Assembly (NCBI GenBank): GCA_963978545.1 | Contig: OZ021732.1 | Span: forward strand, 33,076,123-33,140,122 | Length of the DNA: 64,000 bases | Source of the DNA: Linyphia triangularis | Taxonomy: Eukaryota > Arthropoda > Arachnida > Araneae > Linyphiidae | Reading direction: 5' to 3' | In this document: one piece after another, positions 1-64,000 of the stretch | Position numbering within the stretch: position 1 is the stretch's first letter | Layout of the letters: each line of letters starts with the position of its first letter | Position numbers and translations under genes: made by a program | Notes under the pieces: generated by a model | The model's input: the letters and a program-made list of their open reading frames with translations, nothing else | What the model was told of the DNA's origin: nothing | The model's database searches: none

Positions 1-113
1 AACACCATAGATTTTAATACAATTACCAATATTATAGTGGAATTGAAAGTTGTACGATGTCCCCCACCCCTAGTTTTTATTGTAGTATTATATTCAAACT
101 ATCTTCATTCCAG

Positions 114-3100
114 CGCTATATTTTTTGGTGTTTATATCGGCTTGGTCTGCTCCGGAAATCTAAGGTATTTATTAAAAAAAAAAAATTCTTCGTTTTATTG
201 ATATTTTATTTTTATGTTTGGTTTATCCTAAATATCAAGTTCTTTTTATTTATTTCATTTATTATTTATTTACAATAGCTAACCGATCCGATTATTTCCA
301 TTTTAGGCGGAAGTTTCCTACAAATATAATTTTACTAATAATATTCGTAAGTATTTTTTATTTATTTTTATTTAGATAAAATATATTTTCAAGTCCGCAT
401 AAAAACTAAATAATCTTCCATTAAAAATGTTTAAATATCTCATAATCTATTATTCTTTTAATAAAAAAATATGTAGGGCAAATACATAAAAAAGAGATAG
501 GGCAGAGACATAAAAAAGACCCTCTAATTTTAAAATTATATTCATAAAAAATTGTAACAATAATTTAACAAAAATAATTTCTGTAACATTTAGTGATGCT
601 TTTTCTTTGTTAAAATATTATTTTTCATATAAAAAAAATTCCATTCGAAAAATTGCTAATTTTATAGTACTGCGAGAAAATATTTAATTTATTAATATAT
701 AAAATTTCTGATCAAAAGTGCTATAGCATAAAAATGTATTTATTAAATCTTTAATATAAAAATTGCTGTAAATATCTAAATCCATTGTAAGTCAAAGCGA
801 TGGGTGTCCTGAATTTTGGCCATAGATAACATTAATATGCATATTACATATCATTCTCAAAAAGTAATGCTAATTTCTTAGGGGGGCTTTAAGAGAAGAA
901 AAAAAAATATAGAAAGTATTTAATTGAAGTTAAATAAAAGTACTTAAGGAGAAAAATCGATGGTAAAGTTACACCCGTATTTTTAACAATAATTGTATAA
1001 CATAACGTATTCAATGACGTAAAGAAAGTTAAACAAGCAACTTTTAATGGATTCAAAAATTAAATGAACGTAACATTCATTCTTTTGTTGTTTCTTAGAC
1101 GCTAGCAGCAAGCTATATGTTTGCAACTTTATCAAAGTAAGCAATATAACTTATAAATTCAATTCGTATGTTTTTTTTTTATTAATAATGCACAGTGTTG
1201 AATAATGCAAGCAAGATTAAACCTTTTTTCTGATAGTCATTTCAGCAACGAGTCTATCTTTATGGCTGTCGGAATATCTGCAGCAGTTTGCTTCGCCGTT
1301 ACGCTCTTTTCGTTCAATACCAAGGTGAGTAAAAAATTATTACTAGTAAGTAGGCTGTGCACAGTCTACGCATATAAGTTTGCTTAGATGAATTAATTTT
1401 TTGTGGAAGTTTACCTAGAGTTAGTTACTGGTAAACTATATTATTATATGTTTATTGCTGAAAGATATCAGATTCATTAAGTTCCCTCAACGCCCTAAAA
1501 TTGCATTTTTCACTTTTCTATAGTGCTGCCACCTACTTTATACTATCGCAACTTCTCAAAAATTTTGGACTTTTTATAAAAATCTTCAACTTTGATTTTC
1601 AAACAAATAATAAAACAATGCGCAATTGTAAATAAACTATTCATCAGAAGCATAGCCAATAAATTGGTGTATTTATTAATGTTGGTTTTGAATACACGGA
1701 GAAAATGGGATCGTTACGAAAAGAAGAAAAAAATGACTGGCCGGACCGGAAATAATATATAAAGTGGTTCGGATCTGGAGTTATGGGTCTTCTTTCATCC
1801 TTTACATAAATAGGAAACAGAGTACATTAAACTTCCGACTTTACCTGTTTAATTTTGCATCTTAAACGTTACACACGTGCAGGGCCCTGATTTAGAAACT
1901 GGCATTAATGGGAAGTCAGGCTCTGCACACATGGTTGTTGTACAATTGTAGTTGTGGTTGATGTTTCAGAACACAAAAGGTGATATTGGTTTTGCTGCGC
2001 CAACTCATATTATGGACTAGCATAATTATGCTCGTCATGGACTAGCATAATTATGCACTTGCCATGGACTAGCAAAAATGTGATTTTAGGAAGAAAATGT
2101 CAAATACGAGATACATTAACATAATTCAAAACGTTAAATATATTTCGAAATTTTGATATATGTCTTTCTTTTCTAGTTCGATTTTACTTCCTGTGGAGGG
2201 ATGTTGTGTATTCTACTATTGATTTTGATTATATTTGGCATCATAGCCATTTTCGTCCAGTCTAAGGTAACCCTTAAATCAAAATAACTTCACCTTCCAC
2301 ACGATCGTCCTCCAGGCGAATAGACGTAATATCTCATTACTTTTCAATTTTAGATACGTCTACTTGCCTGAAACTTAATGTAATCGTTTTAAAGGTATGA
2401 TAAAAATAACGAAAATATTCACTTCGTTACAGCCATTTCATGTATTTATCGGATTCTTAACGAATTGGCTGGCTGAAGTAGAAAAAATACACCACTGCAA
2501 GCTGTAATTTACTCGAAATAATACGTATTTGATAGAATGGTAATTACAAAATGTTTATTTTAGCTTTGGAATACACGAGCTGACCACTTTGGGGTAGGAT
2601 AATAAGTGGTATAAAGCTTGGCTAAACTTTTCTTTTAATAATTATTTTATTATACTTATTGAGGTAACCCATGAAAAGGAAAGTAAATGATGATAAATGA
2701 TAATTAGCAATTTAAGGTTTTTTTCGCAAATTAGGAATAAAAAATTAAAGGTAAGTAAAAAATGGATTTAAAAATATTTTTGGCGTTTGCGATACCCTCC
2801 TCTTGTAACTGCTTTATGGATTTGATATGCATACTTACTGAATATATGTGCTTCGTTTACGAAATTTCGCTATATATATATATCTTCGCAACTGCTTATT
2901 ACTTAGTCTATAATTACAAAATTCTAAATAATTAGTTTAGTAGAAAAGTGTTGCAAAACCATTCTTAATTATTTAACTATATTTACTAGTAATTGGAAAA
3001 ATCTTCTTAAAACTGAGAGTGTTTTCAAGCTTTAGTTCTCGTCGAAAATAATGTCCAATAACTAAAGGCAGTCAATTGTAAGGTAGAGAAAATACATTAT

Positions 3101-6100
3101 TTAAACAAGAAAAAATACTTAATAGTAGTTAGAAAAGGACAGTCCTGAGCCATGGCGGGATGCGGGATGGTATGGTATGGGGGCGTGACCGGAAGGGGGC
3201 GTGTCCGGATATGACGTCACCGGAAGTCACGTGCCCGGAAGTGGAGTGGAGTTGTTTCCCTCCTGCTGCTGTTTTAGTTTCATTATAAGCTGTTTGTGTA
3301 TGACGTCACAGTGGGAATGACGTCATAATGTGTTTTATATTAAAGTTTTGAGCGATGCAACACTTTTTAGTTTCGATTTACCTTTAAGATGGAGTTGAGT
3401 TGTTCTAGGACTGCTTGTAAATGAATAAGTTAGAGTGATAGGTTTTTATTGCGTGACGTCACAGTAGGTATGACGTCATAATGTGTTATATATCAAAGTT
3501 TAGAGCGATGGCAACACTTTTTAGTGTCGATTTACCTTTCAGACTGAGTTGAGTTGTTCTAGGGCTGCTTATAAATGAATAAGTTAGAGTGATAGGTATT
3601 TTTACTAATGACGTCACAGTGGGTATGGCGTCATTCTATGTTAAGATTTACGTTTTAAGTGGTGATAACATTGGATATATATCAAATTTAGTTTTCAGGT
3701 GTTGGCAACGAGTTCTGATCGGTCAGCTAAATGCTCGCTTGTGACTGATAAGTTTTAAACATGTGACCAAAAGTTAACTCCTGATTGACTGTTTGGTTTT
3801 CTAGCGAGTTACTTACATATCCTTTAATCAAGTTAAAATACATGCAACAAAGTTACACAAATAAAAATGTTAAATTTGAAAAGTTAATAAAAGGAAGGCC
3901 ATTTGCTAAGGGTCTAAAGAACCCTAACCCCGAGCTACACGTGACATTTCAATATTTTACCAAACAATTGTTAAAATATCGACTATCGGACGTTGCCTTC
4001 ATGGTAACTCATCTACCCACCCCCCTTCCCTAACCAATTTTGAATAAGTTAATTTGAAAGACTTTAGAAAATGTTAATTATTTTGAAGTTAAATTTTAAA
4101 AGTGAGGACCCACCTCCAGCCCGATACCTCTTTTAGGAAGAATTGGTACCGCCTCACTCCACCCTATCAAAAAAAAAAAAAACTTATTCCAAAGAACGTA
4201 TATTTCCTTGAAATATGAGGTCACTAACTAACCATCCAATAATATCTTTTAAGAAGACATCATTACCTTAAATCCTAAACAATTTTAAATTTTAAAAAAT
4301 CTGAAAAGAAGACTTGTGAGAACGTATATTTCTCTCATGAATTAAATTTAATGATCACATACAAAATCCTGAAAAAAAAAAATTAACGTTAAATAAGTTT
4401 TTAAAAATTTAGTTAAAGTAATATTTTAGTTAAATTAAGGCTTAAAGAGATAAAAAAAAAAATTTAAGGATTAAATGAATGATTTAAGGAATTTTGAAGT
4501 GACCATAGGCATAGCTGGTTATGCCATCTTCCAGCAGATACCGCTTGTCGTCATAGGCCGACAAGGCTCTCTTGGTTTGTTGGAGTGAGAAGATGTTTAA
4601 AAATCCACTTACCGAATAATCGAAACGAAATCTGCGAAGCTAAAATAACTGTGAATAACTACACAAGTACGAACAAAATCGCGATGAGAAAAAAAACACG
4701 AAGTATTAAACACGTCTTTCACACTCAGGTATCTAAGTAGAAATGGCGAGACGGCAACCGGTAGCGTCTATATATGAGGGGTGATCACGTGACTTCACCG
4801 ACCAATCAGGTTTCACGGTAGAGGGTGCTACTGACTATCGACCCGTCAGAAGGGAGGGGAGCGAGACTAGGGATGTTTCAACACGCTTCAACGCGTTTGC
4901 GAGTGGAGTTGTTGTGTAACGATCTTGCTTGAAACAGTTAAAGTGATAGATAATTTGTTCGTGACGTCATAGTGTAGCGAATGGGTTTTTAGCGTAGACA
5001 GTTGTTGCAATTGGAGTAATTATGAAATTTATTAAATATAAAGATAATATTTAGTAATAATTATCAGATTTTATAATTATTATAAAAAATAAACTTATAA
5101 AAAAAAAAGTGAACGTGAAAATTTACTTTACGAATAAAAATCATGTCTTTAAAAAGTGTACGAATATCACTAAATAAGAGAAAAAAGTAACATACTTAAA
5201 CTCTATAAAATAAATAACTTTAACATTAACGTAAAAAATTTACTTTTCACATAAAAATCACTTTAAAATGAGTAAAAATATCGCTAAATAAGAGAAAAAA
5301 AGTAACTTACTTAAAATTTCTAAGATAAATATTTAACCTTTACTCGAAAATTCCCTTCATATATAAAAATCACGACTTTAAAATATGACATGCAAGAGAA
5401 AAGTAACGTACTTAAACTTTCTACGACAAATAACTTTAACATTAACGTAACATTTTACTTTACACATAAAAATCCCGACTTTAAAATATGTAGAAATATC
5501 GCTAAATAAAAGAAGAAAAAAAGTAACATACTTAAACTTTGTACGACAAATAACTTTGACATTAACGTAAAAAATGTTCTTCACATATAAAAATCACGAC
5601 TTTAAAATAAAACATGCAAGAGAAAAGTAACGTACTTAAACTTTCTACGACAAATAACTTTAACATTAACGTAAAATTTTACTTTACACATAAAAATCCC
5701 GACTTTAAAATCTGTAGAAATATCGCTAAATAAAAGAAGAAAAAAAATTAACACACTTAAACTTTCTACGACAAATAACTTTAACATTAACGCAAAAATT
5801 TACTTTACATATAAAAATCACGACTTTAAAATGTGACGTGTAAGAAGAATTAGCATACTTAAAATTTCTACGACAAATAATTCAAACATTGCCATTCATG
5901 TCTTTAAAATGTATAATGACAACTCTAACTTTTAGAAAAAAGAAACACTAAAAATTTACAAGGCAAAGAATTTAAAATTGAACGTGAAAATTAACTTCAC
6001 ATGTACAATCATACTCTTATATCAACGATAAATAAGATAAAAAAGAAGCTCTAAAAATTTATAAGGCAAATAATTTAAATAATACGCGAAAATTTACCAC

Positions 6101-9100
6101 ACATATAAAAATTATGTCTCTCAAATGTGTAAGAATAACGCTAAATTAGAGAAAAAGAAATACTAAAAATTTATAAGGTAAGGAATTGAAACAATATGCG
6201 AAAATTTATTTCACGCATAAAATTTTTATCTTTAAAATGTGTAAGAATAATGCTAAATTAGAGAAGAAAAAAAAATAACATACTTAAACTTTCTTCGACA
6301 ACAATTTAAACAATACGCGACATTTTCATACACAATTATTTTCTTAGGTTAATGTTAAATAATGGGAAGTTTAACAGAATAAAAATTTCAAAGATAAAGA
6401 ATTTTAACCTTTACACGAAAATTTACCTCACAAAAATATCATATCCTTAAACTTTAACGTGACAATTTACTCTTCATATACAATTAAACTCTTAGGTTAA
6501 TGTTAAATAAGAAAAAAAAATAATATACTTAAAATTTCTAAGATAAATATAACGTAAAAATTTCGTATCATGTGTTTAAAATGTAACATATAAGAGAAAA
6601 AAAACTAACATACTTGAACTTTCTATAGCAAAGAATTTAAGCATTAGCGTAAAAATTCACTTTACATATAAAATTCACATCTTTAAATGGGAAGATAAGC
6701 AGGTGACGGTAATTAGCCAATCAGGGTAGCGGTAGGTGATACGCCATTCGCAGGCATTTTTAGATCGGAGGATGAGTCACGCTAAAACTTGATGGAACAG
6801 GTCGGGAGATTTGTACAGCAAGAACAACAGCATCGACGCGCAAGCAGCGGGTGATGCTGTGATGTGTCAGCAGGTCTTTGAGATTATCGTTTTCCTACTT
6901 TGCCGTTTTCATAATGAAATGTTTGTGAAAACTTGGAATGAATAAAGTGGATTTCAAAGACATATTAGTAAGTGAAGGTAGAATTCGCATGGACTTTCTT
7001 CCAAAAAGTATGATTCACTTGGAGAATTTAAGATCATTTCTACTTGAAAACTTTTCTATTATTTAAAACATTGAATATTGTTCAAACTCAGTGGGATTAT
7101 ATGCTACAATACGGGTAAAACTTAACAAAATTGTTACATAGAAGAAAAATAGTAAGAGATTTAAAATAAATATTAGTTATAGATACTCCAAAGAAAAAAT
7201 TTCACCTCTACTTTTCAATCGGAAAATCAATACAAGTTGGAAATTTATGTTACTTCAAGAAAGACTTAGACAATTTACTTTGTAATAATATACGTTAAGG
7301 TGTCATATTAACTCGTGCAATAAATGCTGACTAAGGATTATTTTACTTATCAATCTAAGAAAGGTGAGTAGTTAGAAAATAGGGCTCCTGGGCCAGGGCG
7401 GTATGCGGTATGGTATGGTATGGTATGGTATGGTATGGTATGGTATGGTATGGGGGCGTGACCGGAAGGGGGCGTGACCGGATATGACGTCACAGGAAGT
7501 GACATCACAGGATATGCCATCACCGGAAGTCACGTGACCGGAAGTGGGGTTGAGTTGTTCCCCTCCTGCTGTTGTTTTAGTTTCATTATAAGCTGTTTGT
7601 GTATGACGTCACAGTAGGTATGACGTCATAATGTGTTTGATATTAAAGTTTTGAGTGGTGGCAACACTTTTTTAGTTTCGGTTTATCTAGCAGATGGAGC
7701 TGAGTTGTTCTAGGACTGCTTCTAAACGAATAAGTTAGAGTGATAGGCTTTTATTGAGTGACGTCACAGTAGGTATGACGTCATAATTTGTTTTATATCA
7801 AAGTTTTGAGCGGTGGCAACACTTTTTAGTGTCGATTTACCTTTCAGACTGAGTTGAGTTGTTCTAGGGCTGCTTATAAATGAATAAGTTAGAGTGATAG
7901 GTATTTTTACTAATGACGTCACAGTGGGTATGGCGTCATTCTATGTTAAGATTTACGTTTTAAGTGGTGATAACATTGGATATATATCAAATTTAGTTTT
8001 CAGGTGTTGGCAACGAGTTCTGATCGGTCAGCTAAATGCTCGCTTGTGACTGATAAGTTTTAAACATGTGACCAAAAGTTAACTCCTGATTGACTGTTTG
8101 GTTTTCTAGCGAGTTACTTACATATCCTTTAGCCAAGTTAAAATACCTGCAACAAAGTTACACAAAAAAAAATGTTAAATTTGAAAAGTTAATAAAAGAA
8201 GGCCATTTGCTAAGGGTCTAAAGAACCCTAACCCCGAGCTACACGTGACATTTCAATATTTTACCAAACAATTGTTAAAATATCGACTATCGGACGTTGC
8301 CTTCATGGTAACTCATCTACCCACCCCCCTTCCCTAACTAATTTTGAATAAGTTAAGACTTTAGAATTACAATTAATAAATTTTGAAAAATTATTTATTA
8401 AAGGTGAGGACCCACCTCCAGCCCGATACCTCTTTTAGGAAGAAATGGTACCGCCTCACTCCCCCCTATCAACAAAAAAAAACTTATTTCAAAGAACGTA
8501 TATTTCCTTGAAATATGAGGTCACTAACCAACCATCCAATAATATCTTTTAAGAAGACATCATTACCTTAAATCCTAAACAATTTTAAATTTTAAAAAAT
8601 CTGAAAAGAAGACTTGTGAGAACGTATATTTCTCTCATGAATTAAATTTAATGATCACATACAAAATCCTGAAAAAAAATTAACGTTAAATAAGTTTTTA
8701 AAAAATTAGTTAAAGTAATATTTTAGTTAAATTAAGGCTTAAAGAGATAAAAAAAAAAAATTAAGGATTAAATGAATGATTTAAGGAATTTTGAAGTGAC
8801 CATAGGCATAGCTGGTTATGCCATCTTCCAGCAGATACCGCTTGTCGTCATAGGCCGACAAGGCTCTCTTGGTTTGTTGGAGTGAGAAGATGTTTAAAAA
8901 TTCACTTACCGAATAATCGAAACGAAATCTGCGAAGCTAAAATAACTGTGAATAACTACACAAGTACGAACAAAATCGCGATGAGAAAAAAAACACGAAG
9001 TATTAAACACGTCTTTCACACTCAGGTATCTAAGTAGAAATGGCGAGACGGCAACCGGTAGCGTCTATATATGAAGGGTGATCACGTGACTTCACCGACC

Positions 9101-12100
9101 AATCAGGTTTCACGGTAGAGGGTGCTACTGACTATCGACCCGTCAGACGGGAGGGGAGCGAGACTAGGGATGTTTCAACACGCTTCAACGCGTTTGCGAG
9201 TTGAGTTGTTGTGTAACGATCTTGCTTGAAACAGTTAAAGTGATAGATAATTTGTTCGTGACGTCATAGTATAGCGAATGGGTTTTTAGCGTAGACAGTT
9301 GTTTCAATTGGAGTAATTATGAAATTTATTAAATATAAAGATAATATTTAGTAATAATTATCAGATTTTATTATTATTATTATAAAAAATAAACTTATAA
9401 AAAAAGTGAACGTGAAAATTTACTTTACGAATAAAAATCATGTCTTTAAAATGTGTACGAATATCACTAAATAAGAGAAAAAAGTAACATACTTAAACTC
9501 TTTAAGATAAATAACTTTAACACTAACGTAAAAAATTTACTTTTCACATAAAAATCACTTTAAAATGAGTAAAAATATCGGTAAATAAAAGAAAAAAAAA
9601 GTAACTTACTTAAAATTTCTAAGATAAATATTTAACCTTTACTCGAAAATTCCCTTCATATATAAAAATCACGACTTTAAAATATGACATGCAAGAGAAA
9701 AGTAACGTACTTAAACTTTCTACGACAAATAACTTTAACATTAACGTAACATTTTACTTTACACATAAAAATCCCGACTTTAAAATATGTAGAAATATCG
9801 CTAAATAAAAGAAGAAAAAAAAAGTAACATACTTAAACTTTGTACGACAAATAACTTTGACATTAACGTAAAAAATTTTCTTCACATATAAAAATCACGA
9901 CTTTAAAATGTGACGTGTAAGAAGAATTAGCATACTTAAAATTTCTACGACAAATAAATTTAACCTTTACCCGAAAATTTACTATATACATAAAAATCAT
10001 GTCTTTAAAATATGTAAAAATATTGCTAAATAAAAGAAAAAAAAACTAACATACTTAAACTTTGCACGACAAATAACTTTAGCATTAACGTAAAAATTTA
10101 CTTCACATATAAAAATCACGACATTAAAATGTGACATGTAAGAAGAATTAGCATACTTAAAATTTCTACGATAAATAATTCTAACATTTGAGTGAAAATT
10201 TACTACATATATAAAAATCATGTATTTCAAATGTGTAAGAATAACGCTAAATTAGAGAAAAAGAAATACTAAAAATTTATAAGGTAAGGAATTGAAACAA
10301 TATGCGAAAATTTATTTCACGCATAAAATTTTTATCTTTAAAATGTGTAAGAATAATGCTAAATTAGAGAAGAAAAAAAATAACATACTTAAACTTTCTT
10401 CGACAACAATTTAAACAATACGCGACATTTTCATACACAATTATTTTCTTAGGTTAATGTTAAATAATGGGAAATTTAACAGAATAAAAATTTCAAAGAT
10501 AAAGAATTTTAACCTTTACACGAAAATTTACCTCACAAAAATATCATATCCTTAAACTTTAACGTGACAATTTACTCTTCATATACAATTAAACTCTTAG
10601 GTTAATGTTAAATAAGAAAAAAAAATAATATACTTAAAATTTCTAAGATAAACATAACGTAAAAATTTCGTATCAAGTGTTTAAAATGTAACATATAAGA
10701 GAAAAAAAACTAACATACTTGAACTTTCTATAGCAAAGAATTTAAGCATTAGCGTAAAAATTCACTTTACATATAAAATTCACATCTTTAAATGGGAAGA
10801 TAAGCAGGTGACGGTAATTAGCCAATCAGGGTAGCGGTAGGTGATACGCCATTCGCCGACATTTTTAGATCGGAGGATGAGTCACGCTAAAACTTGTTGG
10901 AACAGGTCGGGAGATTTGTACAGCAAGAACAACAGCATCGACGCGCAAGCAGCGGGTGATGCTGTGATGTGTCAGCAGGTCTTTGAGATTATCGTTTTCC
11001 TACTTTGCCGTTTTCATAATGAAATGTTTGTGAAAACTTGGAATGAATAAAGTGGATTTCAAAGACATATTAGTAAGTGAAGGTAGAATTCGCATGGACT
11101 TTCTTCCAAAAAGTATGATTCACTTGGAGAATTTAAGATCATTTCTACTTGAAAACTTTTCTATTATTTAAAACATTGAATATTGTTCAAACTCAGTGGG
11201 ATTATATGCTACAATACGGGTAAAACTTAACAAAATTGTTACATAGAAGAAAAATAGTAAGAGATTTAAAATAAATATTAGTTATAGATACTCCAAAGAA
11301 AAAATTTCACTTCAACTTTTCAATCGGAAAATCAATACAAGTTGGAAATTTATGTTACTTCAAGAAAGACTAGGACAATTTACTTTGTAATAATATACGT
11401 TAAGGTGTCGTATTAACTCGTGCAATACATGCTGACTAAGGTTTATTTTACTTGAAAGGTGAATTGGGGGAAAATATTAAATAAATTGTAGATATTAAAT
11501 ACATTGTAGATATGCATTCAAGTTTTGAAAATCACCTGCAAGACTTTTAAAACATCTTAAGATAAATTGAAAGAAACTTTTTATACTCTGAAAGGAAATC
11601 ACAAGTAATTTAGTTAACTTTTTTCATGGTAACACTCATATTCAACGACATGTTTTTAAAATTTAACCTTCTTTACATGATAATAGTTATAAATTTTTTC
11701 AATCTCAGATGCGATATACTATTATTTCTAACGTATATGTTACGAATTGTGTAAAGTTTTTAAAAGAGTATATGCAAATCACCAATCAGAAACATAAAAA
11801 TCTAACATCAATCAAACACACTAAAATAATAAGATATTTTCCTTAGTGGAAATAGTTAACTACTCATGTGATGGAATGTACTTAGAAAATTTAAATACTG
11901 AAAAAAGTTTGCTAGGCAAACTTAAAGAATATATATTTTTTTTTCTTGTGAAAAACTAGCATAAATTTGAGAAATATAGAGTTTGATACTACGTAAAATT
12001 GAACATCATCTGGACAAACTAAATTATACATGAATTTTTTTTTTATTTGAGAGGTGCTGACAATATATCATTAATACAGAGATTTTTAACTTCCACCCAT

Positions 12101-13127
12101 AATTTCTAAATAACTTATACATAAATTTCAGAAAACTGAAACGGAATGTGTTTTACAAGACGCTTATTTTGTAAGATGAATATTCAATATTAATATAACT
12201 GAGCAAAGTTCATTACGGAAAAAACTTGTAAAAGATACTTATATTTTGAAAATAGTTTGAAATATCCTTTTAAATTTATGAATGCTCGCTTTCGAAAGAC
12301 ACAAATAAAACTGATATTACACATGATAATTAACACATGCATAACATTAATCAAACAAAGTGGAATTTTTATTGCTTGTGACCGATAACTTTTCAGTGAA
12401 GTAGAACTTACATAGGAAATTTGTGCAAACTTTTTCAACTTTTAAACCAAGTATTATGTAAAATTATAAATTACGATAGGAAATAGCACACTTCAGAATC
12501 GGAACAAGTCTTCCAGTTAAGCTAAATTTATTTCTCAAGGAATTGAAAGCATACCAGACAAGTCCTTATCATTTCGCATCTTTTCTCATATTGCAAAAAG
12601 ACATACTTTGTAAAAGATCGTCGTTGCACTTAACAAAAATCAGTAAAAATAAATGTATTTTCTATGGCAAAGATAAAACTTCACAACTTAATTACTGAAA
12701 ATTAGCTAAGTTGCATATGGTTTATTCACATAACTCGCATATGCTTCGAATGTTGAAATATATTTGTCAGTTGAAATCAAACTAATCGAAAATAAATGCT
12801 ACCTACATTTTCAAGTCGGAAATTACTATTAAATAAACTTTACATGTAAAACATTGTCATGTTAAAAAGAAAAATCTACAAAAATGTAAATGATAATTTT
12901 ACTGTTGGTACATAAATGATGAATAATTTATGATTTTATTCTAGGCAAACGTTTTATTGTCTAACAGAGAACTTAAACTTTAGCAGAAAAATAAAAAAAT
13001 ACAATTTTTATATCCTATCATGCTTGTCTAAAATTGAATTTATTAGCTGTTGTAATAGATTTTTATTGTCCAAATTTCTATAGTTTTTCTTCCCGGTGCA
13101 ATAAAATTAAGTTCATGTGTAATGATT

Positions 13128-13172
<45 letters not shown>

Positions 13173-16100
13173 AATCTTATAAATTTAATGAAATTATTAT
13201 GACCTAAGAGATTGAGTAAACTGAATAAATCAATGATGTAAATTTAAACAGTGACTTGAACTGATACATACTATAACTGTAAAGAAGTATGACAAAGTGA
13301 TAGATGAAGTAAAATTAGAAGTTGAATGAAATGTGTTGAAAAAAGTTGAAGACGACAAGAAATTCGTAATTGAGAATTATCATTGACTTATATTAACTTC
13401 GTTTTTCTTGCTTATGACAAGAAAATACACTCTTTCTTATTAAGAACCAACTTGATATCTTATCATAGAATGACAATGATGAAATATCTATACATTAAAA
13501 AAAAAAATACCAAACTTAGACATAGCAAATTTCTTGAAATTCATGTATAATGTGAGAAGTTTTACTGGAAATATAGAAGATACAACATTGAAAGATGTGA
13601 ATGTTTCGAAGTACTTTATCAGAAATAAAAAAAAAAATGCGCTGAGATTCGCTATAAAAAATTTTAGGAGAAAGTTTAAACAAAATTTAAAATCAAACAT
13701 GCTTTTAAATGGGAACACATATATTAAAACTATAGCACATTAAACAATTTATATTACGTCATCTCAGTTGTATCAAACTGAATAACATGAAAAACAACCA
13801 CAAACTGAATAAACATGAAAATTATCAATATATGTGGAAAAGTTTCCTTTTTTCACATATAAAAAAAATAACACATTGACGTACGTTAAGATCACGAAAC
13901 ATGCATAATCATATACCGATAAGAGCAACCAATGTTGCGGGGAGATATTCACATGATGGCCAATATCCCATGAATAAATTGATTGATTGAATTTCTAATG
14001 CTAATTCCAATAGTATTCCACGTAACTTCAACTTCATATGGTACACTATAGATATATTTATTTTTCAAATATATTGACTTTCGAAAAATCATCCTTCAAT
14101 ATAAGAATGATCATAGTAAGAATAAAAGAAAAGATACTAAGCATTGATTTAAAGTGTATTTATTTCAACTTAGCAACAAATCATATGCTTGAAACGAAAA
14201 TTGCTTCGAACCAAAGTATAACCATCCAATTTCATTGATTCCTACAAGGACATTTTTCTCATCTAGTAATTGAATTTTTTTTTTCTCATACACATTATAA
14301 GTGATGTCCAATCAGGTGTAGAATAGTTGAAGATATCCGACCTCTTTCTAAATATTAATAAGTCACTGTTGAAAAACTTATAAAAATTTCAATTTACACT
14401 TAAAGTTTTTTTTTTATATATATTTCAAAGAATTTTTTCAAATCAATATGTATATTTAAATATTGAAACTTATTCACTTCAATAAATGTATGTTTAAGTT
14501 ATAAAACTCTTCGTATGTATTGAAAAATTGTAACTTTTCGTCTTCTTCGTATAAATCGATAACTTATACACTAGTTCTTCATCAATTAATCTTCTAAGTA
14601 AATCTTTCAAAGCTAAAAACATACTTATAGCTTTGCATTTGTAACAAGTTAAATTGTACATGTTTCATGTGAAAGTTACAAAATTTCAAATATTTTCATG
14701 GAAAACATATAAAATTTTAATTTCACATGAAACATGTACAATTTAACATGTTACAAATGCAAAGCTATAAGTATGTTTTTAGCTTTGAAAGATTTACTTA
14801 GAAGATTAATCGATGAAGAACTAGTGTATAAGTTATCGATTTATACGAAGAAGACGAAAAGTTACAATTTTTCAATACATACGAAGAGTTTTATAACTTA
14901 AACATACATTTATTGAAGTGAATAAGTTTCAATATTTAAATATACATATTGATTTGAAAAAATTCTTTGAAATATATATAAAAAAAAACTTTAAGTGTAA
15001 ATTGAAATTTTTATAAGTTTTTCAACAGTGACTTATTAATATTTAGAAAGAGGTCGGATATCTTCAACTATTCTACACCTGATTGGACATCACTTATAAT
15101 GTGTATGAGAAAAAAAAAATTCAATTACTAGATGAGAAAAATGTCCTTGTAGGAATCAATGAAATTGGATGGTTATACTTTGGTTCGAAGCAATTTTCGT
15201 TTCAAGCATATGATTTGTTGCTAAGTTGAAATAAATACACTTTAAATCAATGCTTAGTATCTTTTCTTTTATTCTTACTATGATCATTCTTATATTGAAG
15301 GATGATTTTTCGAAAGTCAATATATTTGAAAAATAAATATATCTATAGTGTACCATATGAAGTTGAAGTTACGTGGAATACTATTGGAATTAGCATTAGA
15401 AATTCAATCAATCAATTTATTCATGGGATATTGGCCATCATGTGAATATCTCCCCGCAACATTGGTTGCTCTTATCGGTATATGATTATGCATGTTTCGT
15501 GATCTTAACGTACGTCAATGTGTTATTTTTTTTATATGTGAAAAAAGGAAACTTTTCCACATATATTGATAATTTTCATGTTTATTCAGTTTGTGGTTGT
15601 TTTTCATGTTATTCAGTTTGATACAACTGAGATGACGTAATATAAATTGTTTAATGTGCTATAGTTTTAATATATGTGTTCCCATTTAAAAGCATGTTTG
15701 ATTTTAAATTTTGTTTAAACTTTCTCCTAAAATTTTTTATAGCGAATCTCAGCGCATTTTTTTTTTTATTTCTGATAAAGTACTTCGAAACATTCACATC
15801 TTTCAATGTTGTATCTTCTATATTTCCAGTAAAACTTCTCACATTATACATGAATTTCAAGAAATTTGCTATGTCTAAGTTTGGTATTTTTTTTTTTTAA
15901 TGTATAGATATTTCATCATTGTCATTCTATGATAAGATATCAAGTTGGTTCTTAATAAGAAAGAGTGTATTTTCTTGTCATAAGCAAGAAAAACGAAGTT
16001 AATATAAGTCAATGATAATTCTCAATTACGAATTTCTTGTCGTCTTCAACTTTTTTCAACACATTTCATTCAACTTCTAATTTTACTTCATCTATCACTT

Positions 16101-19100
16101 TGTCATACTTCTTTACAGTTATAGTATGTATCAGTTCAAGTCACTGTTTAAATTTACATCATTGATTTATTCAGTTTACTCAATCTCTTAGGTCATAATA
16201 ATTTCATTAAATTTATAAGATTCATAAAAAAAAAAAAATAAAAAAAAAAATAAAAAAAAAAAAAAAAAAAACCCAATCATTACACATGAACTTAATTTTA
16301 TTGCACCGGGAAGAAAAACTATAGAAATTTGGACAATAAAAATCTATTACAACAGCTAATAAATTCAATTTTCGACAAGCATGATAGGATATAAAAATTG
16401 TATTTTTTTATTTTTCTGCTAAAGTTTAAGTTCTCTGTTAGACAATAAAACGTTTGCCTAGAATAAAATCATAAATTATTCATCATTTATGTACCAACAG
16501 TAAAATTATCATTTACATTTTTGTAGATTTTTCTTTTTAACATGACAATGTTTTACATGTAAAGTTTATTTAATAGTAATTTCCGACTTGAAAATGTAGG
16601 TAGCATTTATTTTCGATTAGTTTGATTTCAACTGACAAATATATTTCAACATTCGAAGCATATGCGAGTTATGTGAATAAACCATATGCAACTTAGCTAA
16701 TTTTCAGTAATTAAGTTGTGAAGTTTTATCTTTGCCATAGAAAATACATTTATTTTTACTGATTTTTGTTAAGTGCAACGACGATCTTTTACAAAGTATG
16801 TCTTTTTGCAACATGAGAAAAGATGCGAAATGATAAGGACTTGTCTGGTATGCTTTCAATTCCTTGAGAAATAAATTTAGCTTAACTAGAAGACTTGTTC
16901 CGATTCTGAAGTGTGCTATTTCCTATCGTAATTTATAATTTTACATAATACTTGGTTTAAAAGTTGAAAAGTTTGCACAAATTTCCTATGTAAGTTCTAC
17001 TTCACTGAAAAGTTATCGGTCACAAGCAATAAAAATTCCACTTTGTTTGATTAATGTTATGCATGTGTTAATTATCATGTGTAATATCAGTTTTATTTGT
17101 GTCTTTCGAAAGCGAGCATTCATAAATTTAAAAGGATATTTCAAACTATTTTCAAAATATAAGTATCTTTTACAAGTTTTTTCCGTAATGAACTTTGCTC
17201 AGTTATATTAATATTGAATATTCATCTTACAAAATAAGCGTCTTGTAAAACACATTCCGTTTCAGTTTTCTGAAATTTATGTATAAGTTATTTAGAAATT
17301 ATGGGTGGAAGTTAAAAATCTCTGTATTAATGATATATTGTCAGCACCTCTCAAATAAAAAAAAATTCATGTATAATTTAGTTTGTCCAGATGATGTTCA
17401 ATTTTACGTAGTATCAAACTCTATATTTCTCAAATTTATGCTAGTTTTTCACAAGAAAAAAAATATATATTCTTTAAGTTTGCCTAGCAAACTTTTTTCA
17501 GTATTTAAATTTTCTAAGTACATTCCATCACATGAGTAGTTAACTATTTCCACTAAGGAAAATATCTTATTATTTTAGTGTGTTTGATTGATGTTAGATT
17601 TTTATGTTTCTGATTGGTGATTTGCATATACTCTTTTAAAAACTTTACACAATTCGTAACATATACGTTAGAAATAATAGTATATCGCATCTGAGATTGA
17701 AAAAATTTATAACTATTATCATGTAAAGAAGGTTAAATTTTAAAAACATGTCGTTGAATATGAGTGTTACCATGAAAAAAGTTAACTAAATTACTTGTGA
17801 TTTCCTTTCAGAGTATAAAAAGTTTCTTTCAATTTATCTTAAGATGTTTTAAAAGTCTTGCAGGTGATTTTCAAAACTTGAATGCATATCTACAATGTAT
17901 TTAATATCTACAATTTATTTAATATTTTCCCCCAATTCACCTTTCAAGTAAAATAAACCTTAGTCAGCATGTATTGCACGAGTTAATACGACACCTTAAC
18001 GTATATTATTACAAAGTAAATTGTCTAAGTCTTTCTTGAAGTAACATAAATTTCCAACTTGTATTGATTTTCCGATTGAAAAGTAGAGGTGAAATTTTTT
18101 CTTTGGAGTATCTATAACTAATATTTATTTTAAATCTCTTACTATTTTTCTTCTATGTAACAATTTTGTTAAGTTTTACCCGTATTGTAGCATATAATCC
18201 CACTGAGTTTGAACAATATTCAATGTTTTAAATAATAGAAAAGTTTTCAAGTAGAAATGATCTTAAATTCTCCAAGTGAATCATACTTTTTGGAAGAAAG
18301 TCCATGCGAATTCTACCTTCACTTACTAATATGTCTTTGAAATCCACTTTATTCATTCCAAGTTTTCACAAACATTTCATTATGAAAACGGCAAAGTAGG
18401 AAAACGATAATCTCAAAGACCTGCTGACACATCACAGCATCACCCGCTGCTTGCGCGTCGATGCTGTTGTTCTTGCTGTACAAATCTCCCGACCTGTTCC
18501 AACAAGTTTTAGCGTGACTCATCCTCCGATCTAAAAATGCCGGCGAATGGCGTATCACCTACCGCTACCCTGATTGGCTAATTACCGTCACCTGCTTATC
18601 TTCCCATTTAAAGATGTGAATTTTATATGTAAAGTGAATTTTTACGCTAATGCTTAAATTCTTTGCTATAGAAAGTTCAAGTATGTTAGTTTTTTTCTCT
18701 TATATGTTACATTTTAAACACTTGATACGAAATTTGTACGTTATGTTTATCTTAGAAATTTTAAGTATATTATTTTTTTTTTCTTATTTAACATTAACCT
18801 AAGAGTTTAATTGTATATGAAGAGTAAATTGTCACGTTAAAGTTTAAGGATATGATATTTTTGTGAGGTAAATTTTCGTGTAAAGGTTAAAATTCTTTAT
18901 CTTTGAAATTTTTATTCTGTTAAATTTCCCATTATTTAACATTAACCTAAGAAAATAATTGTGTATGAAAATGTCGCGTATTGTTTAAATTGTTGTCGAA
19001 GAAAGTTTAAGTATGTTATTTTTTTTCTTCTCTAATTTAGCATTATTCTTACACATTTTAAAGATAAAAATTTTATGCGTGAAATAAATTTTCGCATATT

Positions 19101-22100
19101 GTTTCAATTCCTTACCTTATAAATTTTTAGTATTTCTTTTTCTCTAATTTAGCGTTATTCTTACACATTTGAAATACATGATTTTTATATATGTAGTAAA
19201 TTTTCACTCAAATGTTAGAATTATTTATCGTAGAAATTTTAAGTATGCTAATTCTTCTTACATGTCACATTTTAATGTCGTGATTTTTATATGTGAAGTA
19301 AATTTTTACGTTAATGCTAAAGTTATTTGTCGTGCAAAGTTTAAGTATGTTAGTTTTTTTTCTTTTATTTAGCAATATTTTTACATATTTTAAAGACATG
19401 ATTTTTATGTATATAGTAAATTTTCGGGTAAAGGTTAAATTTATTTGTCGTAGAAATTTTAAGTATGCTAATTCTTCTTACACGTCACATTTTAAAGTCG
19501 TGATTTTTATATGTGAAGAAAATTTTTTACGTTAATGTCAAAATTATTTGTCGTACAAAGTTTAAGTATGTTACTTTTTTTTTTCTTCTTTTATTTAGCG
19601 ATATTTCTACATATTTTAAAGTTGGGATTTTTATGTGTAAAGTAAAATGTTACGTTAATGTTAAAGTTATTTGTCGTAGAAAGTTTAAGTACGTTACTTT
19701 TCTCTTGCATGTCATATTTTAAAGTCGTGATTTTTATATATGAAGGGAATTTTCGAGTAAAGGTTAAATATTTATCTTAGAAATTTTAAGTAAGTTACTT
19801 TTTTTCTCTTATTTAGCGATATTTTTACTCATTTTAAAGTGATTTTTATGTGAAAAGTAAATTTTTTACGTTAATGTTAAAGTTATTTATTTTATAGAGT
19901 TTAAGTATGTTACTTTTTTCTCTTATTTAGTGATATTCGTACACATTTTAAAGACATGATTTTTATTCGTAAAGTAAATTTTCACGTTCACTTTTTTTTT
20001 TATAAGTTTATTTTTTATAATAATAATAATAAAATCTGATAATTATTACTAAATATTATCTTTATATTTAATAAATTTCATAATTACTCCAATTGCAACA
20101 ACTGTCTACGCTAAAAACCCATTCGCTACACTATGACGTCACGAACAAATTATCTATCACTTTAACTGTTTCAAGCAAGATCGTTACACAACAACTCCAC
20201 TCGCAAACGCGTTGAAGCGTGTTGAAACATCCCTAGTCTCGCTCCCCTCCCTTCTGACGGGTCGATAGTCAGTAGCACCCTCTACCGTGAAACCTGATTG
20301 GTCGGTGAAGTCACGTGATCACCCCTCATATATAGACGCTACCGGTTGCCGTCTCGCCATTTCTACTTAGATACCTGAGTGTGAAAGACGTGTTTAATAC
20401 TTCGTGTTTTTTTTCTCATCGCGATTTTGTTCGTACTTGTGTAGTTATTCACAGTTATTTTAGCTTCGCTGATTTCGTTTCGATTATTCGGTAAGTGGAT
20501 TTTTAAACATCTTCTCACTCCAACAAACCAAGAGAGCCTTGTCGGCCTATGACGACAAGCGGTATCTGCTGGAAGATGGCATAACCAGCTATGCCTATGG
20601 TCACTTCAAAATTCCTTAAATCATTCATTTAATCCTTAAATTTTTTTTTTTATCTCTTTAAGCCTTAATTTAACTAAAATATTACTTTAACTAAATTTTT
20701 AAAAACTTATTTAACGTTAATTTTTTTTTTCAGGATTTTGTATGTGATCATTAAATTTAATTCATGAGAGAAATATACGTTCTCACAAGTCTTCTTTTCA
20801 GATTTTTTAAAATTTAAAATTGTTTAGGATTTAAGGTAATGATGTCTTCTTAAAAGATATTATTGGATGGTTAGTTAGTGACCTCATATTTCAAGGAAAT
20901 ATACGTTCTTTGGAATAAGTTTTTTTTTTTTTTGATAGGGTGGAGTGAGGCGGTACCAATTCTTCCTAAAAGAGGTATCGGGCTGGAGGTGGGTCCTCAC
21001 TTTTAAAATTTAACTTCAAAATAATTAACATTTTCTAAAGTCTTTCAAATTAACTTATTCAAAATTGGTTAGGGAAGGGGGGTGGGTAGATGAGTTACCA
21101 TGAAGGCAACGTCCGATAGTCGATATTTTAACAATTGTTTGGTAAAATATTGAAATGTCACGTGTAGCTCGGGGTTAGGGTTCTTTAGACCCTTAGCAAA
21201 TGGCCTTCCTTTTATTAACTTTTCAAATTTAACATTTTTATTTGTGTAACTTTGTTGCATGTATTTTAACTTGATTAAAGGATATGTAAGTAACTCGCTA
21301 GAAAACCAAACAGTCAATCAGGAGTTAACTTTTGGTCACATGTTTAAAACTTATCAGTCACAAGCGAGCATTTAGCTGACCGATCAGAACTCGTTGCCAA
21401 CACCTGAAAACTAAATTTGATATATATCCAATGTTATCACCACTTAAAACGTAAATCTTAACATAGAATGACGCCATACCCACTGTGACGTCATTAGTAA
21501 AAATACCTATCACTCTAACTTATTCATTTATAAGCAGCCCTAGAACAACTCAACTCAGTCTGAAAGGTAAATCGACACTAAAAAGTGTTGCCATCGCTCT
21601 AAACTTTGATATATAACACATTATGACGTCATACCTACTGTGACGTCACGCAATAAAAACCTATCACTCTAACTTATTCATTTACAAGCAGTCCTAGAAC
21701 AACTCAACTCCATCTTAAAGGTAAATCGAAACTAAAAAGTGTTGCATCGCTCAAAACTTTAATATAAAACACATTATGACGTCATTCCCACTGTGACGTC
21801 ATACACAAACAGCTTATAATGAAACTAAAACAGCAGCAGGAGGGAAACAACTCCACTCCACTTCCGGGCACGTGACTTCCGGTGACGTCATATCCGGACA
21901 CGCCCCCTTCCGGTCACGCCCCCATACCATACCATCCCGCATCCCGCCATGGCTCAGGACTGTCCTTTTCTAACTACTCTTAATATTGAGTATAAAGAAA
22001 GTAAGAAAAACTTATCGGTCATTTTCAAGCAACCCCGGCTGAAATATAGAATAGATTTTAACAGAAGACTACTTTGGGGTCAGTGTGGGGGGAGGGGACG

Positions 22101-25032
22101 ACTAAGACGATAGGGTGTCATTAATGGAGCTGGAGGCAAGTGAGAGCACAAACATTGAAAAACTTGCACGAAGGAGTGACTGTTCTCTCTAGCCTACCCC
22201 CCCCCCCTCACCTCTCATAATCCCTTTTAGCATAAATTACTAACAGCAATATATATATATATTAATATGATAGTAGGATGTTATCATACTTATTTATAAA
22301 TCTGCTAGCTAGCTTATTGTTTATATACATTTACAACGCTGAAAACTATGATATATTTAAAATGGGTTTGCTTAGAAATGCACGAATTGCCAAATTTAAG
22401 GTAATTTTTTTTTACTTTTAATTATTCATTGTTGAAATTAAAAGTAGATTGCTTCCATGGTCGCCACCAGGGAGGTGGTAGGGGGTGCACTTGCACCACC
22501 CGAAATTTTGAAAATTAAAAAAAAAAAATGGGAAGATAAGTCATATGATTAAAAGGAAATAGAAGTATGACATATATATAGGTTTTAAAATATTAAATGG
22601 ATAAGAAATTTAATACATAATTACTAATTAAAATTTAATGAAGATATCCAAGGTTAAAATAAAAAATTAACAGCCTTGCACCCCTTTTGAGAGCCGCATG
22701 TATCTTACTGGAAATTATTCATGATTGTTTCCTTTTTCAAATTCTGTACCTCATTTGTAAACTATCGTAAGTGCAATGTTAAATCAATTGCACTTACGAT
22801 AGTGAGCTTCTGAGGTACAGATATCATGATAAAGTTCCGCGATTCAGTTTAAAAATGTTTAGTAAATCATTGAAGTTATCCATCAATTTCACGAGTCAAA
22901 ATATAATTTGTGACTGATTCAACGAATTAAGGCAAATCGTATTTTTAATTTTCTTTAAAAAAAAGCTTTTGAATACACTAAACCTGATATCCAGCACGAC
23001 TTTCGGTAAAGCATGATGCTAGAAATAAATACGAACGTAGAAGATATAAGCGATTATTATTAAGGGTACTTGATAGTATCCTTCAAACTTTTTTTTTATT
23101 TAAGCCTTTAAAATTATAATTTTTACATATTTAGAAGTAATATTAAGTAAAAACTAAATTTTATTAAAAAAAATTTCACTTAGTGAATAATTTTTCCTAA
23201 TCTTTTTAAGAAAATTTTCTTTGTAATATACTCTTAAGTCTTTAGGCATCGAATTTAGAATAAGAAAAATAGTTTCCGAGAAAAACGATAATTATTGTAT
23301 CTATAGGCATTGGCGGATCCAGGGTGGGGCACAGGGGGCACGTGACCCCCCCCCCCCCCAGAAAATGTAAAGTTACACTGGATATTATTGAACTTCCTCC
23401 CCAAATAATTGATAAAGTCTATTTCTTTCATAATTTTTGGTGGAAAAACGTACATTTCTCATTCTGAATGACGTCATTGATTGTTGATGAAACCACTGAT
23501 ATGGCTTTCAAAGAGAAACAGTCGATCTGTATCCTTTATTATAATAAAAGCACTTTTACTATAAATGAAGATTTTATCAAATTTTTAGAAGTTGAAGATC
23601 TCACTGGTGAAGGTTTGTGTAAAGTAGTATTGGAAGAACTGCAGAACCTAGGTTTAGATATATCCATCTGCCGTGGTCAAGCTTTCGACGGAGGTTCCAA
23701 TATGAGTGGAAAATATCAAGGACTTCAAGCTAGAATAGCCAAAATACAACCCCTTGCTATTTATAGCCACTGCGCTAATCACAGATTAAATTTAGTTATT
23801 AGTAAGGCCTGCTCAACTCCATCAATAAGAAATGCTATTGGGGTAATATCGTCAGTCGCAATTTTTTTTAGAGAATCTGCTAAGAGGCTGCACAAACTAG
23901 ATGAAGGAATGCACGATACTCTGAAGAAAGGAAAGTGAAAAAGTGGTATGAAACGAGATGGATCGATCGCCATGATTCGGTACTAACTTTTTTAGATACC
24001 CTACCCTTCTTACCCCAAGTGTTGAAATCTATTGTCAACTCAGAGAACGGAAAAGGAAGTAATGCCTTTTCATTTATGTACAGTATTTTGTCACCTGAAT
24101 TTATCATTAGCGTGGTAGTTTTAGCAGATGTGTTTGCACTGACTCTCCCCTTAGCCACAAGACTCCAAGCAGAGTACATGGATGTGCTCAAAGCAATGAA
24201 GTTAGTTGATGCCACACTGAAAAGCCTACAAAGTCGCAGAGAAAGTAGCAGCGAACATTTTAATAAATTGTATTTAAAAGCTGAAAATTTGGCTGATCAG
24301 ATGGGGACTGAAATAAAGAAGCCAAGATTAACAGGCAATCAAAAAAACAGAGCCATTGTGCAATGCAAATCTACGGAAGATTACTTCAGAATCAGCATTT
24401 ATATTCCATTCATGGACTTCCTCCTCCATGAGCTTCAAGATTCCCAAAATAACAAATGATTAATGTCGGGAACTTGCAAAAGTTATTACCAGTTAATTCA
24501 CATTTCGATGAAGATTTCGAAACTTCTGTCATAGAAGGTAGTAAAATGTATAAGTCCGATTTACCCTGTTTCCAAGCACTGGAAGGGGAATTAGAAATAT
24601 GGAAACATATGTGGGATGGACAGAAAGTTACCCAAATCTCCAGCGGAAGCAATCAAATACGCTGAAGATTTGCCCAACATATCAACACTTCTTCAATTAA
24701 TATGCACTTTTCCAAATACAAGCAGTACTGCGGAGAGGTTCATTTCTACTCTCCGTCGGATAAAGACATTTTTTAGGACTACGATGACGGAAGAACGTTT
24801 AAGTGGGTTGGCCAGCCTTCACATTCATAAAGAAGCAGCAGCTAATCTATCTCCTTTATAAGTATTGGATGTTTTTGCTTTGAAACAAAAGAGAAGACTG
24901 CGTTTGAAACTAGATCAGTAATATAATAATTTTTTTTAATATATATATATATATATATACAACATTTTATTCTAAAGCAGTATTAATCACTCTGCCAAGT
25001 GCAATTAATTATATTTTAAATTTGGCTAATTT

Positions 25033-25078
<46 letters not shown>

Positions 25079-28000
25079 AAATTTAATTTTGAAAAACATC
25101 AGTAAGTTAGGTGCCAATTTTTCAATTTATTTTAAGTGCCCAATAGTGTAAATGTGATTTTCAGCTTTTGATGATGACCTTTCTCTCCCCTTGTGAGTAT
25201 TTAACACGATTGTTGTGTGCCCCCCCAAGGGCGAATTTCTGGATCCGCCACTGTCTATAGGTAAAAACAACGTAAAAAAGGGTATTTTTCAACATTTAAA
25301 TTTATAAAAAAAAAGCTCATATTCTTTTTTCAAAAATCCATGTTTATTTTTGTCAAATAGATCTTTAGAATGACATTCAAAAAAAGAAAAAAAATCAAGT
25401 CATTTCATTCATATTTGCTGAAGTTTTAACATTTTGAGTAAGGTCAAAAATCACAAACCGAGAAAAATGCGTTATAAACATCGAAAGGAGATATTGCGGT
25501 AATGTCAAATTCTCCATAAAAATATAGTTTTTCTGCAATTGCAGTTGTCGGATCATTTCAAAAACTTTCTAGAATAAGGAGAAGGTTTCAAAGATTATAA
25601 ACACCCAAAAAAGAGAAATTTGGTATTTTTATAATTTTTTGTGAAAACAAGGGGTACCAAGTCCCCTTAACATTTTTCTACCCTATTATTCATCTCTAAG
25701 AATTAGAATCGTTGTAACAATAGATTGAGTGATTAGTCTTTAAAAAAACATAGTCAAATTTCGTAATGGAGCACAGGCATTCGCCTAGTAAAGAAATAAA
25801 TTTAAAAACAAGGGTATCTTTTAACTAGCATTACTATAAGAGTTACGCTAATCACCGATCCACTCTGTAGCGCTGCGAGTCAATTAATTTTTAACCGACC
25901 ATTGTTGAAACTCTTTCCTCTTGCCAAATTGTTTTAATCATAATAGTCCGAGAGGTGACTGCAATTTTTGGACCCCATCGAACATCATTCTGAATTTTTT
26001 ATAAAAATTGGAGAAAAGTGTGTGGATTACGAATCTACTGGTCTGCCGTGGCAAATATGGCCGAAACTGATTAATAACCGACTTGAAATGAGTTGAACTA
26101 AAATCCGATTGCCAAATATGTCATAACTTGCCAAAAATAGAACAAACTTATTCGTCTGGCAACCCACTTCATTTGATTTTCAATGAGAAAAGCGCAAACG
26201 ATTTCTGATCTTTGGCTCGGAAAACTTATATCTTTTAAAAGTAAGCCAAGTTGGCGACATCAGTTACGTCATAAGTAATGTAATATTTTTTGCCAACTTG
26301 GCTCCCTTTTAATAGATGCAAGTAGACCGTCGCCAGATATCTGAATCGTCTGCAACCTTCTTAATTGAAAATTAAAGAGTGAGGGTTACCAAATAAAAAA
26401 AAAATGCTCATTATTTGGCAAGTTATTGCGCATTTGGCAATTGGATTTAGTTCAACTTATTAAAAGTCGATTTTTGACCAGTTTCGGCCATTTTTGCCAC
26501 GGCAGACCAGTGGATTCGTAATCTACTCACTTTTCTCTAATTTCTATAAAAAATTCAGAATGATGATCGATGGGGTCCAAAAATTGCAGTCGCCTCTCAG
26601 TCTATAATGAATAAAAGATAATTGGATGTGAATGCATAAATTCGTAATGGAGTGTGGTCCAGTCAATTCAACGTTGCGCTGCAAGTGAAAATTTTTTAAT
26701 CGATCGTTGTTGAAACTCTTTCCTGCATCAAAATTGCTTTAAACAGAATAAATAAAATATATTTAGACATAAATGCTTATATTCACGTTGATTTTTTTAA
26801 AAATAAATTTTAGAACGTAGTTTGCCGCATACTCTATTGCTAGAAATGTTTTTATTATTTAAATTTAGATGTAAACGCCAAGCACACGCTGACAACAGAA
26901 TCGGCGCTATGTTAATGAACAGGAAAATCGATTTGATAGATGGTAACATTCAAATCTATTATAGCACCGATTCTGTTGTCAGTGAATATCCAAATGACTG
27001 ACACACACAATTAGAAATAATACTTAGTTGCCCACTATTAAAAGGAAAATTTAATTTTTAATATTTCTAGTATATTAAATTAAAGTGTTCGTTATATTCA
27101 TTTTTCAACGGGAGCCTAACAGCTTTCTAGTATTTTGATAAGAGTTCACTTTTCTAGCTGATGACTATGATCTATGCAGGACTTGGAGCTATTGTTTTTA
27201 CAATGGTAAGGAAATATTATTTCTCATATTTTAAAAGAACCTACTTATACATTGCTTTTAAAAGAAGATTTGTCATCTGACGCCCAAGGTAAAATAAATA
27301 AAGGAAACCGCATTACGCAATTGAATATTTTCTTCTGCTTTTTAAATTCATAATTGCAAATTTCCCGATCCTGTTTTAAAAACTGCACATTTTGTATGGC
27401 ATTGGATTGATTTTTATGATGTTGGATTTAAGACTTTCAAATATCATTTTCAATGAACTTAAAAGAGCGTATGGATTGGTGTTATTCTAGTGAAGAATTG
27501 TTAAGCACAGCGTTTCCCAAACTGTGGGTCGTGAACTAATTTTCGTTGGGTCGGAAATAGCTTTTAGATGTGCGAGGTTTTCATAAGAAAACTGGAATTC
27601 ATAAGAAATACCAAAATGGGAGAAAAGATTAGAAAATATTAATAGGCTGGACGAACCTTGACCGTCATTTTATAAGACACAGTTGTGTCAATACTAAATT
27701 ATTATAGATTTTTTTTATTTTTACATAGTTGTATCAATACTAAATTTTTTTTTCACTGCGTTTGCAGCTTTTCAACTAAAAAGCTACTTAAAATTGCCAT
27801 TGGAATGTATACTCTATCAAACCATGTAGTTAAAAGTAAATTATTTTCAAGAACTTAAGACATATATTTAGTAAAAATACTTTAGAAAAAGTAGGGCGCG
27901 ACTGATCAACTTTCTAGTAAGGTAGGTCTCGACTTCTGAAAGTTTGGGAACCTTTGGTCAAGTATATCATTTAAAATTTCTCATTGTTGAATCAATGTAA

Positions 28001-28637
28001 ACAAATATTGGAATTTCTCAAAAACAGTTCCTACCTTCCCTAGAAAAGTAGAAATCGATCACAATAAAAATATTTGATAGGTTTCCCAGAAGGTCCCCTT
28101 TACTACATGGGATCACCCACATTCAAGGCTAGGAAAAATAAAGTAGAATAAATATGTATTTTAAAATAGTTTTTTTTTTTTTTTAAACTTAAGGTACAAA
28201 GCATTTATATTTTAACGTAGTTTAATATTTTCAATTACGTCGTGATATTTCTAATTCCAGGGTTAATTTTTAACAAAATTATCATAGGAAAATACCTTTT
28301 AATGCTGGTTGTAGACTAAATTTGTACTTGCAAGGAAATAAGTCTTTGAATATATCTTCCAATTGAAAACTTTTATAAGAATGTGCTGAATAACTGGCCA
28401 TGTAATTAAACTAGATAAAATGTTACTTATATAAGAACCAATAGTATTATTGAATAAGCTTATAAATATATATTTTTTTATTTTCAGTACCTAGCATACG
28501 ATACTCAAATGTTGATGGGGGGAAAGAATGTTGAAATAAACCCAGAAGAGCATATATTTGCAGCAATACAAATCTATTTGGATATTCTTTACATATTTAT
28601 GTTCATTCTTATGCTATTAGGATTGAGCAACGACTAA
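114..28637 (+). CDS. TMBIM/Lifeguard-family multi-pass membrane protein (Bax inhibitor-1 superfamily), C-terminal seven exons
   Basis: Seven exons join in frame: 114-164, 307-346, 1099-1136, 1246-1324, 2177-2266, 27158-27205, 28488-28637. All have AG acceptors and GT donors, and phases match at every junction. They give 164 residues plus stop TAA at 28635. Family hallmarks appear in order: GLVCSGNLRRKFPTN, FTLAASYMF, SIFMAVGISAAVCF, TLFSFNTKFDFTSCGG, IIFGIIAIF, IYAGLGAIVFTM, YLAYDTQMLMGG, NPEEHIFAAIQIYLDI and the short acidic tail. Known members (GRINA, LFG2, insect NMDARA1-like) are six/seven-TM proteins of the ER and Golgi linked to calcium homeostasis and protection from apoptosis. The N-terminal exons lie upstream of the window. 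No family segment is missing across the 24.9-kb intron 2267-27157, which holds a palindromic Polinton and a hAT element, so the gene should still splice to an intact protein. I cannot assign the exact paralogue. Confidence 0.93.
347..1098 (+). other. TMBIM intron, no other feature seen
   Basis: AT-rich spacer between the second and third visible exons. It starts with donor GTAAGT at 347 and ends with acceptor TTAG at 1098. It holds no ORF or repeat I recognise. Confidence 0.7.
1325..2176 (+). other. TMBIM intron
   Basis: Intron with donor GTGAGT at 1325 and acceptor TTCTAG at 2176. A short imperfect tandem repeat containing 'atggactagcataattatgc' sits near 2010-2070. Nothing else is recognised. 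Confidence 0.7.
3118..3123 (+). repeat. Left target-site duplication of the palindromic Polinton (CTTAAT)
   Basis: The six bases CTTAAT immediately precede the terminal AGTAGTTAG. They recur as CTTAAT at 21979-21984, right after the inverted terminus CTAACTACT. Six-base duplications are the integration signature of the Polinton/Maverick class. Confidence 0.93.
3150..3720. promoter_or_regulatory. CRE-like (TGACGTCA) tandem array in terminal repeat, copy 1
   Basis: Repeating units of roughly 150 bp each carry paired TGACGTCA palindromes 17 bp apart, for example around 3300, 3455 and 3608. A CACGTG E-box lies near 3228. TGACGTCA is the consensus site of CREB/ATF bZIP factors. Function here is inferred. 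Confidence 0.6.
3724..4165. other. Conserved Polinton subterminal block, copy 1
   Basis: This block recurs near 8040-8470, inverted at 20935-21365, and in the intact Polinton near 47625-48085. The most constant piece reads 'ggacccacctccagcccgat'. An 82-codon frame (3785-4033) is open here and in the right arm but is broken in the other copies. I therefore treat it as conserved noncoding DNA rather than a gene. Confidence 0.6.
4484..4597 (-). pseudogene. PolB C-terminal relic (last 37 codons), palindrome copy 1
   Basis: On the minus strand this reads IFSLQQTKRALSAYDDKRY, LLEDGITSYAYGHFKIP and stop, matching the end of the intact Polinton PolB at 48455-48570 with only a few substitutions. It lies 15 nt from a retained splice donor (GT at 4612-4611), so the rest of the polymerase was removed by one internal deletion. 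No in-frame start codon precedes it. Confidence 0.9.
4611..4860 (-). promoter_or_regulatory. Retained PolB promoter and noncoding exon, palindrome copy 1
   Basis: Minus-strand order: inverted CCAAT box (ATTGG near 4803), CACGTG E-box (near 4786), TATA (4769-4775), then a noncoding exon ending at donor GTAAGT (4612). The same layout drives PolB in the intact Polinton (54282-54475). Start-site position is inferred from TATA spacing. Confidence 0.65.
5100..6690. repeat. AT-rich tandem array (105-121-bp units), copy 1
   Basis: Degenerate units share 'cgacaaataactttaaca', 'acataaaaatc' and 'tatcgctaaataa'. Unit spacing is about 121, 105 and 121 bp where measured (near 5409, 5530, 5635, 5756). The short ORFs on the minus strand are by-products of the repeat. 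The array is absent from the intact Polinton. Confidence 0.85.
6700..6950 (+). other. Conserved less AT-rich island, copy 1 (frame disrupted)
   Basis: Third copy of the block described at 10810-11050. In this copy the short frame after ATGAGTCACGC is broken by an in-frame TGA near 6800. Confidence 0.6.
7450..8000. promoter_or_regulatory. CRE-like (TGACGTCA) array, copy 2
   Basis: Same organisation as the copy 1 array: paired TGACGTCA sites 17 bp apart, repeated about every 155 bp near 7603, 7760 and 7914. Factor binding is inferred. Confidence 0.6.
8781..8894 (-). pseudogene. PolB C-terminal relic, palindrome copy 2
   Basis: The same 37-codon PolB tail with stop as at 4484-4597, again directly beside the retained splice donor. 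The deletion junction is shared, so it predates the duplication. Confidence 0.9.
8905..9160 (-). promoter_or_regulatory. Retained PolB promoter and noncoding exon, copy 2
   Basis: TATA at 9066-9072, E-box, inverted CCAAT and donor GTAAGT, laid out as in copy 1 and in the intact Polinton. Confidence 0.62.
9400..10790. repeat. AT-rich tandem array, copy 2
   Basis: Same 105-121-bp unit family as 5100-6690, with a different number of units. It mirrors the right-arm array at 18610-20000. Confidence 0.85.
10810..11050 (+). other. Conserved less AT-rich island with 57-codon frame, copy 2
   Basis: A region much less AT-rich than its surroundings, with CCAAT and an AP-1-like TGAGTCA overlapping an ATG. 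From that ATG a 57-codon frame is open (MSHAKTCWNRSGDLYSKNNS onward, ending FVKTWNE). The frame is also open in the right-arm copy (18349-18540) but is broken in copy 1. I recognise no family. It could be a captured exon, a promoter or a short Polinton accessory gene. Confidence 0.45.
11470..12280. other. Inner palindrome arm, unrecognised AT-rich DNA
   Basis: Mirrored at about 17120-17930. No relic of a Polinton gene could be aligned here by eye, and the short ORFs are not conserved features. Confidence 0.5.
12290..12460 (+). pseudogene. Possible decayed packaging-ATPase C-terminal relic (left arm)
   Basis: With stops and frame breaks ignored, the plus strand resembles the intact ATPase around residues 110-160. 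An F.K....L.L...I.T pattern is followed by ITL and then C at the spacing of ITLNAHYLVLC, and a G..L..L.Q segment resembles HLGRQLF. Its distance to the next relic is close to that between ATPase and last ORF in the intact Polinton. The similarity is weak and was judged by eye. Confidence 0.4.
13130..13169. repeat. Poly-T tract in left arm
   Basis: Run of about 38 T. The mirrored tract at 16227-16271 is A-rich but interrupted by T, so the two arms are not base-for-base copies. Confidence 0.9.
13270..13743 (+). pseudogene. Decayed relic of the last Polinton ORF (left arm)
   Basis: Aligns at DNA and protein level with the 224-aa ORF at 60281-60955. Shared landmarks are the tgatatcttatcat stretch (13452 here, 60691 there), the IP..N motif, FMYNVRS against YMYNTKS, LKDVNVSKYFIRNKK against LKDLNVPKQFIGNKK, and a basic tail. 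The 69-codon frame 13534-13743 is the C-terminal part still open. Stops and frameshifts lie upstream, so no full protein is possible. Orientation relative to the left end matches the intact element. Confidence 0.85.
14675..14720. other. Palindrome spacer (46 bp)
   Basis: Unpaired centre between CATGTGAAA (ending 14674) and TTTCACATG (starting 14721). It would be the loop of a hairpin formed by the 7.3-kb arms. Confidence 0.9.
15651..16124 (-). pseudogene. Decayed relic of the last Polinton ORF (right arm)
   Basis: Inverted copy of 13270-13743. The C-terminal 69-codon frame (15651-15860) is identical to that of the left arm. Confidence 0.85.
16940..17110 (-). pseudogene. Possible ATPase relic (right arm)
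   Basis: Mirror of 12290-12460, with the same weak resemblance to the packaging ATPase. Confidence 0.35.
18349..18595 (-). other. Conserved less AT-rich island, right arm
   Basis: Inverted copy of 10810-11050, with the 57-codon frame open and differing only by a change before its ATG. Confidence 0.45.
18610..20000. repeat. AT-rich tandem array, right arm
   Basis: Inverted counterpart of 9400-10790. Confidence 0.85.
20245..20492 (+). promoter_or_regulatory. Retained PolB promoter and noncoding exon, right arm
   Basis: Plus-strand order: ATTGG (inverted CCAAT) near 20297, CACGTG near 20313, TATA at 20328-20334, noncoding exon, donor GTAAGT at 20491. It could start transcripts running outward through the terminal repeat. 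Confidence 0.65.
20506..20619 (+). pseudogene. PolB C-terminal relic, right arm
   Basis: Third copy of the 37-codon PolB tail with TAA stop, on the plus strand because the arm is inverted. Confidence 0.9.
21330..21930. promoter_or_regulatory. CRE-like array, right terminal repeat
   Basis: Inverted counterpart of 3150-3720, with paired TGACGTCA sites (for example near 21486, 21625, 21641, 21778). Confidence 0.6.
21979..21984 (+). repeat. Right target-site duplication of the palindromic Polinton (CTTAAT)
   Basis: Matches 3118-3123 exactly. Confidence 0.93.
22744..22820. repeat. Perfect-stem hairpin in TMBIM intron
   Basis: CTGTACCTCA (22744) pairs with TGAGGTACAG (22811), and ACTATCGTAAGTGCAAT (22761) pairs with ATTGCACTTACGATAGT (22787). 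The loop is nine bases. It is probably the remnant of a small foldback element. Confidence 0.8.
23308..25253 (+). mobile_element. hAT-superfamily DNA transposon (1.95 kb, defective)
   Basis: Terminal inverted repeats CATTGGCGGATCCAG and CTGGATCCGCCACTG differ at one position. They are flanked by the perfect 8-bp duplication TCTATAGG (23300-23307 and 25254-25261), the hAT signature. The interior holds a frameshifted transposase and a 39-A run near 25038. Confidence 0.93.
23468..24861 (+). pseudogene. hAT transposase pseudogene
   Basis: Three reading frames in sequence: 23468-23938, 23935-24459, then 24456-24665 and 24616-24861, with shifts near 23935, 24458 and 24640. hAT/ZMYM-type motifs appear in order: VDETTDM, CRGQAFDGGSNMSG, YSHCANHRLNLV, a downstream ETRW, and the C-terminal dimerisation segment FPNTSSTAERFISTLRRIK. 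Catalytic D, D and E positions can be recognised, but frameshifts and the lack of a BED-type N terminus make it inactive. Confidence 0.9.
25948..26600. mobile_element. Foldback/MITE-like element with about 180-bp inverted arms
   Basis: 25950-26140 is an imperfect inverted copy of 26415-26598. Paired landmarks are GAGAGGTGACTGCAATTT with AAATTGCAGTCGCCTCTC, and 'tctgccgtggcaaa' with 'tttgccacggcaga'. No ORF. Flanks on both sides contain a further direct repeat ('gttgttgaaactctttcct' type). Confidence 0.75.
26888..26981. repeat. Short foldback repeat in TMBIM intron
   Basis: CTGACAACAGAATCGG..GCTA faces TAGCACCGATTCTGTTGTCAG. A related sequence occurs near 29580-29680 in the opposite orientation. 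Confidence 0.65.
27206..28487 (+). other. Last TMBIM intron
   Basis: Donor GTAAGG at 27206, acceptor TTTTCAG at 28487. No gene or element recognised inside. Confidence 0.65.
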
Positions 28638-29164
28638 TTTTGGAGCCCAACAAATTATTGACTTTTTATATGCAATATTGAGGTAAGAGGTCAAAGTTGA
28701 AACTTTTTTTAACTGATTGATTTTTTAAAATTTAGAATAAGAAGAAAATTGATAGGTTGTTTAAATTTTACTTTCATTACAAATTAACATAAGGTAATGA
28801 AAGTATTGCACTCGGTCACTATTTTTTTTTTTTTTTTTTTTTTTGCATTTTTATACGTTTTGGAATGTGCAGAGTTAAAAAAAGATAGCAAGAAAAAAAT
28901 TCTGAGTGTATGGTCAGCATAACTTCCGAATGAATTGACCTAAGGTGTTCGACTTTTGTAGACGGGTTAGTGGTGGCCATGGCACTAATCACAAAGGTTT
29001 TCGTCAAAATAGAACATGCAATCAAGGTAACTGCCATTGAAAACTCAGTGATTGCCAATAACATCTCTACGATTTATATCAAAATTGGTCTGGTAATATC
29101 CTTTAATGTTCTAAACATCCCCTACTCTAGAATTCCCATAGAAACAACTTAGAACCTACAAAGC

Positions 29165-29257
29165 AGCAAACACTTATGCCTTGCCCAGGATTCAAACCTG
29201 CTTTTTTTGGCATGTGAGGCCAAAGCGCTAACCGCACAGCCATTAGGTGCCCCATAG
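29165..29257 (-). repeat. tRNA-derived SINE fragment (family A)
   Basis: Read on the minus strand, it has an A-box-like TGGCTGTGCGGTTAG and a B-box-like GGTTTGAATCC at tRNA spacing. It is interrupted at its 5' end by the next SINE. Confidence 0.65.
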
Positions 29258-29436
29258 TTTGGTTGGTTGTTTTCAGATTATCTGGAGCCGTCAGCAACAC
29301 GAGGGCTATAATGCGCCGAAAATTCGTCATTAGACAAGCCAACAAACATTTACAAACACCCATACCTAACACGGGACTCGAACCCGCAACCTCGCGGTCT
29401 AGAGGCTAGCACGCTAACCACTATACCGTTTGGTCG
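29258..29436 (-). repeat. tRNA-derived SINE (family B), copy 1
   Basis: The minus strand has a tRNA-like head with TATAGTGGTTAGCG (A box) and GGTTCGAGTCC (B box), followed by a conserved tail. Flanked by 12-bp duplications GGTGCCCCATAG (29246-29257 and 29437-29448), which lie inside the SINE above, so this copy inserted into it. Two further copies are at 36751 and 40691. Confidence 0.85.
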
Positions 29437-29993
29437 GGTGCCCCATAGAAGCAGGAATTACCAACCATGTCAACTTGCAAAAATGGTGCTGATTAGGGAG
29501 TAATAATATAATTCATAAAAACAAAGCTTTTAATATAAATCCTTTATATGCACTGCTAATTTTTATATTTATTAAGATAACGCTGTTTCTGTTGTCAGCG
29601 TCTGCTTGGTGTTCGCATCTCATTTTAAATATTAAAAACTTTTCTATCAGGCAAAATATGCGGCAAACTAAGTTTCAAAATTTATTTATTAAAACAATGT
29701 GGGTTAATGCATTCGCGACCAAATAGCTTTTATTTATTAAAACAATTTTGAAAACAGGAAAATTTCAACAATAGGTTAATCAGAGTACGATAAAATGGAC
29801 GTACGTGCGTACGATGTACGCAGGAAATCGTCAGATCCTGCAGGAAATTAAAATCAAATGTCGTTTTTTTTTCTCCCTTTCCAGTTAGACAGGGCGGGAA
29901 AGGGGATTATTGATTCCCGTACGCCGGGAGGAGAGAGGTGGGGGGGGGGGGATGCTATTCTTCAAATAGTTCACCACCTGTTACTTCTATATG

Positions 29994-30433
29994 CAGGGTG
30001 GCCACAAAATTCAGGAAAAAAAGTTCCTTGATAATTCCCTGATTTCCCCGACAGATTTTTAAAAAAATCCCTGATTTTAGGGCAAACTTTTTTCCAAATT
30101 TCCCCAATTTTTTTAGGTGTTCCAGATGTCTAGACACCCTGATCAAATAGAACATATATTCTAAAGAGATAATATGCAATTTTTTAAAAAATAGTTTTGC
30201 TGGTAAAAAAAAAGTTTAAATTATTTCGTAACATTAAACTTCTAATGGCTTACCACTACATATCTCCATGTAAATAGCGCCAAAATATGGATGAACGTGC
30301 CTTAAATTTTGCGTGAACGTGCCTTCCTGATTTTCACGAAATTTTAAAAAGTTCCCTGACATTTGCCATATTTTTTCCAGAATCAGGAAGCTCCCTGACA
30401 TTTCCCTGATTTCCAGGTTCTGTGGCCACTCTG
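29994..30433. mobile_element. hAT-like MITE (0.44 kb)
   Basis: Ends CAGGGTGGCCACAAAATTC and, inverted, CAGAGTGGCCACAGAACCTG. Flanks TCTATATG and TATATAGG agree at 6 of 8 positions, suggesting an aged 8-bp duplication. The interior repeats 'ccctgattt' and 'ccctgacattt' motifs and has no coding capacity. Confidence 0.7.
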
Positions 30434-32484
30434 TATATAGGAAGGAGAAATTCCAGTTAGGCTGGACAAGGAATGGGAGTAGTGTTGCCATAAGGGGGAA
30501 TGGGGGTTTCATTTCCTGATTTTGGAATCTGAACCTATTGAAACATGTAATTATACTGAGAGTTTATTTCCTTCATTCTTCTTTTTAATTTGAAAGAATT
30601 CTTGGATACTCCATTGTAATTTAAAAGAAGCTACATTTTTCTTTAAAATGATAAGGAGCTATCCAAGCAAAACAATGAAGATAAAATGCCGTATTTGCAA
30701 GAAATGTTAGAGCAAAACTATTCCCAGCATTTAAATCGAAAGCACAAAAATGAAAATAGTTATGAAAGGAGGCATGCTGGACAAGCATCAGTGTTTGCTA
30801 TCGTTTCACAAGCTTAACCTTTAAGCCAACCCAGTACCAATGACCCTAATATTGCAACTGGAAATGTGCCATTGGAAACCGATGTTTATCCTGCAGAGTG
30901 GTGCTTCCAAAATCAATGCCAAGAAGATTTTGAATTCAACAACTTTTAATTCCTAATAGTACGTAACATTTAATTTTCTTCAGCAGTAGATTTTAAAGCC
31001 TGCAGACTCGCAGGAAATTTTTGGCAATGGCATTTGTGTACGCAAGAAAAAAATATTTTTCTGGAGCCCTGAGGTTAATATTCTTCCACTTACAGTGTTA
31101 CTACACAACATAGCGTTGAATGGACAATTCCCGCATTTTTTAAAAATGAGTGAAATTAGTACATATTTTTGAAGAATTTCTTTCTGATTCCAAATATTTA
31201 AACAAAAGTTCTTTAAAAAAATTAGTTATTTAAATATTTAGAAAAGAAAATGCCCCAAAACCGAGCCAAAATCAGTTCGATCAAAACAGTTAACAAAATT
31301 CGTGACGTAAAGAGATCCCTGCGTTTCTGTGGTTATCATGAGGTTTCTACCAAATTGTTATCGTTAAAAAAGTTGGCGTTGTTAGACCATTGCTACATTC
31401 CGTACAGGTTGGCGTGATTTACGAGAAACTTGCAAATTTGATTTCCGCTGCTGCATTTCAAGCCAAGATGTTTGAGATCTCTTTACGTCACGTTCAACGC
31501 CAACAAAATAAGTCGTTTTCTCACCAACCTCTAACAAGGCAATTTTGATCGCAAATTTTAAAAAAAGAAAAAGCGCATTGAGCAGAAATTTTTATATTTA
31601 TGGCCTTTTCGGAACATTTAGAATTGAATAAAAAAAAAATTCAAAAAATGAGGGAATTGTCCATTGACAGAACCACACTCCATAATAAATTTATGTATTC
31701 ACATCCAGTTATCTTTTATTTAATCTGTTTAAAATAATTTTGTCAAAGGACAGAGGTTCATGAATGATCGGTTAAAGGGATCAATTAGTATATTTTAAAA
31801 CTATTATAGAAGCGTGTAAAAGCGACCTTTTAGTAGCAGCCCCCAAAACTTGATAGAATGCATTGAATCCATCTTCCAAGTTTCAATGCAATCGGATAAC
31901 TGCAAGTATGTCAATTAGGCTTCCGCAGATTTGCCCGCCAGCCACACACAAATAAAATTGAAGTTATAAAGGATTTAAAAAAAGAACGGTTACAACCTTT
32001 TAACTTTACCTTTCCTTGCTATTGTTCCTAGTATTCATGGGTTGATGTTAGGAAACAAATCCCAAGTCGTCTCTGATTGGCGCACTTCCCGTGTCTTCCG
32101 GTTACTCGCTTCCGGCAGAGTCTCTCCGTTTGTTTCAATGCATTTGTCATTTCGTTTCAAGGATTGTTTTGCTTTTAAAAACTCAAATGAGCAGCAACTA
32201 TTTAAAAAAATTAGAGCTTTTAGCTCACATGAGATACAAAGAGAAATTTATTATAGATGAAGGGATCGATTTATCCTATTCATTGGATGTTTTTTTTTTT
32301 TAAAGCAAACTGTCTGTTGATGATTCCAGACATTGGCGAGAAGTCTTGTTTGGATACGTTTATATGTACCAAATTTTGTTTTAAATACCCAATTTGATGA
32401 AATAAAGATGATTTTTTTTTTTTTCAAAAGTTTCAGCTCATGGAATATAATTATACATTTTAAGACATAAATAATATATTTACT
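30434..32484. other. Intergenic DNA with small foldbacks
   Basis: No gene recognised. CGTGACGTAAAGAGATC (near 31301) is inverted at about 31482-31498. Near 31665-31790 is an inverted copy of the repeat flanking the foldback element at 25.9-26.7 kb. Confidence 0.5.
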
Positions 32485-33115
32485 ACTAGTTGAATACCCG
32501 TGCTTCGCTACAAAATTTTAACATGTGCAATATTTTAGCTTGCTGTGAGGCCTCGCGTTGCGGAAATCTGTCATTCGTATATAGGTTCCAGTTTTGGGCG
32601 CTTCGCTCGCAGGAAGGTTCATCGCTACGCAAAATCGAGCTCGCTTCGTTCGCTGAAAAGTTCATTGACACATAAACACAGGCTTACTTCACTCTTTGAA
32701 AGGTTCATTGCTATGCAAGCATAGGCTCGCTTTGTTCGATGAAGAAGGTTCATTGCTGCGTAAGCATAAGCTTGCTTCACTCACTAAAATCTAATGGCTA
32801 CGTAATATTGGAAGCCTCTCCCTTGTCAAGAAAAATAAAATCGTTTTGAAAAATATTTGTTAATAACAACAACAAAATTAAAATTCTGTTTTATAAAAAT
32901 TCAATTAGAAGGCCATAACTACTTATGTTGAAAATTTCAAAGCTGTAGCCCTATTTGAAATTGTTTTGTAAAATTTATATTAATTATTTAAAAAAATTAA
33001 TTAATAACGAACTAACCAAAAATTTAAAATTTTGTTTTTCTAAAGTCCAATTAGAAGACCAAAACTACTTATGTTGAAAATTTTAGAGATGCACATAGCC
33101 CTATTAAAATTCGTC
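32485..33115 (+). repeat. Dispersed repeat, 'GAATACCCGTGCTTCGCTAC' family, copy 1
   Basis: Starts with CTAGTTGAATACCCGTGCTT. It continues with about 55-bp units around 'gttcattgctatgcaagcat' and then larger units around 'tagaaggccataactactta'. The same two modules appear in opposite orientation at 45066-46310, and partly at 37680-37830. Confidence 0.7.
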
Positions 33116-33777
33116 CTCATCTTTCAGAAATCTGTGGCTTTTAATCTGCAAAACATCATTTGTTCCAGTTTTCATACCACATTGCGGAACGAAGCAACAT
33201 CACCCCTACTTCCTTCTTGAATACACTTTATTCATTATGATTAAAATTTATAACTATGGATAAATACTAAGACTGAGAAAGACATAGTTTGTATGCACAA
33301 ACACGGAGATCAAACAACAACTGGAAGTTGCGAAAAGTCTCTGTGGTCTCGTCCGGTTTACAGCGCCATCTATGCACCGCTTCTCACTTCAAGTCATGAA
33401 TAGCTTGCAACATGCTATACTGATCTAATTTCTAAGTTAGTCCTCTCCTTTCACATTTGGAGCCCAATAGTGGCCACTGCAAAGATTCAATGCTTCCACT
33501 ACACTTCAAATTCTTTACAAGCAACATTTCATTAAAATAAGAATTTCACATATTCACAGTACATCTCTGTTTAATAAAGAATTGTTGATTTAAGTCAATG
33601 CAAAGTTACATTTTATTTTATTTAAACATAATATACATTTTGTCACTTCACATTTGAAAGTTTCACTTTCAAGGAAACGATCTAAATGGAAATCTACAGA
33701 TGAAATTCTCTAATGTCAACATACATTTAAATTTGCAGGAATACAGCATGATGAAAATACCCTACAACCAGGAATTA

Positions 33778-36700
33778 CTAGGAACTGAGCTTCTGGATTG
33801 CAAACGGCGCTGTAAATAAATGTAAAAAATTTAGTAAAATCTTAAATAAAATATTCTTTTTTTATAGAAAAATTGTGAAGGTCACAGGCTATATATTTAT
33901 AAACTGTAAACATTTTTAATTGGATTTTACTCTTTTTTTAAGCTTGATGTGATAAAGGTAGTTGAAATTAATTTTGAGATCATAAATAATAAAGACCAGT
34001 GGTGAAGAATGGTAAAAGTAATAGAAAATACAGTTAAAAATAGTGAAACCTCATAGAAATTCAAGTAAAATATTTAGTATTTTCTGCAAATTATCATTTA
34101 AATTATATTGATCCCCCCCTCCCACCCCTTTCCAGTTGTTCGTACAATATAAATATTTCCGATTCAAATTTTTTAATATTTACAGGCGGTGTAGCGAGAT
34201 TTCTAAAATATTTAGGGATGATTCCAAAATTTTTATAGGTGTTTTACTTCTCTTAAAGCTGGCATAAGCTCCTAACACAGAGATATTCTTTCCTAAGTTT
34301 GTTTCAATACTGGCAAAAAGTGACTATTTTAACAAAATTCAATGTTAAACAACTTTTTAGCAAAAAAAAAAAAAAAATAACTGCATATTTAAACAATTAT
34401 ACTATTTTGACTGAAATGTTAATCTAATTAAACCCAGTTATTTAATTTTTTAAGCAAAATTCAAATTAGTACTTCAAATAGAATATTGCTTCAACATTTA
34501 TTAACCATCTTGTGATCAGTAGTCTCTGGCATTAGTGAATTTTATTTTGGTAAATTCCTAGTTCACGTTTATGGGTTGGCGCACTTTTGAAAAGTTGGCA
34601 ACAAAGCCAGAATGTCGCCAATTCGGAATTCCAATATGAAAAACGAACCAGCTCCATGATTTGTGGTATAGAAAGGTTGAAGCCAAAGCACGTCAATAAA
34701 AAAAATGGGGTTGCCAAATTTAGAACTGTATCGCCTACAAAACAGCGCCAAATCGGCTTAGCGATATTTTAACGTCAACTAGGAATAGACCTTTATTTTT
34801 ATATTGCAACTAGTTTTTAACCATTAAAGTATACATCCTATATATATTTAAGATTAATAAAGACAATTTTAAAATATATAGGTAACAAATGTATGCTTTC
34901 AAAGATAATAAAGAGTTAAATCAAAGAAAAGATTAGGTACTTTTCTGTTAAAAGGGGCCCATTAGCAAGATATGAAATATGGCTAACTTCCAAGTATGGT
35001 ACAAATTCTGTGCCAAGGTGATTTTCGCCAATAAATGGCAGCAGCTGCCATTGATCGTACTTGGAAGTACCAAGGGCCGCCTTTAACGGAAAAGTACCAG
35101 AGATCATCACGAGAAATAGGACATAATGCAGTTTTGAATAAGCAATTAGAAAATATGCGATTTTTTAAACACTATTTTTCAGATTGTATTCATAATAAAC
35201 GTAACGGAATAATAGACATTGGAAGAAAAATATGGCATAATAAAGTGTGTATGCGAGTAAGTTTTTGTATAATCAATGGAAGATGATAAATGACTCTTAT
35301 AATTAAGATTTCAACTTGGAACAATGTGAAAACACTTTGTTTTAAAAGCAACTTTATAATTTGTCAACTTAAATCAATAAAATAGGACCAATCATAACAA
35401 AACAGTAACGTTTTACAAAATCTATCTAAATATTGTGTTTTTCAATCAACAAAAGTGTCCTCCTTTTTCTTTTTTCCTCCTAATTTTCTGCATAGCCATG
35501 TGTAATAGGGTGCCTCTTCTACGATTTAGACAAATTTTGGTACTTAAGTATTAACGCAACCAGGTCAAAATTCGCATAAATCGCCAAATTTGGCGACCCT
35601 ACTTACGGCAACCAAAATTCGCAAAAATCGCCAAATTTGGCGACACTACTTACGGCAACCCTATGTGTTATACATGGTTTTCGTAAAGAAATTATTTTGC
35701 TTACTCGTTAAATTGAATGCCATCAAATAGCGCCAACCTGGTTGCGATAATAAGTAAGTACCCAAATTTTAAATAACCCACACTCCCTTTAAAAAATTTT
35801 GACAAAAACTAGATTTTTGTTTTTATATAAGTTTTTTTTTTTTTTTTTTTTTTTTTAATTTGAAAGCGTCTGACCCCTCAAAAGTTTCCTTTTAAAACCT
35901 TTAACACGGAATAAAAAAAATCCAATTTAGATAAATTTTAAATATCCCCACACTTACTTCAAAATTTTTTAACTATAACTTGGCTATTTACATTTTACAC
36001 ATATCAACAGTAAATATCTATTAAATATGAATAAGGAATATTTTGCTTCTTGTTTTTGAATATCATTGGAAAATATAAAAGAAAAACAGAAACATTGTTC
36101 AAACACTAGAGACATTGTTCCGAACACTAAAGAAATCCCAATTCAACTAGGTCCTTTATTTTGATGGCAATAAGAATTCAACATTGACTGTGGAGTGGAG
36201 AAATAGAACAGAAAGACTGTCACAAAGAAAAAATGTTACTACAAATGATCAATTATCTAAATCTCAAATTGGTACCTTTCTTTGAAAAGTTTTGAGCGGG
36301 AGAACTTATCTCCTGCCTTAAGCTATGCCCTTTTTTGTAAGGATAGAAAACTAGAAATGTTAATTTTTACATTCCTTTATGGGTATTCGACCAAAAAGAA
36401 TTGAAGTGCAATACCTACAAGTGAGGCAATGGATTTTAAACCAAGATCAAACAAATAATTCAAACTGATAGAGGTAATATTTAAAGAAGGAGAAATATTG
36501 GCGCAATTTAGTAAGAGTTTTGTTCTAAAAATGTAAGTCATGCCACGATGCAGATGAAATTTATAATGTTCTGTTCTGACTCTAGTTTTGCAGATGAGGC
36601 ATTGAATCAAGGACAAAATTAGCCTGGGAATTAGGAGATTGAAACCTAAAATAATATGGCCCTTCTCTTTCAACCGAAGTTGTGAATTAGTAGGAGAGGA

Positions 36701-37336
36701 GTTAAAGGGAGCTGTTGTGGATTATTCCAGCAAAAGTTTACATTTAATTTGGTTGGTAGTTTTCAGATTATCTGGTGCCGTCAACAACACGAGGGCTATA
36801 ATTCGCCGAAACATTCGTCATTTGACAAGCCAACATGCATACCCATGCCTTACACGGGACTCGAACCCGCAACCTCGCGGTCTAGAAGCTAATATGCTAA
36901 CCACTGTACCGTTTGATCGGCTACATTTCATTTGAAAATAATATGCCCGAGTTGAAGTAACATTGTATAAAACGCCTCCGTCGGAACCCCAAGCAAAGGC
37001 TTACATCTTTGACCACCATTGGCCACACTACAATTGAAGATTCGACTCTGGTGTTATCACAATACCCATCGAGCAATCCCATTTCATGCAAAAAGTAACT
37101 GATACTAAAACAAATGAAAATGACATTCTTATGAAACAGGTGTAAATAAATTCAGTTTGCATATTGTGTTAAGTTAAAGGACTTACTAACATAACGTTTC
37201 GATGAAACTTACCACCGCGAATTAGAAGAATAGTTGTAATAAACACGGCAAAGGTTCCCAAGACAGCCGTTCTGGCTCTCGTTTTTTCTTCTGCTGGATC
37301 AAATCGGTCAAATTTAGATGGTTGCACTCGAATCAT
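33778..37336 (-). CDS. TOM5-like small mitochondrial import-receptor subunit (51 aa)
   Basis: Two minus-strand exons, 37213-37336 and 33778-33809, join at donor GTAAGT and acceptor TTTACAG to give exactly 51 codons plus TAG. Sequence features: FDPAEEKTRARTAV, a hydrophobic stretch (about residues 24-39), then LLIRGAPFAIQKLSS. Human TOMM5 is also 51 residues and has DPEE.KR, one membrane helix and LLRVTPFILKKL. TOM5 is a tail-anchored subunit of the outer-membrane TOM complex. A double polyadenylation signal (AATAAAATAAAA on the minus strand, about 33613-33624) lies about 155 bp past the stop. The 3.4-kb intron contains a SINE and a foldback. Assignment rests on length, layout and modest identity, so another small membrane protein is possible. 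Confidence 0.65.
34937..35098. repeat. Foldback repeat in TOM5-like intron
   Basis: GGTACTTTTCTGTTAAAAGG at 34937 pairs imperfectly with an inverted copy ending at 35098. Inner parts (CTTCCAAGTA against TACTTGGAAG) also pair. Confidence 0.65.
35560..35665. repeat. Two-unit tandem repeat (about 50 bp)
   Basis: Two units, each with 'aatcgccaaatttggcga' followed by 'ctacttacggcaacc'. Confidence 0.7.
36751..36921 (-). repeat. tRNA-derived SINE (family B), copy 2
   Basis: Same head and tail as 29258-29436. Flanked by a 12-bp duplication with one mismatch (TACATTTAATTT at 36739, TACATTTCATTT at 36922). It lies in the TOM5-like intron in the same transcriptional orientation as that gene. Confidence 0.85.
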
Positions 37337-38395
37337 TTTATCAAAACAGAAATTGTAAATACAATAATCTTTATTAGAAAAAAATCTATGAAGTTAAAAA
37401 TAATTATGCAACTTGCGACAGTGGTTGCAGTTGCAGTTAAATCTTTTACGCAAAAAATTACAGTATCATTTTGTATTTTTGACGTCACAGTTCAGGTTTT
37501 TTCCTCCTCGTCTAACAACATTGGACAGATTCTGACAGCAAACAATAGATTTTCCTCCAGGAAAAGCAGCAAATTTGCTTGTTGTAATACAACATAAAAT
37601 ATTAAACAATTGTTAAAATGTATATTTAAACCTACGACGCACCGTGAGTAGAAATAGCTCTATACGTCCTGACTTTTGACACTTCGAGAACCAAGCTTGC
37701 TTCGCTCTTTAAAAATTTCGTTACTACGCAAGCATAGGCTTGCTTCCCTCTTTGAAATGTTCTATGCAAGTAAAAGTACACTTGGCGCGTTATAAAATTT
37801 TATGCAATCCTAGATAACTTCACTCACTAAATAGTTCATTTTGTTATTATTTAAACCCCCATTAATCAGAAAACCACTAAATCTCTTAACCCTTCCACCC
37901 GAGAAACCAAATTCGTAATACACTCCTTCACTCCCACACCCTTTCCACTCTATTGTGTAAAATTTTCAGAGTTTTACATGATTATAAGTTACATTTTAAA
38001 AATAATTTTTTAAAAAACTCATTAAAATGTTAACCTTCTATACTACTAATAAGCAAAATGAGAAGTCAAAAACTAGTTATATTTAAAAGTTCAGAGTTCA
38101 ACGAATGTTGGAAGTCATTTTCTATAGAATTAGACTTTATTATTATAGATAATTTTAAGTAGGTTTGATTTTTTTTGAAAACTTTATAACTTGAGGACTT
38201 GATGTTTTTTGACGAGATATTTTAGTGGGATTCAGTCAGTTATTTTTTGGAAAGAATTCGATGTTATATTTTCTTTTTATTTTTATTTAATGCTCCAAAT
38301 TTGTTCCTTTTATACTTAGTTTTTAACCCTTTCTTTTGTAGAAAAGTAATACTAAATCTTTGCTAACCATTGGTGAAAGTAGGGAATTTTATTTT
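37337..38395. other. Upstream of the TOM5-like gene; repeat debris
   Basis: Presumed 5' region of the TOM5-like gene. 37680-37830 carries a fragment of the 'GAATACCCGTGC' family (units with 'gcaagcataggcttgcttc'). No other gene recognised. Confidence 0.5.
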
Positions 38396-39949
38396 TACCC
38401 TAGTAGCAATCACTGCATGGCGTTTCGTCGGCCAATGATCGGAATTCATCAAAGTCATCGGCGATTCCCCAGACTGATATATAAACACACCCGTATTTCC
38501 TCGTCTGCCGATGACCCTAAACTCATCGGCAAAAGATATCTTCCCAATATCGGTGGCCGGTGAAATTTCGGATTATCGTTTTTTGATCGGCGAAAGATAT
38601 CGGCACGACATCGACAGCCGATAAAAAACTTATGTTTCTTTTTCTTGCAATTCCACTGAATTAGAGGCGATCCTTGAATGTATTTCAAATTTAAATCAAG
38701 TATACAATTTGCTAAACATTTCGCTTTGGCAATAAGTGAAAAATATTTTAAAAATAAGTGTACGAAAATTTTTAAATGTAAAAATATATTTTGAAAAAAT
38801 GCAAACCACATAATTATATATTGCTTATCTAATACGTCAATAAAATCCATAAATACATTTTTTATAGTGTAAAAAAATATAGGAACAATTTTCTAAAATT
38901 AAAAATAAATTCTCCATTTCAATTTCAATATAAAATAAAAATATAGTCCTTGTTTTTAAATAGTTTTCATTATAATTTGCCGAACTCATTTTGGTCCGTT
39001 TTTTAAACATCTTTTAAGTAAAATAAAAATATGTTTATATGTTTCAAAAAGTTAATCAAACTAAATATAGTTTTTTAAAAAAATTAAAAATTAAATATAT
39101 TTTTTTAAATGTCAAAATTATTAAGTAAACTCTTAAATTGCATTTAAAAAAATATCATAAAATGTACACGTCAATTAAAATTTTCCAAAATAGATGGCGA
39201 CACTATTTATTATGAATACAAAAACTAAATATGTTTTCATATGGGATATATATACTTTTTTGCTATAATAAATAAATTAATATCATTTTCCCAAATTTAC
39301 GGAGGATTTGCTATTTTCCAAAAATTCCCCATATATAAAAAAAAATGTCGGTCAATTTTCTTGCAAAGTCTGTATGATAGTAGAGTTTTGTACTACAATA
39401 CAATTGCTATACCAAGAATCGCTAGTACCATATCAGTCCAGTGGCCAAGTTACCGCGCTTCGGAGACCAACATCCATGGTTCGATTCCAGGGTAAGTAAA
39501 TTAGACAATTCTGGCGTGAGTAATTTGATGGTGTTATATCTTCGATTTGTACTCTTAATATGTCACTAGAAATACTACAATATAAGAATTACGCGCTCTG
39601 GGAAAATATTTTAGTTTTGCATTTTTTAACTTGTCGTTTTTAATATTCGATACTTACATCTTTATAATTATTTAATGTTTATTAATTGGTATTTTCGACA
39701 AAATAACGACCGTTTCGATATTTCTTGAGAGCAAAATTTCCCTCGGCCTTCAAACGAATTCTTGCCGGCTTCTCCTCGAATTCGATCAGTTTCCGGACAT
39801 CGGCCAATGGCCGGCCACGGGGACAAAATGGATTAGTTGCCAAGGGAAAGATAAGTTTAGGGTGAGTTTCCGGTGAATCGCCAATCATCGGCGATTCACC
39901 TGGGGATGGAATTCCGATCATCGCCCGAGGTAAAATTGCTACTAGGGTA
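38396..39949. mobile_element. Non-autonomous TIR element (1.55 kb) of unknown superfamily
   Basis: Perfect 15-bp termini TACCCTAGTAGCAAT and ATTGCTACTAGGGTA, with imperfect inversion continuing inward (ATGATCGGAATTC is shared). Subterminal regions repeat 'catcggc' and 'gccgatg' motifs. No transposase and no clear target duplication. A tRNA-like SINE fragment lies inside near 39435-39495. Confidence 0.75.
39435..39497 (+). repeat. tRNA-derived SINE head (family C)
   Basis: A-box-like TGGCCAAGTTACCGCG and B-box GGTTCGATTCC at tRNA spacing. The anticodon arm is not clean, so it is not a functional tRNA gene. Confidence 0.55.
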
Positions 39950-40129
39950 CTGACATTTTATTGAGGGAGTTAGTAATAAAAGGTAAATCTTAGTGAAAGG
40001 CTTTATTTAATAATGTGTTAATTATGCACACAAATTACTCATATATTTCAGAGACAAACCAATTGAATATATCAATTAAACTGACGCGAATCAAATCAAT
40101 CAAATTTTGCTGAAAAAAAATTGTAAAAC

Positions 40130-40550
40130 CAGGGTGTTCAGCAAAATTTCTGATAAAAATTTAAGCACAATTCAAAAATTTCAAGGCTCATCCTACAAAT
40201 TTTCAAGTACCCCTCTCGCAACCATTTAACTACCACCAAATTTTTCAAAGTATGGTGTCACCACTGTGGCCACGGAAATGGGGTGTTCATCTTGCGATTA
40301 AGAAAGGCCGCTGAAGGCGAATATACTATGTAAAAGCATGCCGGTGGGCTGTAGAAGGATCACCACACCTCAAGAGGATCGATATGTATCCCTAGTGGCG
40401 AAAAGGATCAGAAATGTCACTCCTAGTCAGATAGCTGCAGACCTTGCAATTGCTACCTCTACACATGTGATGTGCGTCGTGAATTTCTCTACAGCTTTTT
40501 TTCATTCACAAAAACTTGTCTTTAAAAATATTATTTCAGAACACCCTTAG
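40130..40550. mobile_element. Possible small TIR element with CAGGGTGTTC ends
   Basis: CAGGGTGTTCAG at 40130 faces CTGAACACCCTTAG-like sequence ending near 40550 (actual right end 'cagaacacccttag'). The Tc1-like coding fragment lies between. Target duplication not identified. Confidence 0.4.
40338..40490 (+). pseudogene. Tc1/mariner-type transposase N-terminal fragment
   Basis: RRITTPQEDRYVSLVAKRIR and NVTPSQIAADLAIATSTHV match the helix-turn-helix region of Tc1-like transposases (family pattern TTxxEDR, TAxQIAxDL). The frame diverges after about 45 codons and no DDE domain follows. Confidence 0.7.
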
Positions 40551-40690
40551 ATTAAACAACTTTGTTGTCTGACTGTTAAAACACCAAATTCAAAAAATTG
40601 TTACAGGTAATAACTGAAATAACAAATTTATCATACAAAATATGGCACATTGTAAATTTCGGCCCATAATTATTTATTATGCAGTTAGAT

Positions 40691-40869
40691 TGGTTGGTTG
40701 TTTTCAGATTATCTGGCGCCGTCAGCAACACGAGGGCTATAATGCGCCGAAACATTCGTCATTAGACAAGCCAACATACATTTACAAACATCCATGCCAA
40801 CACGGGACTCGAACCCGCAACCTCGCGGTTTAGAAGCTAGCACGCTAACCACTATACCGTTTGGTCGGC
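40691..40869 (-). repeat. tRNA-derived SINE (family B), copy 3
   Basis: Full copy with a perfect 15-bp duplication, ATTATGCAGTTAGAT, at 40676-40690 and 40870-40884. It is the cleanest of the three copies and probably the youngest. Confidence 0.92.
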
Positions 40870-40884
40870 ATTATGCAGTTAGAT

Positions 40885-41970
40885 CTTTTTCACATATTCT
40901 CATTTTATATTTCTAATAAATAAGCATATAATTTGCCAAAGATATTGAAGAACATTTTAGAGTTCAATATTTACCTATAACATATGCTCATAACCTAAGC
41001 ACATTATATATAATCGCACTGATTTTGTAGATGTTATTAAAAAATTCGAAGAAAATTTAAAACAATGAAAAAATATTTTGTTCCAACTTTTCTTTTAAAA
41101 CTGGAAGAAAGAGATTATTGGGGAGGAGGATCAATGTATTTTAAATTGATTAAGAATTTCAATTTGAGTTTCAATATCCTTTTACTTCTTTCATGAAACT
41201 TTTGAACAAGAATAAGAAGTTTCATAAAAAATGTTTGGGAAAAATAGGCTTAGAATAAAATTAGAGTAATTTTAACCTTCTCTAAAAGTATGTATATGTA
41301 TGCCGTAGACGTTATAATTACTTATAAAGTGTGGTATTTCTTGCATTACTGCTCTGCAATAACTAACAACAACAACAACAAAAAAAGGCATTTAAAAGCA
41401 TGTCCAGGTAAATATTTGTACGAAACTTTTCCAATTACCGTAAAAACATACAAATTTATTTTGTTAATTCATTCGTTTAATTTCGCGATTAATTAGTTTA
41501 ATTTGAAAGCGATATTTTTTTACATAACTAATTCTGCAACTGTTCTGCTACTTTAAACAGATACTTTTTGCAAAATTGTTTATAAGTCTATATTACATGT
41601 AAAAAAATTGCATACCTTTCCATTGTGGTATTGCAATGGAAGATAATTAATCTAAATTAAAATATGATGCTTATTTACAAGCCGAAATACAAGCGCGAGC
41701 TACAGCTGGACGAATTCTTATGCAGTTTATAAACAACCTTCCTCTTCCTTTCTATCAATACTTTTAAGTTTAGCCAATTACCATTACCAGCTGAATGGGG
41801 GTAACCAAATAATCAACTTCTCATTAATCTTTTTTCCACTGGTTGGCGTTGGACATTACTCATACGAGAGTCAAAATCTCTTCCTCCCACCCACAGAAAA
41901 AGGGTTCGGGTATCAGGGGTCCTGCAGAGCGGGAAGAATATTTATTGATAATTCGATCCCAGGATACTTT
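40885..41970. other. Intergenic, nothing recognised
   Basis: AT-rich DNA without supported gene or element. A short CAA microsatellite lies near 41365. Confidence 0.5.
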
Positions 41971-41971
41971 T

Positions 41972-43160
41972 TAGGGATGGAACGGATATCCGCCTGATTT
42001 TTCAATATCCGAAACCCCGTCGAATATCCGATTTGAAATACCCGACATCCGACAGTTTCATTCGGATATCCGGCTATATATCCGGCCACCAGGTATCCAC
42101 AAGAAATAATTTTTTGCAAAAAATAATGATCTTTTTCGGACAAAGAGGACACCGCATCCTACACTTTTAAAAAAAAAAATTGTTTTTGGACATAAATTGC
42201 AGTCAAGTTAGAAAACGAAAAAGTTCATTTAGTTTCAATTCACAGAAAGAGGCGCCGTATTATTGGCGCCGAAGTTGATAAGCATAAACCATTCCTCCAA
42301 TCTTTTTCCATACACATCCTTCAGACGTGTTTAGCAATATGTTCTTTTCATTCCAAGTTTATGATCTGATTAATTCCAGATGTTATATTTGAATGCTTCT
42401 CTGTAAAACCCGAACCGAAATACTAATAAATAGTACTTTTTTTTCATAACATATTAATTGTTAAGAGTTTTAGTTATTCTCACTTCCTCCTTTTTTTCTG
42501 ACATTTGCTAGCGAGTAAAGAGCAATAAATAGCCAATGCGCACTCCTCAATGCTTTTTTTTTTTTTTTTGTTCTATCGACGATAATACCCTACCCCTTTA
42601 TGCTGTGAATGGTATATATGGTCTAATTTCGGATTTTTCATTGGCAGAAGTTGAAAGCTGTTATATTTTTTCTGACGTAAAATGAAGTATTGTAATTTTT
42701 AGGTCTTTAACGCAGCGCCACAATGTGGAATTATATTTAGCTCTCTAGAATGTCTTGAATCATAGTTTTCTCCAATTACAATCCAATTTATAATTTTTAA
42801 TAATGGGTCATTTAAAATCACCCATTTGGAAGTATTTTAAAATTAATGGAAATGACGAAAGCAAAGCCCTATGTGTTACTTGCTCCTCAGAATCGTTTAA
42901 AAAATATATTGTGCGCGGCAAAAGCCCAAAATCCTTTTCCACAAAACCCTTATGGAACCATTTAATGAGTTTGCATAAGGAAATTCACCGAAACTTAAAA
43001 GACTCACTAAATGCATCAAATATTGATGAACAAGAAAAAACAATTAACCAAAACAAGAAATGCACGTAGACAACATTGGAATCGACATTATTTGTACCAA
43101 AATTGTGGAGTTTAGATGATCCTAAAGCTAAAGCCTTAACCACAAAAATATGTAAGTACT
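41972..43160 (+). mobile_element. 5' part of a hAT element
   Basis: Starts at TAGGGATGGAACGGATATCC, a typical hAT terminus, followed by subterminal repeats of 'atatccg' and 'gatatcc' words (41985-42100). A BED-finger coding exon follows. The 3' half is missing, displaced or interrupted by the repeat at 43183. Confidence 0.55.
42803..43153 (+). pseudogene. BED-type zinc-finger N-terminal exon of a hAT transposase, with nonsense codon
   Basis: SPIWKYFKING, ALCVTC and TKPLWNHLMSLHKEIH form a BED finger (CxxC then HxxxH). After TAG at 43067-43069 the same frame continues with TLFVPKLWSLDDPKAKALTT, the segment that follows the BED finger in hAT proteins, and then reaches a donor-like GTAAGT at about 43152. 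No RNase-H-like domain follows, so this is a disabled remnant. Confidence 0.75.
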
Positions 43161-43182
43161 AATTTTGTTTGTTTATATTAAA

Positions 43183-44225
43183 CTAGCTGAATACCCGTGC
43201 TGCGCTACGAAATTTTACCATTAGCATTTTAGCGATCAAAAGACATTCATGTATTCTACACTTCAGACGTTTGCTTCCATTTCGATCCCGACACATTGAT
43301 TTATCAAAATAGGAACTTTCCTTTGTTGACATTTTAAACGAAATTTATAATTGTGAATAGTAAATTGGAATAGTTTATTGTGTTTATGTTTGCTCTTGGT
43401 TCAAAATTTCAAAGTAGTAGCTGTATTGGAATTGAGACATTAAGTTAATCCTTGTATAGTTTCAATGTTCATCCCTTAAAAATTCGTTAATCGATATTGG
43501 AATGACTTATTTTTTTAACATTTGCACCAAATATCAGAAATATGACTACATTGGAAGAGGAACATTCGGATATCCCTCGTTTGGAACATTTAACCCCTTT
43601 TCGACCCCTTAAAGTTGGTTAATCGAGAACAGAATAGCTTACTTTTTCTATGTTTAATCTTTTTTGACATTTGTACCAAATTTCCGAGTTGTGACCATAT
43701 GGGAAGTGGTACATTCGAATATTCCTCGTTTGGAACGTTTAACCCCTTTTCCACCCCTTGATCCACCGGAGATCGGAATAGTTTACTTTTTCTGCGTTTG
43801 TCTTTATTGATATTCACACCAGTTTTCAGAATTGTGAAAATATGAGAAGTAGGACATTCGAATATATCGCTCGTTTGGAACGTTTAACCCCTTTTCGACC
43901 CCTTAAAGTGGGTTAATCGAGATCGGAATAGCTTACTTTTTCTATTTTTACCATTGTTGATATTTGTGCCGATTTTCAGAGTTGTGACTATGTGGGAAGT
44001 AGGATTTTCGAATGTCCCCCGTTTGGAACGTTTAACCCCTTTTCGACCCCTTAAAGTGGGTTAATCGAGATCGGAATAGTTTACTTTTTCTATTTTTACC
44101 ATTGTTGATATTTGTGCCGATTTTCAGAGTTGTGACTATGTGGGAAGTGGGAGAATTAGTGATGAGTGAGTCAGTCAGGGAATCAGTGAGTGAGGGCTTT
44201 GCCTTACATATATAGAGATATATAT
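43183..44225 (+). repeat. Dispersed repeat, 'GAATACCCGTGC' family, with 147-bp minisatellite
   Basis: Begins CTAGCTGAATACCCGTGCTG. The interior has about four to five 147-bp units (GGAACGTTTAACCCCTTTT near 43583, 43730, 43876, 44024). It ends with a 'gagtcagtcag' and 'gtgagtgagggct' stretch and TATATAGAGATA. Apparent ORFs in it are repeat artefacts. Confidence 0.75.
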
Positions 44226-44366
44226 TTTAAATATGGTATAACATAATGTGGATGAATTTTGGGTTCGAAATTTTTTAAGTTTATATTTAAAGACGGAATA
44301 TTCCGATAGATCCAATTTAAGTTTTCTACGAGATTTCTTTAAATCCGCAATGTTTTAGGTGCATTA

Positions 44367-44419
<53 letters not shown>
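44367..44419. repeat. Poly-A tract (about 53 A)
   Basis: Uninterrupted A run. No retroposon body could be defined next to it. Confidence 0.85.
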
Positions 44420-44421
<2 letters not shown>

Positions 44422-44619
44422 GACATCAATTTCATAAAATATTTAAAATAAATGGTGTATTTTACTTAGTAAATTTAATGCTATTAAGAACAACTTGTCT
44501 TTATAAAATGTTACAGATTTATGTTGCTGTCGATGAATGCCAAATTATTTTAAGAAGCTGTTATTTTTTTTTTTATTTGTAAATCGGTTTTGTTATTTTT
44601 TTAGTGTTGTGATTTACTG

Positions 44620-44765
44620 GTGTCGTGGCACGAGCCGACGTGTCATGAGCGCCATCGTACCAAGAGCGCACAAACACCTGCAATATTTGGGGGGGAAGAG
44701 AGTTGCCTCTCATTTATCAAGCGAATGGTACCATGAGCGCACAAACTGCTAGTTTATGTGCAGAG
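44620..44765 (+). repeat. Dispersed repeat shared with 63190-63345 (inverted)
   Basis: Shares 'cgtggcac.agccgac.tgt', 'catgagcgc' and two 'gcgcacaaac' copies with the reverse complement of 63190-63345. The two copies flank the intact Polinton. Confidence 0.75.
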
Positions 44766-45065
44766 GGTAGGATCTCCATTCTTTAATTTTTATGTTATAA
44801 TTTCAAACTTCTTAACAGTACATCAAAATTAAAAATGATGCATTTTTAAACGTAAACTTTATTCTTCCGTTAATTTTTTAATTAGCTAATTGCAATTAAA
44901 ATGACTAATTAGGATGTTATTAGAACGAACATGCGGATGTGCGAGACATGAAGAATTGTGAATCTGGCTTCAATATTTATTTAATTATAAGTTTTTAAAT
45001 AAAAAGTTTGAAAAAATACACAGTTTATAACAAATGTGCTTATAAGGTGTTTTATAATGTGTTGG

Positions 45066-46310
45066 TTATCTATAATAATAAAACAAGCTGTGTGTCTGTC
45101 TGTGGATCTATAGAAATCTACTTAAAATTGGAGTAGAGCATTGAAATTTTCAACATAAGAAGTTTAGGCCTCGTAATTTTACTTATGTCAAACAGAATGT
45201 TAAAATTTTAATTAGCTTTTTTTAATTAATTTTTTTTCACAAAGTGACTTAAAATAGAGATACAGCTCTGAAATTTTCAACATAAGTAGCTTTAGCCTTC
45301 TAATTGGACTTTTGAAAATCAGAATGTTAAAATTTTAATTAGTTATTTTTAAATTAATTTTTTTAATTAATTAATATATATTTTACAAAACGATTTCTAA
45401 TAGAGCTACCAGCTCTGAAATTTTCCGCATAAGTAATTTTGGCCTTCTAATTGGACTTTTGAAAAAAAGAATTTCAAATTTTTATTTAGTTCTTTTTTAG
45501 TTAATTTTTTTAATTAATTAATAAATGTTTTACAAAACAATTTCTAATTGGGCTACCAGCTCTGAAATTTTCAAAATAAGTAGTTTTGGTCTCCTAATTA
45601 GACTATCGAAAAACAGAATTTTAAATTTTATTTAGTTCTTTTTTAACTAATTTTTTGTAATTAATTAATAAATATTTTACAAAACAATTTCTAATTGGGC
45701 TACAGCTCTGAAATTTTCAACATAAGTAATTTTGGCCTTCTAATTAGACTTTTGAAAAACAGAACTGTAAAATTTTATTGGTTTTTTAATTATTTTTTTT
45801 TAACTTTAACATATATTTCACAAAACTATTTCGAAATGGGTTACAGTTCTGAAATTTTCAATACAAGTTGTTTTGGCCTTCTAATTGGACTTTTGATAAA
45901 AAGAAGGTTAACATTTTAATTTGTTTTTTAATTAATATTTTCACAAAAAGCAACTTTTAATAGGCCTAAAGCTCTGAAAGTTTCTAAATAAGTACTTTTG
46001 GCCTTCCAATTTTGTTTTCCACAAACAAGTGTTAAAATAATCTTAAAGGGGTATTGTATTAACGGGATATTAACGGGGATTTTTTGTTTCTTTATTAAGG
46101 CTTTACGTGGCAATTAGATTTTAATGAGTGAAGCGAGCTTATGCTTAAGCAGCAATGAACCTCTAAGCGAGCGAAGCGAGCCTATGCTTGCATAGCAATG
46201 AACTTTCAACGTGTGAAGTAAGCCTGTGCTTATGTGTTAATGAACTTTTCAGTGAACGAAGCGAGCTCGATTTTGTGCAACGATGAACCTTCTTCCTATG
46301 TGTTGCATTC
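45066..46310 (-). repeat. Dispersed repeat, 'GAATACCCGTGC' family, inverted copy
   Basis: About 120-bp units around 'gctctgaaattttcaacata' and 'ttggccttctaattggact' (45120-46020), then units around 'cgaagcgagcctatgcttgc' (46110-46300). These are the two modules of 32485-33115 in reverse order and orientation. The start has 'aagctgtgtgtctgtctgtg'. Confidence 0.75.
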
Positions 46311-46516
46311 AATATTTTTTAAAATTACGGGCAAAAAATATTTTTAATATATATATTTATTAATGTTGCCAATTAGTGTCAAGGAATTTCTTCTGAAAAT
46401 ATGTCATTCCAATGGCAAGACTATATGTTATTTGCGCACGAGGCGTGCGAGAAATTTCCTTTTCATACTAGTGCGAAAAAGTTACTTTCCCGCATTCCTC
46501 TCGAAAAAGTGATACT

Positions 46517-46522
46517 TTCGCC
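46517..46522 (+). repeat. Left target-site duplication of the intact Polinton (TTCGCC)
   Basis: TTCGCC precedes the terminus AGTAGTTAG and recurs at 61902-61907 after CTAACTACT. Confidence 0.94.
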
Positions 46523-47540
46523 AGTAGTTAGAAAATAGGGCTCCGAAGCCATGGCGGAGCAGCGGAGCAGGTATGGTATGGGGGCGTGATCGGATATGAC
46601 GTCACAGGAAGTGACATCACCGGATATGACGTCACCGGAAGTCATGTGACCGGAAGTGGAGTGGAGTTGTTTCCCTCCTGCTGCTGTTTTAGTTTCGGTT
46701 TCGTTGTAAGCTGTTTGTGTATGACGTCACAGTGGGTATGACGTCATAATGTGTTTTATATCAATGTTTTGAGCGTTGGTCAACACTTTTTAGTTTCGAT
46801 TTTACCTTTAAGATGGGGTTGAGTTGTTCTAGGGCTGCTTGTAAACGAATAAGTTAGAGTGATAGGCTTTTATTGCGTGACGTCACAGTGGGTATGACGT
46901 CATAATGTGTATTATATCAAAGTTTTGAGCGGTGGCAACACTTTTTAGTTTCGATTTATCTTTAAGATGGAGTTGAGTTGTTCTATGACTGCTTCTAAAC
47001 GAATAAGTTAGAGTGTTAGGCTTTTATTGAGTGACGTCACAGTGGGTATGACGTCATAATGTGTTTTATATCAAAGTTTTGAGCGGTGGCAATACTTTCT
47101 AGTGTCGATTTACCTTTAGGATGGAGTTGAGTTGTTCTAGGACTGCTTGTAAACGAATAAGTTAGAATGATAGGTTTTTATTGCGTGACGTCACAGTAGG
47201 TATGACGTCATAATGTGTTTTATATCAAAGTTTAGAGCGATGGCAACACTTTCTAGTGTCGATTTACCTTTAGGATGGAGTTGAGTTGTTCTAGGACTGC
47301 TTGTAAACGAATAAGTTAGAATGATAGGTTGTTATTGCGTGACGTCACAGTAGGTATGACGTCATAATGTGTTTTATATCAAAGTTTTGAGCAGTGGCAA
47401 CACTTTTTAGTGTCGATTTACCTTTCAGACGGAGTTGAGTTGTTCTAGGGCTGCTTCTTAGCGTATAAGTTAGAGTGATAGGCTTTTTTTTTTTTTTACT
47501 AGTGACGTCACAGTGGGTATGATGTCATTATATGTTAAAA
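46523..47540 (+). repeat. Left terminal repeat with CRE-like tandem array
   Basis: By my count there are 13 exact TGACGTCA sites (46597, 46627, 46722, 46739, 46878, 46895, 47032, 47049, 47186, 47203, 47340, 47357, 47503). Most are paired 17 bp apart in units of about 154 bp. Each unit also has 'gagttgttctaggactgctt' and 'gtggcaacactttttag'. The right terminal repeat (61195-61901) has the inverted equivalent with fewer units. Confidence 0.88.
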
Positions 47541-47749
47541 TTTACGTTTTAAGTGATGATAACACTGGATATATACCAAATTTAGTTTTCAGGTGTTGGC
47601 AACGAGTTCTGATTGGTCAGCTAAATGCTCGCTTGTGACTGATAAGTTTTAAACATGTGACCAAAAGTTAACTTCTGATTGACTGTTTGGTTTTCTAGCG
47701 AGTTACTTACATATCCTTTAATCAAGTTAAAATACCTGCAACGAAGTTA

Positions 47750-47782
<33 letters not shown>

Positions 47783-48454
47783 TTACATTTGAAAAGTTAA
47801 TAAAAGTGAAGGCCATTTGCTAAGGGTCAAAAAGAACCCTAACCCCGAGCTACACGTGACATTTCAATATTTTACCAAACAATTGTTAAAATATCGACTA
47901 TCGGACGTTGCCTTCATGGTAACTCATCTACCCACCCCCCTTCCCTAACTAATTTTGAATAAATTAAGACTTTAGAATTACAATTAATAAATTTTGAAAA
48001 ATTATTTATTAAAGGTGAGGACCCACCTCCAGCCCGATACCTCTTTTAGGAAGAAATGGTACCGCCTCACTCCACCCTAACAAAAAAAAAAATCTTATTC
48101 CAAAGAACGTATATTTCTTTGAAACTTGAGGTCACTAATCAACCATCCGATGATATCCTTTAAGAAGATATCTTCACCTCTTAACAATTTTAAAGTTTTA
48201 GTCTAAAAGATTAATGTTGGACACAAACTATTTCTAGAATAGAGTTACATTAAAAATTAAATTTAAGAGTGTCCAGTTTTTTGAAGAAGACTTGGGGGAA
48301 CGTATATTTCCCAAAATTAAATTTAATGGTCACTAATAAAATCCTGAAAATATACTAATTTTAGTTTTTATAAAAATTAAGTTAATGTAATATTTTAGTA
48401 AAAATAATGACTATAGTTAATGAATTGCGAAAAATTAAGTTAGAAGAATTAAAT
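47541..48454. other. Subterminal block and PolB 3' region
   Basis: Noncoding DNA shared with the palindrome copies, including 'ggacccacctccagcccgat' near 48020. A minus-strand AATAAA (48005-48010) could end the PolB transcript. A 30-A run lies near 47750. Confidence 0.55.
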
Positions 48455-51400
48455 TTAAGGAATTTTGTAGTGACCATACGCATAACTAGTTATACCATCC
48501 TCCAACAGGTATCGCTTGTCATCAAATGCCGAGAGCGCTCGCTTTCTTTGCTGGATGGAGAAAATGTGATGTTTTTCACTACCGATCCGATGCTGAACCA
48601 CAGACGAAGGTTGTCGATTGAGAAGACAGTCTCTATAGGTCTGATGTTTTAGCTGTCTTTGAGCTGCTCTTGCGATCCCCTTGGCCGTTTGTTTCTCACC
48701 ACACTCGCTTAAAATGGAATACATTTTGGAACGAAGCCCTATAAACTCCAAAGCAGATTTTCCGTTAAGTTCATCCTTAAAGTAGCCGATCTTCTTCTTG
48801 TTAGACATATCGTGTAGGAGATGATCTGGTGGATAGTCAGAAAAGTCAAAAAATCCCTTTAACTGATGTAAGTCAGCAGTCAGATCTGGGGTGGTGAGTC
48901 CATAAGTGAGTGAATCTGTGTCGGTGAATAGTAGGCGGGCATTACTTCCATACTTCTTCATGATGACATTATAGTGGAAATCATACATTAAAACCTTGCT
49001 CAGTTCTAAGATGGCGAAACCAGCATAAATGGGTCTATTAAGTGTGAGACTCTTCACTTTTCTTTGTACTGCTGCCAAGCTGTTATCAAACTCAGTGAAG
49101 GCATGGAAGGCAGGAGACGCGACCAGTTTCTTGGCTTTATGTGGGTTGTTCACCAACTGAACATCCACTCTATTCCTCAGATTTTCCATTGTTTTCCCGA
49201 ACACCGCATTGTTGAGAAGTTTGAAGAAATCTTTTTCAAACGATGTTTTGGCCAGTTTTCTCTGCTCCGTATTAAATGCTATGTAGTCCTTCAGCCAAGG
49301 TTGTTGGTAGAATTTTAGAATTCTATGAACTTTAGTTAGTTTCAGTCCCAAGGAAAGATATAGCTTCAGATTACGATAGTGTATAACATAATTCTTCTTT
49401 GACTGAAGATTCGGAACGAGTTTCTCGCTGGAAGAAGCTGGCTTCATTTGCATTTCTTCCAAAATCTCGAGGGCGGTAGGAGACAGCATATTTGGCTTTA
49501 TGGTGAAGCGTTCGGGAGCCAGAGGATAATCGTTATGGAGATCGTGGAGTTCAGCAGGATAGTCGAGATCCACTTCTAGGATGAAGCCCTCATCTGCATC
49601 ATCTGCTTGGTCCAAGATGGTTTTAGCAGAGATGTTTTCAGGGTCCACCCACTGAAAATCACCAACAGGTAAGTATTGAGACATGGCCCAACCTGAAAGA
49701 AAAATCCAATTAAATCATTCAATATTAACATAGAAGTTAAATAAAAAATGACAGTTTTAAAGTAAATTCCTGCTTACCATAGAGGTTATTGGCATCCAGG
49801 TACAATATATGTTTCTTCTCCTCAGCAACATTATATTCAGGACAGCCTGGATGGTTTGCCTGGCTATGACGATGGGTGATGACGGAGACTCCTCCCCGAA
49901 TACCCTTCTCTATGAAGAGGTGCATGTCGATGTCGGTGAATAAATCCAAACCGACATCTGACATCTTGAGAGCGGCTTGCCACGCTAACCCCGGAGACGT
50001 CATCATGTGGGCGGCGTCTAGTTGGTAAAAGTCCAGAGTTAGGCGGCGGAAATTCTCGAATACGTCTGCGAGGAGGAGCACATCCGTCTTTACGTACAGG
50101 TCGTGATATTCGCCAAGGTCTTTGATGCCGAAAGCTTCCCAAACAGCTTGAGCATGGCCATAATCTGCATCGGTGATGGAGGAGTTTGTCAGAGTACTGT
50201 AGAAGGCTTGCTGAGGTGGCAGAGATGTTTGTTGAAATTTAGTGAACGAGTCCATGTACTCATAAGGGTACACTCCCTTCTTCAGCAAGAGATCTAAGGA
50301 AAAAATAAAAAATTAAATGATATTGTTAAGAGAACATTTATATAATATTAACATTGACTATATTACGTACCATGGTTAGATGCGATAGAACTCTTCAAAA
50401 TGTGAAACTTGTCTCTCTCCAGATTATCGACAAGTTTCTGAAGCGATGCATTCAGAAACTGGAGACTGTCAATAAACTGGAGAGTCACCGGGATCTTGTC
50501 AAGTTTCTTAGTGATGGAGAAGGAGATGTATTTTTCCATCGTTGTAGGGATGACTCCAATGTCATGATCAGCCACTTTCCCTAGCCCCTGCATGATCAAA
50601 TGCGCATCATAATTCTTCAGGTTGTGGAAGACGCATTGAATCATTTTCCGCAACCTGAAGGCAAGGTTACATTCATTGTGGAGCACTTGGCGGAACTGAC
50701 CGGTCAAGTGATCGTGGTCGTTCACCCGATCAGTTCCTAGTCGGCCTTTGCAGAGGCCACAGTGCGTTGCAGCATTGATAGCATGCTGGTCTTGGGGAGT
50801 GAGTTTCATCGGGACAATGGTGGTCAGCTTCACCGCCAGCTCGTCCTTTTCATCAATGATGCTCTTGATGAAATGGTCCACTGCATCTTCTCCCCTGTAG
50901 ACAGAGATGGGTTTGGTCGGCTTCCCATCAGGACCTATAATGACATAAGCATATCCGCAGGGGACGTGGGTAGCTATCTTCATAGTGCTGGAGGGGGTGG
51001 TGTCATCCAACTTCTCTACCAAGGCCTCAAAATCTGCGTAGATCACGTAGGGGATCTTCTGCTGGAATTTGTACTGACTAAATTTCAGTACACAGTCCTT
51101 TGGAGTCGGCATCTTGATGTGTTGGGGTGAGTGCTCGTTACAGTACGAGACATGTGCTTTGAGAGTCTCCTCCTTGGCAAAACGATGCAGACAAGAATAA
51201 CAGTAGAAGCTCGTGCCATGATGTTTAGTGAGGTTGGTGAGAAGCCTGGACATACTCTTAATTAAGCAGTAGTGCTGCCTCTCTCCTTCTATGATGTAAA
51301 GTAGGTTGATAACCTCAGGATCCTCCCTCTTAGAGATATATAGGGGTAATATCTCATCATCTTCATACCCGTAGATGTTTATTCTCAGATTATTCAGTGC

Positions 51401-53803
51401 CTCCACAAAACGAACCTTGCACGGTTGGACGGGACAGCTTACACTTCCCATTTTGAGCTCCTGCTCGTATTCTGCATAGTGGTCGACCCTATTCGGATGG
51501 TTACCATGAGCAACTGGATGGAGGGCAGCCAGGACAGACCAGATGAAACATTTATTGTCTTCATTCTGGATGTTGAGGACGGCTTGCTTCGCTGCCAACT
51601 TGTTGGGCAACTTGAAGTGGCTGGCAGGGGCTAGAGGTTGGTACGTAGCAGTCTTCACCTCCAAATGGATGATTTCATCGAGAACCCATCCTGATCCCCG
51701 CTCGATGAATTCATCGAAGGAGGACTTGAGTTTGGCGAAGGCTTGGTCGATGTGTTCAGGGAGGACGCTGTCATCCAGCTCCATCTGCACCTTACTCCGG
51801 AAATAGGGTGTGGCAAATTCTTCATCTCCCTCATCACTCTTACGAACGAATCGGATTTTAGATACAACATACCACTTGATGGCCCTCTTCTCTCCCAACT
51901 CCTCCTGCAGCACATCCTGAACTTGGGGAGTGCTTTCCCTAATGAAGAGAAGCAGGTCTCCAACTGCCTCTTCACTCGGGAATAAATGACGGGTGGCAAA
52001 GACATCAGACGTCTTCACCTCAACTCTCCTCCTTCTATGTGCAGAGGGTGCTGGTTGATTTCCTCCTACTTGGGCAACTCGAAGGTGGGTGAGCAGATGT
52101 TGCATCATAACATCCTTACGACCGAAACTCTTTCTACAATCAGGACAGGCATGAGGGGTGGCGGATTGATGACTCTCCATGTGACGGATTAAGTCTGCAT
52201 TACGTGTGAAGGACTTCTGGCATATCCCACAGGTGAAATCCTTCGTGTCAGTATGAATCTTGAGATGGCGAGTTAAATTCCGCTTCTCCGTAAAGGACTT
52301 GTTGCAGATGTGACACACCTGTTGAAAAAATAAAACTATGATGAGTTTCAGGGGGGAAAAGAAAAAGCAGATTTACATTTTATTTTTCTTTATCGACAAA
52401 ACTTTATTTCAATTTTTTTCCCCAAAACTTTATTTAAAAATATCTTCTTCTGAAAACACATTATTTGCAGAAATATCTAAAAACTTTATTACAAAAATGG
52501 ATTGAAAATCTTCAAATATATTAACCTAAAACATTTTACAAAATATGTCTTCTCCAAAAATTACTTAATTTGTAAAATATCTGAAAACATTTTTTATTAA
52601 AAATACTTTATTTCTATAAACTATCTATATATGCTTTATTTTAAATTAAAGTATCTAAAAACTCTCTCTGCAAAATATAATTTAAAAACTAATACTTACA
52701 TGAGGTTCAACATTGGAATTCATAACATTGGAAGGTCCAGCAATTGAGGATGCAGCATGTTGTGAGGGTCCAGCAGCAAGTACCTGAAAAAATTATTTAA
52801 CATTTAAATAAGCTATTTTAACATATTCTTAATAATAGTTTGTCCTTTGAATGTAATACTTACAGTTTTCTGATGGATTTTCAAATGTCTTGTCAAATGA
52901 CATTTCTGTACGAAACCCTTCTTACAGATGGTACAGACCTGTTGAAAATAGAAATTTTGAGTAATATGTTTCTTAAAGTTAATATTCTTTCACCTAAATG
53001 ATTGAAATAATACTTACATGCAAGTCTTGTGAGGTGGATGCAGCATTAGAAGGCCCAGCAGCAGCAGTAGATTCAACAACAACCTCCTAAAATAAGATAT
53101 TGAGAAATTATTCTAAGTTTTTTTTTTTTTGTTACGTCAGAGAAAAATTTTGGCATGAATTTGGAGCGACTTTGAATAGTTACAATATTGAAAATTGCTA
53201 AGTACAAAAAGTAATGAAAATTCTGGCGTGAATTTGGGGCGACTTTGAATAGTTACTGCATTGACAATTACTAAGTACAAAAAGTAATGAAAATTTCAGC
53301 GTGAATTTGTGGCGACTTTGAATAGTTACAACATTGAAAATTACTAAGTACAAAAACATTAAAAATTTTGGCGTGAATCTTATACTAATATTCAAGTGAA
53401 TGACATTTAGAAAAAATACCAAGTACAAAAGTAATACAAATTATGGCGTGAATCTTATACTAATGAATAACATTTAGAAAAAGTTTTAAAGAACCCATTA
53501 TTGACGAATTTCAAATATAATTGAGAAAGTTTTAAGTGAACAAATCAATTATGCAACGTTAAATAACACAGTTTAAAATTTATCTTAGACATTAAACATT
53601 CATCTACTTAAAAGCAACAAGTTTAATCTTATTTAAAGAATATTCTTTAAGATACATAGTAAGTAATTTTAAAAGTTTAAGATAAATACAATCTATAAGC
53701 ATTCAAACATAATTTAAAAATATATTACTAAAAGAGCACTTACTTGGTCATTAAGACTAGAGACAACGACAACCATGGGAGAAGGAGAACGTGATGATGA
53801 CAT
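48455..53803 (-). CDS. Polinton protein-primed family B DNA polymerase with N-terminal C2H2 zinc fingers
   Basis: Seven minus-strand exons: 53803-53744, 53086-53018, 52938-52864, 52783-52700, 52318-50371, 50293-49778, 49692-48455. All have GT-AG borders, and spliced length is 3990 nt (1329 aa). Four C2H2 fingers: one in exon 3, three at about residues 97-175. An Endonuclease-VII-like C..C and DHDHLTGQFR..LHNECN segment lies at about 616-647. Exonuclease motifs: YADFE (D525, E527), NLKNYDAH (D667) and YVKTDVLLLAD (Y812, D816). Polymerase motifs: YLDANNLYGWAMSQ (D912), KLLNNAVFGKTMEN (about 1075-1088), FTDTDSL (D1175, D1177) and GLRSKMY (K1240). The gene copies the linear element with a protein primer. 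The fingers and linkers look duplicated. Start is the first ATG after a noncoding exon. Confidence 0.94.
53140..53460. repeat. 73-bp tandem repeat in PolB intron 1
   Basis: Units centred on 'ggcgactttgaatagttac' occur at about 53166, 53239 and 53312, with decayed further units to about 53460. Confidence 0.75.
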
Positions 53804-54281
53804 TATAAATAACTGAAATTGAAAAAATATATATAAATATCGAAAGAAAAAAACATACATTTTCAATACAAGTTGGAAATAATTTTTATGTAATAGTTGA
53901 ATCGACTACTTTAACATGATGCGATTGTTAAGCCTAACAAATGCACGCGGTACTTAAGCCTAACAATGCACGCGATACTTAATCTAGCAAATGTATTTGA
54001 TAGTCCATTTCAATATATAAATTTAACACACGATAAATAACTTCAGTTAAAATAATTTGTCTGCTAATATTAAATAATATACATACATCTTAAATTTACT
54101 GAACGGATAACTTAAACCTTTAACATGTAATACAGAAAAATATTTGAATGAACGCGATTCTTTACCCTAATACATATAGTAAAATAATTTAACATTTAAA
54201 TATACATGTTACTTAAAACATTTGAATACACATAATACTTAAAAGATACTAACATTTCACAAATAATAAAAATTCACTTAC

Positions 54282-54480
54282 CGAATAATTCAGATGAAAT
54301 CAGCAAAAAGCTATAATAGCAGCAAATACAATAAGCAAGCACGATAAGCAAATACTAAGCAAACACGATAAACGTCTTTCGCACTCAGGAATCTAAGTAG
54401 AAATGGAGAGACGGCAACCGGTAGCGTATATATATGGGGGGGTGATCACGTGACTTCACCGACCAATCAGATTTCACGGT
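54282..54480 (-). promoter_or_regulatory. PolB promoter and 5' noncoding exon
   Basis: On the minus strand: inverted CCAAT (near 54465), CACGTG (near 54447), TATATATAT (54427-54435), a predicted start near 54400, and a noncoding exon ending at donor GTAAGT (last exon base 54282). The acceptor at 53813-53815 joins this exon just upstream of the PolB ATG. The layout is conserved in all three palindrome copies. Confidence 0.7.
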
Positions 54481-55229
54481 AGAGGGCGCTGCTTGGTTCT
54501 AACCGATCAGAGCGGGTGGGGAGCGAGACTAGGCATGTTTCAACACGCTTCAACGCGTTTGCGAGTTGAGTTGTTGATAACGATTGCAAAATATAAACTC
54601 ATTGGCTTTTAACACATGACGTCATAATGATGATATGGCTGGAATCTAGCATTTAAACAGATAAGGTATTGGCGCTTATTTATTAAATGAATATTTATTT
54701 ATAGAAAAATTATCACGTGGGTTTTTAACGTTGATACTTGTTGAAATGGAAAGATTTAAGTAATAGTTGATGAATAATTATAAAATATATTTTAAACTAA
54801 TTTTAAAACTTGCAGAAAAATTACCACGTGGTGGGAATTGAAGATAGGGTTCTTGCTTGAAAAATATTTATGTTACGTCACAGAGGGGATATAGTGGGAA
54901 TTTTGCATTTAAACGGAGTTTCAAGGAATTTTAAGGTATTGGTATGATCTTAAGGATATTAATTTTATCAAGTTTTGTTCTTTATAAGGTAAAGTTTATA
55001 GTTGAATGTGTTAGTTGCAAGTATGGTTCTATCGAGTGAGGTTGTGAATACTGCATACTTGTGTATTTGTTTATGTGTTGCATTATTATTTATTTATTTT
55101 TTAAGTAGTAGTGATCGATTCGCTATCGATTTTACGCTTCGTCTCAATGAAACTGGAAACTTATCTATTTCAATGTGAAAATGTTAAGACTTAGGATACA
55201 GATAAGAGTTAATAAAATTTCTTGCTGTA
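54481..55229 (+). promoter_or_regulatory. Divergent intergenic region between PolB and the plus-strand genes
   Basis: No coding region. Contains TGACGTCA (near 54616), CACGTGG (near 54715 and 54823) and AT-rich stretches. It must hold the promoter of the integrase-to-protease gene block, but no clear TATA or start can be fixed. Confidence 0.45.
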
Positions 55230-56273
55230 ATGAATGCGACGTATCAAGACCCGGGTCATGTAGCAAGTTTCGGTGGTATCGATGCATTATACCGTGCCTC
55301 AGGAAGAAAGATTCCCAAGAAAACGATACAGAAATGGCTAAAGGGGGTGGATGCGTACACTCTACACAAGTCCATTCGTCATAAATTTCCTACGAATCGG
55401 GTGATTGTTTATAACATTGATCAGCAATGGCAAGCGGATTTGGTGGATATGTCAAGTCTTCAAAAGTTTAATGATGGTTATCGCTTTATTTTGAGTTGTA
55501 TTGATGTGCTATCAAAGTTTGGATGGCTAATTCCTCTGAAACGAAAGAGAGGTATAGATATTGTTGAGGCTTTTCAAATAATATTCGATCAACGAACTCC
55601 GAAATCACTTCAGACTGATCAGGGAACGGAATTTAAGAATAATCTATTTCAGACCTTGTTAAAAAAGAAGGGGATTAGATTTTTCACGACATATAATTTG
55701 TCGAAAGCAAACATAGTCGAGCGTTGGAATAGAAGTATTAAAACTAAAATGTGGAAGTACTTTACTGCTAAAAATACGCATAGATACATTGACGTATTAC
55801 AAGATTTAGTGAAAAGTTATAATCATACTTACCATTCAAGTATAAAAAGAGCTCCCGTGGAAGTGAATGCCGAAAATGAACAAGATGTTTGGTTCACTCT
55901 CTATGGAGATATGGAGAATTTACCTAAACCCAAATGCGTATTTAATGTAGATGATGTAGTTCGCATTTCAAAGAAGAAATTAACCTTTGAAAAGGGGTAT
56001 GAAACGAATTGGACGGAAGAATTGTTTGTCATAACAGAGTGTGTCAAGAGACAACCTGCAGTGTATAGAGTGAATGATTTATTAGGAGAGCCTATACAAG
56101 GAACGTTTTACGCACAAGAGTTACAAAAAGTAACAATGAAAGACGAATTTCCTGTTGAAGAAGTTTTAAGAAAACGCATGCGTAAAAAGAAAATGGAATA
56201 TTTTGTGAAATATCGAGGATACCCCGACAAGTTTAATCAATGGATCCCCACTTCAAACTTACTAGCCCTATAA
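55230..56273 (+). CDS. Polinton retroviral-type integrase with C-terminal chromodomain
   Basis: 347 aa. The N-terminal part (residues 1-60) resembles the usual Polinton lead-in (GGIDALYRAS, then IPKKTIQKWL). The catalytic core has QADLVDM (D70), SLQTDQGTEF (D130) and NIVERWNRS (E164), with 33 residues between the second D and E by my count. A PVEVN and DDVVRI SH3-like stretch follows, then a chromodomain (residues 307-343: EEVLRKRMRKKKMEYFVKYR, W at 338). Integrases of this class join element ends to target DNA with 6-bp staggering, matching TTCGCC. The chromodomain may steer insertion through histone marks. All catalytic residues are present. First of the plus-strand block, followed after about 40 nt by the minor capsid gene. 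Confidence 0.96.
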   Translation: MNATYQDPGHVASFGGIDALYRASGRKIPKKTIQKWLKGVDAYTLHKSIRHKFPTNRVIVYNIDQQWQADLVDMSSLQKFNDGYRFILSCIDVLSKFGWLIPLKRKRGIDIVEAFQIIFDQRTPKSLQTDQGTEFKNNLFQTLLKKKGIRFFTTYNLSKANIVERWNRSIKTKMWKYFTAKNTHRYIDVLQDLVKSYNHTYHSSIKRAPVEVNAENEQDVWFTLYGDMENLPKPKCVFNVDDVVRISKKKLTFEKGYETNWTEELFVITECVKRQPAVYRVNDLLGEPIQGTFYAQELQKVTMKDEFPVEEVLRKRMRKKKMEYFVKYRGYPDKFNQWIPTSNLLAL

Positions 56274-56310
56274 ATACTACTAGCACATGTTGCAAGACTC
56301 ATTTGCTATC

Positions 56311-57054
56311 ATGAGTTTCTACATAACACTCATCTCGGATAGTTCCATGTCCTATTTTCCTGAAAATAAAATTTCCCATTTTATTACTCGCTTACCCATA
56401 CCAATTGAACTGAAAGGAGAATGGGAAGTTGGAACGGTAGAGTTTTTATATCCGCATACTTGGTATAATGTGAATCATCAAAATAATTTAATTGGATTCG
56501 AGACGAGTGGAAAGTTAGAGGTAGGAAGAAGATTACCTCCGGGTTGTTATGAGACAGTTCCTGATATTTTAAAGGCTATTTATGTGAAAGAACATGAAGA
56601 TAAAATTGTCACAAGTTATAATGCGGTAACTAAGCGTGTTCAGATAACTGTGAAAAATAATGCGAAACTCATATTATATCAAGGACTTGCTGAAATGCTT
56701 GGATTTGAACCTATGGAAATAACTTCGTTTGACGCAAGTATAGAAACAACTGTTGTGGGTCCATTCGTAGCTGACCCCTCTGCACATTATCGCGTATTGA
56801 TGATTTATACGGATATAGTGGAAGCACAAATTGTGGGAGATGTCTTAGCACCTCTCCTTCGAGTGGTTAGAGTGAGAGGACAAGATGGTGAGATGATTAG
56901 CGAACAGTATGATAGACCGCACTACTTATCTGTAAACCGGAAAATTATTGAGACTTTGGAAATCGTTATAAGGACGCACTCGGGATGTTTAACGCCATTT
57001 GAACGTGGGCGCTCATACGTGAAGTTACACTTTCGTCAGAAGTCTCTCTCATAA
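56311..57054 (+). CDS. Polinton minor capsid (penton-type) single-jelly-roll protein
   Basis: 247 aa from ATG 56311 (MSFYITLISD). An in-frame ATG at 56287 would add eight residues, but family members normally begin near MSFY. Landmarks: SSMSYFPENKISHFITRLP, LKGEWEVGTVEFLYP and TWYNVNH near the N terminus, and RPHYLSVNRKIIETLEIVI near the C terminus. This is the pattern of the Polinton minor capsid protein described as a penton-type single jelly roll, and the fold is inferred from the family. The stop overlaps the next start in TAATG. Confidence 0.85.
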   Translation: MSFYITLISDSSMSYFPENKISHFITRLPIPIELKGEWEVGTVEFLYPHTWYNVNHQNNLIGFETSGKLEVGRRLPPGCYETVPDILKAIYVKEHEDKIVTSYNAVTKRVQITVKNNAKLILYQGLAEMLGFEPMEITSFDASIETTVVGPFVADPSAHYRVLMIYTDIVEAQIVGDVLAPLLRVVRVRGQDGEMISEQYDRPHYLSVNRKIIETLEIVIRTHSGCLTPFERGRSYVKLHFRQKSLS

Positions 57055-57476
57055 TGTATGTCCCTTACCAGTGTTGTCAAAAATCTTTCGAAGATTATTA
57101 TGTGCAGCAGACGGGAAAAGGCTTGAATTATTACCAAGGAAGTTCTTATCAGAGAGGATATGGATTAGGAGGTCTATTCAGATCATTTTTTCGTGCCGCA
57201 GCTCCGCTACTGAAATCAGGTGCTAAAGCTATTGGGAAACAAATGTTTCACAGCGGTGTCAACCTGATGAATGATGTTTATCAAGGTCAAGATTTTAAAA
57301 TGGCAGCCAAACGAAGACTCAAAGAAGCTGGAAATGTGTTAACAGATAAAGCCGCCACCAAAGTCAAGACTATGATTGGTAGTGGAAAAAGACATAAAAA
57401 GCGTATGCAGAAGAAAAAAAGCATCATTCCACGTTCAGCCAAGAAGAAGTGCACATCGCATGATATTTTCTCCTAA
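57054..57476 (+). CDS. Small basic Polinton virion-associated protein candidate
   Basis: 140 aa, strongly basic at the C terminus (KRHKKRMQKKK, then RSAKKKC). It has a glycine-rich stretch (GYGLGGLFRSFFRAAAPLLK) that could form an amphipathic helix. The position between minor and major capsid genes and the composition suggest a DNA-binding or membrane-active virion protein, comparable in layout to adenovirus pVI or core proteins. That comparison is contextual only. It starts in the TAATG that ends the upstream gene and ends in another TAATG. Confidence 0.7.
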   Translation: MYVPYQCCQKSFEDYYVQQTGKGLNYYQGSSYQRGYGLGGLFRSFFRAAAPLLKSGAKAIGKQMFHSGVNLMNDVYQGQDFKMAAKRRLKEAGNVLTDKAATKVKTMIGSGKRHKKRMQKKKSIIPRSAKKKCTSHDIFS

Positions 57477-58783
57477 TGGCTTCCTTCATCTACAAAGACT
57501 CTGCTCCTTGCGTCAAGTCGGAATTAGATTTATTTTCAATTCCCCCAACCCAGACCGTTATCGAAAAAGGACAATTTGTCGAATTTCATCCCCTTTCAAG
57601 TGTACGAGATGGTGGACCGATTGAATTTTCAATATCAGGAAGTAGTGAAGAATATGTGGACTTAGCTGCTTCCTATCTACACGTGAAAGTGAAAGTGATG
57701 AAAGCAGATGGAACTAAACTACCAGAAAAGGAACCAGTTGCTCCCGTCAACCTTTTCCTTCATTCGCTTTTCAGTCAAGTAGACGTTAGTTTAAACGAGA
57801 GAAATATTTCTTCTGCAAGCAACACTTATCCTTTTAGAGCCTATATAGAGACATTGTTAAATTATGGGGAAGATGCCAAGAAAAGTTTGCTGACCTGTGA
57901 AGGATTCTACAAAGATACGCAACCTGATATCATAGACCCCATAGATGAGAAAGCTGATGCTGGATTGAAGACGCGTTACAATCTTATCAAAGACAGCCAG
58001 ACCGTAGAAATGATTGGTCAACTCCATTGTGACATTTTTCAACAAAATCGTCTCATGATTAACTTGGTAGATATCAAAATTAAAATGATACGCAGCAAAT
58101 CCTCATTTTGCTTAATTTCAACCAAAGTGGATGGGGATTATAAGATAGTTCTAGAGCATGCTTCTATATTTATAAGAAAAGTGAAGGTTAGCCCTGCCGT
58201 TGCTATTGGGCATGCTAAGGCTTTGGAGAAGACATCGTGCAAATATCCAATTGATCGTGTGATTTGCAAAACTTATAGCATTGCCAAAGGGAGTTGGTCC
58301 TTTTTACAAGATAATGTGTTTCTTGGACTCATGCCAAAACGTGTCATTCTCACCTGTTTAGGAAATGCTGCAATGAATGGGCAATATTCAAAGAACCCAT
58401 TTCTCTTTTCTCACCATAGTGCAAACTTTGTATCTATTTATGTAGATGGACAACCGGTTCCCTGCAAGCCTTTAGAGCTTAATTTTGATTCCAACAACTA
58501 CATTCGGGCTTATCATAGCTTATTTTCCGGATTTAATCGTGATAAGGGAATTTACTTATCTCAAGAAGAATATGCCAGAGGTCATGTACTTTACGCATTT
58601 GATCTAAGTCCTGATCTTTGCGACGGAGAACATTTTAATCTGCAATACCAAGGAAATTTACGTGTGGAAATTAAATTTTCCGAGGCTATTACGGAAACTT
58701 TATCAGTGCTCATTTATGCAGAGTTTCAAAACGTGATTGAAATATCCAAATCACGTCACGTGGTGTGTGACTTTCCGAATTAA
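57476..58783 (+). CDS. Polinton major capsid protein (double jelly roll)
   Basis: 435 aa. The sequence matches the Polinton/F54H12.2-like major capsid family. An N-terminal SELDLFSIPPTQ and EFHPLSSVRDGGPIEFSI are followed by LFLHSLFSQVDVSLNERNIS and SNTYPFRAYIETLLNYG, the linker between jelly rolls, and a second half with GHAKALEKTSCKYPI, SIAKGSW, LFSGFNRD, GHVLYAFDLSPD and a final NLRVEIKFSEAI strand. Trimers of this fold build an icosahedral shell. Full length with no frame break. The start overlaps the previous stop and the stop overlaps the protease start, both as TAATG. Confidence 0.9.
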   Translation: MASFIYKDSAPCVKSELDLFSIPPTQTVIEKGQFVEFHPLSSVRDGGPIEFSISGSSEEYVDLAASYLHVKVKVMKADGTKLPEKEPVAPVNLFLHSLFSQVDVSLNERNISSASNTYPFRAYIETLLNYGEDAKKSLLTCEGFYKDTQPDIIDPIDEKADAGLKTRYNLIKDSQTVEMIGQLHCDIFQQNRLMINLVDIKIKMIRSKSSFCLISTKVDGDYKIVLEHASIFIRKVKVSPAVAIGHAKALEKTSCKYPIDRVICKTYSIAKGSWSFLQDNVFLGLMPKRVILTCLGNAAMNGQYSKNPFLFSHHSANFVSIYVDGQPVPCKPLELNFDSNNYIRAYHSLFSGFNRDKGIYLSQEEYARGHVLYAFDLSPDLCDGEHFNLQYQGNLRVEIKFSEAITETLSVLIYAEFQNVIEISKSRHVVCDFPN

Positions 58784-59259
58784 TGGATACCCTACAAATA
58801 ACTAGAATTCTTTCTGGAAATGCAAAAACCAAGAATATATTCTTGGGTGTTTTCTCAAGTGATCGATTACCAACATATGTTCGAAACTTTCCAGCCTGTT
58901 TTATTGCCAACACTGACAAGTCCAATCAAGAAGGTACCCATTGGGTGGCTTTTTATATAGAATCACCTACAGAAATATGCTTCTTTGATTCGTTCGGAAA
59001 CCCACCGTCTTATTTTCCCGGAGGAATATCAAGTTATGTAAAGCGTTATCGACAAGTAGAGTTTAATCCTATGATACTTCAATCGAATGCGAGTTCCGTG
59101 TGTGGACAATATTGTATTTTTTATTTATATTCTAAATGTAATGGACGTTCTATGAACGATATTCTCTTGTCTTTTGTACCCAATCAAATATGTAATGATA
59201 TCAAAGTGCATCATTTTGTAATCAAGCACTTTAGAATTGTAGCACCATTTTATCAATAA
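58783..59259 (+). CDS. Adenain-like (Ulp1-fold) cysteine protease
   Basis: 158 aa. Catalytic layout of adenoviral-type proteases: GTHWVAFYIE (H53), ICFFDSFGNPP (D69), LQSNASSVCGQYC (Q100, nucleophile C107). The family cleaves virion precursor proteins during maturation. Its presence next to the capsid genes supports a virion-forming life style. An AATAAA overlaps the stop codon (59255-59260), so the transcript could be cleaved directly after this gene. Confidence 0.94.
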   Translation: MDTLQITRILSGNAKTKNIFLGVFSSDRLPTYVRNFPACFIANTDKSNQEGTHWVAFYIESPTEICFFDSFGNPPSYFPGGISSYVKRYRQVEFNPMILQSNASSVCGQYCIFYLYSKCNGRSMNDILLSFVPNQICNDIKVHHFVIKHFRIVAPFYQ

Positions 59260-59283
59260 AGAAAGTATTTAAACAGTAGCACT

Positions 59284-59922
59284 ATGTCTCGTCTCTCATT
59301 CAACATGGAATTTCCAAAGTTGCAACATCCTTTTACGATGGTAATCGCCGGTCCAACAGGATGCGGTAAGAGTTATTTTGTGCGGGATTTGATAAGTGAA
59401 AAACAGGGGATGTTTTCAATTGTTCCCGATAAGATTGTTTGGTTTTATGGAATACATCAACCCTTATATGATGAAATTGATAATGTGACATTTGTAGAAG
59501 GTCTACCTACGACATTTAAAGAATTTTTGGGCGAGAATACACTCTTCGTAATTGATGATTTAATGTCAAATGCTAACAGTCATTTAACTGATCTTTTTAC
59601 AAAAGGTAGTCATCATTTAAACCTGAGTGTTATCTTCATAACACAAAATTTTTTCTACAAAGGGAAAGAAATGCGTGACATTACATTGAATGCACACTAT
59701 TTAGTACTGTGTAAAAATAGACGAGACGTGAGTCAAATTTCACATCTAGGAAGACAATTATTTCCTCGACATGTCAAGTTATTTCAAGAAGTCTTTGAAG
59801 ATGCAACGAAAAACCCCTATTCCTATTTATTTATAGATTTACGTGCCGAAACACCAGAAGAGTTACGATTACGTACCAAAATTTTACCTACTGAAAGACA
59901 GATCGTGTATCAATTTAAATGA
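59284..59922 (+). CDS. Genome-packaging ATPase (FtsK/HerA, A32-like)
   Basis: 212 aa. Walker A GPTGCGKS (about residues 24-31), Walker B TLFVIDDL (about 96-103), then SVIFITQNFF with a sensor-like Q, and DITLNAHYLVLCKN followed by LGRQLFP, typical of viral A32-type packaging ATPases. It would pump the linear genome into the capsid. Short 24-nt gap after the protease. Decayed pieces of the same gene may lie at 12290-12460 and 16940-17110. Confidence 0.94.
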   Translation: MSRLSFNMEFPKLQHPFTMVIAGPTGCGKSYFVRDLISEKQGMFSIVPDKIVWFYGIHQPLYDEIDNVTFVEGLPTTFKEFLGENTLFVIDDLMSNANSHLTDLFTKGSHHLNLSVIFITQNFFYKGKEMRDITLNAHYLVLCKNRRDVSQISHLGRQLFPRHVKLFQEVFEDATKNPYSYLFIDLRAETPEELRLRTKILPTERQIVYQFK

Positions 59923-59964
59923 TATAAAAGTGAATGACTTTGAAGATAAGTATCATTTAGCAAG

Positions 59965-60294
59965 ATGACGCTTAAGAAGGAGCAACTCAATCAATTACGA
60001 CTGTTGCAAATTTGTCCTTTAAGGTTACGAAAAACTTTATTAAGTAAACTCAATAAGAACTGTATAAAAGCCATATGCGAATGTTGCATTAACACATTGA
60101 ATGGAAATATCCCATTGACTGCACGACAGAAGAAAACGCTCTCTAAACATAAGAAGATATTGCGTCATTTAAGTAATCGTAAAGTGTCTTTACCGAAAAA
60201 ACGTCAAGTCATTTTACAGAAAGGAGGTTTCCTCAACATACTTATTCCTGCAGCCTTGAGTATTTTAACTACATTATTTCATGGCTCAAATTAA
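59965..60294 (+). CDS. Conserved small Polinton protein (109 aa)
   Basis: Basic protein with LRLRKTLLSKLNKNCIKA, ICECCINTLNGNIPLTARQK, KTLSKHKKILRHLSN and a hydrophobic C-terminal segment after LQKGGF. This pattern (leucine/arginine-rich start, CECC..N...G..PLT..QK, KGGF plus hydrophobic tail) recurs in Polintons and has no firm function. The LQKGG dipeptide might be a protease-processed site, but it does not fit the adenain consensus exactly. It overlaps the next ORF by 14 nt. Confidence 0.78.
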   Translation: MTLKKEQLNQLRLLQICPLRLRKTLLSKLNKNCIKAICECCINTLNGNIPLTARQKKTLSKHKKILRHLSNRKVSLPKKRQVILQKGGFLNILIPAALSILTTLFHGSN

Positions 60295-60955
60295 GAAGTT
60301 TGCTCTTATACCCGAAGAATTGGTGACAAAACATACTGTTTCCAATAAAAGGCTTAGTGAGCTTGATAAGGCAATGATACAAATTTTACATAGTGACTTA
60401 CCTGATCATGAAAAATTGGTCCTCTATCATGAACTGTTGAAGAAAAGTTTAAATCTGCAAGAATTTAATAATTCACGTCCGAATGAACAAAGTAGTAAGA
60501 CAGCTGAAGAGAAGAAGAAAGAAGAAGTGGAGAAAATAGAAGATAAGAGGAAAGTTGAAGAATCTGTGAAAGTAGAAGAAATAAAGAAACTTCAAAAAGA
60601 TGATAATTATCAAGAACTTATATTAGCATCACTTTCTAAACCCATGCGAAGAAAAGCTGAAAATACACTTGCTCTCATCAAGAATCAACCTGATATCTTA
60701 TCATGGAATTCCAAGGGTCAAATCTCCATTCACGGAGAAAAAATACCAAACTCTAACATTATCGACTTTTTCAATTATATGTACAATACCAAAAGTAATG
60801 TATCACGGAAAAGTTTATTTAATACTGTTTTGAAAGATTTAAATGTTCCGAAGCAGTTTATCGGAAATAAGAAGTTGCTAAAGTCACCTATAAAAATTGT
60901 CCAAACAAAGTTGAGACGAAATGTAAAACCATCTAAAAAGTGGGAAAATTTATGA
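60281..60955 (+). CDS. Conserved last Polinton protein (224 aa), function unknown
   Basis: Three parts: N-terminal KKFALIPEELVTKH and LSELDKAMIQIL; a charged K/E-rich coiled-coil-like middle (about residues 70-105); and a C-terminal domain with NQPDILSWNSKGQISIHGE, IPNSNIIDFFNYMYN, LKDLNVPKQFIGNKK. The last domain resembles a short winged-helix-like block found in many Polintons, but no activity is known to me. AATAAA begins 4 nt after the stop (60959-60964). This gene is preserved as a pseudogene in both arms of the palindromic derivative. Confidence 0.82.
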   Translation: MAQIKKFALIPEELVTKHTVSNKRLSELDKAMIQILHSDLPDHEKLVLYHELLKKSLNLQEFNNSRPNEQSSKTAEEKKKEEVEKIEDKRKVEESVKVEEIKKLQKDDNYQELILASLSKPMRRKAENTLALIKNQPDILSWNSKGQISIHGEKIPNSNIIDFFNYMYNTKSNVSRKSLFNTVLKDLNVPKQFIGNKKLLKSPIKIVQTKLRRNVKPSKKWENL

Positions 60956-61194
60956 TTCAATAAAGTGATATTGCTTTAACATTTTTTTTTTATTATTATT
61001 TCACATAAGAAAATCACACACACATATTTCCATTGAATAATTTTTATTTACAATTTCAAATAATCTTTCAAAGCACCATAAACTGTATAGCCAATGAAAT
61101 CACGTGACACATTTCAACCAATGAGAAGATAGTATTTGGTGATGTGTCTAAAACCGACCAATCGCAAGCAAGTATTTTGCCGATCTCTAACACA

Positions 61195-61901
61195 AAGCAA
61201 GTTATGACGTCATTCCCACTGTGATGCACTAGTAAAAATATCTATAACTCTAAGTTATTCGTTTAGAAGCAGCCCTAAAACAATTCAACTCCACCTGAAA
61301 GGTAAATTGAAACTAAAAAGTGTTGCCACCGCTCAAAACTTTGATATAAAACAAGTTATGACGTCATACTCACTGTGACGTCACTAGTAAAAATATCTAT
61401 CACTCTAACTTATTCGTTTACAAGCAGTCCTAGAACAACTCAACTCCGTCTGTTAGATAAACCGAAACTAAAAAGTGTTGCCACCACTCAAAACTTTGAT
61501 ATAAAACACATTATGACGTCATATCTACTGTGACGTCACGCAATAAAAGCCTATCACCATAACGTTCTTATTAAGAAGCAGTCCTAGAACAACTCAACTC
61601 CATCTTAAAGGTAAACCGAAACTAAAAAGTGTTGCCACCACTCAAAACTTTGATATAAAACACATTATGACGTCATTCCCACTGTGACGTCATACACAAA
61701 CAGCTTATAATGAAACCGAAACTAAAACAGCAGCAGGAGGGGAACAACTCAACTCCACTTCCGGTCACGTGACTTCCGATGACGTCATATCCTATGATGT
61801 CACTTCCTGTGACGTTATATCCGGTCACGCCCCCTTCCGGTGACGTCATCATCCCTCATCCCTGCTCCGCCATGGCCCCGGATGCCCAATTTCTAACTAC
61901 T
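61195..61901 (-). repeat. Right terminal repeat with CRE-like array
   Basis: Inverted equivalent of 46523-47540 with about four units. TGACGTCA pairs occur near 61358/61375, 61514/61531 and 61666/61683. The innermost unit has a mutated site. It ends in CTAACTACT. Confidence 0.88.
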
Positions 61902-61907
61902 TTCGCC
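61902..61907 (+). repeat. Right target-site duplication of the intact Polinton (TTCGCC)
   Basis: Matches 46517-46522 exactly. Confidence 0.94.
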
Positions 61908-63189
61908 ACTATTTTTGATTCCAAATGATTAAAAAGTTTAATTTTTTGCACGCTGTTACAAAAATTTATTTTCTTCATTTTAGCTGGCGGGGATGGACTT
62001 AATTTGACTTCTTTTCAAAATTGCTGCCAAATAATAATAGCCTTTTTTGCGTTTCGCCATAATAGCAATTTGTATAATTATAGAAGAATCGCATTTTTTT
62101 TTCATTCAATAACTGAACCACATCTCACCTTTTCGATCTGCTTGATTTTTTGTAAAACGGAATGCTTTGATGCCCATATGTGGATGAATTAATTAGACTT
62201 GTTTGAAACTTCTAAAATGTCTGTACATGCGTCTAATTTTGTTTCATATCATTCTCAGTCGAAAAATTTATTATTTCCCCAACAGTTTTACATATGTGAT
62301 TAAAAATTGCGTTGGATTTATCATTATTAGAACATTCTTTCAGACACAATTCAAAAAGGTCTCTGATTTTGAATCTACGCATACTTACAAATAAGAAGCA
62401 TTTTCGCTAGTATTCAAAGCTAAATTTAGCCTCAAAATAAGCAAGAAAGAAGAAGGTTACAACAACTTAAAAACATTCACGTAAAAACTTGTTAAGGTAT
62501 AACCAATGCATTTTTTTTTTTTAAAGTTACTATAAATATTTTCGAAACAAAATTTCATCCGTTGGATATTCTTATTTTTTCAATGTTTCCATCAAACATA
62601 TGATATGCCTTTAATATAAATGGATATGTCCATACACCATCTTACATATCCGTTTTGTATAATATGGATATGTTCCATTTGATATAAAATAGATATGTGA
62701 GGTGGTGAACTTAAAATTAAAAACAATGGGGATGATAAGTATAAAAATGTCGCATTCTGATTGTATTAAAAGATGAGCATTCATGTAAAACTGCAAACGT
62801 GCAGGCCATTTTATTGGCAAATGTAAAATTTACAATACAGAACACAGTGGAAATGAGGAACTCTAAATAAAGCAATCAAACTAAACATATGAAAACCAAA
62901 AACTTATCAGAATTTAAAATAAGCCCCCAAAGTGCAACGGAATGAAGCTTCTAATTTAAACAGAACGTTTTCATCATAAGAAATATGAATCGGCTCTCCA
63001 ATTTAAAAACCTAGTATCTAATAAAACCATAAAAATGCGTATTTTGTTATTGTAAGTTCTATTAATATGTACTGCATACACTGAGTAACAAATTTAGCCG
63101 CAAAAAAAATACAGTTTTGGAGATTTGTCTCTTTAAAATAAAGAAAACCTATCGTTTACTTAGTTGAATAAATCTGTGTTCGCTCCTGT
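61908..63189. other. Intergenic, nothing recognised
   Basis: AT-rich DNA. Short ORFs show no family resemblance. A 'ggatatg' word recurs around 62622-62700. Confidence 0.5.
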
Positions 63190-63345
63190 AAAATGAAGAA
63201 GTGAGCCCCTGGGAAACTAGAGTTTGTGCGCTTCTGGTACCATGTTAACTAGTAGCGGATTTCCTTCCCCTTATAAACAGGTGTTTGTGCGCTAGTGGTA
63301 CCATTTTACCCCGATGCGCTCATGACATGTCGGCTAGTGCCACGC
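63190..63345 (-). repeat. Dispersed repeat, inverted partner of 44620-44765
   Basis: The reverse complement aligns with 44620-44765, including 'catgagcgc', 'gcgcacaaacacctg' and 'gcgcacaaac'. Alignment needs a few short gaps. Confidence 0.75.
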
Positions 63346-64000
63346 AACCGATTTACTTATACACGAGACTCCTCGTGATGAAATTTTATTCAAACAAGCC
63401 ACTGGCTCTTATTTATTGGCATTAATCAAATATTCCAAAAAGTCGTCAATTCTATAGTGCATTTGCACCAAAAGGGCAGAAAAAAAGGTATAGATGTTGA
63501 ATAGGACATTTCCCAGGAAAACTTTTGTTTGGAAGATTTTTTTTTTCTTGCAACGTGTTTGATTTTAAGTTATATTTTAATATTTATACTTTAACTTAAT
63601 TTTGCCATTACTTAAATATTAATTTTAGAAATTTTTTCTGATTGCTTGATAAAAAACAAATTGCAGAACGTTCTATACTACATCTGTTCCAAAACAGTTT
63701 GATATTGTTGAAAATATTGCATATATTTTAATCAAATTAAAAAAAAAATTCTTATTAAATTTGTTGTCAGTTTTATTAAGTATTTTTTAACACATTTGTC
63801 TTAATAAACTAGAAATAAATATCTTTAGTTAATGGAATTCCATTGTTTTATTATTTTTACTTCAGTACAATTGCTGTGTGTTTTTCGGGTAAAAGCAATA
63901 TAGGATATTTATGCAGACTCGAGGAAGATTATCTTATGTTTACATTACATGATACAAGGTAAGAAGAAGTTGAGTAACAATTTACAAACGTATTTCTGAA
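63346..64000. other. Intergenic, nothing recognised
   Basis: AT-rich with no supported gene, RNA or element. Confidence 0.5.

What the first reader, a model, noticed from the sequence alone, without database searches (positions are those of the whole stretch)
3124..21978. 18.9-kb near-perfect palindrome that is an integrated Polinton derivative
The element has Polinton termini at both ends, a perfect 6-bp duplication (CTTAAT) and arms of about 7.3 kb around a 46-bp spacer. Non-autonomous Polintons are usually described as simple deletions. A giant palindrome that integrated as a unit is unusual and suggests a distinct class of derivative.
Basis: partly seen in the sequence, partly recalled or inferred. 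Interest (0 to 1): 0.9.

Follow-up and report, generated by a model that had tools for sequence, protein, structure and literature searches.

The report
Mobile giant palindromic Polinton family
The finding is one copy of a mobile DNA family, present in hundreds of copies in this genome, that consists of two stripped-down virus-like Polinton transposons joined back to back as a mirror image about 14.6 kb long, and whose two halves change together as if each were copied or corrected from the other.

Summary
The palindrome is real, but it is 14.6 kb (window 7367-21978), not 18.9 kb. The remaining 4.24 kb (3124-7366) is the outer part of a second copy, broken exactly where the palindrome's own terminus begins. 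Polinton termini and the CTTAAT duplication are confirmed. A gene-bearing Polinton of the same terminus family lies at 46523-61901.

The window's genome (1.35 Gb) holds 533 exact matches to a centre junction. I probed the ends of 24 other loci. Both ends of a simple copy were found in 18: 13.8-15.7 kb long, a perfect 6-bp duplication in 18 of 18, all different. One sits inside another copy. This is an amplified non-autonomous Polinton family, not a one-off and not an assembly foldback.

In 10 copies compared, the two ends of one copy are nearly identical (3 substitutions in 3509 sites) while ends of different copies differ by a median of 8.6%. Near the centre of 7 copies, 22 sites vary between copies yet agree on both arms of every copy; shared asymmetries lie only within 28 bp of the spacer.

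I infer copying by Polinton enzymes in trans, with the strand folding into a hairpin that keeps the arms alike; that step is not shown.

The parts
3118..3123 (.). left copy of the 6-bp target duplication CTTAAT
3124..7366 (+). X: outer 4.24 kb of an arm of a second palindromic copy, truncated at ...AAAGGTG where the next terminus begins
3124..3135 (+). outer left terminus AGTAGTTAGAAA
7361..7366 (+). AAGGTG in X; the intact arm L continues AATTGGGG after the same AAGGTG, so this is the likely target site of the inner insertion (the other copy of this duplication is missing)
   Evidence: read by eye
7367..14674 (+). L: left arm of the 14.6-kb palindrome, with its own complete terminus at 7367
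14675..14720 (.). 46-bp centre (spacer), a decayed inverted repeat; the same centre is found in the other copies read
14721..21978 (-). R: right arm; inner part pairs with L (0.31% different), outer ~2.4 kb pairs with X (0.21% different)
21967..21978 (-). outer right terminus AGTAGTTAGAAA
21979..21984 (.). right copy of the 6-bp target duplication CTTAAT
7464..8912 (+). arm block matching Polinton A left end (TIR plus the last ~40 codons of PolB), A 46576-48585; mirrored at 20488-21978 (A 46523-48585)
8895..9469 (+). arm block matching A 54267-54826 (between PolB and integrase); the PolB body is deleted between this and the previous block; mirrored at 19928-20505
9415..10272 (+). tandem subrepeats of about 103-224 bp inside the arm; counterparts at 5179-5880 and 19131-19982
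13241..13755 (+). broken remnant of the last Polinton gene (A 60462-60990, about 65% DNA identity); mirrored at 15639-16154
46523..61901 (.). Polinton A: same terminus family, target duplication TTCGCC, PolB split over three ORFs, RVE+chromo integrase, adenovirus-like protease, packaging ATPase; candidate for the kind of element that supplies enzymes in trans

Best explanation
The thing is one (compound) copy of an amplified, gene-less Polinton family whose unit is a 13.8-15.7 kb palindrome. Origin (inferred): a Polinton lost most of its genes and its right terminal repeat, and the broken end folded back and was copied. This produced two mirror-image halves joined at the former right end, with a working left terminus at each end. 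Spread (termini and duplications shown; enzyme source inferred): integrase and protein-primed polymerase of gene-bearing relatives of the 46523-61901 type copy and insert it in trans, leaving 6-bp duplications. Arm identity (pattern shown, cause inferred): in strand-displacement replication the displaced single strand of a palindrome can snap into a 7.3-kb hairpin. Differences between arms are corrected or copied there, except next to the turn, so both arms change together and a terminus acquired at one end appears at both. This locus (inferred): a palindromic copy inserted into an arm of an older palindromic copy, after which recombination between the two same-direction right arms (or a collapse in the assembly) removed an estimated 10 kb, leaving X-L-R inside the older copy's CTTAAT.
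For: Termini and duplications; 18 of 18 simple copies with both ends found carry perfect, all different 6-bp duplications. Copy number: 533 exact matches to a 35-letter centre/right-arm junction, control 0; 323 exact 31-mers of the spacer, control 0; 40 of 40 scored centre hits, window's own included, matched in both orientations (825 first-look candidates, 785 not scored). Same centre in 8 of 8 loci read, window's own included, and a diverged form in 3 of 3 further places. Colinear blocks with Polinton A, weakest 4e-35, against 9e-15 for the best reversed decoy. Symmetry: within-copy ends 3 of 3509 sites in 10 copies against a between-copy median of 8.6% in 45 pairs; 22 both-arm-symmetric sites, 0 of 999 shuffled pairings as many (mean 2.0, maximum 18), 8 of the 22 shared by the same three copies. 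Compound locus; a nested copy elsewhere at C1:76264190-76278372. Enzyme source: 117 of 117 scored integrase matches cover at least 346 of 347 residues at 99-100% identity, 5 with a stop (3463 first-look candidates, the rest not scored).
Against: No replication intermediate, transcript or read was seen. Chromosomal gene conversion could also keep arms alike. Neither the palindrome's single-arm parent nor any intermediate was found. About 3.8 kb in the middle of each arm and 0.9 kb next to the centre match nothing in Polinton A. For other copies I read only the ends and, for 7 places, 3.6 kb at the centre, not whole arms. Of 24 probed loci, 6 did not give a simple two-ended copy: one compound, two with one end only, three with no end in the probed stretches. 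C14:92.97-92.995M is compound in another way, with two centres and no internal terminus. The one place scored in the whole-element search (C3:40.77M) was matched only from a terminus to about 0.7 kb past the centre, so it may lack most of its second arm or be cut by the tool. Arms of one copy are not always each other's closest relative: between copies the same-side difference can be as low as 4 or 6 sites, against 3-9 within copies. Three asymmetric sites persist within 28 bp of the spacer in 6 of 7 copies. The polymerase match of A is below Pfam's cut-off.
Confidence: 0.75

Rival explanations
1. Assembly or library foldback artefact: one arm read twice.
For: Arms are very alike, and foldback artefacts are a known source of palindromes (general knowledge). 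Raw reads were not available.
Against: Flanks on the two sides are different DNA sharing a 6-bp duplication; L and R outer parts differ at 83 of 2434 sites; X, L and R form a single-switch mosaic; 18 other two-ended copies with their own duplications; one centre shared by copies on many contigs.
Confidence: 0.02
2. The X-L-R unit formed outside the chromosome (the end of one palindrome joined into another), its two outer ends were made alike during replication, and it integrated once as an 18.9-kb unit with CTTAAT.
For: The outer ends X and R are alike to 0.21% and flanked by one perfect duplication; C14 also holds a compound unit inside one duplication, ATAGAT, with a left end one AGT short.
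Against: X ends exactly at AAGGTG before a complete terminus, as expected of an insertion into an existing arm; a nested copy with both duplication halves exists at C1:76.26M, so chromosomal nesting happens.
Confidence: 0.25
3. Arms are kept alike by ordinary gene conversion between inverted arms while sitting in the chromosome, not by a hairpin during replication.
For: Conversion between inverted repeats is well known, and recombination and conversion are proposed for the long terminal repeats of Galileo (PMC3573991, discussion). It would also make variants symmetric.
Against: 15 one-copy asymmetric sites against 22 symmetric suggest little correction since insertion. In 8 of the 22 symmetric sites the variant is shared by the same three copies, so symmetry preceded the copying of those three. 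Neither point excludes conversion in a source copy.
Confidence: 0.3
4. Palindromes arise again and again from a single-arm parent.
For: None found; single-arm parents were not searched for exhaustively.
Against: The same centre in 8 of 8 loci and a diverged version in 3 of 3 further places; a fold-back at an arbitrary point would give different centres.
Confidence: 0.03

Closest known systems
Polinton/Maverick transposons (polintoviruses)
   Same: Ends begin AGTAGT, as in the (AGT)2 end motif and perfect 6-bp duplications quoted for vertebrate Mavericks (PMC8097293, passages only); arm sequence colinear with Polinton A of the window. Gene set of Polintons from PMC4028283 (Findings, part 1).
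   Different: No genes of its own; the whole element is inverted repeat; two former right ends fused and the right terminal repeat lost.
Foldback-type elements and Galileo two-TIR copies
   Same: Almost nothing but terminal inverted repeat, internal tandem repeats in the arms, neighbouring sequence recruited into the repeats, chimeric copies (PMC3573991, sections 7 and 10).
   Different: Galileo is placed in the P superfamily and its repeats reach about 1.26 kb (same source); here the arms are about 7.3 kb, nearly six times longer, and the termini are Polinton's. That paper also says in one line that expansion of inverted repeats has been reported for Polintons, with three citations (seen) that I did not read.
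Adenovirus symmetric recombinants (SYREC) and palindromic derivatives of yeast linear plasmid pGKL1
   Same: Recalled, borne out by no call (the search found nothing on them): protein-primed linear genomes that gave palindromes carrying one viral end at both termini.
   Different: Recalled as laboratory or sporadic defective molecules; this is a chromosomally integrated family with hundreds of copies.
[quoted passage not shown]
   Same: A hairpin-capped linear duplex replicates into an inverted dimer that integrates (abstract of PMC4689423).
   Different: Integration there is by homologous recombination, without a 6-bp duplication of the integrase kind, and it is not a transposon.

Membership tests
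Polinton/Maverick superfamily (as non-autonomous member) | 6-bp target duplication | tested here: met
   CTTAAT here; 18 of 18 other simple copies with both ends found
Polinton/Maverick superfamily (as non-autonomous member) | Termini homologous to a gene-bearing Polinton | tested here: met
   First 12 bases identical to both ends of Polinton A in the window; TIR about 80-87% alike
Polinton/Maverick superfamily (as non-autonomous member) | Sequence derived from a Polinton | tested here: met
   Three colinear blocks incl. remnants of PolB 3' end and last gene; about 3.8 kb plus 0.9 kb per arm unmatched
Autonomous Polinton | PolB, integrase, protease, ATPase, capsid genes | tested here: not met
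   No ORF of 120 aa or more in 3124-21978; no Pfam family reaching its cut-off in 10 of the 15 stop-to-stop ORFs listed for the right arm (one sub-threshold DUF5745 match)
Foldback / two-TIR elements | Element made almost entirely of long inverted repeats with internal subrepeats | tested here: met
   Arms about 7.3 kb, spacer 46 bp, subrepeats
Foldback / two-TIR elements | Cut-and-paste transposase as mobiliser (recalled for the known ones) | not testable with these tools
   Mobiliser inferred from termini only; termini match Polintons
Defective palindromic replicon of the SYREC / pGKL1 kind | Exists and replicates as an extrachromosomal linear molecule with protein-bound ends | not testable with these tools
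   Needs DNA from the organism
Assembly foldback artefact | Arms identical, no independent flank signature | tested here: not met

The most novel reading that the evidence does not exclude
A satellite of Polinton viruses that exists as a self-complementary genome. It lost half its helper's sequence but doubled what remained, so its length (18 copies: 13.8-15.7 kb, mean 14.58 kb) stays close to that of the gene-bearing Polinton (15.38 kb), as if selected for packaging length. It replicates through a snapped-back hairpin in which one arm corrects the other, so every cycle rewrites both halves and both ends together.
Probability: 0.4. Interest if true: 0.92.

Novelty: new variant of a known kind. 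Interest (0 to 1): 0.8.

Why it matters
Whether Polintons live as virus-like linear episomes with protein-primed, strand-displacement replication is mostly inferred from their genes (my reading). A family that is one giant inverted repeat, with arms that change together except beside the turn, is a natural record of how those molecules replicate. It makes hairpin replication, end exchange and a packaging-length limit testable by counting and reading copies already in a chromosome-scale assembly. It also shows that inverted repeats of this size can persist in hundreds of copies, and it adds a giant foldback type to the known non-autonomous derivatives.

Tried and rejected
Rejected: one 18.9-kb palindrome. 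Rejected: the extra right-junction matches being the single-arm parent. Right-junction matches number 533 and left-junction matches 230, but 3 of 3 sampled places without a left match were palindromic at the centre with a diverged spacer (only about 60-70 bp beyond the spacer of the second arm was fetched there). Rejected: strict regeneration of the palindrome from one arm each cycle, because three asymmetries next to the spacer are shared by 6 of 7 copies. Led nowhere: 20 evenly spaced 10-kb stretches of contig 1 (20 kb each asked, 10 kb given) held no copy of A or of the palindrome; one weak integrase-like match there was not followed. Searches of viral contigs with integrase, 57476-58783 protein and ATPase gave 0 confirmed relatives; a terminus pattern gave one 147-kb viral contig, taken as chance and not examined. 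Rfam 0 matches at gathering score. The structure prediction of the probable capsid protein 57476-58783 was useless (mean pLDDT 32); no PDB match and no Pfam match. The whole-element query had 4554 first-look candidates but only 1 scored. A terminus pattern meant to give the length distribution of all elements did not complete, nor was a count of the loopless centre, so the packaging-length idea is untested.
Full report
1. The observation. Self-comparison of the window shows a large inverted repeat between 7437 and 21938 and a direct repeat of its outer part at 3164-7348. Reading the ends gives AGTAGTTAGAAA at 3124 and, reversed, at 21978, flanked by CTTAAT on both sides. The 12-mer occurs five times in the window, at 3124, 7367, 21978, 46523 and 61901; with one mismatch allowed there are still only those five, against 0.87 expected. 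Four are the outer ends of two elements. The one at 7367 is unexpected and decisive: a complete terminus lies inside the reported element.

2. Anatomy. Aligning X (3124-7366), L (7367 inward) and R (reversed from 21978) gives a clean mosaic. In the outer ~2.4 kb X and R differ at 5 of 2439 sites while L and R differ at 83 of 2434. Further in, L and R differ at 15 of 4807 while X and R differ at 65 of 1603 (14 of these in the last 62 sites, where X ends and the alignment is poor). One switch point leaves 7 of 137 informative sites unexplained; the best of 20000 shuffles left 38. X stops at ...AAAGGTG, immediately before the terminus at 7367; the intact arm L continues AATTGGGG after the same letters (read by eye). 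So the unit is the 14.6-kb palindrome 7367-21978, and X is the stump of another copy. The simplest history is insertion of one palindrome into the arm of another, then loss of the part between the two same-direction right arms, either in the chromosome or by collapse in the assembly.

3. Relation to Polintons. The window also holds a Polinton at 46523-61901 with duplication TTCGCC, an integrase with RVE and chromo domains, an adenovirus-type protease and a packaging ATPase, each above Pfam's cut-off, and a DNA polymerase B match below it. Its polymerase is split over three ORFs and is described only. The capsid genes are assigned by position and size only (compare PMC4028283, Findings part 1); neither Pfam, PDB nor the structure prediction supported them. 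The arm of the palindrome is colinear with this element in three blocks: left end plus the end of the polymerase gene, a piece between polymerase and integrase, and a remnant of the last gene (weakest block 4e-35, best reversed decoy 9e-15). Since the last-gene remnant lies nearest the centre and no right terminal repeat is present, the palindrome looks like two deleted Polintons joined at their right ends. About 3.8 kb in the middle of each arm and about 0.9 kb next to the centre match nothing in Polinton A at that level.

4. It is a family. The window lies in a 1.35-Gb genome of 369 contigs. A 601-bp centre query had 825 first-look candidates; 40 were scored (window's own included) and all 40 matched at 98-100% in one orientation and 95-96% in the other. 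Exact pattern counts are 323 for 31 letters of the spacer, 533 for the spacer/right-arm junction and 230 for the left-arm/spacer junction, with 0 for reversed controls (only the first 100 places of each are listed, and a few matches are local repeats, so matches are not exactly copies). Three of three sampled places that lacked the left pattern were a diverged version of the same centre. I probed the ends of 24 loci: 14 chosen from the 39 other places, and 10 of the 23 spacer matches listed on contig 1 (isolated ones, in list order). Eighteen gave both ends of a simple copy (11 of 14 and 7 of 10), with a perfect 6-bp duplication in 18 of 18, all different, and lengths of 13801-15696 bp, mean 14582. 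One more (C14) is compound with two centres inside one duplication, its left end one AGT unit short. Two gave one end, and three gave none in the stretches probed. One of the 18 (C1:76264190-76278372) sits inside the arm of another copy, and one (C1:45789718) has TG instead of AG at its left end. Twenty evenly spaced 10-kb stretches of contig 1 held none; if 533 full copies make up roughly 0.6% of the genome, that miss is not surprising.

5. The arms change together. Ends of one copy differ at 3 of 3509 aligned sites in 10 copies (window included; the other 9 two-ended copies were not compared, and one of the 10, C1, also has 60 gapped columns). Ends of different copies differ by a median of 8.6% (45 pairs, 3-20%; pairs with C13 rest on short alignments). 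The ends of the ordinary Polinton A differ at 41 of 487. In the 1.65 kb on each side of the centre of 7 copies (the eighth, L030, was dropped as identical to L029; sites with a gap in any arm were dropped), 22 sites vary between copies but agree on the two arms of every copy, 15 are asymmetric in one copy, and 3 are asymmetric in 6 of 7. All three shared ones lie 7, 8 and 28 bp from the spacer. Re-pairing arms at random gave a mean of 2.0 symmetric sites, at most 18, and never 22 (0 of 999). Arms of one copy are not always the closest pair: same-side arms of related copies can differ at only 4-6 sites while arms of one copy differ at 3-9, which fits private changes since insertion on top of symmetric older ones. 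The spacer itself is a decayed inverted repeat and is perfectly self-complementary over 40 bp in one copy (L089).

6. How it most likely works. Shown: termini, duplications, copy number, common centre, arm symmetry at the ends and near the centre. Inferred: replication and integration in trans by Polinton enzymes, for which many integrase genes exist (117 of 117 scored matches at 99-100% identity, 5 with a stop). Also inferred: hairpin formation by the displaced strand with correction of arm differences, which explains why shared asymmetry is found only near the turn and why terminus variants appear at both ends. Ordinary gene conversion in the chromosome remains a real rival.

7. What is known. 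Galileo copies made only of terminal repeats, with recruited internal sequence and tandem repeats, are a smaller-scale precedent in another superfamily (PMC3573991: abstract, sections 7 and 10, reference list). That paper mentions in one line that inverted-repeat expansion has been reported for Polintons, citing work I did not read. The yeast ODIRA work shows that hairpin-capped molecules can replicate into inverted dimers (PMC4689423, abstract only). Adenovirus symmetric recombinants and pGKL1 palindromes are recalled from memory. Three literature searches were answered: 4 papers; 81 papers, 30 listed; 14 papers, none relevant. Their titles and abstract beginnings showed no paper on palindromic Polintons, and passages from PMC6431247, PMC12721341, PMC2836005, PMC6035795 and PMC8097293 gave none. 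The library covers only open-licence papers and other searches failed, so prior description is possible.

Noticed in passing
46523-61901: A Polinton whose own two ends differ at 41 of 487 sites, far more than the ends of any of the 10 palindromic copies compared; its polymerase is split over three ORFs while integrase, protease and ATPase ORFs are open.
   Followed up: partly
L049, L050, L057, L058, L029, L030 (C14:92.97-92.995 Mb): A 25-kb compound copy with two identical centres (3606 bp compared) 10.5 kb apart inside one duplication (ATAGAT), arms fused at truncated points with no internal terminus.
   Followed up: partly
C1:76264190-76278372 (L085, L086): A palindromic copy inserted into the arm of another palindromic copy with an intact duplication GACGAT.
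   Followed up: partly
C2:69112276-69112534 (listing): The centre/right-arm junction occurs three times at 112-bp spacing, a local amplification of the palindrome's centre.
   Followed up: no
C3:40770880-40778736: A place matched from a terminus to about 0.7 kb past the centre only; either a copy lacking most of its second arm or a stretch cut by the tool.
   Followed up: no
L089: A copy in which the centre is a perfect 40-bp palindrome, perhaps closer to the founding centre.
   Followed up: partly
8895-8912: The polymerase deletion junction in the arm carries an imperfect microhomology of about 11 bp (TTCACT-ACCGA) between the two ends as seen in Polinton A (read by eye).
   Followed up: partly
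25932-26616: A separate 0.7-kb near-palindrome, 78% self-complementary; a 95% identical copy lies on contig 1 (L022), so it is a dispersed repeat.
   Followed up: partly
43182-44152 and 45069-46292: Tandem-repeat blocks beside the Polinton that recur elsewhere in the genome (L018, L021, L022); 32492-33117 is related to the second.
   Followed up: no
23468-23938: ORF with a match to DUF4371 just below the Pfam cut-off, possibly from a transposon.
   Followed up: no
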